Shown one piece after another: positions 1 to 64,000 of a stretch of 64,000 nucleotides of DNA. Under the pieces are notes generated by a model that saw only the letters and a list, made by a program, of their open reading frames with translations, had not been told where the DNA came from and searched no databases. The DNA comes from Plazaster borealis (Eukaryota > Echinodermata > Asteroidea > Forcipulatida > Labidiasteridae): NCBI GenBank assembly GCA_021014325.1, contig CM037467.1, positions 5,642,001 to 5,706,000 on the forward strand. The letters run 5' to 3'. Both the position numbers and the translations under genes were made by a program. Numbering within the stretch: position 1 is the first letter of the stretch; every line of letters begins with the position of its first letter.

Positions 1-1480
1 AAACACAAACACCTTAATGAAGTAATCCACAATATTTTGTAACTCCTCGCGATGCTGTAAAATTACATATAGAAAAGATTAACCTGACATGGACAATAAA
101 AAAAATACTATTAAATAATAAAAGTGGAACTGGTACTTGAAACCTGTTAGAAGCTGAAGAGGGCTCCATCAAGGTCAAGTTAAGTTTTGTGAGGCCAGTT
201 TTTTTCCAATAAAAAACGTTTACGCCAAGTCTCTAACCTTACACTAGCATTGCATATAACATGTTAATCTCCTATAGGTCCACAATTTTGTGTATGTGGA
301 ATTTGTTTTAGTCCATTCCTGAATTTCGACGATATTCAATGAAGACAGCGTTGAATTTGACCTTTTAACTATAAAAAAGAAGGTCCTATACAAACAAAAT
401 GTGGAATGTAAAGATCCGATTTACTGATGACAACCACTGCAGTCAAATTTCAAACTTCGCTCTGACAGATCAAGTAAAATGACATTCTAAGCCATATTAA
501 CATACCCTCAAGTGCGCAAGAGTCCCCTTGGGACGTAATAATACAAACCTCCCATGTGACAACTGGCAGCTCAACTGGCAATGCTTATCTCAATATACTA
601 GTCATATACCAAGGGATAAACTAACTTATAGCAATCCCACGTGAGTCTTCCAGATAGTCTAGAGATTGCATTTCACCATCCCAGGATTGAGGTCTGGTGT
701 GTCAAACATTATTATTACTACACGACGTGCTCCCTTTCACTCCACTTGAAGTCAAATAGCTGTTTTCAGGCAGGCTCCAAAGCACCGCCACCTAATCCGC
801 CCCCCCCCCCCATCCCATACACACACACCCGATTGGGGACCTCCTATTGTCCCTCTTTTGTATGTACTCTAACTTTTTAGCAACAGCTTCAATTGGTTTT
901 GTACACACTCTTCAACTGGGGACCTTTACCTAACCGGGGACCTTTCCCTAACCGGGAACCCTATTGTCCTCTTTTGTTATAGGTTACCGGTTTGAATGTG
1001 TATACCTACCCACCTACCCACACACTCATGCAAAATTACGGATCCGGTTTGTGGGGTCTGCTATTGTTGTTCTATTGTTCCTTTTTCTAAAGAATTCTCT
1101 CGTGGGGTCCAGGTTGAACAAAGAATTCCCTTGTGGGGTCCATTGTTCCCTTGTTTAAAAGACCCAACAAGGGCACTCCCTTAAGCTCACACGTTTGTGA
1201 ATCCCGTCAATTGATGACTTCTCTTTGTTCTCCCATTGTTTGGACTTCGTGTTTTTTTTAGCAATGTCCCCAAGTTTCACGAAAGTGAAGCGAGGACATC
1301 CTCGCTCTGTCAAACACCCGGATCCTTTGTTAAAAGCACCTGGAAATAGTGTTGTGGGTTTTTTTTTTTACAGAAGGGTATATGTATATTAACACTAAAA
1401 CAATTTGTTGAGTAATTGTTTGTCACGATTTATATGTTAAAAAAATTGATAAAGTAGTTTGAAGGTGACTCCGCCCATCC
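1..1480. other. Intergenic, no gene recognised
   Basis: AT-rich sequence with short C and T runs and no convincing exon. Positions about 965-1170 contain fragments (an 'ACGGATCCGGT' stretch, 'TCTTTTGTTATAG', 'GTGGGGT' with 'CATTGTTC') that recur in a different order at 6190-6420, so this is probably a decayed dispersed repeat. Confidence 0.5.
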
Positions 1481-1630
1481 CTTTTTGTGACGTCAATCGA
1501 GGCAGACTTCGCCGCGATCAAACATCGACCCCCCCCCCCTCGAACTTGCCTGCATTTACGTGCAAGTAGTGAGCTTGTACGTTTCGTTTGGTTATCCCAA
1601 AAAAGGGATTTTTCGTGCATTTTCCCGGCA

Positions 1631-1880
1631 ATGCCGACCAGGTGTATTGCTGCTGGATGCAGAAAAACGACTAAAGATTGGGTCAGTTAGCATTTGTTTC
1701 CTGCAGATCCCTAATATAGGCAGTTACGGCCGGGCATCGAAAGTCAGGCTAACGAGGGCAAAGTGGTCCGGTTCGACATCGTTTTCAGCGCTGCAGCGAA
1801 CATGTTTCTGGTGTTCGGATCGACTTGAGCTGTATGCCGCGCCGCGGCACGCCGATCCGATTTGTCATCACGGGGCCGCT
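1631..1880 (+). pseudogene. THAP zinc-finger domain fragment, disrupted
   Basis: Starting at the ATG at 1631 the frame reads MPTRCIAAGCRKTTKDWVS, which matches the start of a THAP (C2CH) DNA-binding domain: initiator MP, the C-x-A-x-G-C knuckle, then VS. Two in-frame stops follow, but the same frame still reads HLFPADP and YRQ around them, as expected for the conserved FP region. Further on, in other frames, come TRAKWSGST and CSEH, the usual third motif and Cys-His pair. The order is correct and the disruptions are stops plus frameshifts, so this is a dead copy. THAP domains occur in host regulators and in P-element-like and other transposases; nothing downstream tells which. No complete gene is present. 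Confidence 0.6.
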
Positions 1881-2389
1881 CGAATACCTCGTATTATCTG
1901 TGTTCTCGTTATGACCGTGCTCGTATCTTCCGTTTTTTTAAGATATAGAAACGCGCATGGGACAGTTCGGGACCGGTGAAAACCTCGTATAAACGTCGAC
2001 TGTACACTCTCCTAGGATTGCATTGGGTGAGGTCGGAGTACGAAAACGCATCATACTGATCAGGTACCCAGACGTAATGTACAGGGCCAGACTGCACACG
2101 TTCTCTTATATATCCCGCGCCTCGATTGACGTCACGAACAGCGCCATGTAAACGGGGGCCTATTTTTAAATGTTTAATTAAAATAAAAACACAATTTTTT
2201 AACCTTAGTTAATTGTTTATTCACATTCCACTAATCAAAATGTATATATTAACGACAAAAGCTTTATTTTGACAAAATACCACTGCCATATGCCTTTAAA
2301 GTTCTCGATTTCAACGGGTAGACACGCTCACCCACACCCGAACATATGGCAATTACGGGGTACTTCCATTGTCACTTGTTCAATTAATT
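1881..2389. other. Intergenic, no gene recognised
   Basis: AT-rich stretch after the THAP remnant. No exon, repeat unit or RNA gene was recognised. Confidence 0.4.
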
Positions 2390-2469
2390 AGGTGTTCGGG
2401 CATACAGCCCGGAACACCTGTTGTTTTTGTTCGGTTTTTAGGTGTTCGGGCATTCAGCCCGGAACACCT
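2390..2469 (+). repeat. Two hairpin repeats, GGGC-stem variant
   Basis: Two copies (2390-2419 and 2440-2469) of an inverted repeat, AGGTGTTCGGGC and GCCCGGAACACCT, 50 bp apart, each followed by a T/G-rich spacer. They are the same design as the twelve hairpins at 42242-43247, but there the inner stem is GTGC/GCAC, so both arms changed together. Confidence 0.8.
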
Positions 2470-2498
2470 CTTATTTTTGTTCGTTTTTTTTTTTTTAC

Positions 2499-4654
2499 TT
2501 CTTCTGCTTCTCTTCGTCCCTTGTCCGGTAACTAAGACACCTTTCCCAACATCACATGAACTTGAAACTTCACATATGATTAGATATTCATTAGGAGATG
2601 AAACCGCTTTAGTTACGTCATGGTGACGTCATCAGGTATCAAATTACAAGCCATTTAAGGGGAAAAAGTGACCATATGCCAATGCCCGTATGTCTCTGAA
2701 TATTACAGCTATGGTATTCATATTTGGGCATATGATAGATCAAGACACGGGCAACATTTAAAAGTTAACGTCAAAATCGTATGACCTTAACTTCCGGTCG
2801 TACCGGAAGGTCAAAGTTTGCCTTGGTGTAATTCTTCAAAAACACTTTCCCGGCAAAAACATTAACTTCTGTGTATCAGATCAACTTCAAATTTACACCG
2901 TGTAAGGAACTTGATAAAACCTCAATCAAGTAGTTGTGACGTCATGATTACGTCATCAAGTGTTGAAATACAGTAAATCAAAATTTAATCATTTAAAAAT
3001 TCATAACGCAAGAAGTACATATGCTATTATAACAATCTATACATCATCGGAGAGGTCTTGACAAATGTAGCAAATACTAAACAGAGTCTTATACTGTTTG
3101 ACCTTGTCTTCCTGTTCAAACCGGAAGTTGAAAACTTCACAATTCAAACTTTAAGGAATACTTGTACTTTTTACATACACATTACTCACAATTTTTACAT
3201 CATGTTGTAGATTTTAAGCCTTCTCAAACTTTTTCACAGAGATGTTACCTTTTGACCTTCACTTATGGTTGTAATTGGGTATACATTGACCCGCTGTCAA
3301 ACCGCGGGAATAAACTGCATTGAAAACACACACAATACGCGATCTAAACCAGTTAGACGGTGAGCGGCTGCTTGCTCCATTGAATCAAACCGCAAGGTTC
3401 AAAGTCCTTCAAACATGCTTGTAGTCTAGTCTCTTTTCAAGGTTCGCGCAACCTGATTTTGACATTACGCTTTGTTAGTCTCTAAAACAGCCGTCCGTGC
3501 AAACCTCGCTAACAATCAAATGTCAGATTTAAAAAACATAATTCAAGAACTACACAACCGATTTTCAAACTTTGTTCAGTTATAAACTCCTTGGGCATTG
3601 GAGATTAGCCTTGGGTAACCGTGATCCCATGTTGACCTTTACTTCCGGGTCAACCGGAAGTGGGACCATATCTCAAGAACTACACAACCGATTTTCAAAC
3701 TGTTTTCAGTGATAGACTCCTTGGGCATTGGAGATTAGCTTTGGGTAACCGTGACCCCATGTTGACCTTTACTTCCGGGTCAACCGGAAGTAACAACATA
3801 TCTCAAGAACTACTAAACCGATTTTCAAACTTGTTTCAGTTATAGACTCCTTGGGCATTGGAGATTAGCCTTGGGTAACCGTGACCCCATGTTGACCTTT
3901 ACCTCCAGGTCAACCGGAAGTGAGATCATATCTCAAGAACTACACAACCGATTTTCAAACTGTTTTCAGTTATAGACTCCTTGGGCATTAGAGATTAGCT
4001 TTGGGTAGCCGTGACCCCATGTTGCCCTTTACTTCCGGGTCAACCGGAAGTGACACCATATCTCAAGAACTACACAACCGATTTTCAAACTGTTTTCAGT
4101 TATAGACTCCTTGGGCATTACAGATTAGCTTTGGGTAACCGTGACCCCATGTTGACCTTTACTTCCGGGTCAACCGGAAGTGACACCATATCTCAAGTAC
4201 TACTCAACCGATTTTCAAACTTTTTACAGTTATAGACTCCTTGGGCATTGGAGATTAGCCTTGGGTACCGTGACCCCATGTTGACCTTTACTTCCGGGTC
4301 AAACGGAAGTGACACCATATCTCAAGAACTACTCGCCCGATTTTCAGACTGTTTTCAGGTATAGACTCCTTGGGCATTGGAGATTAGCCTTGCGTAGCCG
4401 TGACCCCATGTTGACCTTTACTTCCGGGTCAACCGGAAGTGATACCATATCTCAAGAACTACTCAACCGATTTTCAAACTTTGTTTAGTTATGGACTCCT
4501 TGGGCATTGATATTAGCCTTGGGTACCGTGACCCCAAATTTCATAATTCATAACTCCTGGACCAGGCATTGGATTGATAAGGTAGAATGTTTATTCATTC
4601 AATCACTCCCCGCGAACACCTTGTTTTTGTCACATGACAAAAACTCATCTCTAG
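2499..4654 (+). mobile_element. Helitron-like non-autonomous element with 130-bp tandem core
   Basis: The element begins in a pyrimidine tract (ACTTCTTCTGCTTCTC). A leading module follows with paired TGACGTCA-like sites (2614-2635, 2937-2957), then a tandem array, then a conserved 3' end. That end has an 8-bp hairpin, GTTTTTGT/ACAAAAAC (4623-4644), a six-base spacer and CTAG (4651-4654) before a T run. A hairpin followed by terminal CTAG is the rolling-circle (Helitron/Helentron) signature, and a tandem core is usual in pearl/DINE-type derivatives. No Rep/helicase is encoded here. The 5' boundary is approximate. Confidence 0.6.
3540..4540 (+). repeat. 130-bp tandem repeat array, about eight units
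   Basis: The phrase TCTCAAGAACTAC recurs at 3671, 3801, 3931, 4061, 4191, 4320 and 4450, a steady period of 129-130 bp. Each unit carries ACTTCCGGGTCAACCGGAAG, an imperfect palindrome around CCGGAAGT. Units differ by a few substitutions, so the array looks fairly homogenised. It forms the core of the Helitron-like element around it. Confidence 0.9.
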
Positions 4655-5700
4655 TTTTTTTTTCTTAATACTTCTTCTTCTTCTCAGCGTCCCTTGTCCG
4701 CTAACAAAAGCACCCTTTCCAAGCTCATATGAACTTGAAACTTCACATATAGTTAGATATACATTAGGAGATGAAACCGCTTTAGTTACGTCATGATGAC
4801 CTCATCGGGTGTCAAATTACAAGCCAATTAAGGTAAAAAAGTGACCATATGCGAATGCCTGTATGTCCCCGAATATTACAGTTACAGTATTTATATTTGG
4901 GCATATGATAGATCAAGACACGGGCAACATTTAAAAAGTTAACGTCAAATTCACATGACCTTTACTTCCGGTCGTAACGAAAGGTCAAAGTTTGCCTTGG
5001 TGTAATTCTTCAAAAAAACACTTTCCCGGCAAAAACATTAACTTCTGTTTATCAGATCAACTTCAAATTTACACCATGTAAGGAACCTGATAAAACCTCA
5101 ATCAAGTAGTTTTGCCGTCATGATGACGTCATCAAGTGTTGAAGTACAGTAAATCGAAGTTTAATCATTTAAAAATTCTTAACTCAAGAAGTACATAAGC
5201 TATTATAACAATCTATACATCATCGGAGAGGTCTTGACAAATGTAGCAAATACTACACAGAGTCTTATACCGTTTGAATTTGTCTTCCTGTTCAAACCGG
5301 AAGTTGAAAACTTCACAATTCAAACTTGAAGGAATACTCGTACTTTTTTCATACACATTACTCACAATTTTTACATCATGTTGTAGATTTTTAAGCCTTC
5401 TCAAACTTTTCCACAGAAATGTTACCTTTTTGACCTTCACTTATGGTTGAAATCGGGTATACATTGACCCGTATAGACTCCTTGGGCATTGGAGATTAGC
5501 CTTGGGTACCGTGACCCCATGTTGACCTTTACTTCCGGGTCAACCGGAAGTGACACTATATCTCAAGAACTACACAACCGATTTTTAAACTTTGTTCAGT
5601 TATAAAATCCTTGGGTATTGAGTTTTTACAACTTCACAAGCGCTACACAGAGTGTAGCCCCATTTGAACAGGACTTCCGGTTCAAACCGAAAGATGAAAT
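4655..5700 (+). mobile_element. Helitron-like element, second copy, 3' end missing
   Basis: Directly after the CTAG of the previous element the same pyrimidine-rich start and leading module resume (compare 4670-5460 with 2499-3290). A short piece of the 130-bp unit and a 150-bp-type unit follow. No terminal hairpin/CTAG is seen before the next pyrimidine start at about 5718, so the copy is truncated or fused. Head-to-tail joining fits rolling-circle insertion. Confidence 0.55.
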
Positions 5701-6020
5701 TTGACATTTAATTTTGTTTTCTTTTTTTTTAATACTTATTCTTCTTTTTCTCCCCGTCGCTTTTCCGCTAACAAAAGTCAATTCACAAGCACATATAAAC
5801 TTGAAACTTCACAAACTTCACATATAGGTTTTCGGGATGGTGACGTCATCGATGATGTTATTACATTAAATCAATGTTTAATATTTAGAAAAATCATATC
5901 TGGAGAACCATAGCCTAATTGCTAAACACAAGATCTTTGGACCGTGTGAAGGACCCTGGAGTATTTTTAAAATCTTACACACGACCCCCTGTGATATTAC
6001 TTCCGTTTAATTGTTTTTAA
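5701..6020 (+). mobile_element. Helitron-like element, 5' fragment
   Basis: A third pyrimidine-tract start (TTATTCTTCTTTTTCTCCCC) is followed by the leading module with TGACGTCAT at about 5840 and a short unit remnant that fades by about 6020. No 3' terminus is seen. Confidence 0.5.
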
Positions 6021-6055
6021 TTTATGTTTTGTTTTTCATTTTGTTTATAAAACAC

Positions 6056-6125
6056 TAAAAAGTACTGAGTATACAGTGCTTCAAACAGATCGGGAAAGGG
6101 TTAAAACCAAATTATAAAAACAAAC
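6056..6125 (+). repeat. SINE 3'-end fragment
   Basis: The stretch AGTACTGAGTATACAGTGCT followed by ATCGGGAAAGGGTTAAAACC resembles the 3' part of the tRNA-derived SINE at 33513-33681. The tRNA-like head is absent. Confidence 0.4.
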
Positions 6126-6179
6126 CGAACACCGTTTGTTTGTAATTTACAAACAAGATAAGTCTAGTATTATTTATAT

Positions 6180-6420
6180 TATTATTATTATTTTCTGAGG
6201 AATTCTTCGTGGGGTACCACAAGAACAAAGGAAACCTTAGGGTAGCATTGTTCCATTGTTAAAAGTACCCCGTAAGTTGACGTGCGTAAGGGCACACACA
6301 CGCATGTTTGTAACAAACCGAGGGCTGTCCCCGATATGTCATTTTCCCGGATCTCTTTTGTTATAGTCCTCGGTTTCAAAGCGTGTTCACACACCAAACA
6401 ACCTTACGGATCCGGTGTCT
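6180..6420. repeat. Dispersed repeat fragment shared with 965-1200
   Basis: Contains GAATTCTTCGTGGGGT, CATTGTTCCATTGTT, TCTTTTGTTATAG and TTACGGATCCGGT. Matching pieces occur at 965-1200 in rearranged order. No coding capacity is recognised. Confidence 0.45.
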
Positions 6421-7480
6421 GCCGACAAAGACTGAATACAATTACCCCAAGACTATAATGAGGCCTGTTTGTGTACGAGCTAGGGGGAATTCCCTTGAGA
6501 CAGAGCTGACCACCAGTCTACGTCGTAAAAAATCCAGGGGCTAAACGGCATGGCCCTGGCCACTAAATTGTAAATGTTTCTCAAGCGTATTCTCTTCGAA
6601 GTCAGTGAAAAATGGGATTTTCTTACGCAGAGTAATACAACAAAACACACCTTATTTAGCCATTGCTGACTGGTAGGGTTACGCAGTAGAAGGTTTTAAA
6701 GACTTCTTATTTTTCCACTTGATAACGACTCTATCTGTTGGAAACTAAATGCATCACAAAACTTCATCTTTAACTGTCTTCAGGTGAAAATGTAGATTTA
6801 TGTTCAAACCTTTTTGCAGAGTGTAAAATATTATAACGTTTACTTTAACCATGCTTTATAACTGAATAAATTTTTGTTTACACTTAAAGTTAAAGGTGTT
6901 TTTTAAAACTATTTATCCCAAAAAACATTACTGTATTTACTTACCAGTAGAATCATTCGATTATACAGCATCGTTCATCTGTGGCCCTGATGAAATGATG
7001 ACCAACATAAAATACAGTAGGACTACCGGGCGAATGAGTGAATATGGTGACTTTCTTTACAGATGAAAAATATTCACTTTGAAGATCTGTAGTACTTTCT
7101 GAAAATCACAGCAAATGAAAAGCAAAAGTTGTTTTCAACAGAAAAAGTGTATTGAAGTTAAGATTTGTATTAAAGCTTGTTGATGTACGTTTTAATAAGA
7201 GTGAAGGATTGAGCTACGCTACGTGTTTTCCTTTGATGATGTGATAAATCAATGCAGGATCCTGTTCTAGATGCTGAGAGAGAGTCAGACTTCCATGCAG
7301 TTTGTCTGTGTGCGTACCTTTCTATTTTATCCATATAGGCCTTTGAGAGGAAGGACAACCTTAGGCAGTATTAATCTTTGTAGGGCACTTCCAGCGGAAA
7401 CAAAAACATTAATAGGCCACCGTAGCCTTGCTTTATGGTGATGTCATTGTGCTATAAATAACCCACTTTCAGTGAATGCT
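6421..7480. other. Intergenic, no gene recognised
   Basis: No exon or repeat family recognised. It could include the 5' LTR or leader of the gypsy element that starts about 7500, but I found no matching LTR downstream and no tRNA primer site. Confidence 0.35.
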
Positions 7481-7758
7481 ACTACTGGAATCCTGCTGTG
7501 TGTCAGAAATTAGCTGAATCCACGGCAAAGACCCGGCCAATCTTGGAGAACGGATCATCAGACATCCGTCGGCAGTACAGCTTAATTAATCCTGTCAAGC
7601 TCGGTAAGCTGTCAGCAATCGAAAAAACTGTACATTTCACGCGGAATATCCGCTGTCTTTTGCTACATATGCACTCTTCACCAATTGTCGTCAGCGGGCG
7701 CTCCACGGTAAACTACGGAGGCTTTGAAGGGACACATCGCAGTACACGCACGCTTTGA

Positions 7759-8356
7759 ATGACAACTATGGCGCCCTCGTTCATTCCCCCTCCAGTCAAA
7801 ATGGACATGAAAGGAGACCAGGTCTCCAATTGGCAATTGTTTAAGGCAAGTTGGCAGAATTATCTAGTGGCCACTGAATTAGACAAGAAAGATTATTCCA
7901 TCCATGTGGCTACATTACTCACAGTAATGGGGAAGGAGTGCTAAAATCTGCCACTGACAGACGAACAAAGAAATTCCCCACAGCAAATCCTAACCAGCCT
8001 TGGAGCTCATTTTGACCCAAAACGCAATGTGGTATACGAAAGATTCATGTTCAACTCATGCAAGCAAGAACCTTAAAGAGAACTTTGACACTTTCTTGAC
8101 CAGGCTGAGAAAGTTAGCAACCACATGCAATTATGGACCTCTTCTTGATGAAATGCTTAGAGACAGGCTGGTCATAGGAGTGGCAGGCAACAGCATTCGT
8201 GCCCGTTTGCTGCGGGAGTCATCATTGACATTGCAGAAAGCTACAGACATATGCCGCAGCAGTGAACCGGCTGCGATCCACCTTCAACAGATGGATCCGG
8301 AAGAGGGAGAAACAACTCACTTCGTGAGAAACAAGCAACGGACACAGAAATTTTGA
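7759..8356 (+). pseudogene. Gypsy gag (capsid region)
   Basis: The reading frame opens with MTTMAPSFIPPPVKMDMKGD and continues past a stop at about 7942 into NLPLTDEQRNSPQQILTSLG, then FDTFLTRLRKLA and DRLVIGVAG. This is the capsid-type gag of invertebrate gypsy elements: a WQ-rich start, then the helical segment ending in DICRSSE. One stop and one frameshift at about 8065 interrupt it. The gag stop at 8354-8356 lies just before the zinc-knuckle segment. Confidence 0.7.
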
Positions 8357-8480
8357 AAACCAAACAGGCCTCCAAACAATGCAAGTACTGTGGCAAATCA
8401 CACAGCAAGGGCAAGTGCCCAGCCTATGGAACAACCTGCTCCAAGTGCCAAAGGTGTAACCACTATATATGCGCAAGTTT
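8357..8480 (+). pseudogene. Gypsy gag zinc knuckles (nucleocapsid)
   Basis: Translation gives CKYCGKSHSKGKC followed by CSKCQRCNHY. The first is a C-x2-C-x3-H-x4-C knuckle as used for genomic RNA packaging. The second is the usual partial knuckle of this gypsy group. A stop separates it from gag above and it runs out of frame below. Confidence 0.7.
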
Positions 8481-8561
8481 GTCAGTCGTCAGGCAAATAT
8501 CGTACTAAACGTCAGCCACAGAAATTGACACAAAAACTCCACCAAATGGAGGTAGACGAAA

Positions 8562-8852
8562 GTGGCAGCAGGAAAGCATTCATTACATACAAAGCTCAAA
8601 CAGCAATACTTTGTAGAGCTAGCAGTGGAGACGCCAACAAGGGAACGGACGAAAACAATCAGTTTTCAGCTAGACTCCGGTGCAACTTGCAGCACCATGA
8701 AGCTTGCAGACTTCAAGCAGCTGAGTGACAAGCCTCCGTCACCATCAAAGAGTAAGCTGGAACTGTACAATGGCGCAATAATACACCCACCCGGTAGGAG
8801 CCACCAGCTTGAGATGCCAGATCAAGGGGGTCAACAGGAAAATCCACTTTGA
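8562..8852 (+). pseudogene. Gypsy aspartic protease
   Basis: The frame shows FQLDSGATCSTM, the catalytic D-S-G triad of a retroelement aspartic protease, about 28 residues in, followed by YNGAIIHPPG, the usual flap region. It is followed by frameshifts before the RT. The enzyme would cleave the gag-pol polyprotein; this copy cannot be expressed as one. Confidence 0.75.
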
Positions 8853-8974
8853 GATGTGGAAGATGCCCCCTCATCTCTACTGTCAGGTAGAGCAGCAGAA
8901 GCTCTGGGACTAATGAAGTTCGCACATAAGTGTTTGGTACATGCCGTGACAGAGTCACAGACGCTTATACAAGG

Positions 8975-9750
8975 CAGAGATTCTCGGTGAGTACAAAGAT
9001 GTATTCACCGGCCTTGGTCGGCTACCAGGACATTACCACATAGATATTGATCACAGTGTTACTCCGACACAGAATACCAGGCGCAGAGTGCCCATTCCAG
9101 TGCGAGAAGAGCTGAAACAAAAATTTGACGTCATGAAAGACCAAGGCATCCTTGCTCGAGTGACTGAGCCTACCAAGTGGATCCACAACATGGTGGTTGT
9201 CAGAAAGCCAAATAAAATCAGAATATGCTTGGATCCATACAGCCTGAACAAAGCAATCAGGCGCAACCATTACCCGATTCCCACCGTTGATGAAGTAGCC
9301 CTGAGATTAAAGAACGCTAAACTTCTTTCGGTAGTTGATGCTAAGGACGGGTTTCTCCAAGTCGTCCTTGATGAGCCCTCCAGTTATCTTACAACATTTT
9401 GGACGCCTTATGGACGTTATCGTTGGTTGAGGATGCCCTTTGGCATCTCATCAGCACTGGAAGAATTCCAGCGCAGCCGCCAGAAGTGCCTGGAAGGCCT
9501 GGAAAACTTCGCAGTCATCGCTGATGATGTCTTAGTCTATGGCTCAGGAGAAACGCAGGCCGAAGCAGAGGCCTCGCATGACGCCGCTATCACCGCCCTT
9601 CTCTCGAGATGCAAAGCACGGAACCTCAAGTTCATGGAACACGTCTTCAGCTCAGATGAATTATCTCCTAATCCAGAGAAAGTAAAGGCCATACGCGACA
9701 TGCCTCGCCCTACAGACGTCCAGGAGTGCCAAGACTCATTGGAGTGGTGA
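8975..9750 (+). pseudogene. Gypsy reverse transcriptase
   Basis: The segment from about 8975 (ILGEYKDVFTGLGRLPG) to 9750 covers the RT fingers and palm. Motifs in order are KIRICLDPYSLNKAI, LLSVVDAKDGFLQVVLD (palm motif with the first catalytic Asp), RMPFGISSA and VIADDVLVYG (catalytic DD). The open part from 9088 is 220 codons. A stop at 9748-9750 ends it before the RNase H frame resumes at 9790. It would copy element RNA into cDNA; the enclosing element is dead. Confidence 0.85.
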
Positions 9751-9789
9751 CATACCTGGCTAAATTCTTGCCATAACTGAGCACAGTAT

Positions 9790-10551
9790 GTGGGCCACAG
9801 ACGTCTCACCGACAAAGATGTCATCTTTGACTGCATGCAACATCATGACGCGGCCTTCGACAAGATCAAAAAGCTCATCACAGCAGCACCTGTGCTGAGC
9901 TACTATGATGTCAACAAAGATGTCGTGATTGAATGTTATAGCTCCGAAGTTGGACTGGGAGCTGTCATCACACAAAATGGCCCACCAGTCGCATATGCCT
10001 CACGGGCGCTATCAGCTACAGAGCGCAACTACGCTCAAATAGAAAAAGAGTGTTTGGCAATTGTATTTGCCACCCAGCGTTTTGAGCAATACATTCTTGG
10101 CAGTGACAATGTTATCGTGCTCTCTAAACACCAATCTCTGATGAGCATCTTCAAAAAGCCAATCTTGGTGAGCCCCAAACGTCTACAACGTATGCGACTT
10201 CGTCTACAGAAGCACTCTCTACACGTGGAGTACAAGCAGGGTTCGCGGATGTACTTGATTGATACACTTTCACGAGCAGCCTTGCCAATGCGTCAAGTCA
10301 CAGATAAGACACCAGACTATCCGGTCTTCTCCGTCACCCAGGAGCAAAAGCTCATCATGGAATTGGAGAATATTGACCCAACAATCTTGTTCACGGATGG
10401 ACGTCTACTGACAATCAAGAAGGCAACGCTTGCTGACCAAACCCTGCAAACACTGATGCAGATCATCCAATGGCCAGGGGACAAAATATCAAGTTCCCTT
10501 GTGCATCAGGGAGTACTTCCATCACACTACCTTAAGCCCCTACAACTCTAA
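9790..10551 (+). pseudogene. Gypsy RNase H, catalytic residues altered
   Basis: The frame reads YASRALSATERNYAQIEKEC and VSPKRLQRMRLRLQKHSLHV, the classic gypsy RNase H layout. The first catalytic position reads IECYSS (Tyr where Asp is expected) and the third region reads LSKHQ instead of the usual SDH form, so the active site is lost as well as the reading frame. The segment ends at 10551, where the deletion into the integrase tail lies. Confidence 0.8.
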
Positions 10552-11048
10552 GTCCAATGGAAAAGCAAAATCCGCAGTAAAAATTGCCAAGGGACTTGTG
10601 ATCAAAGCTGCAAAAGCCAACAGTGACGTATGGAAGGCAATCCTCGAGTGGAGAAACACTACACACCGGGAATGACCAGCTCCCCAGAACACTTTACCTA
10701 TAATGTCTCGGCGAACACGCTCATTCCTCCCTTGCAAGCACACATTGTACAAGCCCCAGGTCGTAGAAGCTGTAACGGAACAAGTCGTGACCAAAAGACA
10801 GGCAGCTAAATTGTATCATGCCCGCACAGCCAGGAGCCTCCGTAATCTAGTGGTTGGACAGCCATGTTCGCGCTAAAACACGACCCAAGGTGGAAGGTTC
10901 CCCATGGATACCTGGAGTGATCAAAGCTAAAGTTGCACCTCGCAGCTACATTGTTGAAGTCGGTACCAAATCCTACAGACGCAACCGCGTACACCTCAGA
11001 GACAGTCACGTGAACACACAAACACCAATAACTCAGCCATGTGTGTGA
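10526..11048 (+). pseudogene. Gypsy integrase C-terminal remnant after core deletion
   Basis: At about 10526 the frame starts at YNSKSNGKAKSAVKIAKGL, which normally lies near the third catalytic residue of the integrase core. Then come WKAILEWRNTT, MSRRTRSFLP and, in another frame from 10854, PWIPGVIKAKVAPRSYIVEV and RRNRVHLR. The zinc-binding domain and the first two thirds of the catalytic core, which should lie between RNase H and this point, are absent. The junction is within about 10508-10530. Confidence 0.75.
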
Positions 11049-11182
11049 GTGCACCTCAGCTCACATTACTATAACCATAGAGAAAGGGCTACAACCTACA
11101 GCAGAACTAGCCAGTCCTAGTGGTGCCAGCTCAGTCGCAAAGACACAAGACGTGCTTTTCACTCCGATAGATAAGCCCCCAA

Positions 11183-13530
11183 ACCGGAAGTTTAAATTTC
11201 ATAATTCAAAAGTTCATAACTTCATTAACCAATTAATGGTCAAGTCTTGAAATTTACCATGTACCTAGATCTTAATGTGTAGATTACACCCACATTTTGT
11301 TCGGAATGATGACGTCATCGCTGACGTCACAAATTAAATCAACGTTTAATATTTTTAAAAATTCATATCTGGAGAACCATAAGTGATTACCTGTGACCCT
11401 CAATATCAAGAAGACACAACTTGATCATCAGCGATCGAATTACAATAAATCAAAGTTTTTGAAAAAAATCATAACTCATGAAAGACATGTTGGATTTTTA
11501 TACATCATCGGATAGGTCGTTAAAAGTTTAACAAACGTAATAAAAGTGTGACCCCATTTGACCTAGATTTCCGGTCCAAACCGGAAGTTGAAAATTTGAA
11601 CAAATCATATCTCAAAAAACACGTATTTTGTCATCTCAGTTTTTGCACCAGGTTATAAATGAGTGAGGCTGCTCAAACTTTTGCACAGAGATGACAACAT
11701 TTTACCATTATATCTGGTCAAAACCGGACGTTAAAGCGCACGTGTCTCTTGACCCACGTTGACAATGCACGATAGTGTATTAAGACATGCAGGCCACGCT
11801 GAACTTGTACATGCACATTGCACGTGTAGTTAAGTTTACATGTGAATGTATAGTCTTGGTTCCAATTAGACGCTCCAGTTGAAGACTAGTGTATCGACTG
11901 TACAGCTACATGTATAAATAAATTTGGCGCCGATCGTTGTGTCATTGTATATTGCACACCAAAATATTTGAAAAAATCCATTATTTGAAAAACTCCGGAA
12001 CCACACATTGGATATTTACAATCTATACATCATCTGAAAGGTCTTAATGCACTGAACACTTGCTGCGAGAATTGTGACCCCGTTTGATGTTGAATTCCGG
12101 TTCAAACCGGAAGTTGAAAAATACTGTTTCAAAAAATTGTAACTTCTTAACAACACATTGGATTTTTACAATCTATACAATAATGGGAAAGCATGTAACA
12201 ACTTAAGAAACAATACACAGAATGTGATTTTAATTTACCCTGACTTCCGGTTAAAACCGGAAGATATAATTCAATGTTTCAAAAACTATAACTTCTAAAC
12301 CAAACATTGGGTTTTTACAATCTACACTAGTGAAGACCAGTGTATATACTGTATAGCTGCATGAAGAAATAAATTTGGCGTTGATCAAAGTTTCATTGTA
12401 TATTGCACACCCAAATATTTGAAAAATTCGATATTTGAAAACGTCATAACTCCTGAACCACACATTGGATATTTACAATCTATACATCATCTGAAAGGTC
12501 CTAATGCACTAAACACGCGCTACAAGAAGTGTGACCCCGTTTGACCTTGAATTCCGGTTCAAACCGAAAATTGAATTTAATAAAATAGATCAAAACTCCT
12601 GAACCACACGTTGGATTGTTGTCATCTATACGTCATCAGAAAGGGCTCCAAAGACTTAACAAATGCTACAAATTGAGACCTCTTTTGATCTTGAATTACG
12701 GTTCAAACCGGAATTTGAAAGTTAAAGTTTCAAAAACCCGTAACTTCTGAAAAACACAATGGATTTTTACAATCTTTACGTCATTAGAAAGGTCTTTAAA
12801 ATCTCAACAAGCGCTCAGAACAATTACATCTTTAAACCTTGACTTTCGGGTAATTTCAGAAGTTGAATTTTAATATTTGAAAAAAGCATACCTCCTTAAC
12901 CACAAACTGGATTTTTACAATTTATACATCATTAGTAAGGTCTTCAAAAAGCCAACAAACGCTACACATAGTGTAAACCCATTTGACCTTGACTGCCGGT
13001 TCAAACCGGAAGTTGATGCTTTATATTTGAAAAAATCATAACTCCTGAACCAACGGTTTGATTTTTACAATCTTTAAATCAGAAGTAACTAAAAATAAAT
13101 AGTAAACTTGCAGGTACAACCATGTGTAAAAACTCGTTTGTGAGAGTGTTAGCTCTGAAATGAGCCGGTGGGGTCTCGACGTTTCGAATATACTCTGCTC
13201 GTCTTCATTTCTCCTTAAGACGAGCAGAGTATACTGTTCGAAACGTCGAAACCCAACCGGCCCTTTTCAGAGCCAACACTCCCACAAAAAAAGGTTTACA
13301 CATGGTTGACCCGCAAGTTTACTATTTATTTTTAGTTACTTCTTATTTGTCCATATCATGCAAAGCTCCAAACAACACTTAATCTATAAATCATCGGAAA
13401 GATCAGAAACCTTAAACGCTAAACAGGGGGTGACACCGCATTTGACATTGACTTCCAGTTCAAACCGGAAGTTGAAGTTTAATATTATAAAAATAACGAG
13501 TACTTTTTTTTTTAATTAACTAAAACTGAA
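11183..13530 (+). mobile_element. Helitron-like element made of about 150-bp units
   Basis: Repeating pattern: CATAACTCCTGAACCACACA, TTGGATTTTTACAATCTATA, CATCATCGGAAAGGTC, then GACCTTGACTTCCGG with AAACCGGAAGTTGA, about every 150 bp. Paired TGACGTCA sites occur at about 11308. The copy ends in a degenerate terminus (ACTAAAACTGAATGTTAG at about 13520). It is interrupted by a fold-back element at 13081-13342. No protein is encoded. Confidence 0.6.
13081..13342. mobile_element. Fold-back (long inverted repeat) element
   Basis: The left arm starts AGAAGTAACTAAAAATAAAT and the right arm ends with its reverse complement at 13342. The arms are about 125 bp and pair almost throughout; the inner ends are CTGCTCGTCTT and AAGACGAGCAG with an 11-base loop near 13205. 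There is no ORF. It sits inside the 150-bp repeat array, so it inserted later. A clear target duplication was not identified. Confidence 0.75.
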
Positions 13531-13536
13531 TGTTAG

Positions 13537-15735
13537 TTTTGTTCTGCTTCATCTTCTTCTTCTTCCACGGAACTCTTATCAGCAGCATAACTCAAGATTG
13601 AAATTGAAATAAACATAGAACGTAATCACACAAATGAACCTTAACATCAAGATGACAAAAATTACAATTTTGCATTCGCTGTATATTATTGAATATGAAA
13701 GCTATGATGTTCATAATTGGGCATCTGATAGATCAAGACTGGGGCAATATTTGAAAAGTAAACACCAAAATCGTATGACCTTTACTTCTGGTCGTAACGG
13801 AAGATCAAAGTTTCCCTTTGTTTTTTTCTTTAAAAATATTTTTCGGGGCGTAACTAAAGATTGAAATTGACTTGAACATTGAAACTCATCAGACAATTGA
13901 ACCTCAATATCAATACGATACAGACTCGATGATATTTTGATGACGTCAATAGGTATCGAATTACATTAAATCAAAGTTAAATATTTGAAAAAGAATCATA
14001 ATAAATCATGAACAACATGTTGCATATTTTACAATCTATACATCATCGGAAAGGTTCTTGAAAGTTCAACAAATGCTACACAGAACGTGACCCCATTTGA
14101 CATTGACTTCCGGTTCAAACCGTAAGTTGAAAATGCATATCTCGAAAAACTACGTATTATTAACATTTTTTTATCAGGTTGTAGATGAGTGAGCCTGCTC
14201 AAACTTTTGCAAAGAGATGACAAATTTTAACCTGTCCATCATCTGTACAAGTGCACGTATCTATAGACCACGTCAACGTACGATAGTGTAACAACACATG
14301 CACACATACGCTGAACCACACATTGGATTTTTACAATCTATACCTTATCTAAATGGTCTAAAAAAACTAAACACGCGCTACAAAATGTGACCCCGTTTGA
14401 CATTGACTTCCGGTTCAAACAGGAAGTTGAAATTTAATGTTAAAACAAAAAAATTTCTGAACCACACATTGGATTTGTACATCATTGCAAACGTATGTAA
14501 CAACTTAAGAAACGACACACAGAATGTAACCCCATTTGACCATGTTGACTCCTGAAAAACACATTGGATTGTTATCATCTGTACGTCACCAGAAAGTGCT
14601 TCAAAAACTGAAGTAACTCTAGCTCGCAGTGTGACCTCAATTTGAACTTGACTTTTGATTCAAACCGGAAGTTGAACTTTAAGATTTTAAAAATTGATAA
14701 CTCCTGAACCATGCATTGTTTGTTATACTCTAAACATCACCAAAAAGTTGTCTAAGGACTCACCAAATGCTACGAAGAGTGTGACCCAAATTGACCTTGA
14801 CTTCCGGTTCAAACCGGAAGTTAAATATTTAAACAAATTCTAACTCCTGACGTCATCAAGTGCATGCTACATCACCTTTTAAAGGTGCACTTTTCAAACC
14901 GGAAGTTGAATACTTGGAAAAATCATAACTCCTGTAGCACACAATGGATTTTTACAATCTTTACGTTATTAGAAAGGTCTTTAAAATCTCAACAAGTGCT
15001 ACACAAAATATGACCCCATTTGACCTTGAATTTAGGGTCAAACCAGAAGTTAAAGTTTAGTATTTGAACAAATCATAACTCCTGTAGCACACAATGAATT
15101 TTTACAATCTTTACGTTATTAGAAAGGTCTTTAACATTTCAACAAGCGCTACACAAAATGCGACCCCATTTGACCTTGACTTCCGGGTCAAACCGGAAGT
15201 TGAAGTTTAATATTTGAACAAATCATAACTCCTGTAGCACACAATGGATTTTTACAATCTTTACGTTATTAGTAAGGTCTTTAACATTTCAACAAGCGCT
15301 ACACAAAATGTGACCCCATTTGACCTTGACTTCCGGGTCAAACCGGAAGTTTAAGTTTAATATTTGAACAAATCATAACTCCTGTAACACACATTGGATT
15401 TTTATTATCTAGACGTCATCAGAAAGGGCTTCAAAGACTTAAATAACGCTATACAGTGTGACCTTATTTGACCTTGACTTCCGGGAAAACCAGAAGTTGA
15501 ACTTTAAGATTTGAAAAATTGATTACTCTTGAACCATACATTGTTTTTTATACTCTACACATCATCAGAAAGTTGTCTAAGGACTCACCAAATGCTGCAA
15601 CAAATGTGACCCAAATTAAACCTCGATTTCCGGTGCAAACCGGAAAATCGAATATTTGAAAAAATCATAACTCCTAACTTCATCAAGTGTCATGTTTCAT
15701 CTACAAATTTTTGGGGCATCACGATGACGTCATCA
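13537..15735 (+). mobile_element. Helitron-like element made of about 150-bp units, second
   Basis: Begins with a pyrimidine start (TTCTGCTTCATCTTCTTC) and the leading module, with TGACGTCA at about 13940. The array then shows its most regular stretch at 14925-15390, where ACACAATGG-type landmarks fall at about 14939, 15089, 15239 and 15391. Almost every unit carries TTCCGGTTCAAACCGGAA or a close variant. It runs out near 15735 without a recognisable terminal hairpin. Confidence 0.6.
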
Positions 15736-15849
15736 AGCGATCGCCCTGAGACCTCCACAGGCACTCTACTCACAAAAACGACAGACCCTCTCCACAGGCA
15801 CGATAGACCTCTCCACAGACACGACGATAACAGAAAGATCCTTTATAGA

Positions 15850-16567
15850 ACACCATATATATGATACATGTGGAGCCCAGTTGATCTTGCCAAGGTTTTC
15901 GCAAAATAATGAGCAGCCAATAAGTCTTCACATTGAGCATACTAACAAAACGAACCCAATCTTCATCTGCAAAGTCTCTCACCATGAAGTCCAACTCCGC
16001 CTCAAACAAAAGCAACATCATGATCCTACTATACGGAATATAGTTGTAAAGGAAACCAATGAAGGTGTCCAGTTCATTATGACTTAGCTTCTCACTTACA
16101 AGGCCAATGATTATTTCAGCAGCAGTTGAATTCAGACGACAACAGAACCGAAGTATTACTCCATGGTGTCCATGTTACCGGCCATAATTTGTTACACATG
16201 CTTTCTGAATATCTCAGGGTTTGAGGATGGAAAGTTTGCAAGGTACATTGCTGCATAATATTCCTGAAAGGTGGCATAGCTAACATCATCCAACCTATGC
16301 ATAGCCTTGGTGTGAGCCAGAAAACAACTTCACATCCCAAAGTAACAATTCCTCTCAGAGTCAAACTCTGTATGTGTAAAATGGAGCTTGACGCCATTTA
16401 GATTCAGCAGACCTTGCTACCTTGATACTCAGGTCATCAAATGTTGCTGTTGTGAAGGTGTCAGAACAAGTTTAAACGGGCTTTTACTGACCCTGATAGA
16501 GAACCCTTACTGCAGTGTTAAACAGTTTGTGACCCTGTCAGATAGCTTACGGCATTCCTCCCATTTT
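15850..16567 (-). pseudogene. NLR (NACHT-LRR) pseudogene fragment
   Basis: This stretch matches about 60435-61180 of the intact NLR at the right end, in the same orientation. On the minus strand MMLLLFEAELDFMVRDFAD is nearly identical to residues 486-504 of that protein. Further landmarks (TCAAACTCTGTATGTGTAAA, GTAGCTTACGGCATTCCTC) are shared. It covers the region after the NACHT domain only. Small deletions, including about 14 bp near 16275, and frameshifts prevent translation. No introns or poly-A tail mark it as processed, so it is more likely a segmental or transposon-carried duplicate. Confidence 0.85.
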
Positions 16568-17280
16568 GCATCATAGTAGGCCAGATTTTAAAAAAAAGGT
16601 GAACATCAAGTTGGTAACATACCTAGTTTACCTAATTTGGGGTGTTGAATCCGAAAGTGGTGGATACCAAGCCTAATTTCTAGTCCTTGTCCCTGAAAAA
16701 ATTACATTCAAAACAGCACAGAAAACCTAGCGGACGACAGTACTTTCCATGCAAAAATAGTCAGGACATCATACCGGTACTAGTCGTGTTTTGAGTGTAA
16801 TTCACACATTCACACCATGCAATTACCTTACACTAACACCGTACAGCAAGTCGCATTTGGAGCTGTCAAAGAGTGTTGAATATAATCTGCAATTAAATGG
16901 CACTGACAGGGGTATTTTTAAAAGTATTTGAGTTGGTGGGTTTTTTTTTCTAGTAAAGAGATACTCATGAGCATAATCTTGGCTGATTCTCTGTTGTTTA
17001 TAACATGACAAGTATGCCTACTGTGGATCATCATCTGTTATATGTACTGTTGTACACTGTATACACTGAGGTAGCCTATACTCAATGACACAGTAAATAT
17101 TGATTTGTATTATGTCTCAATGTTTCATATTGGTCTATGTTGTGTGAACAAACAGTTGCTGCAGTATTCTGGCTCGGGAATCAGAACTCACCGTAATAAT
17201 TTGCAATAGTGTGAGGTGATTTAGATGACTCCGTACATGTTATAGTATGGGTTTTCAGTTGTCAATAGTTGAAAAACAAT
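16568..17280. other. Intergenic, no gene recognised
   Basis: No exon, repeat or RNA gene recognised. The match to the NLR stops sharply at about 16567. Confidence 0.4.
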
Positions 17281-17289
17281 CGACTTCCC

Positions 17290-17350
17290 ATGGTTGGGAC
17301 CACAATGGTCCCCGAAGTTCGAATTATGCGCGAGACTTGCACAGTCTATT
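17290..17350 (+). repeat. 60-bp block shared with 45064-45125
   Basis: GTTGGGACCACAATGGTCCC, a 12-bp palindrome-like core (GGGACC...GGTCCC), is followed by GTTCGAAT and GAGACTTGCACAGTCTAT. The same order appears at 45064-45125. In this copy it lies just 3' of the membrane-anchor exon on the minus strand and could be in its 3' UTR. Confidence 0.5.
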
Positions 17351-17623
17351 GAAGATAATAAGAGTATAGGATAGGAGGTTGCCTCTGTGTTCATGGCAAG
17401 GTTACCACTAGCAGACATCGCTTCACCTTGTAAACTCAACAAGGTGCTGAACAAATGAGACTCATAACTCAACTACTGCTCAGCACATGTCTTAAAAATA
17501 ACGAACGCTTTTAACACACACATTGGGGTGTGATAAAGCGATTATAAGAACTGGGTTTTATTATATAGGTGCAAACAAGTTGACGCGTGTAGACTAAACT
17601 AAATGCATTGGTAGTCTCCATGA

Positions 17624-17745
17624 TTATTTCTTGCAATTCTTGTGCACTACAACGACGATGGCGATGACAATGACAAGAAAGAGGACGAAACCGATGGCAA
17701 GGCCTACCAGCTGACCTCCACTCCAATACATCCAGATAGAGGGGT
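17624..17745 (-). CDS. Terminal exon with transmembrane anchor (partial gene)
   Basis: On the minus strand a good splice acceptor (TTCATTTCTTCCAG) precedes an exon that reads PSIWMYWSGGQLVGLAIGF, continues with a run of about 24 Val/Ile/Leu/Phe/Ala residues, and ends in the basic tail HKNCKK and a stop at 17624-17626. This is the design of the last exon of a single-pass membrane protein: short extracellular stub, one membrane helix, very short cytoplasmic tail with a KxCKK-type end. The frame takes two bases from the exon start to complete a split codon. No upstream exon was recognised within 17760-18200, so the protein cannot be named. It could be an orphan exon of a lost gene. Confidence 0.5.
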
Positions 17746-18185
17746 CTGGAAGAAATGAACATACCTTTTGGTTAACGACCTTTCTTCAGAAGGAAACTAT
17801 TAGAATACAACAATAATGACGACGGACAGAGTAAACTGTCTGAAACGTTGAGTAACTTGAGTCCACCGGTTCCTTTTGGAATCACACATACTCAAAAGAG
17901 ATATTTAAAGGGATTGTATACGTTTGTTAATTGGAACCCACTGTTTGTTACAATCCTATATTGTTGTAGATATATACCATAAAACTAACCTGTGAAAACT
18001 TCATCTCAAAAGGTGGTAGTGTTTTTTGAAATATTGCCGAAAATCTGGAGCGGAAGGAAGAATAATCTGCAATACACAATCTGTGTGGATGCTGCAAAAA
18101 ATGACATACACTGAGATCTAGAAAGCGATGTCAGAAAGCGAAGCCTCCTTGCACTACGCTGTGTTGATGACAATAGAACAGACAC

Positions 18186-18345
18186 AGGTGTACGCAACGG
18201 CGCACCCAGGATTATGTCTGGGGGGGGGGGGCTCAAATAAATTTAACGGGTGGGGTCCAGGGGCCGGCCTGACGGACCCTGGTGGGGTCCAGGGGCGAAG
18301 CCCGGTGGGGGTCCAGGGGTCGAACTCCCCGTAAGCTCTGGGCTT
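18186..18345 (+). repeat. G-rich dispersed repeat
   Basis: Contains AACGGCGCACCCAGG, a G run, and three GTGGGGTCCAGGGG-type phrases with GAAGCCC. The sequence at 30870-30920 is a reverse-orientation relative (CTTGGGTGCGCCGTTGGGTG plus a C run). These look like ends of a common interspersed repeat; family not identified. Confidence 0.55.
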
Positions 18346-18923
18346 GTGGCGTTTTGGGGGTGAAAAATCAAGCCTCTTTATGCTTAAAATTTAAAAAATA
18401 GACACACTTTTTAAGCACTTCTGATCATATCGGCCTACATCTTTAATTTTTATTTGAAAAGTCTAATAAACGCCAAGCTTGCGAGAGCCAATCTCGTGCT
18501 GACATCTCTGGAGTCTGGATTACAAGTTTTCAGTGATGTTCGGCCTCCCTCTTGTTAGAACTTATTGCCACTCAACTGGGTCAGGCAGATAATGCCAGCA
18601 TGGAGTCCCCAGAATGTTGTGAACGCTGTACATTGTCGGCAACAGTTTTTGTTTTAAATAATAATGCTGCGGACGTTGTGGAAAAGAACGTTCATGTGGG
18701 CGGTGCTACCTATTTTTCATCACTGGGCGTAGGCGGCAAATCCAGATTACTATCAGGTGTTTCTAAAATTCAAGTGTAGTACTACAGGCAATCCTTAAGG
18801 GGGGAAAACATTGAATGCCGGAACGACTTGAGACCAACGTGAGACATATTTTATCCTGGACAAAGTACCCGTTGGTTTCAAATGCTTAATATGTTTTTGT
18901 GGCAAATCTAAAAAGTGAGATAG
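18346..18923. other. Intergenic, no gene recognised
   Basis: No exon or repeat recognised before the LTR target site. An open frame at 18552-18779 has no familiar motif. Confidence 0.35.
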
Positions 18924-18927
18924 ATAT

Positions 18928-19049
18928 TGTTATGAGACCCTAATACATGTACATTAGTTACGTGTGTTCAACGCACGCTGTCAATCATTCTTTGTGTGTA
19001 AGGTCGTTAACCCTAGTGGGCGGTGCTAATAGAATGATCTAGAGTAGTA
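18928..19049 (+). repeat. 5' LTR remnant of Gmr1-like element
   Basis: The first 122 bp match the first part of the 3' LTR at 29776 with very few differences, including TACATGTACATTAGTTACGT and AGAATGATCTAGAGTAGTA. The match ends exactly at the TA that borders the TIR transposon. The remaining roughly 700 bp of LTR do not reappear beyond the transposon. Confidence 0.9.
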
Positions 19050-19930
19050 GTAGGCCAGCCAAAGTGTGAAATTACACTTTGGACGGCATAGTTTGTTAAT
19101 GGCTGGCATCCATGCTAGATGTATGGATCATGGGCTCAGGGAGACGATTAGGGTGGATGCCAAGCTTGATTTTAAATTTTAAGGCCATTTAAAGCTCAAA
19201 AGGTCAAATAAGGTCAAAAATCAATATTTTCCAAATTTGTATAAAATTTAACCACATTTGATAGATCTATCCATAAAATGTATTTTTAACTTCATGTTGA
19301 TATAACAAACCTATGTAATTAACGAATTAACTTTGACCTTGTACACAAATGTATAGCAAAACAAAACGTAGAAGTGTGATTTTCTTGAAAAGTGTATATC
19401 TTGAGTATACCAAAATTGTTTGCACTCCCCATCTCAATGGTGCATATATTTATTTCAAACAACTTGTTTTTGAAAGGTCAATATACCCAGGCAGTTTTTG
19501 AGAAAAAAAATAATTCAAGTACCACCTTCATGTGAGGTCATTTTGAGGTCAAAATTTTCAAATATGGTCAAAATTTTGCATTTTTGAATTTTTCACCAAA
19601 TTTTACCCCAAGTGGTAGAGCTATCCATAAAATCTAGTTTCATCATCATATTGACATGCCAAGTCGGTGAAATTATAAGTTAATCTTTTGTATTGTACAC
19701 AATGTATAGTAAAATTAAATCTAACAGTGCAATTTTCTCAAAAAGTACTTATCTTGAGCATAAGAAAGTTGTTTGCACTTCCTATCCCAACACTGCATAT
19801 AATTGTTTTTAAAAACTTTTTTTTGAAAGGTCAATATACCCAGGCAGTTTTAAAAAATAAATACAAATTTTATCAAACTTTCTTATGTGGTAAAATGAAT
19901 CAAGAAGGTATGCTATTCACGCAGTTACTT
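19050..19930 (+). repeat. Left terminal inverted repeat of TIR transposon copy 1
   Basis: Matches 24300-25156 in reverse complement. Near the tip is a hairpin, CCAAAGTGTG/AATTACACTTTGG, present on this side only. Inside, two tandem sub-repeats of about 352 bp carry GAAAGGTCAATATACCCAGG at about 19474 and 19826. Confidence 0.8.
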
Positions 19931-20478
19931 TGACATAGTTTTATGGTTTGACATTTGCATCCTTATGAAACTAGCTCATATCAAGCATCTGAGATAGGGG
20001 TAGTCCAGACAGCTTCCAGGTAACCTCACTCTTTCCTTTAAGCTGTTGTGTGTCTGTGTCAATGGGAGATGAGACGTCCATGTATTCCTGGTCGCATGCT
20101 GTGTGAAGTTCCAGTTCAAAGACTTTTTTTCCAATGGTCATGTAGGAGGCTGTGTCGCATCATGTAAGAGCATGGAAGCTGAGCAGGTAATCCCTCACAG
20201 GTTGTGCAAGTCTCTCAGATACTGCACGTATTGGGTAACATTTGCACTTCTTTCCAAACTTCTGACGCTTTTGAACACATTAAGTTCACCAGAAGTGACA
20301 TTTCTACACCTGCAAATCACTCTTTTACATCCTTCATTGACTGCCTCTATGCATGGAGCATCAACCTGGTGTCAGCCTGCTAAGGTTTCCTCAAATCGTC
20401 ATCTCTCCTCGAGTACCATGGCACCCGTAACATCAAGGAACCCCCGCCTGTTACTATTCCTCATCTTTCCAGTAGACA

Positions 20479-21343
20479 CCCAGCTAACATGCATACGTTG
20501 GGCCAACGTCGATGAACGTCGGAAAAGTCGGCATCAAAAAACGAACGTTGAACAGACGTTGGGAAGGTCGGAGTCAGTTTTAAAACGTTGTACGAACGTT
20601 GGTAAACAGTATGAAATACAACGGTTAGAATTACAACGTTGTCATAACTTAGTAATGATAGGGGCAACATAACGTCGGCTAATTTAGGTTGTGCTAACGT
20701 CGGGAAATGCTGTGCAGTGAAACAGGTCGTTCACCAACGTTGGCTCAACGTAGTTATAATACGGGCAACCTAACGTTGGCTTTCATATGTTGTGCCAACG
20801 TTGGGAAATGTTGTGCAGTATAACAGGACAATTTCCAACGTTGGCTCAACGTTGTTAAAATACGGGCAAACTAACGTCCGCATCCTTAGGTTGTGCTAAC
20901 GTCGGGAAATGTTGTACAGTCTAAGAGGTCACTTTACAACGTTAGTACAACGTAGGTGAAATACGGGCAACCTAACGTCTGCATCCTTAGGTTATGCCAA
21001 CGTCGGGAATTGTTGTGCAGTATAACAGGTCAATTTCCAACGTTGGCTCAACGTTGTTAAAATACGGGTAAACTAACGTCCGCATCCTGAGGTTGTGCTA
21101 ACGTCGGGAAATGTTGTACAGTCTAAGAGGTCACTTTACAATGTTAGTACATCGTAGTTAAAATACGGGCAACCTAACATCTGCATCCTTAGGTTATGCC
21201 AACGTCGGGAATTGTTGTGCCGTATAACAGGTCACTTTCCAACGTTGGCATAACGTATACGTTATGTGGGCAACCTAACATAGGCGTCCTAAGGTTGTGC
21301 CAACGTCACGAAGTGTTGTACAGTCTAAGAGGTCACTTTACAA
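20479..21343. repeat. 101-bp tandem array with AACGTT palindromes
   Basis: The landmark GGGCAACCTAACGT or a variant recurs at about 20661, 20762, 20863, 20964, 21065, 21167 and 21268, a period near 101 bp. Each unit carries CCAACGTTGG-type palindromes. The outer end at 20479 is CCCAGCTAACATGCATACG, the same terminus as the adjoining 786-bp element. Copy 2 has the array but lacks about 87 bp at this end. Confidence 0.85.
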
Positions 21344-22129
21344 CCCAGATAACATTCATACGTTGGGCCAACGTTGGCCTAACGTTGAAATAAATGCAAA
21401 TTTGTGGGCGTGACTTAGAAGTGTGTAATTTTTATTTGACAATACTAAAACAAATTAATTGTTGAGTTTAGAAATTTCCAAGGCAAGTTGTACTTTTGTG
21501 GATAATTCGTCTGTAAGAAAATATGAACATCAAAAATACAAAAAAAACATTTGTCATTTCAATTTGTGAATTTTAATTTAAAAAGGTGTAAACCATGACT
21601 AGAAAGTCTGTAGATCCTTGACTATATAAATACAGGACATGCAGTGCACAAGGGTGTATAGGATTGTATAGGTTGTAGTTAGAATGTATTTAGATATTAG
21701 TATAGTCAATTACTTGTAGCATAACTGATAATTATAAATTAATATACACTAATTACTTGAATTAATTAAAAGAAAAATAACCTCTAAATAATTGTTTTAG
21801 ATTATTCGTACGTTGGCCCAACGTTGGGCCAATGTTGGAAATAAACGTCAATACGACGTCAGTTGCCGAAGTTGTGCCAAATAAAAAATATTACGTTTTC
21901 CCAACGTTTAACTAAAACGTCTCACGAACGTAAGACGTGCAGACGTCGGCAAAAAAAAGTACCGACGTCATAACGGGGTTGGGCCGACGTTGGGTCAACG
22001 TTGGCCCAACGTCCTCGACGTTGGCCCGATGGAAAAAACAACGTCACCACAACGTCACATGCCAACGGTTGCCCAACCAAAAATTTGTACGTTTGCCAAC
22101 GTTGGGCCGACGTATACATGTTAGCTGGG
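21344..22129. mobile_element. Palindrome-array transposon A, copy 1 (786 bp)
   Basis: The left end is CCCAGATAACATTCATACG and the right end, inverted, is CCCAGCTAACATGTATACG. Both ends carry AACGTTGGGCC-type palindromes. The middle, 21400-21790, is unique AT-rich sequence without an ORF. The element lies inside TIR transposon copy 1 and an equally long copy sits in copy 2 (34156-34941). The core also matches element B at 54830-55070, which uses a different palindrome. Confidence 0.75.
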
Positions 22130-22643
22130 CACTTGCCCTTCTCTACGAAGACGTCTGACAAGAACTCGAGATCAGCTTTGTTCAAGGCATTAAATTTGCC
22201 CATACCTGTAGGAGTGCGACCTGGGTCTATAGATGAACTTCCGAATTGGCTTTTTCTTTCCCATTCTCTTTGACCGTGTCACTGCCTTGATGGAGCCCTC
22301 TCCAATCTAGCGATCAAATACCACGTCAAGCCTTGTTGTATTAACTCCAAAGTGTTATGTCACACTATTTACGAAGTATAATATAGTCACCAAATGTCGG
22401 ACACATGAGGCTTTCCAAGACCCTATCGGCACACCGTGTCTTCATGTTGGCATTTTGGTATTATTTGTGGGTGTGGTCAGCCCAGCCATTAAGATGTGGA
22501 TCAGATCTGCCGTCGGTGTTGAGTTCATCTCTCCTCCAGATTTGGCGAGAAACAGTGGGACTGGCGGAGAAAGCTTCCTACTGGAGAATATTCAAGTACT
22601 TCCAGTGGCAGCATTGAGCAATTGTTGCAGTAACATTCTGTCA

Positions 22644-22814
22644 TAATTTGCATCGGGGATAAAGAATATTGATTTTGGTTTTTTACCCATACACCGATGT
22701 GTGTTAGCACTGTATACTCAGTACCTTCCCGAGTCCTGTGAAAAAAAAATCACAGGCATATTACTCGGGTGGGATTCGAACCCACGACCCTTGCAATTCT
22801 AGAGCAGTGCCACC
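22644..22814 (-). mobile_element. tRNA-derived SINE, copy in TIR element 1
   Basis: Minus strand: a tRNA-like head with B box GGGTTCGAATCCCACC, then a body with ACAGGACTCGGGAAGGT and TGAGTATACAGTGCT. It is flanked by 12-bp target duplications AACATTCTGTCA (22632-22643, 22815-22826). Transcription by RNA polymerase III is expected from the family. This is not a tRNA gene: the 3' half extends into SINE body and there is no CCA-side pairing. Confidence 0.8.
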
Positions 22815-24299
22815 AACATTCTGTCAGTTTTGATAATCTTCTGTACCGTAGATTTTGTTTGTTTGGTTGAAACATTTGTATTGTACAAAGTTTTTGAGCA
22901 ATGTTTTTTCAGGGCATCACTAAAACCAACACGTTGCTTCCAGTTGGTCATCAAATACTGCTTTCAACTGGTGCAATGTCTTTGGTTGTCAAGGATACCA
23001 GTGGTATCTCTCTAACATCATGATCAAAGTTGCTGTGGTCATAGATGATTGGGACATGGCAGCATTGCCGAAAAAGCTTCCAGATGGGGGATCAAGAGTA
23101 TCTGAGTGTCTTTCTGAGTCCTAGATCTCCATCTCCACCATCTCAATGTAATGAGACCACAGTCGGAAGTTTGGATTTCCAGAGTGCTTGTCTAAGTTGA
23201 ATTTTTGTTTATGAGCTCATGACCATTGTCACTCCTTAGAAAACCTGACAGCTGGCCTACTGCTTCGGAGAGTTCTGCTGTGTGATTGCCGCCCCTCTGT
23301 TTGAACTGCTTAACCACACTTTGGGAAAGTTTATCAACTTCCACATCTTTTTGTTTCAACAAATTTCAACCAACCAAGATTCAAGGACAGAAATGTGCCA
23401 CAGAGCCTCGCAGGTCAGTTGATGTCCTCAATTAACAGCGCAAAAGTAGGCTTTGCCTTGAAGCATGGGCTCAGTCATATTGGCTGCATAAACACCCGCC
23501 TCTGTCCACAAGTAATCAAGCCCAGCACTTTCCACGTGTTGGCCAATAGCCTTCAGAAAGTTGAAGCAGACGTCTAGTCCTCCCTTGAGAAAACTTAAAG
23601 TCTCAAACTTTGGACTTGCCCGTATCAGTTCATTTCCTCTGCTGTGTAGTGGCCGGACTACTGTGATGATGGTATGTTTCTGATCTGTGTTATGTCCATA
23701 AAGTGATTGATCATAGTGGTGAGAGTGTCATTGTCGTCTGCTAGTGCCTGAAGAGTCCCTACTGTTGTCACAGGAGGGTCAACTATACCAGTGGCTTCAT
23801 TGGATGCTCTCCATGCAGGAACAAAACGACCTTCTCCAGCATGATGACACTATACCCATTCAAATCTTCGGCCCGTGCCTGTGGCCTTCTTTAGTATTCT
23901 CACTCTAACCATGGAGGTATGCTCTTTACAGTTGATGTGAGAATTCTTTCATCAAAGAAACTGGGCAAAAAGTATGTCCAGCTGTAGTGGTTTTGGAGTA
24001 CCTGGTAGCTAGCTCTGGAGTTAGCTTTGATGGCACTCCAGATAAGAAAGATCACTGCACGATACCCCATACCCCCATCGTAGCTACAATGTATAATATA
24101 GGATAAAACAACATTTTACTGCAAAAAGAATGTTCAACATTGTTAAGTCACTAATGACAGTTGAGTCTTTTGACTGTGTACTTGGAAAGATTGGGAGTAC
24201 AAATAACTTTGATATCAGACATACAGGTTTTGAGCACCATGTCAAACTATAAAACTGCTATATCAAACTAATTGCACGAACAGCATACTCTTGTTTCAA

Positions 24300-25156
24300 T
24301 GTACCACTTCAGATGGTGTAATATGAATCCTTTTTTTTAAATAATAACTGCCATGGTATATTTACCTTTCAAAACAAGTTTGTTAAAACAATTATATGCA
24401 GTGTTGGGATAGGGTGTGCAATCAAATTTGGTATGCTCAAGATATGCACTTTATGAGAAAATCGCACCTTTAGATTTAATTTTACCATACATTTGTGCAC
24501 AAGACAAAAGATTAACTCATAATTTTACAGACTTGGCATGTCATTATGATGATGAAAATAGGTTTTATGGATAGATCTGCCACCTGGGGTCAAATTTGGT
24601 AAAAAATTCAAAAATGCAAAATTTTTACCTTATTTGAAATTGTTGACCTCAAAATGACCTCACATGAAGGTGGTACTTGAATTATTTTTTTTTCTCAAAA
24701 ACTGCCTGGGTATATTGACCTTTCAAAAAAAAGTTGTTTGAAACAAATATATGCACCATTAAGATGGGGAGTGCAAACAATTTTGGTATACTCAAGATAT
24801 ACACTTTTCAAGAAAATCATACTTTTACGTTTTGCTTTGCTATACATTTGTGTACAAAGTCAAAGTTTATCCATTAATAACATACGTTTGTCATATCAAC
24901 ATGAAGTTAAAAATACATTTTATGGATAGATCTATCAAATGTGGTTAAATTTTATACAAAATTTGAAAATATTGATTTTTGACCTTATTTGACCTTTTGA
25001 CCTCTAAATGACCTTAAAATTCAAAAACAAGCTTGGCATCCACCCTAATCGTCTTCCTGAGCCCATGATCCATACATCTAGCATGGATGCCAGCCATTAA
25101 CAAACTATGCCGTGGATTTTTTTTCTAGAGCACTTTTTCAAGTTTGGCTGGTCTAC
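24300..25156 (+). repeat. Right terminal inverted repeat of TIR transposon copy 1
   Basis: Reverse complement of 19050-19930. The outermost about 50 bp differ from the left end: this side has AACTTGAAAAAGTGCTCTAG instead of the ACACTTTGG hairpin, after which the ends agree again from GGCATAGTTTG inward. Confidence 0.8.
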
Positions 25157-25158
25157 TA

Positions 25159-26145
25159 TATCGAAGTCCGTATTCATGGGATAGAAAGCCTTCATCACCG
25201 AGTGGAGCCAAGGACGACCAGAAGAAGTCTTTTCCTCCGTGTGATTACTGTCATAAGAAGGGTCACACGAAGGCGAGATGTTTCAAGTTCATCGCTGACG
25301 AGCGAGGGCGGTCTGAAAAGCCTGTCGCTTTTGTCCGTAAGGACACTCTACTTCGTAGGAAGTCCGGTGAGGCCGATGGCAACCGTGTTTCTTCTTCGAA
25401 GATATCTGATGAAATCAACAAAGTTGATGAAATCTACAAAGATTTTGTTCATTGTGGTGATGTGTCGTGTGTGTCTGATGTAGCCGACAGTCCAGTTGTT
25501 ATCCTGAGGGATACAGGCGCGTCACAGTCACTGATGCTGGAGGATGTGTTGTCATTGTCTCCAGACAGTTCGCTAAATGCAACAATGTTGATTCAAGGTA
25601 TTGGGGGTAATTTTATGCCTGTCCCGTTGCATAGGGTAAATTTGAAATGTGATTTGTTCACTGGCCCTGTGGATGTTGGAGTTGTTCCTAGTCTACCGAT
25701 GAAAGGTGTCGGATTATTGCTAGGTAATGACGTTGCGGGAGGTAAAGTGTCGGCATCCCCTATTGTCTCTGGTGAACCTGTGGATGAGCCAGAAATTCAT
25801 GCTATGGAGGAGGAGTTTCCAGAAATCTTCCCCGAATGTGCAGTGACGAGGTCTCAGATGAAGCAAACGGAAAAGGAGGTTGCAGAGTCAGTGCCTATAG
25901 AGGAGGACTCTGGTGTTTGGCTGGCTGAAACTTTTTTTAGTGATTTAGAAGAAAAGGAGGGAGTGTCTCAAGATGCTAAGTTTAGCCGATCCTCGCTGAT
26001 AGAGCAGCAGAAAGCGGACCCAGATCTGAGGAAGCTCACCCAGACAGCGTGTTCTGAGGAAGAGGCTCAAAGGGGTTCCGGAATGCTACTACGTCAAGTC
26101 TGGTGTGTTAATGAGGAAATGGAAACCTACCCAGAAAGCAGCTGA
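25159..26145 (+). pseudogene. Gmr1-like element: gag zinc knuckle and protease
   Basis: An open frame of about 330 codons starts inside the transposon tip, so its first residues are not native. Residues 33-46 form the knuckle CDYCHKKGHTKARC (C-x2-C-x4-H-x4-C). At about residue 120 comes ILRDTGASQSLML, the aspartic protease D-T-G. A spacer rich in Glu/Asp leads to the start of integrase (FSRSSLIEQQKADPDLRKL). The frame ends at 26145 and pol continues in another frame from about 26105. The upstream gag (matrix/capsid) is absent. Confidence 0.8.
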
Positions 26146-27330
26146 TGAAGAATGGAGTATTGTTCATCAAATTGTTGTTCCTCCATGTTACCGTGATGAG
26201 ATCTTGAGAATCACTCACGAAATTCCGGTTGCGGGTCATCTTGGTATCAGAAAGACTCAAGCTAGAGTCATGGCTCATTTGTATTGGCCTAAGCTACATC
26301 AAGATGTGGTGGAATCTGCAAGACGTGCCATACGTGTCAGATGGTGGGAAAGCCACAGCCATCGATCAAGCCTGCACCGATGATACCGATTCCTGCGTTT
26401 GATGAGCCGTTTACGAGAGTCCTGGTGGATTGTGTGGGTCCTCCACCGCGGACGAAGTCCGGGCAGCAGTATTTGTTGACCATAATGGATTTGTCAACCA
26501 GATTTCCAGAGGCCATTCCACTGAGGAAGATAACAGCCAAAGTTGTTGTTGAGGCTCTTATGCAGTTTTTCACAAGATATGGTTTACCGAAAGAAGTGCA
26601 GTCCGATCAGGGGTCTAACTTCATGTCGGGTGTGTTTCAGGAAGTTCTGCGTGAGCTGGGAATCAAGCAGTTAAAATCATCTGCATATCATCCGCAGTCT
26701 CAAGGAGCTCTAGAGAGGTACTACCAAACCCTCAGGAATATGATAAGGGCTTACTGCGAGGATTTCCCAGAAGATTGGGACAAAGGAATTCCCTTCCTGT
26801 TGTTTGCAACCAGGGACTCGCCGAACGAGTCAACTGGTTTTACTCCGTTTGAGTTGGTCTACGGTCATGAGGTGAGGGGGCCTTTGAAACTCATTAAGGA
26901 GAGGTTTTTGTCAGAGGATGAGGAGACCAATCTGCTCGACTATGTGTCGAACTTTAAGGAGAGGTTGTCTAGGGCATGTTCTGTGGCACAAGAACATCTG
27001 AAAGTGTCTCAACGGGTCATGAAGACGAGAGCAGACAGGAAATCTGAAGTCCGCATCTTTAAACCCGGCGAAAAAGTGCTAGTGCTGTTGCCTCTGCCTG
27101 GCGACCCCCTTAAAGCAAAGTTTAGTGGGCCCTAATGTGTCAAAAAGAAACTCAATGATGTCAATTACGTAATCAGTACCCCAGACCGAAGAAAGAGCCA
27201 AAGAGTTTGTCATGTTAACATGCTCAAGAAGTATTATGAGCGTGATAAATCTAGCCAACCAGTGGGGGTAGCTGTCATTGAATCAAAACCTGACGATGAC
27301 AACTCATGCAATGAAGACTTGGAGATGTAA
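26105..27330 (+). pseudogene. Gmr1-like element: integrase
   Basis: Zinc-binding half: ITHEIPVAGHLGIRKTQARV, then after a frameshift at about 26325 CKTCHTCQMVGKP, so the H-H-C-C domain is split between frames. Catalytic core, open from 26341: VLVDCVGP, then SDQGSNF and ALERYYQ with exactly 35 residues between the second Asp and the Glu (D-D-35-E). The C-terminal module follows (KPGEKVLVLLPLP, FSGP). At 27133-27135 a TAA stop replaces the tyrosine of the usual GPY motif, and the same frame then continues to 27330 (VNYVISTPDRRKKSQRVCHV, MLKKYY). The enzyme would insert cDNA into the genome. Confidence 0.85.
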
Positions 27331-27338
27331 CCGATATG

Positions 27339-28081
27339 AATAATACCCCCTCTAATTCTGAATGCATTCGTCCATGCCTTACGTAACTATTTGTATGAAT
27401 AATCATCACATCCTCAATTCAAATTTAAATTAGTAAAAAAACACCGTTGGCGGCGTTCACTAGGTTCGGCCGTCATTCACATTCTGATAGAAGACGAACC
27501 ATCATCTGTATTTTTCTTCGTCTTCTAATCTTGCAGGTAATGATTTTCTCTTTTTATATTTCATTATTGTAATTGTATTTCGTTTATTTATGCAATAGAC
27601 GTGGACCTATACTTTGCATTTACTGAGATTTACCGTTATTTTGCTATCTAAGCTTGTATCGTTTGCGAGACGACCCGTCTTCCCGCATATTGAGATATTC
27701 ATTCTAATCTCAGTGTAAATAACTTCTTAAGTAAATACTTTTCACAGACGTGATTATTTACGTTTAAACATTATATTTATTTGCATTTACGATGTCTTAA
27801 ACATCGAAAGCCATGGATTATCAAGATGGCGGCCGTCAGCAAGCTTTTGGCGGGAACCGTTGCGCCATCTTGTTTTCCTTGTTAAGTGCCTTAAGCAAAC
27901 CTTTACTTTTTAATAACATTCGTTTATGAAATCTAAATATGCTTTGTTATTTTATATTATTAAGTCATTCACATTCTGATAGAAGACGAACCATCATCTG
28001 TATTTTTCTTCGTCTTCTAATCTTGCAGATTGCAATAAACTATCAAAGCACAACGAGCCGAGTCCTCTGTCCTAAATTATG
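27339..28081. mobile_element. About 740-bp insertion between integrase and RT
   Basis: TATGA occurs at both edges (about 27334-27338 and 28077-28081) and could be a 5-bp target duplication. Inside, a module of about 63-65 bp is present twice (27472-27537, 27966-28030). Each contains the perfect inverted repeat AGAAGACGAA/TTCGTCTTCT with an 18-base loop and ends TCTAATCTTGCAG. A CAATAAAC near 28034 and a GC-rich stretch (27824-27870) suggest a solo LTR, but the ends are not TG...CA. No ORF. Confidence 0.45.
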
Positions 28082-29599
28082 ACTCCAAACCAAATAGGGT
28101 CACAGAGACAAAAACGTCTGAACTTGAATTTTTAGCTGTTCAGCTTTCTAACTCTAAAATTCTTGCTAATTTGGACGAAATCCTTGGTTATTTGCACAAT
28201 GACCAACGGAAAGATTTATCAAACCTACTCCAGAGGTACAAGCAAGTTTGTTCTGACAAACCAGGTCGTACGTCGGTAGCAGTTCATGATGTTGATGTAT
28301 AAGGAAAGTCAAGACCTATAAAACAAGCTCCCTACCGACTTAACCCGGACAAGTTAGCCAAGGTTCGGGAGGAGGTTAAATTCATGATAAAACATGACAT
28401 TATCGAACCTAGTCAGAGTTCTTGGAGTTCTCCCATTGTCATGGTACCAAAGCCAGACGGTACTCTTAGATTTTGTATAGATTATAGAAAAGTCAATGCA
28501 GAAACTAAGACGGATTCTTATCCGATCCCGAGGTTGGAAGATTGTATTGATCGAGTGGGAAATTCGGCGTTTGTCAGTAAAATAGATCTGTTGAAAGGTT
28601 ATTGGCAGGTGCCCTTGACTGACCGAGCCAAAGAAATTTCCGCATTTGTGACACCCGATGGTCTCTACCAATGTAAAACAATGCCCTTTGGGATGAAAAA
28701 CGCCCCGGCTACGTTTCAGAGAATGATGAGCCAAGTCATTGCTGGGCTGGACAATTGTGTTGTCTATATTGATGACATTTTGGTATGATAACTGGAAAGA
28801 CCATCTGAAACACTTGGGTGCCCTGTTTGATAAGCTTTCTAAAGCAAACTTGGTGGCGAATCTCAAAAAGAGTGAGTTTGCCAAAGCAACGGTGACCTAC
28901 TTAGGTCATGTGGTCGGTCAGGGTCACGTGCTACCCTGAGTAGCAAAGATCAAAGCTATTCAAGAATTTCCCATGCCCACAGGAAAGAGAGAATTGATGA
29001 GATTCCTGGGTATGAGTGGATTTTACAGAAAGTTTGTTCCAAACTTTAGCACCATTGCGACTCCATTGACTCAACTTTGACAGAAGAATGTAAAGTTTGT
29101 TTGGTCTGACTCTTGTCAAAAGGCGTTTGATAATTTAAAGGCCATTCTGACAAACGAACCAGTTCTGGCTGCACCAAATTTTGACAAGGCGTTCAGAATA
29201 GCCATTGACGCCAGTGATGTTGGTGTCGGAGCAGTTTTGCTCCAAGATGATGAGTCTGGAATCGAGCGACCTATCAGTTACTTTTCAAAGAAACTGAACA
29301 AATACCAGGCAAAATACTCCACCATCGAAAAAGAGGCGTTAGGTTTAGTTCTTGCCCTACAACACTTTGAGGTGTATGTAACGAATGGTGCTGGGGAGAC
29401 GATCATTTATACTGATCATAACCCACTTGTGTTTTTGGAGAAATTCAAAACCAAGAACCAGAGGTTATTCCGCTGGAGTTTGATTTTGCAACCATATTCA
29501 CTCAAGATTGTTCATATCGCTGGGAAGAGCAATGTAATTGCGGATGCTCTGTCCAGAGTTAAGAATAATGTACTTAAACACAATTGGTATTATTTCTGA
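28082..29599 (+). pseudogene. Gmr1-like element: reverse transcriptase and RNase H
   Basis: From about 28100 the frame gives ILGYLHNDQRKDLSNLLQRY and, past a stop at 28300-28302, QAPYRLNPDKLAKVREEV. RT motifs: TLRFCIDYRKVNAETK, FVSKIDLLKGYWQVPLT, TMPFGMKNAPATFQRM and VVYIDDILV (catalytic DD). A frameshift at about 28788 and two stops (about 28937 and 29078) precede RNase H: AIDASDVGVGAVLL, TIEKEALGL, IYTDHNPLVFL and NVIADALSRV, which keep the D-E-D-D residues. The domain order after integrase, and EDCIDRVGNSAFVSKIDLLK, fit the Gmr1 clade. Confidence 0.85.
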
Positions 29600-29766
29600 T
29601 GTGCTAAATCAGTAACAGTGTTTGTAAGATTATTGCTGTTAGCAGATTATGGTAAAATGTCTAAGTCGGACGTAACTAAATTGCTTAAATTTTAAATAAT
29701 TTTGAAATTTATGTTAACATTCCTTTTTAAAACGAAAATTTCCTTATGTAAATTTTCTCATTTTAC

Positions 29767-29775
29767 GGGGGGAGA
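29767..29775 (+). other. Polypurine tract of Gmr1-like element
   Basis: GGGGGGAGA sits directly upstream of the 3' LTR, the position where plus-strand DNA synthesis is primed in LTR retrotransposons. Confidence 0.75.
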
Positions 29776-30595
29776 TGTTATTAGACCCTAATACATGTAC
29801 ATTAGTTACGTGTGTTCAACGCACGCTGTCAATCATTCTTTGTGTGTAAGGTCGTTAACCCTAGTGGGCGGTGCTAATAGAATGATCTAGAGTAGTACTT
29901 TCTAGAAAACGACACAAATCCTTTATATACGGGCTGGGGGTAAATCTAGGACGGGACACAAATACTCAAGACTGGTGGAAGCTACGACTTCTGTGATTGT
30001 GATTCAACTCGTTGGAGGAGCTTTTGGTAGAGTTCGCTTTTGACCGAGTGCAGTTAAAGAGCTTAATTTAAATCCGGAAAGGACAGTTTCGAACTTAATC
30101 TACAGTTCGGTATTTTGGGGTCTTCTTCCCCATATTTAGTGGCGGGTGTCAGATTGTGTACCCGTTGTTGCTTCGTCTTCTTCTGGACATTTTTCGGAGT
30201 GAGTTCGCCCCGTGATAGCTCATAGTCACATCGGCAAAGAACTGATTTATCGCCCCTGGAGTTGATCGTTTTAGAGCCAGTGTATGTGATCCTCGCTGTA
30301 TCTTCTGTTGCCGTGATCCTCGCCTGTACTTCATCCCGGTTGACGTATTAGCCTGTGAGATTACTTATTTTGTATACGATCTATTTTAATGTACACTTGT
30401 TTTACTCAATCATTGTACGTTTGTTAAACCCGATAGGTATTTGAAGTGGCCGATAGTTTCATTATTAAATCACTTTGATTCTGTGTTCTTTACATCCGTG
30501 TCACCTTGTTTGATTTCTTTGTTGCATCTGAGAAAATTCAGGCTTTTTGAGTGATTTATATTCACGGATAGTTTGGAGATTTTTGGATCGTAACA
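29776..30595 (+). repeat. 3' LTR of Gmr1-like element (820 bp)
   Basis: It starts TGTTATTAGACCC and ends CGTAACA. The start matches the 5' LTR remnant at 18928-19049. CTTTATATAC at 29921 is a plausible TATA box for the LTR promoter and CATTATTAAATCAC at about 30460 a possible poly-A signal. ATAT follows at 30596-30599. Confidence 0.85.
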
Positions 30596-30599
30596 ATAT

Positions 30600-31171
30600 C
30601 ATAAAAGTATGGTGTTCAATATCTGTCATCTTACATCTCGCACCTCGCGTTATCGAATCTCTCATATAAAAGAGTAATTTTGGCAGAAAGAATTTTTTTT
30701 CGAATGGCATAGAATGAAAAGAAAATCCTGCCACCGGAAATAAAAACCCCAATAACTACATATTGCACACACACACACACACTACGAGTACGACTTTTCT
30801 CCCTCCCCCTTCCCTCTCCTTTCTTTACTCCCCCCCATTTTTTTTTTCGGGGACCCTCTTGGGGAGGGGCTCAAGCCCCCCGAGCCCCCCCCCCCTTGGG
30901 TGCGCCGTTGGGTGTACGTAGCTGTTTCAATATCGATGTCCAACTATTAAGGAAAGATGACTACCAATTCCAAAACTATTGAACTACAGGACTTTAAAGG
31001 GTCCCTCAAAACATAAGTTTATTGTAACAAAAGTGAAATTTGATGGAACGTAAATTTGTTTGTTTGAGTATCCGTTTTCCTGTCAGTGATACTGCATGAT
31101 ATGGGTTGGGTTTTTTTTACAAATGACCTGATTCCAGTACTTCTAACATTACATGTATGAGCAGATTAATA
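30600..31171. other. Intergenic with simple repeats and G/C-rich repeat end
   Basis: A short (CA)n run lies at about 30766-30782 and polypyrimidine sequence at 30790-30850. A C-rich repeat end (30870-30920) is a reverse-orientation relative of 18186-18345. No gene seen. Confidence 0.5.
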
Positions 31172-33512
31172 GTAGACCAGCCAAACTTGAAAAAGTGCTC
31201 TAGAAAAAAAATCCACAGCATAGTTTGTTAATGGCTGGCATCCATGCTAGATGTATGGATCATGGGCTCAGGAAGACGATTAGGGTGGATGCCAAGCTTG
31301 ATTTTGAATTTTAAGGTCATTTAGAGGTCAAAAGGTCAAATAAGGTCAAAAATCAATATTTTCAAATTTTGTATAAAATTTAACCACATTTGATAGATCT
31401 ATCCATAAAATGTATTTTTAACTTCATGTTGATATGACAAACGTATGTTATTAATGGATAAACTTTGACTTTGTACACAAATGTATAGCAAAGCAAAACG
31501 TAAAAGTATGATTTTCTTGAAAAGTGTATATCTTGAGTATACCAAAATTGTTTGCACTCCCCATCTTAATGGTGCATATATTTGTTTCAAACAACTTGTT
31601 TTTGAAAGGTCAATATACCCAGGCAGTTTTTGAGAAAAAAAAATAATTCAAGTACCACCTTCATGTGAGGTCATTTTGAGGTCAACAATTTCAAATAAGG
31701 TAAAAATTTTGCATTTTTGAATTTTTTACCAAATTTGACCCCAGGTGGCAGATCTATCCATAAAACCTATTTTCATCACCATAATGACATGCCAAGTCTG
31801 TGAAACTATGAGTTAATCTTTTGTCTTGTGCACAAATGTATGGTAAAATTAAATCTAAAGGTGCGATTTTCTCATAAAGTGCATATCTTGAGCATACCAA
31901 ATTTGATTGCACACCCTATCCCAACACTGCATATAATTGTTTTAACAAACTTTTTTTGAAAGGTAAATATACCATGGCAGTTATTATTAAAAAAAAAAGA
32001 TTCATATTACACCATCTGAAGTGGTACATTGAAACAAGAGTATACTGTTCGTGCAATTAGTTTGATATAGCAGTTTTATAGTTTGACATGGTGCTCAAAA
32101 GCTGCTTGTCTGATATCAAAGTTATTTGTACTCCCAATCTTTCCAAGTACACAGTCAAAAGACTCAACTGTCATTAGTGACTTAACAATGTTGAACATTC
32201 TTTTTGCAGTAAAATGTTGTTTTATCCTATATTATACATTGTAGCTACGATGGGGGTATGGGGTATCGTGCAGTGATCTTTCTTATCTGGAGTGCCATCA
32301 AAGCTAACTCCAGAGCTAGCTACCAGGTACTCCAAAACCACTGCAGCTGGACATACTTTTTGCCCAGTTTCTTTGATGAAAGAATTCTCACATCAACTGT
32401 AAAGAGCATACCTCCATGGTTAGAGTGAGAATACTAAAGAAGGCCACAGGCACGGGCCGAAGATTTGAATGGGTATAGTGTCATCATGCTGGAGAAGGTC
32501 GTTTTGTTCCTGCATGGAGAGCATCCAATGAAGCCACTGGTATAGTTGACCCTCCTGTGACAACAGTAGGGACTCTTCAGGCACTAGCAGACGACAATGA
32601 CACTCTCACCACTATGATCAATCACTTTATGGACATAACACAGATCAGAAACATACCATCATCACAGTAGTCCGGCCACTACACAGCAGAGGAAATGAAC
32701 TGATACGGGCAAGTCCAAAGTTTGAGACTTTAATTTTTCTCAAGGGAGGACTAGACGTCTGCTTCAACTTTCTGAAGGCTATTGGCCAACACGTGGAAAG
32801 TGCTGGGCTTGATTACTTGTGGACAGAGGCGGGTGTTTATGCAGCCAATATGACTGAGCCCATGCTTCAAGGCAAAGCCTACTTTTGCGCTGTTAATTGA
32901 GGACATCAACTGACCTGCGAGGCTCTGTGGCACATTTCTGTCCTTGAATCTTGGTTGGTTGAAATTTGTTGAAACAAAAAGATGTGGAAGTTGATAAACT
33001 TTCCCAAAGTGTGGTTAAGCAGTTCAAACAGAGGGGCGGCAATCACACAGCAGAACTCTCCGAAGCAATAGGCCAGCTGTCAGGTTTTCTAAGGAGTGAC
33101 AATGGTCATGAGCTCATAAACAAAAATTCAACTTAGACAAGCACTCTGGAAATCCAAACTTCCGACTGTGGTCTCATTACATTGAGATGGTGGAGATGGA
33201 GATCTAGGACTCAGAAAGACACTCAGATACTTGATCCCCCATCTGGAAGCTTTTTCAGCAATGCTGCCATGTCCCAATCATCTATGACCACAGCAACTTT
33301 GATCATGATGTTAGAGAGATACCACTGGTATCTTTGACAACCAAAGACATTGCACCAGTTGAAAGCAGTATTTGATGACCAACTGGAAGCAACGTGTTGG
33401 TTTTAGTGATGCCCTGAAAAAAACATTGCGCAAAAACTTTGTACAATACAAATGTTTCAACCAAACAAACAAAATCTACGGTACAGAAGATTATCAAAAC
33501 TGACAGAATGTT

Positions 33513-33681
33513 GGTGGCACTGCTCTAGAATTGCAAGGGTCGTGGGTTCGAATCCCACCCGAGTAATATGCCTGTGATTTTTTTCACAGGACTCGGGAAG
33601 GTACTGAGTATACAGTGCTAACACACATCGGTGTATGGGTAAAAAACCAAAATCAATATTCTTTATCCCCGATGCAAAATA
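33513..33681 (+). mobile_element. tRNA-derived SINE, copy in TIR element 2
   Basis: Same SINE as at 22644-22814, with 12-bp duplications TGACAGAATGTT (33501-33512, 33682-33693). B box GGGTTCGAATCCCACC at about 33543. The body hairpin ATGCCTGTGATTTTTTTCAC differs slightly between copies (T-run length). Confidence 0.85.
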
Positions 33682-34155
33682 TGACAGAATGTTACTGCAA
33701 CAATTGCTCAATGCTGCCACTGGAAGTACTTGAATATTCTCCAGTAGGAAGCTTTCTCCGCCAGTCCCACTGTTTCTCGCCAAATCTGAAGGAGAGATGA
33801 ACTCAACACTGACGGCAGATCTGATCCACATCTTAATGGCTGGGCTGACCACACCCACAAATAATACCAAAATGCCAACATGAAGACACGGTGTGCCGAT
33901 AGGGTCTTGGAAAGCCTCATGTGTCCGACATTTGGTGACTATATTATACTTCGTAAATAGTGTGACATTAATAGTGTGATTGGAGAGGGCTCCATCAAGG
34001 CAGTGACACGGTCAAAGGGAATGGGAAAGAAAAAGCCAATTCGAAAGTTCATCTATAGACCCAGGTCCCACTCCTACAGGTATGGGCAAATTTAATGCCT
34101 TGAACAAAGCTGATCTCGAGTTCTTGTCAGACGTCTTCGTAGAGAAGGGCAAGTG

Positions 34156-34941
34156 CCCAGCTAACATGTATACGTCGGCCCAACGTTGGCAAACGTACAC
34201 ATTTTTGGTTGGGCAACCGTTGGCATGTGACGTTGTGGTGACGTTGTTTTTTCCATCGGGCCAACGTCTAGGACGTTGGGCCAACGTTGTCCCAACGTCG
34301 GCCTAACCCCGTTATGACGTCGGCACTTTTTTGCCGACGTCTGCACGTCTTACGTTCGTTAGACGTTTTAGTTAAACGTTGGGAAAACGTAATATTTTTT
34401 ATTTGGCACAACGTCGGCAACTGACGTCGTATTGACGTTTATTTCCAACATTGGCCCAACGTTGGGCCAACGTACGAATAATCTAAAACAATTATTTAGA
34501 GGTTATTTTTCTTTTAATTAATTCAAGTAATTAGTGTATATTAATTTATAATTATCAGTTATGCTACAAGTAATTGACTATACTAATATCTAAAAACATT
34601 CTAACTACAACCTATACAATCCTATACACCCTTGTGCACTGCATGTCTTGTATTTATATAGTCAAGGATCTACAGACTTTCTAGTCATGGTTTACACCTT
34701 TTTAAATTAAAATTCACACACTGGAATGACAAATGTTTTTTTGTATTTTTGATGTTCATATTTTCTTACAGACGAATTATCCACAAACGTACAACAACTT
34801 GCCTTGGAAATTCCTAAACTCAACAATTAATTTGTTTTAGTATTGTCAAATAAAAATTACACACTTCTAAGTCACGCCCACAAATTTGCATTTATTTCAA
34901 CGTTAGGCCAACGTTGGCCCAACGTATGAATGTTATCTGGG
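34156..34941. mobile_element. Palindrome-array transposon A, copy 2 (786 bp)
   Basis: Ends CCCAGCTAACATGTATACG and, inverted, CCCAGATAACATTCATACG. The core at about 34500-34905 holds ACTTTCTAGTCATGG, TTACAGACGAATTATCC and TAAGTCACGCCCACAAATTT. These align in order with element B at 54840-55060. The adjacent 101-bp array continues to 35719. Confidence 0.75.
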
Positions 34942-35719
34942 TTGTAAAGTGACCTCTTAGACTGTACAACACTTCGTGACGTTGGCACAACCTTAGGACG
35001 CCTTTGTTAGGTTGCCCACATAACGTATACGTTATGCCAACGTTGGAAAGTGACCTGTTATACGGCACAACAATTCCCGACGTTGGCATAACCTAAGGAT
35101 GCAGATGTTAGGTTGCCCGTATTTTAACTACGATGTACTAACATTGTAAAGTGACCTCTTAGACTGTACAACATTTCCCGACGTTAGCACAACCTCAGGA
35201 TGCGGACGTTAGTTTACCCGTATTTTAACAACGTTGAGCCAACGTTGGAAATTGACCTGTTATACTGCACAACAATTCCCGACGTTGGCATAACCTAAGG
35301 ATGCAGACGTTAGGTTGCCCGTATTTTAACTACGTTGTACTAACGTTGTAAAGTGACCTCTTAGACTGTACAACATTTCCCGACGTTAGCACAACCTAAG
35401 GATGCGGACGTTAGTTTGCCCGTATTTTAAAAACGTTGAGCCAACGTTGGAAATTGACCTGTTATACTGCACACCATTTCCCGACGTTGGCACAACATAT
35501 GAAAGCCAACGTTAGGTTGCCCGTATTATAACTACGTTGAGCCAACGTTGATGAACGACCTGTTTCACTGCACAGCATTTCCCGACGTTAGCACAACCTA
35601 AATTAGCCGACGTTATGTTGCTATCATTACTAAGTTATGACAACGTTGTAATTCTAACCGTTGTATTTCATACTGTTTACCAACGTTCGTACAACGTTTT
35701 AAAACTGACTCCGACTGGG
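34942..35719. repeat. 101-bp tandem array with AACGTT palindromes, copy 2
   Basis: Reverse-complement counterpart of 20479-21343. About 87 bp at the outer end, including the CCCAGCTAACATG terminus, are missing: the sequence joins CGACTGGGTGTCTACTGG directly, where copy 1 has the full end. Confidence 0.8.
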
Positions 35720-37317
35720 TGTCTACTGGAAAGATGAGGAATAGTAACAGGCGGGGGTTCCTTGATGTTACGGGTGCCATGGTACTCGAGGAGAGATGAC
35801 GATTTGAGGAAACCTTAGCAGGCTGATACCAGGTTGATGCTCCATGCATAGAGGCAGTCAATGAAGGATGTAAAAGAGTGATTTGCAGGTGTAGAAATGT
35901 CACTTCTGGTGAACTTAATGTGTTCAAAAGCGTCAGAAGTTTGGAAAGAAGTGCAAATGTTACCCAATACGTGCAGTATCTGAGAGACTTGCACAACCTG
36001 TGAGGGATTACCTGCTCAGCTTCCATGCTCTTACATGATGCGACACAGCCTCCTACATGACCATTGGAAAAAAAGTCTTTGAACTGGAACTTCACACAGC
36101 ATGCGACCAGGAATACATGGACGTCTCATCTCCCATTGACACAGACACACAACAGCTTAAAGGAAAGAGTGAGGTTACCTGGAAGCTGTCTGGACTACCC
36201 CTATCTCAGATGCTTGATATGAGCTAGTTTCATAAGGATGCAAATGTCAAACTATAAAACTATGTCAAAGTAACTGCGTGAATAGCATACCTTCTTGATT
36301 CATTTTACCACATAAGAAAGTTTGATAAAATTTGTATTTATTTTTAAAAACTGCCTGGGTATATTGACCTTTCAAAAAAAAGTTTTTATAAAAACAATTA
36401 TATGCAGTGTTGGGATAGGAAGTGCAAACAACTTTCTTATGCTCAAGATAAGCACTTTTTGAGAAAATCGCACTGTTAGATTTAATTTTACTATACATTT
36501 GTGTACAATACAAAAGATTAACTTATAATTTCACCGACTTGGCATGTCAATATGATGATGAAACTAGATTTTATGGATAGCTCTACCACTTGGGGTAAAA
36601 TTTGGTGAAAAATTCAAAAATGCAAAATTTTGACCATATTTGAAAATTTTGACCTCAAAATGACCTCACATGAAGGTGGTATTTGAATTATTTTTTTTCT
36701 CAAAAACTGCCTGGGTATATTGACCTTTCAAAAACAAGTTGTTTGAAACAAATATATGCACCATTGAGATGGGGAGTGCAAACAATTTTGGTATACTCAA
36801 GATATACACTTTTCAAGAAAATCACACTTCTACGTTTTGTTTTGCTATACATTTGTGTACAAGGTCAAAGTTAATTCGTTAATTACATAGGTTTGTTATA
36901 TCAACATGAAGTTAAAAATACATTTTATGGATAGATCTATCAAATGTGGTTAAATTTTATACAAATTTGGAAAATATTGATTTTTGACCTTAATTGACCT
37001 TTTGACCTTTAAATGGCCTTAAAATTTAAAATCAAGCTTGGCATCCACCCTAATCGTCTCCCTGAGCCCATGATCCATACATCTAGCATGGATGCCAGCC
37101 ATTAACAAACTATGCCGTCCAAAGTGTAATTTCACACTTTGGCTGGCCTACTATAACGGGGAAAACACAATTTGATTTTGGGAAACATCAGCTTTAGAGT
37201 GTTTTGATCCTGGAGTTGATTCCATTTGAAGAATTTTTGTAATGTCTTGTAACCGTCACCGAGTCTTCCCCAAAGGAATTTCACAATATAATAACATTGT
37301 ATGGGAAAGTTAAATAT

Positions 37318-37600
37318 GGACATGTTGGCGTAGTGGTATATCTTTCCTCGCCTTCCAGCTCGAGGACCCCGGTTCGAATCACGCCGGGGGCACAACGTGG
37401 ATTGGGGTTTTCCTCCCACATCTCAAACTGAATTTTTCCTTCCTTGTCTTCTCTCCTTTGGGTTCTTGGCTAGTACAGTGATTAAGTTCGCTTTTCTGAG
37501 AGTCCTTGGCTTCACATCCAGAATAAATGAAATGTTTGTTTGTTTGTTTGTTTGTTGAGGTGTTGGGGTGTTTGTTTGTTTGTTTGTTTGTTTGTTTGTG
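37318..37600 (+). mobile_element. tRNA-derived SINE with (TTTG)n tail
   Basis: A-box-like TGGCGTAGTGGTA at 37326 and B-box GGTTCGAATCACGCC at 37371 are spaced as in a tRNA. They are followed by a non-tRNA body and a tail of TTTG repeats (about 37533-37560 and 37570-37598). It is unrelated in body sequence to the SINE inside the TIR elements. A functional tRNA is unlikely: no 3' acceptor arm. Confidence 0.65.
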
Positions 37601-37619
37601 TACCATTTGATTCTTTATT

Positions 37620-39129
37620 TGTTTTAGTATTATGTCTCTTTAAGCACAGGGAAAAGAGCTACTTCATAAAACATTTTTTCTACAAATTGGGTTAATTTAT
37701 TGGATATATTTTGTGACATCAAACTGAAACACTTTAATATTACGCTTGATTTTTAAAATCTAAATATTTTGAATTATTCTAACGAAATTGCACCTTTAAT
37801 CAGTACCTACACTTTAATAACTTAATGTTTGGTTCCAGTTATCCCAATATAAGGTCAAATAATGTTAAATGATCTTTCTTCAGTGAAATTGATTTCAAAT
37901 AGAGATGTGTTTTGCATAATTTGTGGGGTTTTTTTCAATTGTTTTTATTTATTTTGTCGATAACACAACTTTAATCTCAAAATTTGGCTTTGTATCCCCA
38001 ATTTTTGGAATCAGCACGCCAAAATTAGGTTGGTTGGATGGGTAACCAACTTTTACTAAAAAATGCCGCTTACCCCCCATAGGGCCCTTTTTACAAACCT
38101 TATGCTACTTCATGCCACTTCAAAAGGTGGGTCTGAGGATTAAAAAAAATGTTATCAGGTTTCTACTTTAGAAAAACGTTCCCGCTATCCAATCGAAATC
38201 CAATAATATCTATTATACAGGGCCTTATGCCATAAGTTAATGTTTTTCTTGAAACAAAATTGTAGAAAAATTTGTGTAGGCCTATCTGACTGCCACTATT
38301 TGACTCATTGCTACCAAAAGCAATATCTCGTTTGAGTAAATATACTTTTACTTTTTAAAACCTTACCGAACGTGCACAGTATCATTATACAACTTAACGG
38401 CAGGCACACTGAATGTTTCAGTGGTCAATGCAGCACTTCGGGAAACCCTATAACACCCGGGGTAAGAAGCTTTTTTCACATGATTATCAAGCCTAATACC
38501 CCTCAGATGGGCTAGAGATGTTTATTCTCTACAAAAAGTAGAACATGCTTGGTCTTTTTGATGAATAGCATGATTACAGTGAATTACAGTGAAGCCCCGC
38601 CCCTTAGCCTTCCAACTCACAACCCTAGGACCTAAATTACACAGAGCATGGCATAAAGATCGCTCCCCTTGTATTCCCAGGCTATTTTTAATGTCTACAA
38701 GCTACCCCAGCTTACAATGATTGATGTTTGATATCAGACCACCACTTGCAAGGACTGAAATGCTTACATATCAATGCCTCAGCGCTGAGTCAATGAAAGG
38801 GTGCCTGACTACTGAATTTGCAATGAGTTTTCCAAGATGACCCTAGGGCCCCAGTGGAATGGCCTTTTGCAGTGTGTTAGTTCAAGAAGGGTGGTGGATT
38901 AATTACCCAAAAGGTTGAGAGAAAAAAATAATTCATGGGCGGAATTATTAACAAATTAGCAAAAACTTACTAAAACATTTAGATAATGAATGAAAAAGTG
39001 GCAGTTGGACACGGACATTTTACCAACTCATAAAAACCTTGCCGAAGTATAAAGAAAGTTCAGTTAATTTCGCACATAGCAGTTGGTTGGCTGTAGCGTA
39101 TACAAATGGTGCATGTGAAACATAGACTA
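37620..39129. other. Intergenic, no gene recognised
   Basis: AT-rich sequence without a convincing exon, repeat array or RNA gene. Short open frames carry no recognisable motif. Confidence 0.4.
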
Positions 39130-39359
39130 TACACTGCAAAAACTGGGGTGTTAAAATTTACACCATGGGTGTTGTCACATACAGATACCACAGATAGAAT
39201 CAAAATTAACACCATATGGTGTTAACACAAATTTCTGCCAACACAATTACATTGGTGTTATTTTAACACTGTATGATGTTAATTTTGATTCACTCTTCGG
39301 TACTCTATATGTGACAACACCAATGGTGTCAATTTCGACACCACAGTTTCTGCAGTGTA
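39130..39359. mobile_element. MITE with terminal inverted repeats
   Basis: Ends TACACTGCAAAAACTGGGGT and, inverted, TACACTGCAGAAACTGTGGT. The arms continue to pair for about 50 bp (GTGTTGTCACATA on both). The 230-bp element has several GGTGTTAA/TTAACACC-type repeats and no ORF. TA at the tips suggests a TA target site. Confidence 0.8.
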
Positions 39360-39885
39360 CTCTCCACCAGAGGTAGACCACGGAGGGTGACGGGTTGGCT
39401 AAGTCAGTCTTGACAAAGAAAAAAATCATGATTTATTCAGTAATCAGGGGATGAAACACAAAATAAACTTACCTCAGGTTTCTACAAGGTACACCCTCCT
39501 ACATATTGCGTTATACAGTCAAAAACAATGCCATGGACGGTATTAAAATCAAGATAATTTCAGAAATACCAACAAATACCAACCAGGAAAGAGAAACTAA
39601 AATCGTTCTGCAACGCCCGGGCCGTTTACACAAACAACCTTTTGAAATCAATACGCTTTTTTGCGAGCTTATACCTTGGGAGTACCCAAGTAGACACTGT
39701 TTCATTGCATTTACAAATAATTTATAAAAATATGGGTTTTTTTTGTATTAGACATACATAATTATAAGACAATGAACACGGATTTTAGGCTAATCAGTAG
39801 GGCCTACACACGGAACTATTTAGCAACGTGGTAGGATAATGTGCAATCATGGACGCGGGAAGCACAAAGGTCATTTAAAAAAAAA
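39360..39885. other. Intergenic, no gene recognised
   Basis: No exon or repeat recognised. An open frame on both strands at about 39506-39727 lacks familiar motifs. Confidence 0.35.
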
Positions 39886-41401
39886 TGTTCTATAGAATTC
39901 TGTAGAATTAAGAGCTCTATAGAACTTTAAAGCCACGGTTGTCTATAGAAATTTGATAGATATGTCTATAGAATTACCTTTCTACAGAATTTCTATTGAG
40001 GTATTTGTATAGAATATAATTTCTATAGAATGTCTAAAGAAATATTTATATAAGGAATAGAACCCCTACAGAATTTCTATAGAAACATTTTAATACAGAT
40101 AAGAACATTTTATAGCTTAATTGTTATGTATGTAAATGTGGGGAGAGCCTCACATAACCACACGCAAGTTACAATACTTGGGAGTTACCTTGGATGTACG
40201 TGTATATCATGCATTTTGGTTTTAAAGAAAAACAAGCATTTTTCACAATTTCTGTCATCAAAAATAAATGACATACACACATACATGTACTTGACACTGC
40301 TGTGGCTAGATGTCATAATGGGCTGATTGAGAATTAGTTCGTTGAAGTAAACATTATTTAATAAAAACTGTCATAAGAAATCATACTAGACAACTTCTAT
40401 GAATATTCTATAGAGCTCTAATAGAGCTTTATTGCAACGTGGACAATCGTTCTCAGCAGCTGATTGGGCCGCACTCTCATTGTTCTCATGCATAAATGCA
40501 ATACATGGTCATGAGCTCGTCCCCACAGTGTTGAGTCCACATTCAAGACCCTGATCATCAGGTGACGTTGGGAATGAGGTAGGCACTTCTAGAGAAACAT
40601 GTACAACTAGACATAGGTGTTTGTGAACAAACACAAAGCTGTTCCGGTTTTCTGATTCATAAAAAAACAAAAACAACAACAACGACCTTATGACGTGTGG
40701 TTCAGGAGATATGATTATCTAAATTTTTGAGCTTTCTGTTAAGACCGGAAGTAAAGGTCAAAGAAAGGTCATTGTTTTGAATAAAATGTCGCAAGTGTTG
40801 CAAGCTACAATACAACACAATCATTACGACCTTTTGACATGTGGTTCGGGAGATATGATGTTTTCAATATTTGAACTTCCTGTTTGGACCGGAAGTAAAG
40901 GTCAAAGTGGGGTCACCTTAGTTAATAAAATTTCGCATTTGTTAAAAGCTACCATACGAAACAAACATTACAATTTTATGACTTGTGGTTCAGGCGATAT
41001 GATCTTTTGAGTAATAAACTTTGATTTACCGTAATTTGACACCTGATGACGTCACAGAAAAAGAAATATGTTTTTCATACTAACAAATTTGATAAGGAAC
41101 ACGATGATATGCAACTTATTCCAATTTAATTTATTTTGAAATATTGTGTTTTTGACCAGCAAAACAGTTACATTTATAGCGCCATGTGGTTTGTACACAG
41201 ATGGAAACGCGCAATTAGTGACGTCATTATAACGTGGCAGGTAATGTTGGGCCAGTACTAACACCAACAATACATGACAAGTTCAGAACTGAATTCTTAA
41301 GCTAAAGAATTTCTATACATTCTATATAAAAAAGTTACATAATTTCTAGAAAAAAATATCCAACGTTTTTTTTAGAGTTCTATAGAAAAATGTTGTATGG
41401 G
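39886..41401. mobile_element. Palindrome-rich element C (TTCTATAGAA motif)
   Basis: TTCTATAGAA and close variants recur about ten times at 39886-40080, again at 40390-40430, and at 41310-41390. The right tip inverted reads CCCATACAACATTTTTCTAT, and the left side has a similar AATGTTCTATAGAATTC. Both outer parts carrying the same 10-bp palindrome is the layout of elements A and B. The middle holds three 144-bp repeat units (40687-41040). Left boundary uncertain; no core similarity to A or B was seen. Confidence 0.45.
40687..41040. repeat. Three 144-bp tandem units with ACCGGAAGT
   Basis: TTATGACGTGTGGTTCAGGA-type phrases at 40687, 40831 and 40975 give a 144-bp period. Units include GACCGGAAGTAAAGGTCAAAG, the reverse orientation of the repeat family seen in the Helitron-like elements. 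Confidence 0.7.
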
Positions 41402-42241
41402 TGAAACTGCTTGAACATCGACGGCCCACTTCAATTGTGTTCCTCATGTTTACAAAAACCAGCGGTTTAAAACCTTCAAACGAGGCACCTGTTTGGTCCG
41501 TCCAAACGTGGCTACAGTTTCCTGTCACGGAGGTGTGGCAGGCGTAATTGATAGGTTAAGAGGGTTTGGTCTGCCTTTTCTCAATAGCTAATTGTGTTGC
41601 TAACCACATAAACTGTCGGCAAAAGATAACAAGACATTCATTCGCAACAAGCCCATTGAACCATAGAACAAGGATCAAAGTCCATGCCTTGTCACCAAGC
41701 GGTGACTCACTCACACAGAGATAAGATTTTTTGTGCGTGTACAATGGTTTGTTTTTTTCACCACCCCTCCTGACCAAATTGACGACCCCTGTTGATTGAT
41801 ACCCCTTCTAGAACTTGTGTAATGGTACACTGTAGGATATCATGGAGTATCACGGGGTTGGGATCTACCATTTTGTAATGGTTATATTTTTCTTGATATG
41901 TGCCACAGCTGTTCGGTGATGGGCCTCGTTTGAGGGTTTTAAGAATAAAACATTAAGTTGATGGGCACTGTAGGGTAGTCCTGTTTACATTTGCTCATTT
42001 TGTAAGGGCACAGTTTGGCTGTTTTCGATTTTAACTATTCGATTTTAAAGATTCGTTTTATCAACAGCATTCTGGTCGGCACCATGACATCGCTAATTAA
42101 TCCTCAAATCAAATCGGAACCAATATTTTTGATCCCATCAGCATTTAATTTCTTAATTTAATTTCTGAACATTTCCCACTAATTTTTACATCTAAGGATT
42201 TGTTTACATGCTAAGCCTTTGCCTAATATGATTTGTTTATT
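41402..42241. other. Intergenic, no gene recognised
   Basis: No exon, repeat or RNA gene recognised before the hairpin array. Confidence 0.4.
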
Positions 42242-43265
42242 AGGTGTTCGTGCAATATGAGCACGAACACCTCTTTGTTTTTATTCTGGTTTTTTTTTCA
42301 TCTCCATCTTCTTCTTCTTCCTTCCGCCGAACTCTTCTCTGCAGCTTAACTCAAGATTAAAATTGAATTGAACATTGAAACTCATCAGACAATTGAACCT
42401 CAATATGAAGACGGCACAAACTTTATGACATCATGATGACGTCATCAGGTGTCGAATTACAAGGTTTTTGTGTTTGTTCGGGGTTTTTTAGGTGTTCGTG
42501 CAATTCAGCACACACCTATTGTTATTGTTCTGTTTTTTTAGGTGTTCGTGCAATTCAGCACGAACACCTCTTGTTATTGTTCTTGTTTTTTTAGGTGTTC
42601 GTGCAATATGAGCACGAACACCTCTTTGTTTTTGTTCTGTTTTTAGGTGTTCGTGCAATATGAGCACGAACACCTCTTTGTTTTTATTCTGGTTTTTTTT
42701 TCATCTCCATCTTCTTCTTCTTCCTTCCGCCGAACTCTTCTCTGCAGCTTAACTCAAGATTAAAATTGAATTGAACATTGAAACTCATCAGACAATTGAA
42801 CCTCAATATGAAGACGGCACAAACTTTATGACATCATGATGACGTCATCAGGTGTCGAATTACAAGGTTTTTGTGTTTGTTCGGGGTTTTTTAGGTGTTC
42901 GTGCAATTCAGCACACACCTATTGTTATTGTTCTGTTTTTTTAGGTGTTCGTTCAATTCAGCACGAACACCTCTTGTTATTGTTCTTGTTTAATTAGGTG
43001 TACGTGCAATATGAGCACGAACACCTCTTTGTTTTTGTTCTGTTTTAGGTGTTCGTGCAATATGAGCACGAACACCTCTTGTTATTGTTCCGTTTTTTTG
43101 GTTTTAGGTGTTCGTGCAATATGAGCACGAACACCTCTTTGTTATTGTTCCGGTTTTTAGGTAGGTGTTCGTGCAATATGAGCACGAACACCTCTTTGTT
43201 ATTGTTCCGTTTTTTTAGGTGTTCGTGCAATATGAGCACGAACACCTCTTTGTTATTGTTCCGTT
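42242..43265. repeat. Array of twelve AGGTGTTCGTGC hairpins
   Basis: The inverted repeat AGGTGTTCGTGC, a 6-7 base loop (AATATGA or AATTCA) and GCACGAACACCT occurs at 42242, 42490, 42540, 42593, 42645, 42893, 42943, 42996, 43047, 43106, 43163 and 43217, spaced 47-59 bp within clusters. T/G-rich spacers (CTCTTTGTTATTGTTC) separate them. Two copies (42490, 42893) have a damaged right arm. The right arm plus spacer resembles the 3' end of the Helitron-like elements (CACGAACACC then GTTTTTGT). Open frames across it on both strands are by-products of the repeat. Confidence 0.9.
42299..43104 (+). repeat. 403-bp tandem duplication
   Basis: The block starting CATCTCCATCTTCTTCTTC at 42299 restarts at 42702. 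Both copies contain the leading module of a Helitron-like element (ending GTGTCGAATTACAAGG) plus four hairpins. They are nearly identical, including the damaged hairpin, so the duplication is recent. Confidence 0.85.
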
Positions 43266-44139
43266 TTTTTTTGTTTTTTTCTTTTTTTTTTTTCTTCTCC
43301 TTCTTCTTCTTCCACTCAACTCATCTCTGGATCATAACTCAAGATTGAAACTGAATTGAACCTTGAAACTCATCAGATAATTGAACCTTAATAAGAAGAC
43401 GGCACAGTTGTCATTACGTCATGATGACGTCATCAGGTGTTGAATTACAGGGTTTTTAAAGTTGAAAAATGACATTTGCTTTTGCTGTATCTCAACGAAT
43501 ATGAAAGCTATGATGTTCAAAGTTTTTGCATCTGATAGACCAAGGTGGGGGCAACATTTGAAAAGTTAACGCCGAAATTGTACGACCCTAGCTTCCGGGT
43601 CGTTACCCTGGGTCGAAGTTCACCTTCGTTTTTTTTTCGTCAAAAAACAACTTTCGAGCTTATCTACGGAATAACTCAAGATTGAGATTGATTTGAATAT
43701 TAAAACTCAATAGATAGTTGAACTTCAGTATCGAGACAACACATACTTAATTACGTCATGATGACGTCATCGGGCATTAAATTACAATAAATCAAAGTTT
43801 AATATTTGTAAAAATCATAACGCAAAAACTATAATTCGGATTTTGGCAATCTACACATCATCGGATAGGTCGTCAAAAGTTTGACAAACGCTTCACAAAA
43901 CCCGTACAATATTTTAACTTACTTTTGGTTCAAAACGGAAGTTTAAAATTTCGTAATATCTTATCGTATTCATATCTTTAAAACTACTGATCATTTCAGC
44001 ATAATTTTTGTATCAGATTGTAGAACAGCAATCCCTCTTAAACTTTTGCACAGAGATAACAACATTTTAACCTTGAACATCTTGTCAAAAGCGGACAACG
44101 ATGGGCACCTTCCCACTCGTACCCCCCCCTCCACTTTAA

Positions 44140-44660
44140 TTGACAAAGCATTATGTACCCATAACGTTAAAACTCATGCAAGCTACAGTTCACGCGCTGA
44201 CTGTGTGTACTGTCGCCGTGCTTGTTTGTTAGATGTGGCAGCGGCAAACAACATAATCAACAGCGCCCTCTTTCGTTGAATATTAAATAAACAGCGCTGA
44301 TAATAGAATCGTTTTTGGGGGCTTATCTACGAAATAACTCAAGATTGAAATTGAATTGAACATTGAAACTCATAGGATAGTTGAACCTCAGTATCAAGAC
44401 AACACAAACTTAATGACGTCTTGATGACGTCATCGGGCATCGAATTATAATAAATCAAAATTTTATATTTGTAAAATTCATAATTGACAAAGCATTATGT
44501 ACCCATAACGTTGAAACTCATGCAAGCTACAGTTCCTGCGCTGACTGTGTGTACTGTCGCCGTCCTTGTTTGTTAGATCTGGCAGCGGCAAACAAATTAT
44601 TTCAACAGCGCCCTCTTTCGTTGAATAAACAGCGCTGATAATAGAATCGTTTTGGGGCTT
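44140..44660 (+). repeat. 344-bp spaced duplication inside Helitron-like element
   Basis: ATTGACAAAGCATTATGTAC at 44140 returns at 44484. Both copies run through GCGCTGACTGTGTGTACTGT and AACAGCGCCCTCTTTCGTTG. The two differ by a few substitutions and small indels. This segment is not present in the other Helitron-like copies, so it was captured by this one. Confidence 0.75.
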
Positions 44661-45063
44661 ATCTACGAAATAACTCAAGATTGAAATTGAATTTAACATT
44701 GAAACTCATAGGATAGTTGAACCTTAGTATCAAGACAACACAAACTTAATGACGTCTTAATGACGTCATCGGGCATCGAATTATAATAAATCAAAATTTA
44801 TCGTTGTAAAATTCATAACTCGGGAACCATTTATTTGATTTTTACTATCTACACATCATCGGATAGCTCATTTAAAGTTCGACGAACGCTACACAACACC
44901 TTACACTCTTTGACCTTGACTTCCGGTAATATCTTATCTTATTAATTATCTTTAAAACTACTGAACATTTCACGTTCCCAACAACATATATAATTTTCAT
45001 GGCCAGAAACTTCTTTAAATAAAAGTACTTGACTAAAAGAAAATCCGGCCCACGTAAAACTCC

Positions 45064-45125
45064 TTAAGGTTGGGACCACAATGGTCCCAGATGTTCGAAT
45101 ACGCGTGAGACTTGCACAGTCTATA
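45064..45125 (+). repeat. 60-bp block shared with 17290-17350
   Basis: GGTTGGGACCACAATGGTCC followed by GTTCGAAT and GAGACTTGCACAGTCTAT, as at 17290. Here it lies inside a Helitron-like element, so it may be a captured fragment. Confidence 0.5.
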
Positions 45126-45408
45126 AGTAACAACGTCTTGCACTAACACTACCATATCAGCTGCAATCATGATCAATGTAAAAAAAACCTAAACCATCTA
45201 AAAGGTAGTCAAAAACTAATCACGCGCTATAAAAAATGTGACCCTATTTGACCTTGACTTCCGGTCAAAACCGGAAGTTGATGTTTAATTTTTGAAAAAT
45301 TCATAACTCCTGAACCAGGAATTGGATTGATAAGGTATAATGACCTATTCATTCAATCACTCACCACGAACACCGTGTTTTTGTAGTAGACAAAAACTCA
45401 AGGTCTAG

Positions 45409-47354
45409 TTTTCTTCTTCTCCATCTTCTTCTTCCCTGGAACTCTTCTCTAGAGGATAACTCAAGATTGAAATTGAATTGAACAATGAAACTCATCAGAC
45501 AATTGAACCTCGATATGAAGACGGCACAAAGTTAATAACGTCATGATAACGTCATCAGGTGTCGAATTACAAGGTTTTAAAAGTGACCATTTTGTATTCG
45601 CTGTATCTCATTGAATTTTAAAAGCTATGATGTTCATTGTTGGGCATGTGATAGATCAAGACTGGGGCTACATTTGAAAAGTTAACGTCAAAATCGTATG
45701 ACCTTTTCTTCAAGGTCATGCCCCTAGGTCAAAGTTTGCCTTTGGTTTTTTTCTTGAAAAACATCATTTTCGGGCTTATCTACAGCATAACTCAAGATTG
45801 AAATTGAATTTTACATTGAAACTCATCAAACATTTGAACCCAAATATCAAGACGACACAAACTTGATGATGTCATGATGACGTCATCAGGTATTGAATTA
45901 CAATGAATCAAAGTTTAATATTTGTAAACAATTCATTACTCTTGAACCACAAATTGGATTTTTACAATCTATACACCATCGGATAGGTCGTTAAACGTTC
46001 AACAAACGCTACACAAAGTATGACCCTATATGACCTTGACTTCCGGTTCAAACCGGAAGTTGAAAAATTCACAAAATTCTTATCTCAAAAACCACGTATT
46101 TTTTTATCAAAGTTTTTGCATCAGGTGATAGATGATTGAGCCTGCTCAAACTTTTGCACAGACATGACAACATTTTGACTTTCACATCTGGTCAAAACAA
46201 GACGTTAAAGCCAACGTTGGTTAAAGCGCACGTGTCTCTTGACGTGACTCACGTTGACAACGCACGACGGCACGACAATGTATTAACACATGTAGGCCCT
46301 GCGCACACGCTGACCATGCATGCACGTAGCACGTGTTAAGTACAGTCTTGGTTCCAAGACGCCCCAGTTGAAGACTAATGTATGTACTGTACAGCTACAT
46401 GTATGAATACATTTAGCGTGACTGTGCAATATACAAAGAAACAACGAGCGAAAAATTCACTGTTTGAAAATGTCATAACTCCTGAACCACACATTGGATA
46501 TTAACAATCCATAAATCATCTGAAAGGTCTTAATAAACTTAACACGCGCTACACAAAGTGTGACCCTGTTTGACCTTGAATTCCGGTTCAAACCGGAAAG
46601 AGAAATTTAGTATTTAAACAAATCTTAACTTCTGAACAACTCATTCGATTTTTACAATCTATTCATCATTGGGAAAGTATGTAACAATTTTAGAAACTAT
46701 ATACAGAATGTGACCCCAATTTACCTTTACTTATTATTAAAACCGGATGATGAAATGTAATATTTGAAAAAAAAAATCAGAATTCCTTAACCACACATTG
46801 GATTTTTATCATCTATACATCATTAGAAAGGGCTCCAATGATTTAAGAAACGCTAGAAACTGTGATCTTATTTGACCTTGACTTCCGGTTCAAACCGGAA
46901 AGTGAAAGTTAATGTTTCAACAAATCGTAACTTCTAAACAACACATTGGATTTTTACAATCTTTACATTATTGGGAAAGTATGTAACGACTTAAGAAACA
47001 ATACACAGAATGTGACCTCATTTGACCTTGACTTCCCGTTCAAACCGGAAGCTGAAGTTTAATATTTTAACCAATCATAACTCTTTAATCAGACATTGAT
47101 TTTTTAAATGTATACATCATTGTATATATATATTGTCTTCAAAAAGTCAACAAACGCTGCACAAAGTGTGAACCCATTTGACCTTGACTTCCAGTTCAAA
47201 CCGGAAGTTGAATTTTTACTATGAACAAATCTAACTTATGAACCAGACGTTGGATTGATAAGGTAACTTGTTGACACCAAATCATTCACTCATAATTTGA
47301 TGACATTACTCTCGAACACCCTGTTTTTGTAACAAACAAAAACTGAATATCTAG
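45409..47354 (+). mobile_element. Helitron-like element, complete
   Basis: Starts immediately after the previous CTAG with TTTTCTTCTTCTCCATC and ends with hairpin GTTTTTGT/ACAAAAAC (47323-47343) and CTAG (47351-47354). Length 1946 bp. Contains the leading module, a second CAAGATTGAAATTGAATT module, and about six 150-bp units with TTCCGGTTCAAACCGGAA. Head-to-tail contact with both neighbours fits rolling-circle insertion into T-rich ends. Confidence 0.7.
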
Positions 47355-48998
47355 TTTTTTCTTCTCCATCTTCTTCTTCTTCTTCTTCTTCCCTGGAACT
47401 CTTCTCTAGAACATAACTCATGATTGAAACTGAATTGAACCTTGAAACTCATCAGACAATTAAACCTCAATATGAAGACGGCACAGAGTTGATGACGTCA
47501 CGATGACGTCATCAGGTGTCGAATTACAAGGGTTTTAAAGTTGAAAAATGACCATTTGCTATTGGCTGTATCTCCTTGAATTTGAAAGCTGTGATGTTCA
47601 TAATTAAGCATCGGATAGATCAAGACTTGGGCAACATTTCCAAAGTTAAAGCAAAAATCGTATGACCTTTGCTTCCGGTCGTACCGGAAGGTCAAAGTTT
47701 GCCTTTGTTTGTTTTTCTTTAAAAAATGAATTTCGGGGCATAACTCAAGATTAAAATTGAATTGAACATTGAAACTCACCAGATAATTGGACCTCAATAT
47801 CAAGACGACACCAACTTGATGATGTCATGATGACGTAATCAGGTATTGAATTACAATGAGTCAAAGTTTAATATTTGTAAACAAATCATAACTCTTGAAC
47901 CACATATTGGATTTTTACAATCTATACATAATCGGATAGGTCGTTAAACGTTCAACAAACGCTACACAAAGTATGACCCCATTTGACCTTGACTTCCGGT
48001 TCAAACCGGAGTTTGAAAAATTCACAAAATTCGTATCTCAAAACCTAATTTACAGAAGCACATTTACATAGCACATTTTGACATTTACATCTTGTCATAA
48101 AACCACCGGCATTAAAGCGCACGTTTGTGTTGACCCACTTTGATAACGCGGGATAGTGTAATAGCACGTGTACAGATACATATACATTGAACGTGTAGTT
48201 CAGTTAACATCAACTACATGTAGGAATACATTTAGCATCGCTGCATGTTACCTTGTATAATTATTGCGCACCACGGCATAAAGATAATCCATGTAATACT
48301 TGATAAATTCGTAACTCTTGAGCCACACATTGGATTTTTACAATCTATACATCATCTGAAAGGTCTTTTTAAAACCTAAGATACGATACACTTATTGTGA
48401 CCCCGTTTGACCCTGACTTCCGGTTCAAAGCGGAAGTTGAAATTTAATATTTCAAAATTCATAATTCCTGAACCACATAATGGATTTTTACAATCTATAC
48501 ATCATTGGACAAGTATGTAACAACTTAACAAACGATATACAGAATTTGACCCCAATTGACCTTTACTTCCTGTTCAAACCGGAAGATGAAATTTAATATT
48601 TGAAAAAAATCAGAACTCCTGAACCACACATTGGATTTTTATCATCTATACATCATCAGAAAGGGCTCCAAAGATTTATGAAACGCTACACACTGTGACC
48701 TCATTTGACATTGACTTCCGGTTCAAACCGGAAAGTGAAAGTTAAGTTTTCAACAAATTGTTGGAGGTTTACAATCAATGCACCATCTAAAATGTCTTCA
48801 TAAACTAAACGCGCTACACAAAATGTGACCCCTATTGGACCTTGACTTCCAGTCAAAACCGGAAGTTGATGTTAATTTTTTTTGAAAAATTCATGACACC
48901 TGAACCAGGAATTGGATTGATAAGGTGTAATGACCTATTCATTTAATCACTCACCACGAACACCGTGTTTTTGTAGTAAACAAAAATTCAATGTCTAG
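47355..48998 (+). mobile_element. Helitron-like element, complete
   Basis: Starts at TTTTTTCTTCTCCATC after the previous CTAG and ends with GTTTTTGT/ACAAAAAT and CTAG (48995-48998). Length 1644 bp. Same modules in the same order, with fewer units than its left neighbour. Confidence 0.7.
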
Positions 48999-49041
48999 TT
49001 TTAGTTTGTTTTATTCTGTATTTTATAAAATGAATCTTTAA

Positions 49042-49401
49042 AGGCACTGTACACGTTTGGTAATTACTCAAAATATATGTTAGCATAAAACTAACGAGTA
49101 ACGGAGAGCTGTTGATAGTATAAAACATTGTGAGAAATGACTCCCTCTCAAGTAACGTAGTTTTTTAGAAAGAGGTAATTTCTCACTAAAATAATAAAAG
49201 ATTTCAGCTGAAGCCTTCTATTATTCCTGTCTGAAAGCACGCAAATTTGTACAACAAGGGTGTTTTTTCTTTTATATTTTTCTTGCAACTTCGATTACCA
49301 ATTGAGCCCAAATTTTCACAGGCTTGTTATTGTATGCATATGTTGGGATACACCAAGTGAGAATACTGGTCTTTGAGAAGTACCAAACGTGTTCAGTGCC
49401 T
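49042..49401. mobile_element. TTAA-flanked MITE, copy 1
   Basis: Ends AGGCACTGTACACGTTTGGT and, inverted, AGGCACTGAACACGTTTGGT, with TTAA on both sides (49038-49041, 49402-49405). TTAA duplications are typical of piggyBac-type transposition. The element has no ORF. A second copy, in opposite orientation, is at 51947-52312. Confidence 0.85.
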
Positions 49402-49559
49402 TTAATACCCGTTCATGTATTTATATGATACAAGTAAATTCTGTATTAAGCTGAACAATTCAGAAGAAATTATAAATTCTAAAAGTTATATCATTATAAA
49501 ACTTAGTTCTTATAAAGTGGGTATACTTTTATATTATAGATTATTTTGAATCTTTAATG

Positions 49560-50805
49560 TAAATGCTTTATCACTTTAAATGTTAATACTTGAAAAATAA
49601 CTCTTGACTCATGAACCCCTGAATGGATTTGTACAATCTACACATCATCGGATAGGTCGTTAAGAGTTTGACAAATGCTACACAGAACCTTTACAACATT
49701 TGAACTGACTTCCGGTTCAAACCGAAAGTTGAAGATTTCAAAATATCTTCTTGTATTCATATCTTTAAAACTACTGATCATTTTAGCATAATGTTTGGAT
49801 CAGGGTGTAGACCGTTAAGCCTGCTCAAACTTTTGCACAAACATGACAACATTTCCAACTTTATATTATGTTTCTCAAGCGTATTCTCTTAGAAGTAGGT
49901 TCACTTAGGAATATATTTCGCATTGCATCCCACAGGTGGTCCATCTAATATTTGAAAAATTCATAACTGCTGAACCACACATTTGATTTTACCAATTCAT
50001 ACATCATCTGAAAGGTCGTAATAAACTAATCATGCGCTTCACATTATGTGACCCCGTTTGACCTTGACTTCCGGTTAAAGTCGGACGTTGCTTTTTAATG
50101 TTTTAAAAATCATAAATCCTGAACCACATATTGGATTGTTATCATCTATACGTCATCAGAAAGTACTTTGAAGACTTCACCAACGATACCAAGCTTGACC
50201 TCTATTGATTCTGCCTTCCGGTTCAAACCGGAAGTTAAAATTTATTATTTGAGAAAGTCATAACTTCTGAACAACACATTGGATTTTTACAATCTTTACA
50301 TCATTCGAAAAGTTTGTAACAACTTAATAAGAAACGATACACAAAATTTTACCCAATTTGACCTTGACTTCCGGTTCAAACAGGAAGATGGAATTTATTA
50401 TTTGAAAAAATCATAACTCCTGAACCACATATTGGTTGTTTATTTTCTGTACGTCGTCAGATAAAGCTTTTGTAACTTAACCAACGCCATAAATTGTGAC
50501 CTCTTTTGACATTGACTTGAAACTTTATATTTGAAAAAAATCATTACTGTTGAATCACATACTGGAGGTTTACAATCCATACATCATCTAAAAGGTCTTC
50601 ACAAACTAATCACGCGCTAAACAAAATGTGACCCTTTTGACCTTGAATTTCGGTCCAAACCGGAAATTGATGATGTTTAAATTTTGAAAAATGTATAAAT
50701 CCTGGACCAGGCATTGGATTGATTAAGTATAATGCCGTTACCTATTAATTCACTCACTCTCCACGAACACCTTGTTTTTGTAATTAACAAAAACTGAATC
50801 TCCAG
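49560..50805 (+). mobile_element. Helitron-like element, 5' truncated
   Basis: 150-bp units with CACACATTGGATTTTTACAA and TTCCGGTTCAAACCGGAA, ending in GTTTTTGT/ACAAAAAC (about 50773-50793) and CTCCAG where CTAG would be expected. No pyrimidine start or leading module. Confidence 0.6.
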
Positions 50806-51942
50806 TTTAATTATGTTTTAATTAGTGACAAGAACAGATTGTTCCAATTATCAGGGGGTTGATCTATGTCAGGTTTGTATTTGACACTGGGCATTGCACT
50901 AAATCATATGACTGCAAAACATTTGTCCGCCATTAAAAAAATCAATCAACAAATATAAATAAAAATCTGAGACCTTATCCCCCTCTTAGATATGAGGAAT
51001 GGATAGGATAGGATATTAAGTAGTTTGGCTCCCCCAGGTCATTGCACTTTTGATAAACCGGCGAAAATCAAAATGCTCAAGTTTGGGGCTAAAGGACATT
51101 AACTTTTGTGTGAATACTACAATTGCACATAGGTTGAGTCCAATGGGTCTATGTCCATTCACAAAGCACTCAGATTCATCTTAAGATGAGCTGTCAGTAC
51201 TACCATAGTGATTTGTATCATAACATCTCATTTCGCTTAGCAGTTAAGATGATTCTCACTTCAGATCAATCTCAACTCTTTGTGACATCGGCCCTTCAAG
51301 CTCATTGCCTGTCACATGTAAAGCACTACCTACACAGATCATTGGTATAGCCTCAATTCTATTCCCATACATATAAAAATTAATTTGAAAGGAAGCCTTA
51401 AAAGGTGAACCAGTGAAACGTTCTGCGGACAATTAAAATGACCCACATTTTAAAGTTAACAAAAAACCCTGATAGAAATAATTTGCTCCTTAATTCATCT
51501 TACAACATTCAATGAAGCATCAGAGAGATTACAGTACCGAGTCACATTGACATTATTGTATTTATTTCAGCATTACCAATTTCAATCCACTGAAAAGTAC
51601 ACAGAATAAGAAGAGCTCTCTCCAATACCTCGGACCAACAATATGAAATTTACAATCAGACATCATATTCCATGATCTTAGAAAAATGGGAATATTTTAT
51701 CAGTTACAAGAGGCCACGTTTATCACTTATACACTTCTATGTTTTACTGTAGTTCATGATTTATGATTGAACACTAAAACACAACATCAGTTTAAAAAGT
51801 GGTGATGCTAAAATGCAATAAACGTTCTGTCTTACAAAAACAATGACCCCCACCATTTTGAACTCAACAAATGAAAACGTTTGTCCTGACAGCAAAACTG
51901 CATGCCTAGAGTGTGTTTCAATTACTCGTACTTGGCCAGCAT
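50806..51942. other. Intergenic, no gene recognised
   Basis: Unique-looking AT-rich sequence. No repeat family, exon or RNA gene recognised. Confidence 0.4.
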
Positions 51943-51946
51943 TTAA

Positions 51947-52312
51947 AGGCACCGTACACGTTTGGTAATTGTCAAAGACCAGTGTTCTCATTTGGTGTAT
52001 CCCAACATATGCATAAAATAACAAGCCTGTGAAAATTTGGGCTAAATTGGTCATCGAAGTTGCAAGAAATTGATGAAAGAAAAAGCACCCGTGTTGTACA
52101 AATTTGTGTGCTTTCAGTTTAGGAATAAAAACTTCTTGCAAGAAGTTTTTATTATTTTAGTGGGAAATTACCTCTTTCTCAAAAACTACGTTACTTCAGA
52201 GGGAGTCGTTTCTCACAATGTTTTATACTATCAACAGCTCTCTGTTGCTTGTTACCAGTCAGTTTTTATGCTAATATATATTTTGAGTAATTACCAAACG
52301 TGTACGATGCCT
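51947..52312. mobile_element. TTAA-flanked MITE, copy 2
   Basis: Ends AGGCACCGTACACGTTTGGT and, inverted, AGGCATCGTACACGTTTGGT, with TTAA at 51943-51946 and 52313-52316. Inside is a perfect 30-bp palindrome at 52124-52153 centred on TGCA. Orientation is opposite to the copy at 49042. Confidence 0.85.
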
Positions 52313-52316
52313 TTAA

Positions 52317-54318
52317 GTAGATATTTTAACATAAAGAAACCTACTCATAATAACATTTTATCGAAATTGTTGTTCTTTTTTTGATCAAATTACAAAGGAA
52401 ATTGTAATTTTGTAACAACCACCATCTTGAACCCTAGCTTTAACAAGCCAACACGATGGTTGCGATTATGTTGTCACAACTATACCATCGCGTCACAACT
52501 AAACTGCGACAAACACTTCACAAATAACTAAAGCTCAAATATTTTTCTGGTCGAAGTCGCCAAAATGCGATCTTGCTTATATGAATGAAAAGCAAGAAAA
52601 TATAGAAAGCAAAACAACAGCACCAAATACACATAACATAAGACCAAGGATATTGATTTTTAGTTGCTCCTTGCACGGAATAAAAAAAACCAAAAAAACT
52701 TTGAATGGTCTTTGAAAAGAAAAGGGAGAAGAAAAAACAACAACTTGGAATCCTCTTTTCTTTAAAGCGCCTCTTCATTGAGACTTTAAGTTCAACAACA
52801 TTCAGGAAATAACGTTCATGCCTCCCCTCCATCAGTATTACATCATCAATTTTCTGAAAAACTAACCATCAACAAGTATTGTCTTGGCAAAACTATTTTA
52901 AAAAGGTACCATAAAGGAAACTAATAGATTTGAACAAATCGAATAAATTGTAGAGTGGGATAAAAGTAATTATTTTTATCCCACTCTACAATTCAAGATC
53001 CCACCGAAATCAAGAGACATGATCTATGGTAACAAATAAAATAAATATCAGGTCATCAAACCACATCTTATAGGCACTGGTCCTAAATGGCTATAATACT
53101 ATTTCACAGTTGAGAGACATTTCGAATATTCTGATTTATTTGATACTTGAAGAAAGTAGTACTGGACTTATCAATGTTAACCCTGCGTCCTGAGGCTCCA
53201 AAAAGAAAGTGGCTTATTCCACCATCCTTTCGGGAAGGCACTTTTAATTAAAGGGTAAGTAAGTCTGTTTAGGGGTGGTCCCAATGTATTTCCCATGCTA
53301 GAGAGACTTTGTTGTAGCCTGATGATGGATAGATTACATTGTGTTGGCTACAGACCTTATCTAGAAATAAAATGCAATGTTCGTGTACAAATTTGCATAG
53401 GCGAAACTCATACGTGTTTCAATGGTATGTTTTTTGTGTGTGAACATGTCATTGGGGACTGCCGCCGGCAAACTTCAAAGGGTGATGGTGACCTGTTAGT
53501 TTTATTTCAGTTGACTTAATAATACTGTTTGTAACGTGCCTTTTCCAAAGGATAGAAAGCGCCCACACAATTTGAAACAGAGCTGCTGGACCGACTCGTA
53601 CATATGGCAAGTCTCAAATGGGTTGCAGCAAAAAGGAAAGTTTAAATATCAAATTTGGGAAACAATTCAGTCTTTTAATTGTGGGATAATGCCCAAATTA
53701 TTAAATATGATGTCATATAGAAATATCTTATGCATGTTAGGCTATAATAGGGTTGTATATTGTGGACAGCATGGGGAGTTTCTAGTCATGAGTCATTGGG
53801 ATATTTTCATCTAAATCATAATCTAAGACTAATTAGGGTGGTGTGTGTTTTCTAAGAAATAGGGGTTGAACTTTGACATAGAATAAGTGGGCAAGCCGAT
53901 GACGTGTACTAAATTATTGGGGATCAGATTGAAGTCAAGCTAGAATTCAGCCACTATCCCAGGTCATTTAGCATGTGGACAGTTTTGGTGATCATAAAGA
54001 TTTGTTATAAGGCTGCTATACTTTGAGACATTTGTAAAAAGTTCTAATAATATTTGTTTCCTCATAAGTAAAAATGGTGCATTTAAAAGACTCTAGACTG
54101 ATGTGGCACACAACAACCTAAACTAATATTCAAAGTCAACAGATATCAATGCACCAGATTAATAATACTTTACACCACACATGAGAACAGCGTCTGTTCG
54201 TAAGCTGGTTGTATACTCCCTAAACCGTTGAAGATAGTAACCTAGTAAACACAACGTCTCTGTGAATCAAGAGAAGGTACAGCAAGTGAAACAAGTTGGT
54301 GATCATGACAACAACTGC
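52317..54318. other. Intergenic with one strong hairpin
   Basis: Contains a near-ideal hairpin at 52946-52993 but no gene that I can recognise. The open frame at 53536-53814 has no known motif and no splice context that I could support. Confidence 0.4.
52946..52993. repeat. Perfect 20-bp inverted repeat, 8-base loop
   Basis: The arm AATTGTAGAGTGGGATAAAA and its exact reverse complement are separated by GTAATTAT. Neither strand has a T run right after the arm, and there are no flanking repeats. It could be a collapsed fold-back element, a small structured RNA or a palindrome made by repair. Confidence 0.85.
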
Positions 54319-55074
54319 CCCAGGTAGCAAGCCCACATGGGTCCCATATGGGTACCAAATGGGCCAACATTTTGGACCCATGTGGGATAACCCATATGGG
54401 CCCCTGCGGATCCTGCATCCAGGATTCATATGGCCCATGGGTAGCTAGGCCCAGATAACCCATGGGTCCTGAATGGGTCCCAAATGGGGCCAACAAATGG
54501 GTTCCATATGGGTTCCACATGGGTTAACCCATTCGCACCCAAGATTCATATACGGGCCCCATATGGGTTGGCCCAGAAACCCATATGGGACACATCTGGG
54601 GCCCATCTGGGGATGGGGAAAACAATCTGGGGAAAATCTGGGTTATCCCATACGGGCAATACATGGGATTACATGGGATTCTTATGGAATCCTTGTGGGC
54701 CAAAATGAGGGTTCCATGTGGGGTCTAAAAACACCGCATCTAAAACACCGCATTATAACTAAATACAAACTACATTATAGTCAGTTATAATATAAGTATA
54801 TACTTCTCAATACATGGCATGTGTTATAACCGAAGACTTTACAGTCATGGTAAAAACCCTTTTCATCAACAAGTTTAATTTTTTATTTAGCATGTTTAAA
54901 TGAAAGTGTTTATTTGTAAAGTTTATGTACGTATTTTTCTTATAGACGAATATCTTACAAAAAAGTACAAAAACAACTTAACCGAACTAAATTTCACTGA
55001 AATGTTATAATAATTGTTAAAACACACCACTTCAATGCCCTGTAACACATATTTGCATATTACCGATATATGCC

Positions 55075-55920
55075 TGCCAAGGTCTTTAACCCATATGGTA
55101 CCCATATGGGTCTTTGCATATCCTGCCAAAATGGTATTGTCCATATTTTCCCCATGATACCCATATGGGCCAATGCAAATCCTACCCATATGGATTGCCC
55201 ATATTTTCCCCATATGATACCCAAATGGGCCACTGCATGTCCTGCCCATATGGGATTGCCCACATTTCCCCCAAGGATACTCGTATGGGCCACTGCATAT
55301 TCTGCCCATATGGGGTTGCCCACATTTCACCCATATGATACCCATATGGGCCTTTGCATATTCTGCCAATATGGGATTGCCAATGTTTTCCCCATAATAG
55401 ATACCCATATGGGCCTTTGCATATTCTGCCCATATGGGATTGACCATATTTGACCCATATGATACTAATATGGGCCACTGCATATTCTGCCCATACGGGA
55501 TTGCCAAAATTTCCCCCAAATGATACCCATATGGGCCACTGCATATTCCGCCCATATGGGGTTGCCCACATTTTTCCCATATGGGCCTTTGCATACTTTT
55601 CCCATATGGGATTGCCCATATTTTCCCCACATGATACCCGTATGGGCCACTGCATATTCTGCCCATACGGGATTGCCAAAATTTCCCCCATATGATACCC
55701 ATATGGGCCACTGCATATTCCGCCCATATGGGATTACCCGCATTTTCCCCATATGGGCCTTTGCATATTTTTCCCATATGGGATTGCCCATACTTTCCCC
55801 ATATGATACCCATATGGGCCACTGCATATTCTGCCGATATGGGAATGGCCTTAATTTCCATATATGATACCCATATTGGCCTTTGCATATTCTGCCCATA
55901 TGAGATTGCCCATTTTCCCC
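55075..55920. repeat. 60-bp tandem array of CCCATATGGG
   Basis: The cycle CCCATATGATACCCATATGG, then GCCACTGCATATTCTGCC, CATATGGGATTGCCCA repeats about every 60 bp, some 14 times. Because 60 is a multiple of three, long open frames appear on both strands; they are not genes. Confidence 0.9.
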
Positions 55921-56080
55921 CTTATAATAATAAATAATTACAACATTTATAGAGCGATAAATACGTATGTTTCTAAGCGCTATAACCAGACTATACAGAG
56001 TGACAAAACAAATGGGTTTTAAGTAATGTTTTATAAGTATCCAATGAAGGTGCCGCTTGAATGTTGGTGGGTAGCTTGTT

Positions 56081-56650
56081 CTAAAGTGTTGGAGCTATGG
56101 CCGAAAAGGCACGATCGCCATAGCGTGTCATGGTGTGGGGTCCCGGGGAAAGCTGGAAATGAGCGGTGGATGAAGAGCGAAGGCGTCGGGTAGCTGATGA
56201 TAGTAAAGATGAACGAAGGGCTAAGAGATCTTGGAGATATACTGGGGCCAAATTATGAAGAATTTTGTACACAAGAAGAAGAATTTTGAAACAAATACGT
56301 TGGTGAATTGGAAGCCAATGAAGAGAGCGAATAGTGGGTGTAATGTGCTCTGATTTTTTTGTATATGTAACCAATCTGGCAGCAGAATTTTGTATTCTTT
56401 GCAGAGTTGAGAGTTTGGGAGACCTGCCAATAAGCCGTTGCAGTAGTCCAGACGAGAAGAAACAAAAGCATGTACGATGCGCTCGGTGGCTGTCTTATCT
56501 AGATACTTTCGAATCTTCCCAATTTTACTTATGCCCCATGAAGCTGAGCAGCAGGTATTTTTGATGTGTTGGTTGAAGGTGAGATTGTTGTCGATAGAAC
56601 TCCAAGATCCCGGACATTCTCCGAGCAAGGAACAATTCCTGATTTAAGGA
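56081..56650 (-). pseudogene. LINE RT thumb and C-terminal region
   Basis: Several frames contribute: TFNQHIKNTCCSASWGISKI, IVHAFVSSRLDYCNGLLAGL, ITPTIRSLHWLPIHQRICFK, LAPVYLQDLL and TRYGDRAFSAIAPTL. These are the standard C-terminal blocks of CR1/L2 elements. Frameshifts separate them. Confidence 0.75.
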
Positions 56651-56702
56651 TGAGACTTGGCAATTTATCAGGATTCCTGAATTGAGATGAGACATGCAAC
56701 AT

Positions 56703-57430
56703 TTATGTTTTTATTTCATTAAGCTGAAGCTTATTGATTGCTGACCAGGTCTTGACATCTTTAATGCAGTTCCCGAGTCTCTGCAAGACGTCCCGTTGCT
56801 CATTGGGTTTCATAGTGATGTATATTTGAGTGTCATCAGCATAGACTGCATGTTGTATGCCTCTGTGAGAGCTTATAATTCTCCCTAAAGGGCCAGTAAA
56901 CATGATAAACAACAGAGGCCCAACGACTGAGCTATGCGGCACTCCATGAGTAAGTGGGAAAGTTCTGGAACAGGCACTGTTTACAACAATCATCTGGCTA
57001 CGACAGTGAAGATAGGAGTGGAACCACTGCAGAGCTGTCCCTGTGGTGTGATAATCAGTTTCCAGACGCCGTAGAAGGGCAGCATGATCAAGCGTGTCAA
57101 AAGCACCTGGATAGTCCAAGAGAACAAGAACAGCCTCATGCCCTTTGTCTACAGAGAGCAGGAGATCATTTGTAATTTTTACCAGCGCTGTTTCAGTGGA
57201 ATGTAAGTGACAATAAGCGGACTGATTTCGTGGAAACAACTGATGCTCATCCAGGTAAGTCCTAAGCTGAGCTGCAGCAAGTCTTTCAAGGACCTTACAA
57301 AGGAAAGGTAAGTTGGCAATAGGCCTGTAGTTCTTGAGGCCATTGCAGTCAAGACTCCGATTCTTTAAAAGAGGAGCAATATGAGCAGTTTTGAAGGAAT
57401 CGGGAACCACACCAGTTGAGAGTGATAGAT
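56703..57430 (-). pseudogene. LINE reverse transcriptase
   Basis: The frame reads PDSFKTAHIAPLLKNRSLD, NYRPIANLPFLCKVLERL, GAFDTLDHAALLRRL, THGVPHSSVVGPLLFIMF and HAVYADDTQIYITM, the ordered RT motifs. Catalytic Asp residues in AFD and YADD are present. The usual GVPQGS is GVPHSS here, a change at a conserved position. It ends at a stop at 56703. Confidence 0.8.
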
Positions 57431-58305
57431 TTATTATACGAGATATAACAGGTCAACTCATCGATGCAAGCCTTAGCCAGCCAAGTTGGAAGTGGATCCA
57501 AGCTGCAGGATTTGGAAGGAAGTAATTTAATGAGCGATTTCACTGGATTTCCAGAAACATGATTGAATTGCGAAAAATTAAAGGCCAACGTATTTCCAGA
57601 CTGTGGAGGGATTGCCATCGAAGTGGATTCAGGTTCTGGAAAAGAAGAGACAATCCCGCTGATCCTGTTTTCAAAGAATTCGCCAAATTTGTTGGCAAGA
57701 TCTACATCAGTTTGATGGTCAGGAAAGACGGTGGCTTGATTTGGACAAGAAAGTCTCTTCACAATATTAAAAAGCTGTTTCGTGTCAGCTTCTGCTATCT
57801 CAGATTTCAGATAATTAGACTTTGCTTCAAACAAAGATTTGTAGTAAGATTGACATTCCAGGTCATACAGATCTCCATCAATGCACAGACCGGATTTGAT
57901 CATTCGCCGTTCAGCGCGCCGTCTACGTCGTTTTGCCTCCTTCATTTCCTCGGTGTACCATGTTGTGTTAGGCCTCACAGTTACAACCTTGGTCTGAAGT
58001 GGTGCATGCTTGTTAAGCAGATTGGCTAAGCACTCAGTATGCTTAGCTGCAGCCTCCGAGGGACAGGCCGGTAGTTCAGACAATGCTAAAGATTCCACGA
58101 TGTCACGACTAAGCGAAGAGATGTCCATGCTCCGAAGCTTCCTGAAAGTGATTAGCTTCTTGGGATTCTTAGGTCCAATAAGGTTGATTGATGTGATGAA
58201 AGCAGAATGATCAGAGGGTAAACCGGACTGGAGCTGGACGTCACAAATGATGTCATCAATCTTTCTACTAAGCACTAGGTCGAGAGTATGACCCGCATAT
58301 AGGCC
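57430..58305 (-). pseudogene. LINE endonuclease end and linker
   Basis: From about 58305 the minus strand reads GLYAGHTLDLVLSR and SGLPSDHSAFI, the last conserved blocks of an apurinic-type endonuclease (SDH is catalytic). The linker follows (TWYTEEMKEAKRRRRRAERR, FNIVKRLSCPN). It continues as KSCSLDPLPTWLAKACIDEL, the start of RT, before a frameshift at about 57420. The open frame upstream of 58305 is palindrome sequence, not LINE. Confidence 0.75.
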
Positions 58306-58539
58306 ACGTGGGACCAATATGGGAATATCCTCTATAACCCACACCCATATGGGCCCCACATTTGGTATCATATGGGTTGACCCTGGTCCATATGATGGGC
58401 CCCATATGGCCTCAAATGGGCTTGCTCCCTGGGGCTGCTTCTCTTGTATGATAGTCTCTTTCAACCAAAAGCACAAGCTTTCTGTATTATGCTGGTACAA
58501 TTGCTGTGACTGATGAGCTGTCCCTCAACGAATCAACTA

Positions 58540-59095
58540 AAAAATAGTTTGAAGGTTTGCATGGCAAAAGCTACAATTAGATACAGATTTGCGGTGACAC
58601 TGTGTAATTAATCTCAACTGAGTTTGTGTGGTTCTGAGAAGAATCGTAGTTATAAGCTTAAAATTGTGAAAAGTATGCTCTGTTCAACATTAGGAGAATC
58701 AAGAAAAGGTACAGCCAGCCTCCGTCTTTTCTACAGATATTTCCATGGTAAATGTGCCACCAGTGTGTCCGACCTAGTTCCTCCTATCAGGATGTTTAAG
58801 CTTGAAACCAGACTTTCTGCTTCTTCTCACCCATACACTCTTGATTTGCTGAGATGTAGAACAATGAGCCATTCCAACAGCTTTTTTCCACGTACTGCTT
58901 CTCTTTGGAACTCCTTGCCTGGTGCATGTTTCCCTCCATCCTATAATCTAGACTGTTTTAAGAGGAATATAAATTCCTACCTTCAGCTCTCCTGAGTTAT
59001 TTCACATTTAATAATTGTTTTTCTTTCTTCTTGTAGCCCCTTACCAAGAGTGGCTTTTAGCCTTGTTTGGGGCGAACATGCATAACAAAAAATAG
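58540..59095 (+). pseudogene. LINE 3'-end fragment, second family
   Basis: The open frame at 58624-58995 reads LRLFYRYFHGKCATSVSDLV, SASSHPYTLDLLRC, FFPRTASLWNSLPG and CFKRNINSYL. These are the C-terminal blocks of an invertebrate non-LTR retrotransposon. It is followed by a short 3' UTR and an A-rich end at about 59083-59100. It is on the opposite strand to the LINE at 55925 and differs from it in sequence. Confidence 0.7.
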
Positions 59096-59540
59096 AAAAA
59101 AAGCACTCATGTTTCGAAAACTACTGACTTGCTTACTTTCTTTAAATTAGCCTTTTGGAAAGACTCTGCTAGGGCTGCAACGTGAGGCCATTAACAATTG
59201 ATGCATTTATACCAAAGGTAATTTTGATTGGGAAGCAGTTAGCTGTTTTTCCTTGTTTAAATCAGGTACAGCAATAGCAACCATGGCAACACTGCTGCAT
59301 CAGCAAGCAAGTGTCCCCAAGTCTGTAAAGATAAATGTACGTGTATATAAGTGTTACTATTGATAACATCTCTTGAATCTTTGAATTATTGACAAACTTC
59401 AACCATCGATAAGTTAGCTTTCTATAAAATTGTATACCAGGTTTGGACTGTAGTGGATGTACATGTATCTTAAACCAGCCTAAGACGAATTACCACTATG
59501 TCCCACAATGCTTCATACCTCATCTGTAGTTTACACGACC
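59096..59540. other. 3' flank of the NLR gene, no other feature
   Basis: Likely contains the 3' UTR of the minus-strand NLR gene. I could not find a clear AATAAA on the minus strand. No repeat recognised. Confidence 0.4.
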
Positions 59541-62062
59541 TCAGATCAGGAAACACTTATTTGCACTGTATCTCCGCCGAAGTGCATTCCTTGAGATCAT
59601 GTATGTCTTGTTGCTACTGTAGATATTAAAATATCTATTGTTTCCAAAAAATTCAACATCAGACCCATATTCAGGAGAAGCATTGAGACCAAGAGAAGTC
59701 AGCATCCCCATGTCAATGTTATTGTTATTTACATTGACTCTCTGTATGTTAGGCAGACTTGACAGCATACACAGAAGTGCCTCCATGTTTCTATTTTCAA
59801 GCCCACACTTTTTCATGTTCAAGGAGAGAAGAGATGAAACGGGGGTGATTGTACCTTTCTGAAGACCACAGAGGTTGTTCTTACTCAGGCCAATCCACTG
59901 AATGTTACCCACAGCAGCAACGATATAGAACAATCCCCTCATATCATCCTTCTGTAATGAGCAATCCATAAGAATCAAAGACTCCAAAGACAGGACCTGA
60001 CTGACCTGAACAGGCATTATGCCATGGAGATTATTCTCACTCAGATTAAGCCTCTTGACATTGCTTAATGCTGACAAAAAACGGAGAAGAACATCAACGG
60101 TGTCCTTTGTTAAACTGCATCCACTAAGATTCAGTGTAGTGACAGATGAGGAAGAGCAGATGTCATCAGTTCGCAAACTACACAAGCTATTGTTGCTAAG
60201 ATCTACTGATGCAATACTGCCAGTTGCTGAAATCATTTGAAACAGCCTTGATATGTCTTTGCTGTCCAGATTGCAGTCACTCACAAACAGAGACGTGGCA
60301 TGCTTAGAAATATCTCTGAGAGTTTCAATCTTGCCATTCATGTTGACTCCTTCGAGATCCAGTGACTTTGTTGGTATGCCATGTCGCATTATGTCCTTCA
60401 CAAGTTCAATATCAGCCAAAGAATGACAAATAACAAATATACATGATACATGTGGCAGCCCAGTTTTTTTCCCCAAAGTTTTCACAAAATAATGAGCAGC
60501 CAATAAGTGTTCACCTTGAAGCATACATGAAAAACGAACCCACTCTGCATCTGCAAAGTCTCTCACCATGAAGTCCAACTCCGCCTCAAACAAAAGCAAC
60601 ATCATGATCCTACGATACGGAATATAGTTGTAAAGGAAACCAATGAAGGTGTCCAGTTCATTATGACTTAGCTTCTCACTTACAAGGCCAATGATTATTT
60701 CAGCAGCAGTTGAATTCAGACCACAACAGAACCGAAGTAAATACTCCATGGTGTCCATGTCACCAGCCAGAATTTGTGACACATGCTTTCTGAATGCCTC
60801 GGGGTTAGAGGATGCCAAGTTTGCAAGGTACATTGCTGCATAGTATTCCTGAAAGGTCTTATGGAGGAAGGTGACATAGTTAACTTCATCAAACCCATGC
60901 ATAGCCTTGATGTGAGCCAGCAAACCAACTTCACATCCCAAAGCAATAACCCTCTCAGAGTCAAACTCTGTATGTGTAAAATGGAACTTTACACCATTTG
61001 GATTCAGCAGACCCCCAAGCGCTACCTTGCCGAGTTTGATACTCAGGTCATTAAATGTTGCTGTTGTGAAGGTGTTAGAACAACTTACTGGGCTTTTACT
61101 AACCCTGTGCTGATACAGAACCCTTACTGCAGTGTTAAACAGCTTTGTGACCCTATCAGGTAGCTTACGGCATTCCTCCCATGTGGTACACATCAACCAG
61201 AACAGCAATGGTATCTCTCCTAATGTACGCAGGGTTTGTGACTCCCTGACTTCCTTCAGAAGCTCACTTTGGTATTTGGAATCATAGTTAGTCAGATATT
61301 TCCCAACATACTCCTGCCTGTTATCATCATTGAAACCAGTAACCTTAACCCGAGTAAAATGTGGATACCACTTGAGAAGCTTGAGAGCTGTAAACTGTCT
61401 GCTAGACACAATAACTCGGCATGATTTAAGGGACTGGAAGGAAAGGACCCCTTTGATAGTATCTACTCCATTTGCCCCGTCTAACTTCTGAAAAGAAACC
61501 TCATCTGCCCCATCAAACAGAATTAGGACTTCCTCTGGATGTTTCTGAAGAAACGTTTTCAGATCATTTTTCGTCAGGCAGTTACAGTCCGTAAGGATCT
61601 GAGAAAACATAGCATCAATGAAGTTGAACTCCTCACTCATTAGATTTAAATTCAAGAGAAATAAGAGTCTGTATCCCGCCAGGGGAGACTGTGAAAGAAG
61701 GGGACGTTTTGGGGACTGATTAAGAGCCCAATCATAAGCAATCTTTTTCAAAAGTGTTGATTTTCCATAACCAGTCTCAGCTGTGACTAAGATTCGTTTT
61801 GTACCAGGGCCATCGGGATGTATTATGTCTTCATAAGAATCTAATGGAATCTTTTCATGGTCAGGTTGCAAGGTGGAGTTCTTAGAATGATGTCCCTCAA
61901 GTCGATTCGTTTCTCTCAGGAGTTGCAAGTTGACATGAAGTTCAGGCATCCCCATGGCTCGATCCTTGGCCAAAGGGTACGTTGTCACTTTCATTGTTTC
62001 GATGTAATGATTAGCTATTTCTTTACTGCAGGTCAATACATCAACAGCAGACCCAACCACAT
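59541..62062 (-). CDS. DEATH-NACHT-LRR receptor, main exon
   Basis: About 839 codons uninterrupted to the stop at 59541-59543. NACHT ATPase: RILVTAETGYGKSTLLKKIA is Walker A (about residues 90-107), EEVLILFDGADEV Walker B (176-188), RVIVSSRQF sensor 1 (215-223). Winged-helix end: FLHKTFQEYYAAMYLA (398-413). Leucine-rich repeats span about residues 560-795, seen as VASVDLSNNSL, TTLNLSGCSL, KRLNLSENNL, ESLILMDCSL and QWIGLSKNNL. The exon begins after acceptor CTGATTTCAG with two bases that complete the codon left open by the DEATH exon. NLRs of this type are cytosolic sensors in innate immunity; the ligand is unknown. A shuffled fragment of this gene lies at 15850-16567. Confidence 0.9.
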
Positions 62063-63341
62063 CTGAAATCAGTTCAAGTTGATGATTTAATTAAATTTTG
62101 ATAAAGATTTAATCAAATTTGTAACCCTTTCAATCTTTTTTTCTTAAAATAGGGGAAATTCACAATACAGTTTGCCACTTATAGTTTGCCTTGTAGAGGT
62201 CAGTCGATGTGCAGAAATCACAATGCAAGGAGAAGATTTTATTTCATGCTGAGAAACATTTTTTTCTAAGACGCATATTAACTTTAACTGTTACTTACAC
62301 ACCCACAGGGAAAATAAATCCTTAAACATTGCACTTTATTTTCCAGAGATGAACTATACTTGTAATTGTATACCTTCTATTGATTCAATCTTCCCTTTTC
62401 ATTATGATAGCCCATTACATAGAGTTCGTTGTTGGTGATACATGACTGTTACATACAAAAGGCCTACCCAAGGTATGTGACTTTCTTTCTTAACTAAAAT
62501 TAGTGGGGCCTAAGTTCGCTTGTCAGCAAACATTTACGGCAGTATACTGTTATCCAAGTCCACACAGATATCAGTTGGTTTTGTTAAAAATTCTTGTTCA
62601 GGTTGTGAATTGAGTGGGTTGTGTTACATTTAGTTTTTATGGCATACAGTTTGGCAAATTCAGTTTGGGTTGTGTGCTTGTGATCATTTGCCAAGTGTGA
62701 CTGTTTATATGCTGCTCATTCCATAGATTGTGTCAAGAAGTCAATGTTAATGTAATGAATGGAATAGTGAGATCAGAGAGCATGTTTAAAGTGAACATGA
62801 GATATGCTCTAACACTATACAAACATTAGATGATTCATATGAGTGCATTGTCACAGAATATAACACAAGGTAAAATCTGGACTATTCCATTTCAAGAGGC
62901 GAAGCCGAGTGAAATAGAAAAGTCAAACTTCACTGAGTGATTATATATTCTGCGACAATGTACAAACGAAATGCATTCAATATTTGTTTTAAATAACTCA
63001 AACATATAGATCCTTGTCACTGGAATATTTTTCTCAATATTACAAAATAGACGCAGAGACTTGTCCACCCCACACTCTAAAAATTATTTTTTAAAAACCT
63101 CATATCAATATGGATGACTCCCTGTAGACACCGACCTTGTCTGCCGTGACACGACCTCGCCTCATCTGGACAAATGGACGGGGATTGATCTTTTTGAAAC
63201 GACGCTGCTTCGTGTTTGAAGCATCCTATAATTATCCATATAGGACTATATCAAATTCTGGGTGGATGACACGTGGCGCGTGCTCCACCAATCAAATGAC
63301 AATGATCTGTGTAGATAAAATGCAATATAAGCCTATAGTAC
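62063..63341 (-). other. Intron of the NLR gene (1279 bp)
   Basis: Bounded by donor CCAG|GTACTA and acceptor CTGATTTCAG|AT on the minus strand, phase 1. No repeat family or nested gene recognised inside. Confidence 0.75.
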
Positions 63342-63605
63342 CTGGTAATCTATCTGCCATGTCAGCACGCCCTATTTCAACCAATGCTGCCCTCAATGTC
63401 TCCTTTGCTTCATCGTCGCTCGTTTGCTTTCTCCTCCAAGCAATGAACATCTGAAAGGCTTGTTCCTCCAGGTTGTCTCTATTGTTATACACGAATGCCT
63501 CAATCTCTGCAGCACTAAAACTCAAAGTGGTCCCAAGTCGATGCCAATTTTTCCCGATGTTTCTAGACAAGTTCCGAAACAGGTTTTCATCGAAGTCATT
63601 TTTTT
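63342..63605 (-). CDS. DEATH-domain exon of the NLR gene
   Basis: 264 bp between acceptor TTCTTTCCCAG and donor CCAG|GTACTA. The frame reads NDFDENLFRNLSRNIGKNWH, LGTTLSFSAAEIEAF, LEEQAFQMFIAWRRK and ETLRAALVEIGRADMADRL, the six-helix DEATH fold signature (W-x2-LG, then the LEEQA..ML-W and L..AL..IGR blocks). Two bases at the start and one at the end make it a symmetric phase 1-1 exon, and the leftover G plus AT of the next exon gives Asp. It would recruit DEATH-domain adaptors. No start codon is in frame, so at least one upstream exon is needed; I found none in 63606-64000. Confidence 0.85.
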
Positions 63606-63868
63606 CTGGGAAAGAATGGCAAATAACATGATTTACGAGAAGATAATTGTATAAATACTAAAACTAAAAATTCCTGAAAATATGGATAATGGAATCCTGT
63701 TTGTCTGGAGATTAAGCCCCCGAAACATAGCTTCAGCCTCCAATGATCCCTCTCCTAACCCCTACAAGGTAGATACATGTACTAATGTAATCCCTGAATC
63801 CAGCTGTCAAAACTGGTGTTTATCTTATTATCTAAAGTTCATAGAAACACAGCCTCCTTCTAACCTTA

Positions 63869-64000
63869 ACCTTAAAGGTATTATACAGGATTGGTAGAGC
63901 TGACAAAACAGTCGCAAACAAAGTTCATGTTTTGTGTGATTAACCATATACATGAAATAACAAACCTGTGAAAATTTGGGCTCAATTGGTCATCGAAGTC
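63869..64000 (+). mobile_element. TTAA-type MITE, partial, runs off the window
   Basis: Begins near AAAGGTATTATACAGGATTG after CTTAACC and contains AACAAACCTGTGAAAATTTG and GGTCATCGAAGT, as in the MITE at 51947-52312 (same orientation). The head differs from copies 1 and 2, so it is a subfamily variant. The right end is outside the window. Confidence 0.65.

What the first reader, a model, noticed from the sequence alone, without database searches (positions are those of the whole stretch)
54319..58433. Transposon families A and B share ends and core but use different 10-bp palindromes
Element B ends in CCCAGGTAGCAAG and is packed with CCCATATGGG. Element A ends in CCCAGATAACATT or CCCAGCTAACATG and is packed with CCAACGTTGG. 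Yet their AT-rich cores align in order: ACTTTCTAGTCATGG with ACTTTACAGTCATGG, TTACAGACGAATTATCC with TTATAGACGAATATC, and matching CACACTTCTAA/CACACCACTTCAA and ATTTGCAT stretches. So core and termini are kept while every palindrome in the element, at both ends, has been replaced together. That implies a copying or conversion process that homogenises the palindrome within an element, or selection that ties it to a matching protein. I know of no described element class with an exchangeable palindrome set, but I could not search.
Basis: partly seen in the sequence, partly recalled or inferred. Interest (0 to 1): 0.88.

Follow-up and report, generated by a model that had tools for sequence, protein, structure and literature searches.

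The report
Starfish transposons swap their palindrome code
In a starfish genome, a group of small mobile DNA elements shares one middle section, which is likely a promoter of the kind that drives U6 small RNA, while different lineages pack the space around it with different short palindromes, likely the docking sites of a co-evolving transposon protein.

Summary
Cores A and B are homologous (0 of 500 shuffles as good), and of 77 core-bearing loci none mixes the two palindromes. The core occurs with three distinct codes: CAACGTTG-type, CCCATATGGG, and ACCAAT-N2..4-ATTGGT (one locus, L067). On a core tree these need 2 changes, against a shuffled mean of 22.8. The CAACGTTG group shows weaker lineage biases in its outer bases. 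The genome is almost certainly Plazaster borealis. Ends CCCAG..CTGGG with 2-bp target duplications (20 of 20) match animal CACTA-like TRC elements (PMC1636069), and diverging subterminal repeats are known in plant CACTA elements (PMC2613891). So the palindrome turnover is a new variant of a known kind. New: read on the minus strand, the core carries an octamer, a PSE-like box and a TATA box, with the box-to-TATA spacing of this genome's own U6 and U6atac genes; it is likely a U6-type promoter. Against: no transposase was linked, no conserved RNA fold was found, and the window's B copy lacks the TATA. L067 also has other termini, so ends and core can part.

The parts
54319..58433 (+). Element B, CCCAG..CTGGG ends, GC duplicated at 54317-54318 and 58434-58435; CCCATATGGG arrays; interrupted by a likely retroelement
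54720..55080 (+). Core of element B
54837..54852 (-). PSE-like box of B (TACCATGACTGTAAAG); the TATA box that relatives have is missing in this copy
55051..55058 (-). Octamer ATGCAAAT of B, 206 bases upstream of the box
55090..55930 (+). B right array, 61-bp tandem unit with CCCATATGGG
34156..35719 (+). Element A, copy 1, TG duplicated at both sides
34500..34905 (+). Core of element A, copy 1
34677..34692 (-). PSE-like box of A copy 1 (AACCATGACTAGAAAG)
34651..34660 (-). TATA box of A copy 1 (TATATAAATA), starts at position 33 counted from the first base of the box
34884..34891 (-). Octamer ATGCAAAT of A copy 1, 199 bases upstream of the box
20479..22129 (-). Element A, copy 2, inside the inverted duplication
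21591..21606 (+). PSE-like box of A copy 2; box, TATA and octamer together

Best explanation
These are short DNA transposons, likely non-autonomous, of a starfish genome whose CCC ends and 2-bp target duplications match the animal CACTA-like (TRC) group, whose shared core is likely a U6-type snRNA promoter, and whose lineage-specific palindromes are likely the binding sites of a TnpA-like transposon protein. Shown: one core occurs with three distinct palindrome codes; no counted locus mixes them; each code follows the core lineage; the right arrays of A and B are tandem repeats. Inferred: a helper protein made by an autonomous relative binds the subterminal palindromes, as TNPA does in maize En/Spm. 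When its preference shifts, matching sites are favoured and spread through the arrays by tandem amplification, so the whole set turns over while the promoter core, and mostly the ends, stay. Read on the minus strand, the core would recruit SNAPc and TATA-bound factors through octamer, PSE-like box and TATA and be transcribed leftwards, most likely by RNA polymerase III. What that transcription is for is open; keeping the element in accessible chromatin is the likeliest use, since no conserved RNA structure was found.
For: Core homology. Codes and exclusivity: of 77 loci, CAACGTTG in 47, CCATATGG in 24, ACCAAT..ATTGGT in 1, none of these in 5, two of them in 0. Core tree of 80 rows: three codes need 2 changes against a shuffled mean of 22.8, minimum 18 in 200; finer labels need 6 against 34.6. 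CCCAG ends with perfect 2-bp duplications in 20 of 20 A- and C-type loci whose canonical ends both lay in the fetched stretch, as in TRC elements (PMC1636069). Diverging subterminal repeats with conserved ends in soybean CACTA elements (PMC2613891). Promoter: the PSE-like box ranks first of 888 positions in 64 of 80 rows with a matrix made from four snRNA genes without reference to the transposon; TATAWA at 29-39 in 68 of 80 rows, exact octamer at 187-223 upstream in 59 of 80; TATA-like boxes at the same position 33 in U6 and U6atac; ACCRTG at -59/-60 in 5 of 5 U1 upstreams fetched; in the window the three-part combination is found only in the two A copies.
Against: No transposase linked: 10 Transposase_21 matches, the nearest about 68 kb from a listed core, and the core lists are capped. 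The helper protein is not seen. The promoter matrix fails when a divergent U2 gene is added. For B cores the box is weak: box plus TATA reached in 14 (L009) and 105 (L014) of 1000 shuffles. The window's B copy has no TATA. No conserved RNA fold, T-runs at varying distances. L067 has other termini. The 80 rows include the three window copies twice and many near-copies, so they are not independent.
Confidence: 0.5

Rival explanations
1. No protein is involved: the palindromes drifted and were homogenised within each lineage by tandem amplification and conversion, and the code is a by-product of array turnover.
For: The right arrays of A and B are tandem repeats; flanking-base biases within the CAACGTTG group look gradual and mixed.
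Against: The same code also fills the left side of the elements, where only a short 11-bp tandem stretch was found in B and none in A; the main words CCAACGTTGG and CCCATATGGG are both perfect palindromes.
Confidence: 0.2
2. Modular exchange: the core is the part that moves. Elements with their own ends and palindromes acquired the same core by recombination or capture, rather than palindromes being replaced around a fixed core.
For: L067 has a core 83% identical over 379 positions to the locus read as L085 but different termini (CACCCTAAAAAC, TA duplication) and a different code; it groups with ACAACG-type cores at support 100.
Against: It is one locus. The CCATATGG and CAACGTTG lineages share similar CCCAG ends as well as the core, which fits replacement of the palindromes there.
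Confidence: 0.2
3. The core is the ordinary 5' region of the lost transposase gene, and the octamer, PSE-like box and TATA are coincidence or a Pol II promoter on either strand.
For: The core also has a splice-acceptor-like block, TTCTTAYAGACGAAYAT on the plus strand, conserved between A and B; no conserved RNA fold.
Against: Box plus TATA in 0-1 of 1000 shuffles for six of eight cores tested; the same box-to-TATA spacing as in this genome's U6 and U6atac genes.
Confidence: 0.25

Closest known systems
Animal TRC (CACTA-related) transposons: SmTRC1 and the Tribolium and Aedes relatives (PMC1636069, passages read)
   Same: Ends begin CCC (Aedes end CCCAGTCAAC); 2-bp target duplications; a tandem-repeat region in SmTRC1
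   Different: No Transposase_21 gene was linked to our elements; the SmTRC1 passages do not describe exchangeable palindromes or a shared promoter-like core
Plant CACTA elements with subterminal repeats bound by TNPA-like proteins: En/Spm, Tgm1, Tgmt (PMC2613891, passages read)
   Same: Conserved ends, subterminal repeats in both orientations that differ between families, co-evolution with a DNA-binding protein proposed there
   Different: Ours end in CCC with 2-bp duplications rather than CACTA with 3 bp; perfect palindromes; a common core is kept across codes
U6-type (type 3) Pol III promoters of snRNA genes
   Same: Order octamer, PSE-like box, TATA; TATA at position 33 from the box as in this genome's U6 and U6atac genes
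   Different: No snRNA gene follows (0 Rfam matches in 8 loci); no conserved fold downstream

Membership tests
CACTA / TRC DNA transposons | Inverted termini beginning CCC (animal TRC) | tested here: met
   CCCAG..CTGGG in A, B and C-type loci; L067 has CACCC instead
CACTA / TRC DNA transposons | 2-bp target duplication (animal TRC) | tested here: met
   20 of 20 loci, ten different dinucleotides
CACTA / TRC DNA transposons | Transposase_21 gene in an autonomous member | tested here: inconclusive
CACTA / TRC DNA transposons | Subterminal repeats bound by a TnpA-like protein | not testable with these tools
   Repeats are present; binding needs an experiment
Tc1/mariner | Insertion at TA only | tested here: not met
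   TA in 4 of 20 duplications
U6-type (type 3) Pol III promoter | PSE like that of the host's snRNA genes | tested here: inconclusive
   First of 888 positions in 64 of 80 rows with a four-gene matrix, but not when a fifth, divergent U2 gene is added
U6-type (type 3) Pol III promoter | TATA box at the U6 spacing from the PSE | tested here: met
   TATAWA at 29-39 in 68 of 80 rows, position 33 in A copy 1; U6 and U6atac have TATA-like boxes at 33
U6-type (type 3) Pol III promoter | Distal octamer upstream | tested here: met
   Exact octamer 187-223 upstream in 59 of 80 rows
U6-type (type 3) Pol III promoter | A defined small RNA with a T-run terminator | tested here: not met
   T-runs at varying distances, no conserved fold, no Rfam match in 8 loci

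The most novel reading that the evidence does not exclude
A DNA-transposon clade carries a U6-type Pol III promoter as its one conserved core and runs an exchangeable cis-code: the promoter core is kept while palindrome sets, and even termini, are traded, so that each lineage answers only to its own helper protein.
Probability: 0.3. Interest if true: 0.85.

Novelty: new variant of a known kind. Interest (0 to 1): 0.6.

Why it matters
It offers, inside one animal genome, natural elements that share a core, and mostly ends, but differ in the subterminal code: material to test how a transposon's binding sites and its DNA-binding protein co-evolve, a question raised for plant CACTA elements (PMC2613891, passages). 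If the core is a working SNAPc/TATA promoter, this would be a DNA transposon whose conserved heart is a U6-like promoter; the titles listed by two searches (2 of 2 papers, 12 of 13) name no such element.

Tried and rejected
Palindromes replaced in register inside homologous array units: TTGCCCGTATTT against TTGCCCATATTT, but 161 of 1000 shuffles score as well; rejected. Five uniform codes: my first reading; exact counts show that TCAACGTTGA occurs in only 1 of 7 loci of its label and that CCAACG-labelled loci often hold ACAACGTTGT too, so these are word biases inside one CAACGTTG code. Core as a known RNA: 0 Rfam matches in 8 loci. Core as a structured RNA: alifold energy about 0, no better than shuffled columns. 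B-core loci with few or no CCATATGG (L009, L011, L016, L019, L021, L026, L029) as a further family: they lie in the B clade and look decayed. A larger family with L067's ends: only its own two ends match exactly; 19 sites with up to 2 mismatches against 8 for the reversed pattern. A transposase near a core: none.

Rows dropped before counts: L006, L025, L028 and L030 (motif not found); L087 (left out). L086, L088 and L097 entered by other anchors and are not in the 77 loci. The 80 rows are 77 loci plus the three window copies again (L005, L035, L038 are the same elements). L032 was labelled CCAACG by my rule because of scattered matches on its right; it has four CCATATGG on its left and lies in the B clade; one search counts it as B. 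Of three U6 matches only the full one was used; L090 (68 of 105 positions) and L091 (below cut-off) were read and set aside. Of 46 U2 matches four and of 15 U1 matches five upstreams were fetched. The boxes of the U2, U6 and U1 genes were first found by scanning with the transposon motif, which is circular; in several genes it was tied or second best. avoids this. The matrix does not.

Full report
Origin. The window is a 64-kb piece of a 560.6-Mb assembly in 717 contigs. Contig C17 is 24,975,817 bases long, exactly the published scaffold N50 of the sea star Plazaster borealis (561 Mb, 22 chromosome-scale scaffolds, GC 38.89%; PMC9270726, passages). The window's GC is 39.1%. The paper gives 801 scaffolds, so the assembly held here may be another version.

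Observation. Core A and core B align far better than dinucleotide shuffles, 0 of 500 under two scorings. Genome searches with each core gave 42 match rows each (119 and 131 candidates, the best 40 scored). Of 30 loci found with core B, 25 match core A as well, and all 30 found with core A match core B. A multiple alignment of 23 loci shows shared blocks through the core. CCCAGATAACATT is an internal copy of the A terminus.

One core, three codes. A pattern on one conserved block found 110 sites against 8 for the reversed pattern; a second block found 91 against 0. In 77 loci, CAACGTTG occurs in 47, CCATATGG in 24, ACCAAT-N2..4-ATTGGT in 1, none of these in 5, and no locus has two types. On a tree of 80 cores the three codes need 2 changes, the least possible, against a shuffled mean of 22.8 and minimum 18 in 200. 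The B clade (26 rows) has support 99. Near-copies help any label to cluster, so this mainly shows that code and core lineage go together. Within the CAACGTTG code the outer bases differ by lineage: a CCAACG bias in A and C types, TCAACG in a clade of 7 rows (support 100), ACAACG in others. These are biases, not uniform palindromes: CCAACGTTGG is in 37 of 40 loci of its label, but 21 of those 40 also hold ACAACGTTGT, and TCAACGTTGA is in 1 of 7 loci of its label.

The odd locus. L067 (C8:16706450-16708412) has a core 83% identical over 379 positions to the locus read as L085, whose arrays are ACAACG-biased, and it groups with L085, L072 and L097 at support 100. Both its sides are packed with ACCAAT..ATTGGT, and its termini are CACCCTAAAAAC with a TA duplication. 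It is the clearest case of one core in a different frame, and it shows that termini can change too.

What kind of transposon. The 20 loci of A and C types with both canonical ends in the fetched stretch all have perfect 2-bp duplications, ten different dinucleotides in all; B in the window has GC on both sides. CCC ends and 2-bp duplications are what DeMarco et al. describe for animal TRC elements of the CACTA superfamily (PMC1636069, passages). In soybean, CACTA families with conserved ends have different subterminal repeats, and co-evolution with a TNPA-like protein was proposed (PMC2613891, passages). The genome holds 10 Transposase_21 matches, 9 over the cut-off; the nearest to a listed core is about 68 kb away, and those lists are capped, so the link to a transposase remains open.

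What the core is. Read on the minus strand, the A core has the octamer ATGCAAAT, 199 bases later AACCATGACTAGAAAG, and a TATA box starting at position 33 of that box. In this genome's own genes, ACCRTG lies at -59/-60 in 5 of 5 U1 upstreams fetched, ACCATG or ACTGTG in 3 of 4 U2 upstreams; U6 has ACCGTA at -64 and U6atac ACCCATGAG at -66, with AATAAAAT and TATATATT at position 33. A matrix from U6, U6atac and two U2 genes, placed without reference to the transposon, ranks the core's box first of 888 positions in 64 of 80 rows; with a divergent U2 gene added it fails. In shuffled cores a box as good plus TATA occurs in 0-1 of 1000 for L035, L065, L067, L082, L075 and L085, in 14 for L009 and 105 for L014 (the last two are B); with the octamer added, in 0 for seven and 1 for L014. 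L082 has no exact TATAWA, and L067 and L009 no exact octamer. In the window, box plus TATA plus octamer is found only in the two A copies at thresholds 5 to 8. Over 80 rows, 68 have TATAWA at 29-39 and 59 an exact octamer at 187-223 upstream. The window's B copy keeps box and octamer but lacks the TATA.

Limits. The stretch that would be transcribed has no conserved fold, T-runs at varying distances, and no Rfam match in the 8 loci scanned. A conserved block between octamer and box (TTCTTAYAGACGAAYAT on the plus strand) is unexplained. Of the literature searches, two on snRNA-type promoters in transposons and one on starfish, echinoderm or CACTA/MITE elements (12 of 176 listed) showed no title on this group; the held library is partial and no listed paper was opened from these three.

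Verdict. Its palindrome part is a new variant of the known CACTA habit of diverging subterminal repeats; the promoter-like core and the L067 case are what is new.

Noticed in passing
19048-25159 and 31169-37153: A large inverted repeat, arms of about 6 kb at 98-99% identity; both window copies of element A sit inside it, so they are one insertion duplicated.
   Followed up: partly
55920-58300: A reverse transcriptase gene (RVT_1, 56703-57410, minus strand) inside element B, likely an inserted non-LTR retroelement.
   Followed up: partly
59541-62060: An 839-aa frame with NACHT and leucine-rich-repeat matches, an innate-immunity type gene.
   Followed up: no
9088-10551 and 26341-27135: Reverse transcriptase/RNase H and integrase domains of retroelements.
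   Followed up: no
1488-15725 and 41047-47504: TGACGTCA occurs 23 times, often as ATGACGTCATCAGGTGT.GAATTACA, a separate dispersed repeat with its own palindrome.
   Followed up: no
55090-55930: Units of the B right array often carry an octamer-like TTTGCATA (6 exact) or TGCATAT (11) beside the palindrome, as if the distal promoter element had been amplified with it.
   Followed up: partly
L067, right flank of the core: A further small insert flanked by TTTAA-like ends lies between the core and the right array.
   Followed up: no
genome, C7, C17, C250, C552 and C667: Seven sites CACTCTAAAAAA[A/G]GATTGATT resemble L067's terminus and may mark another CACT-ended family.
   Followed up: no
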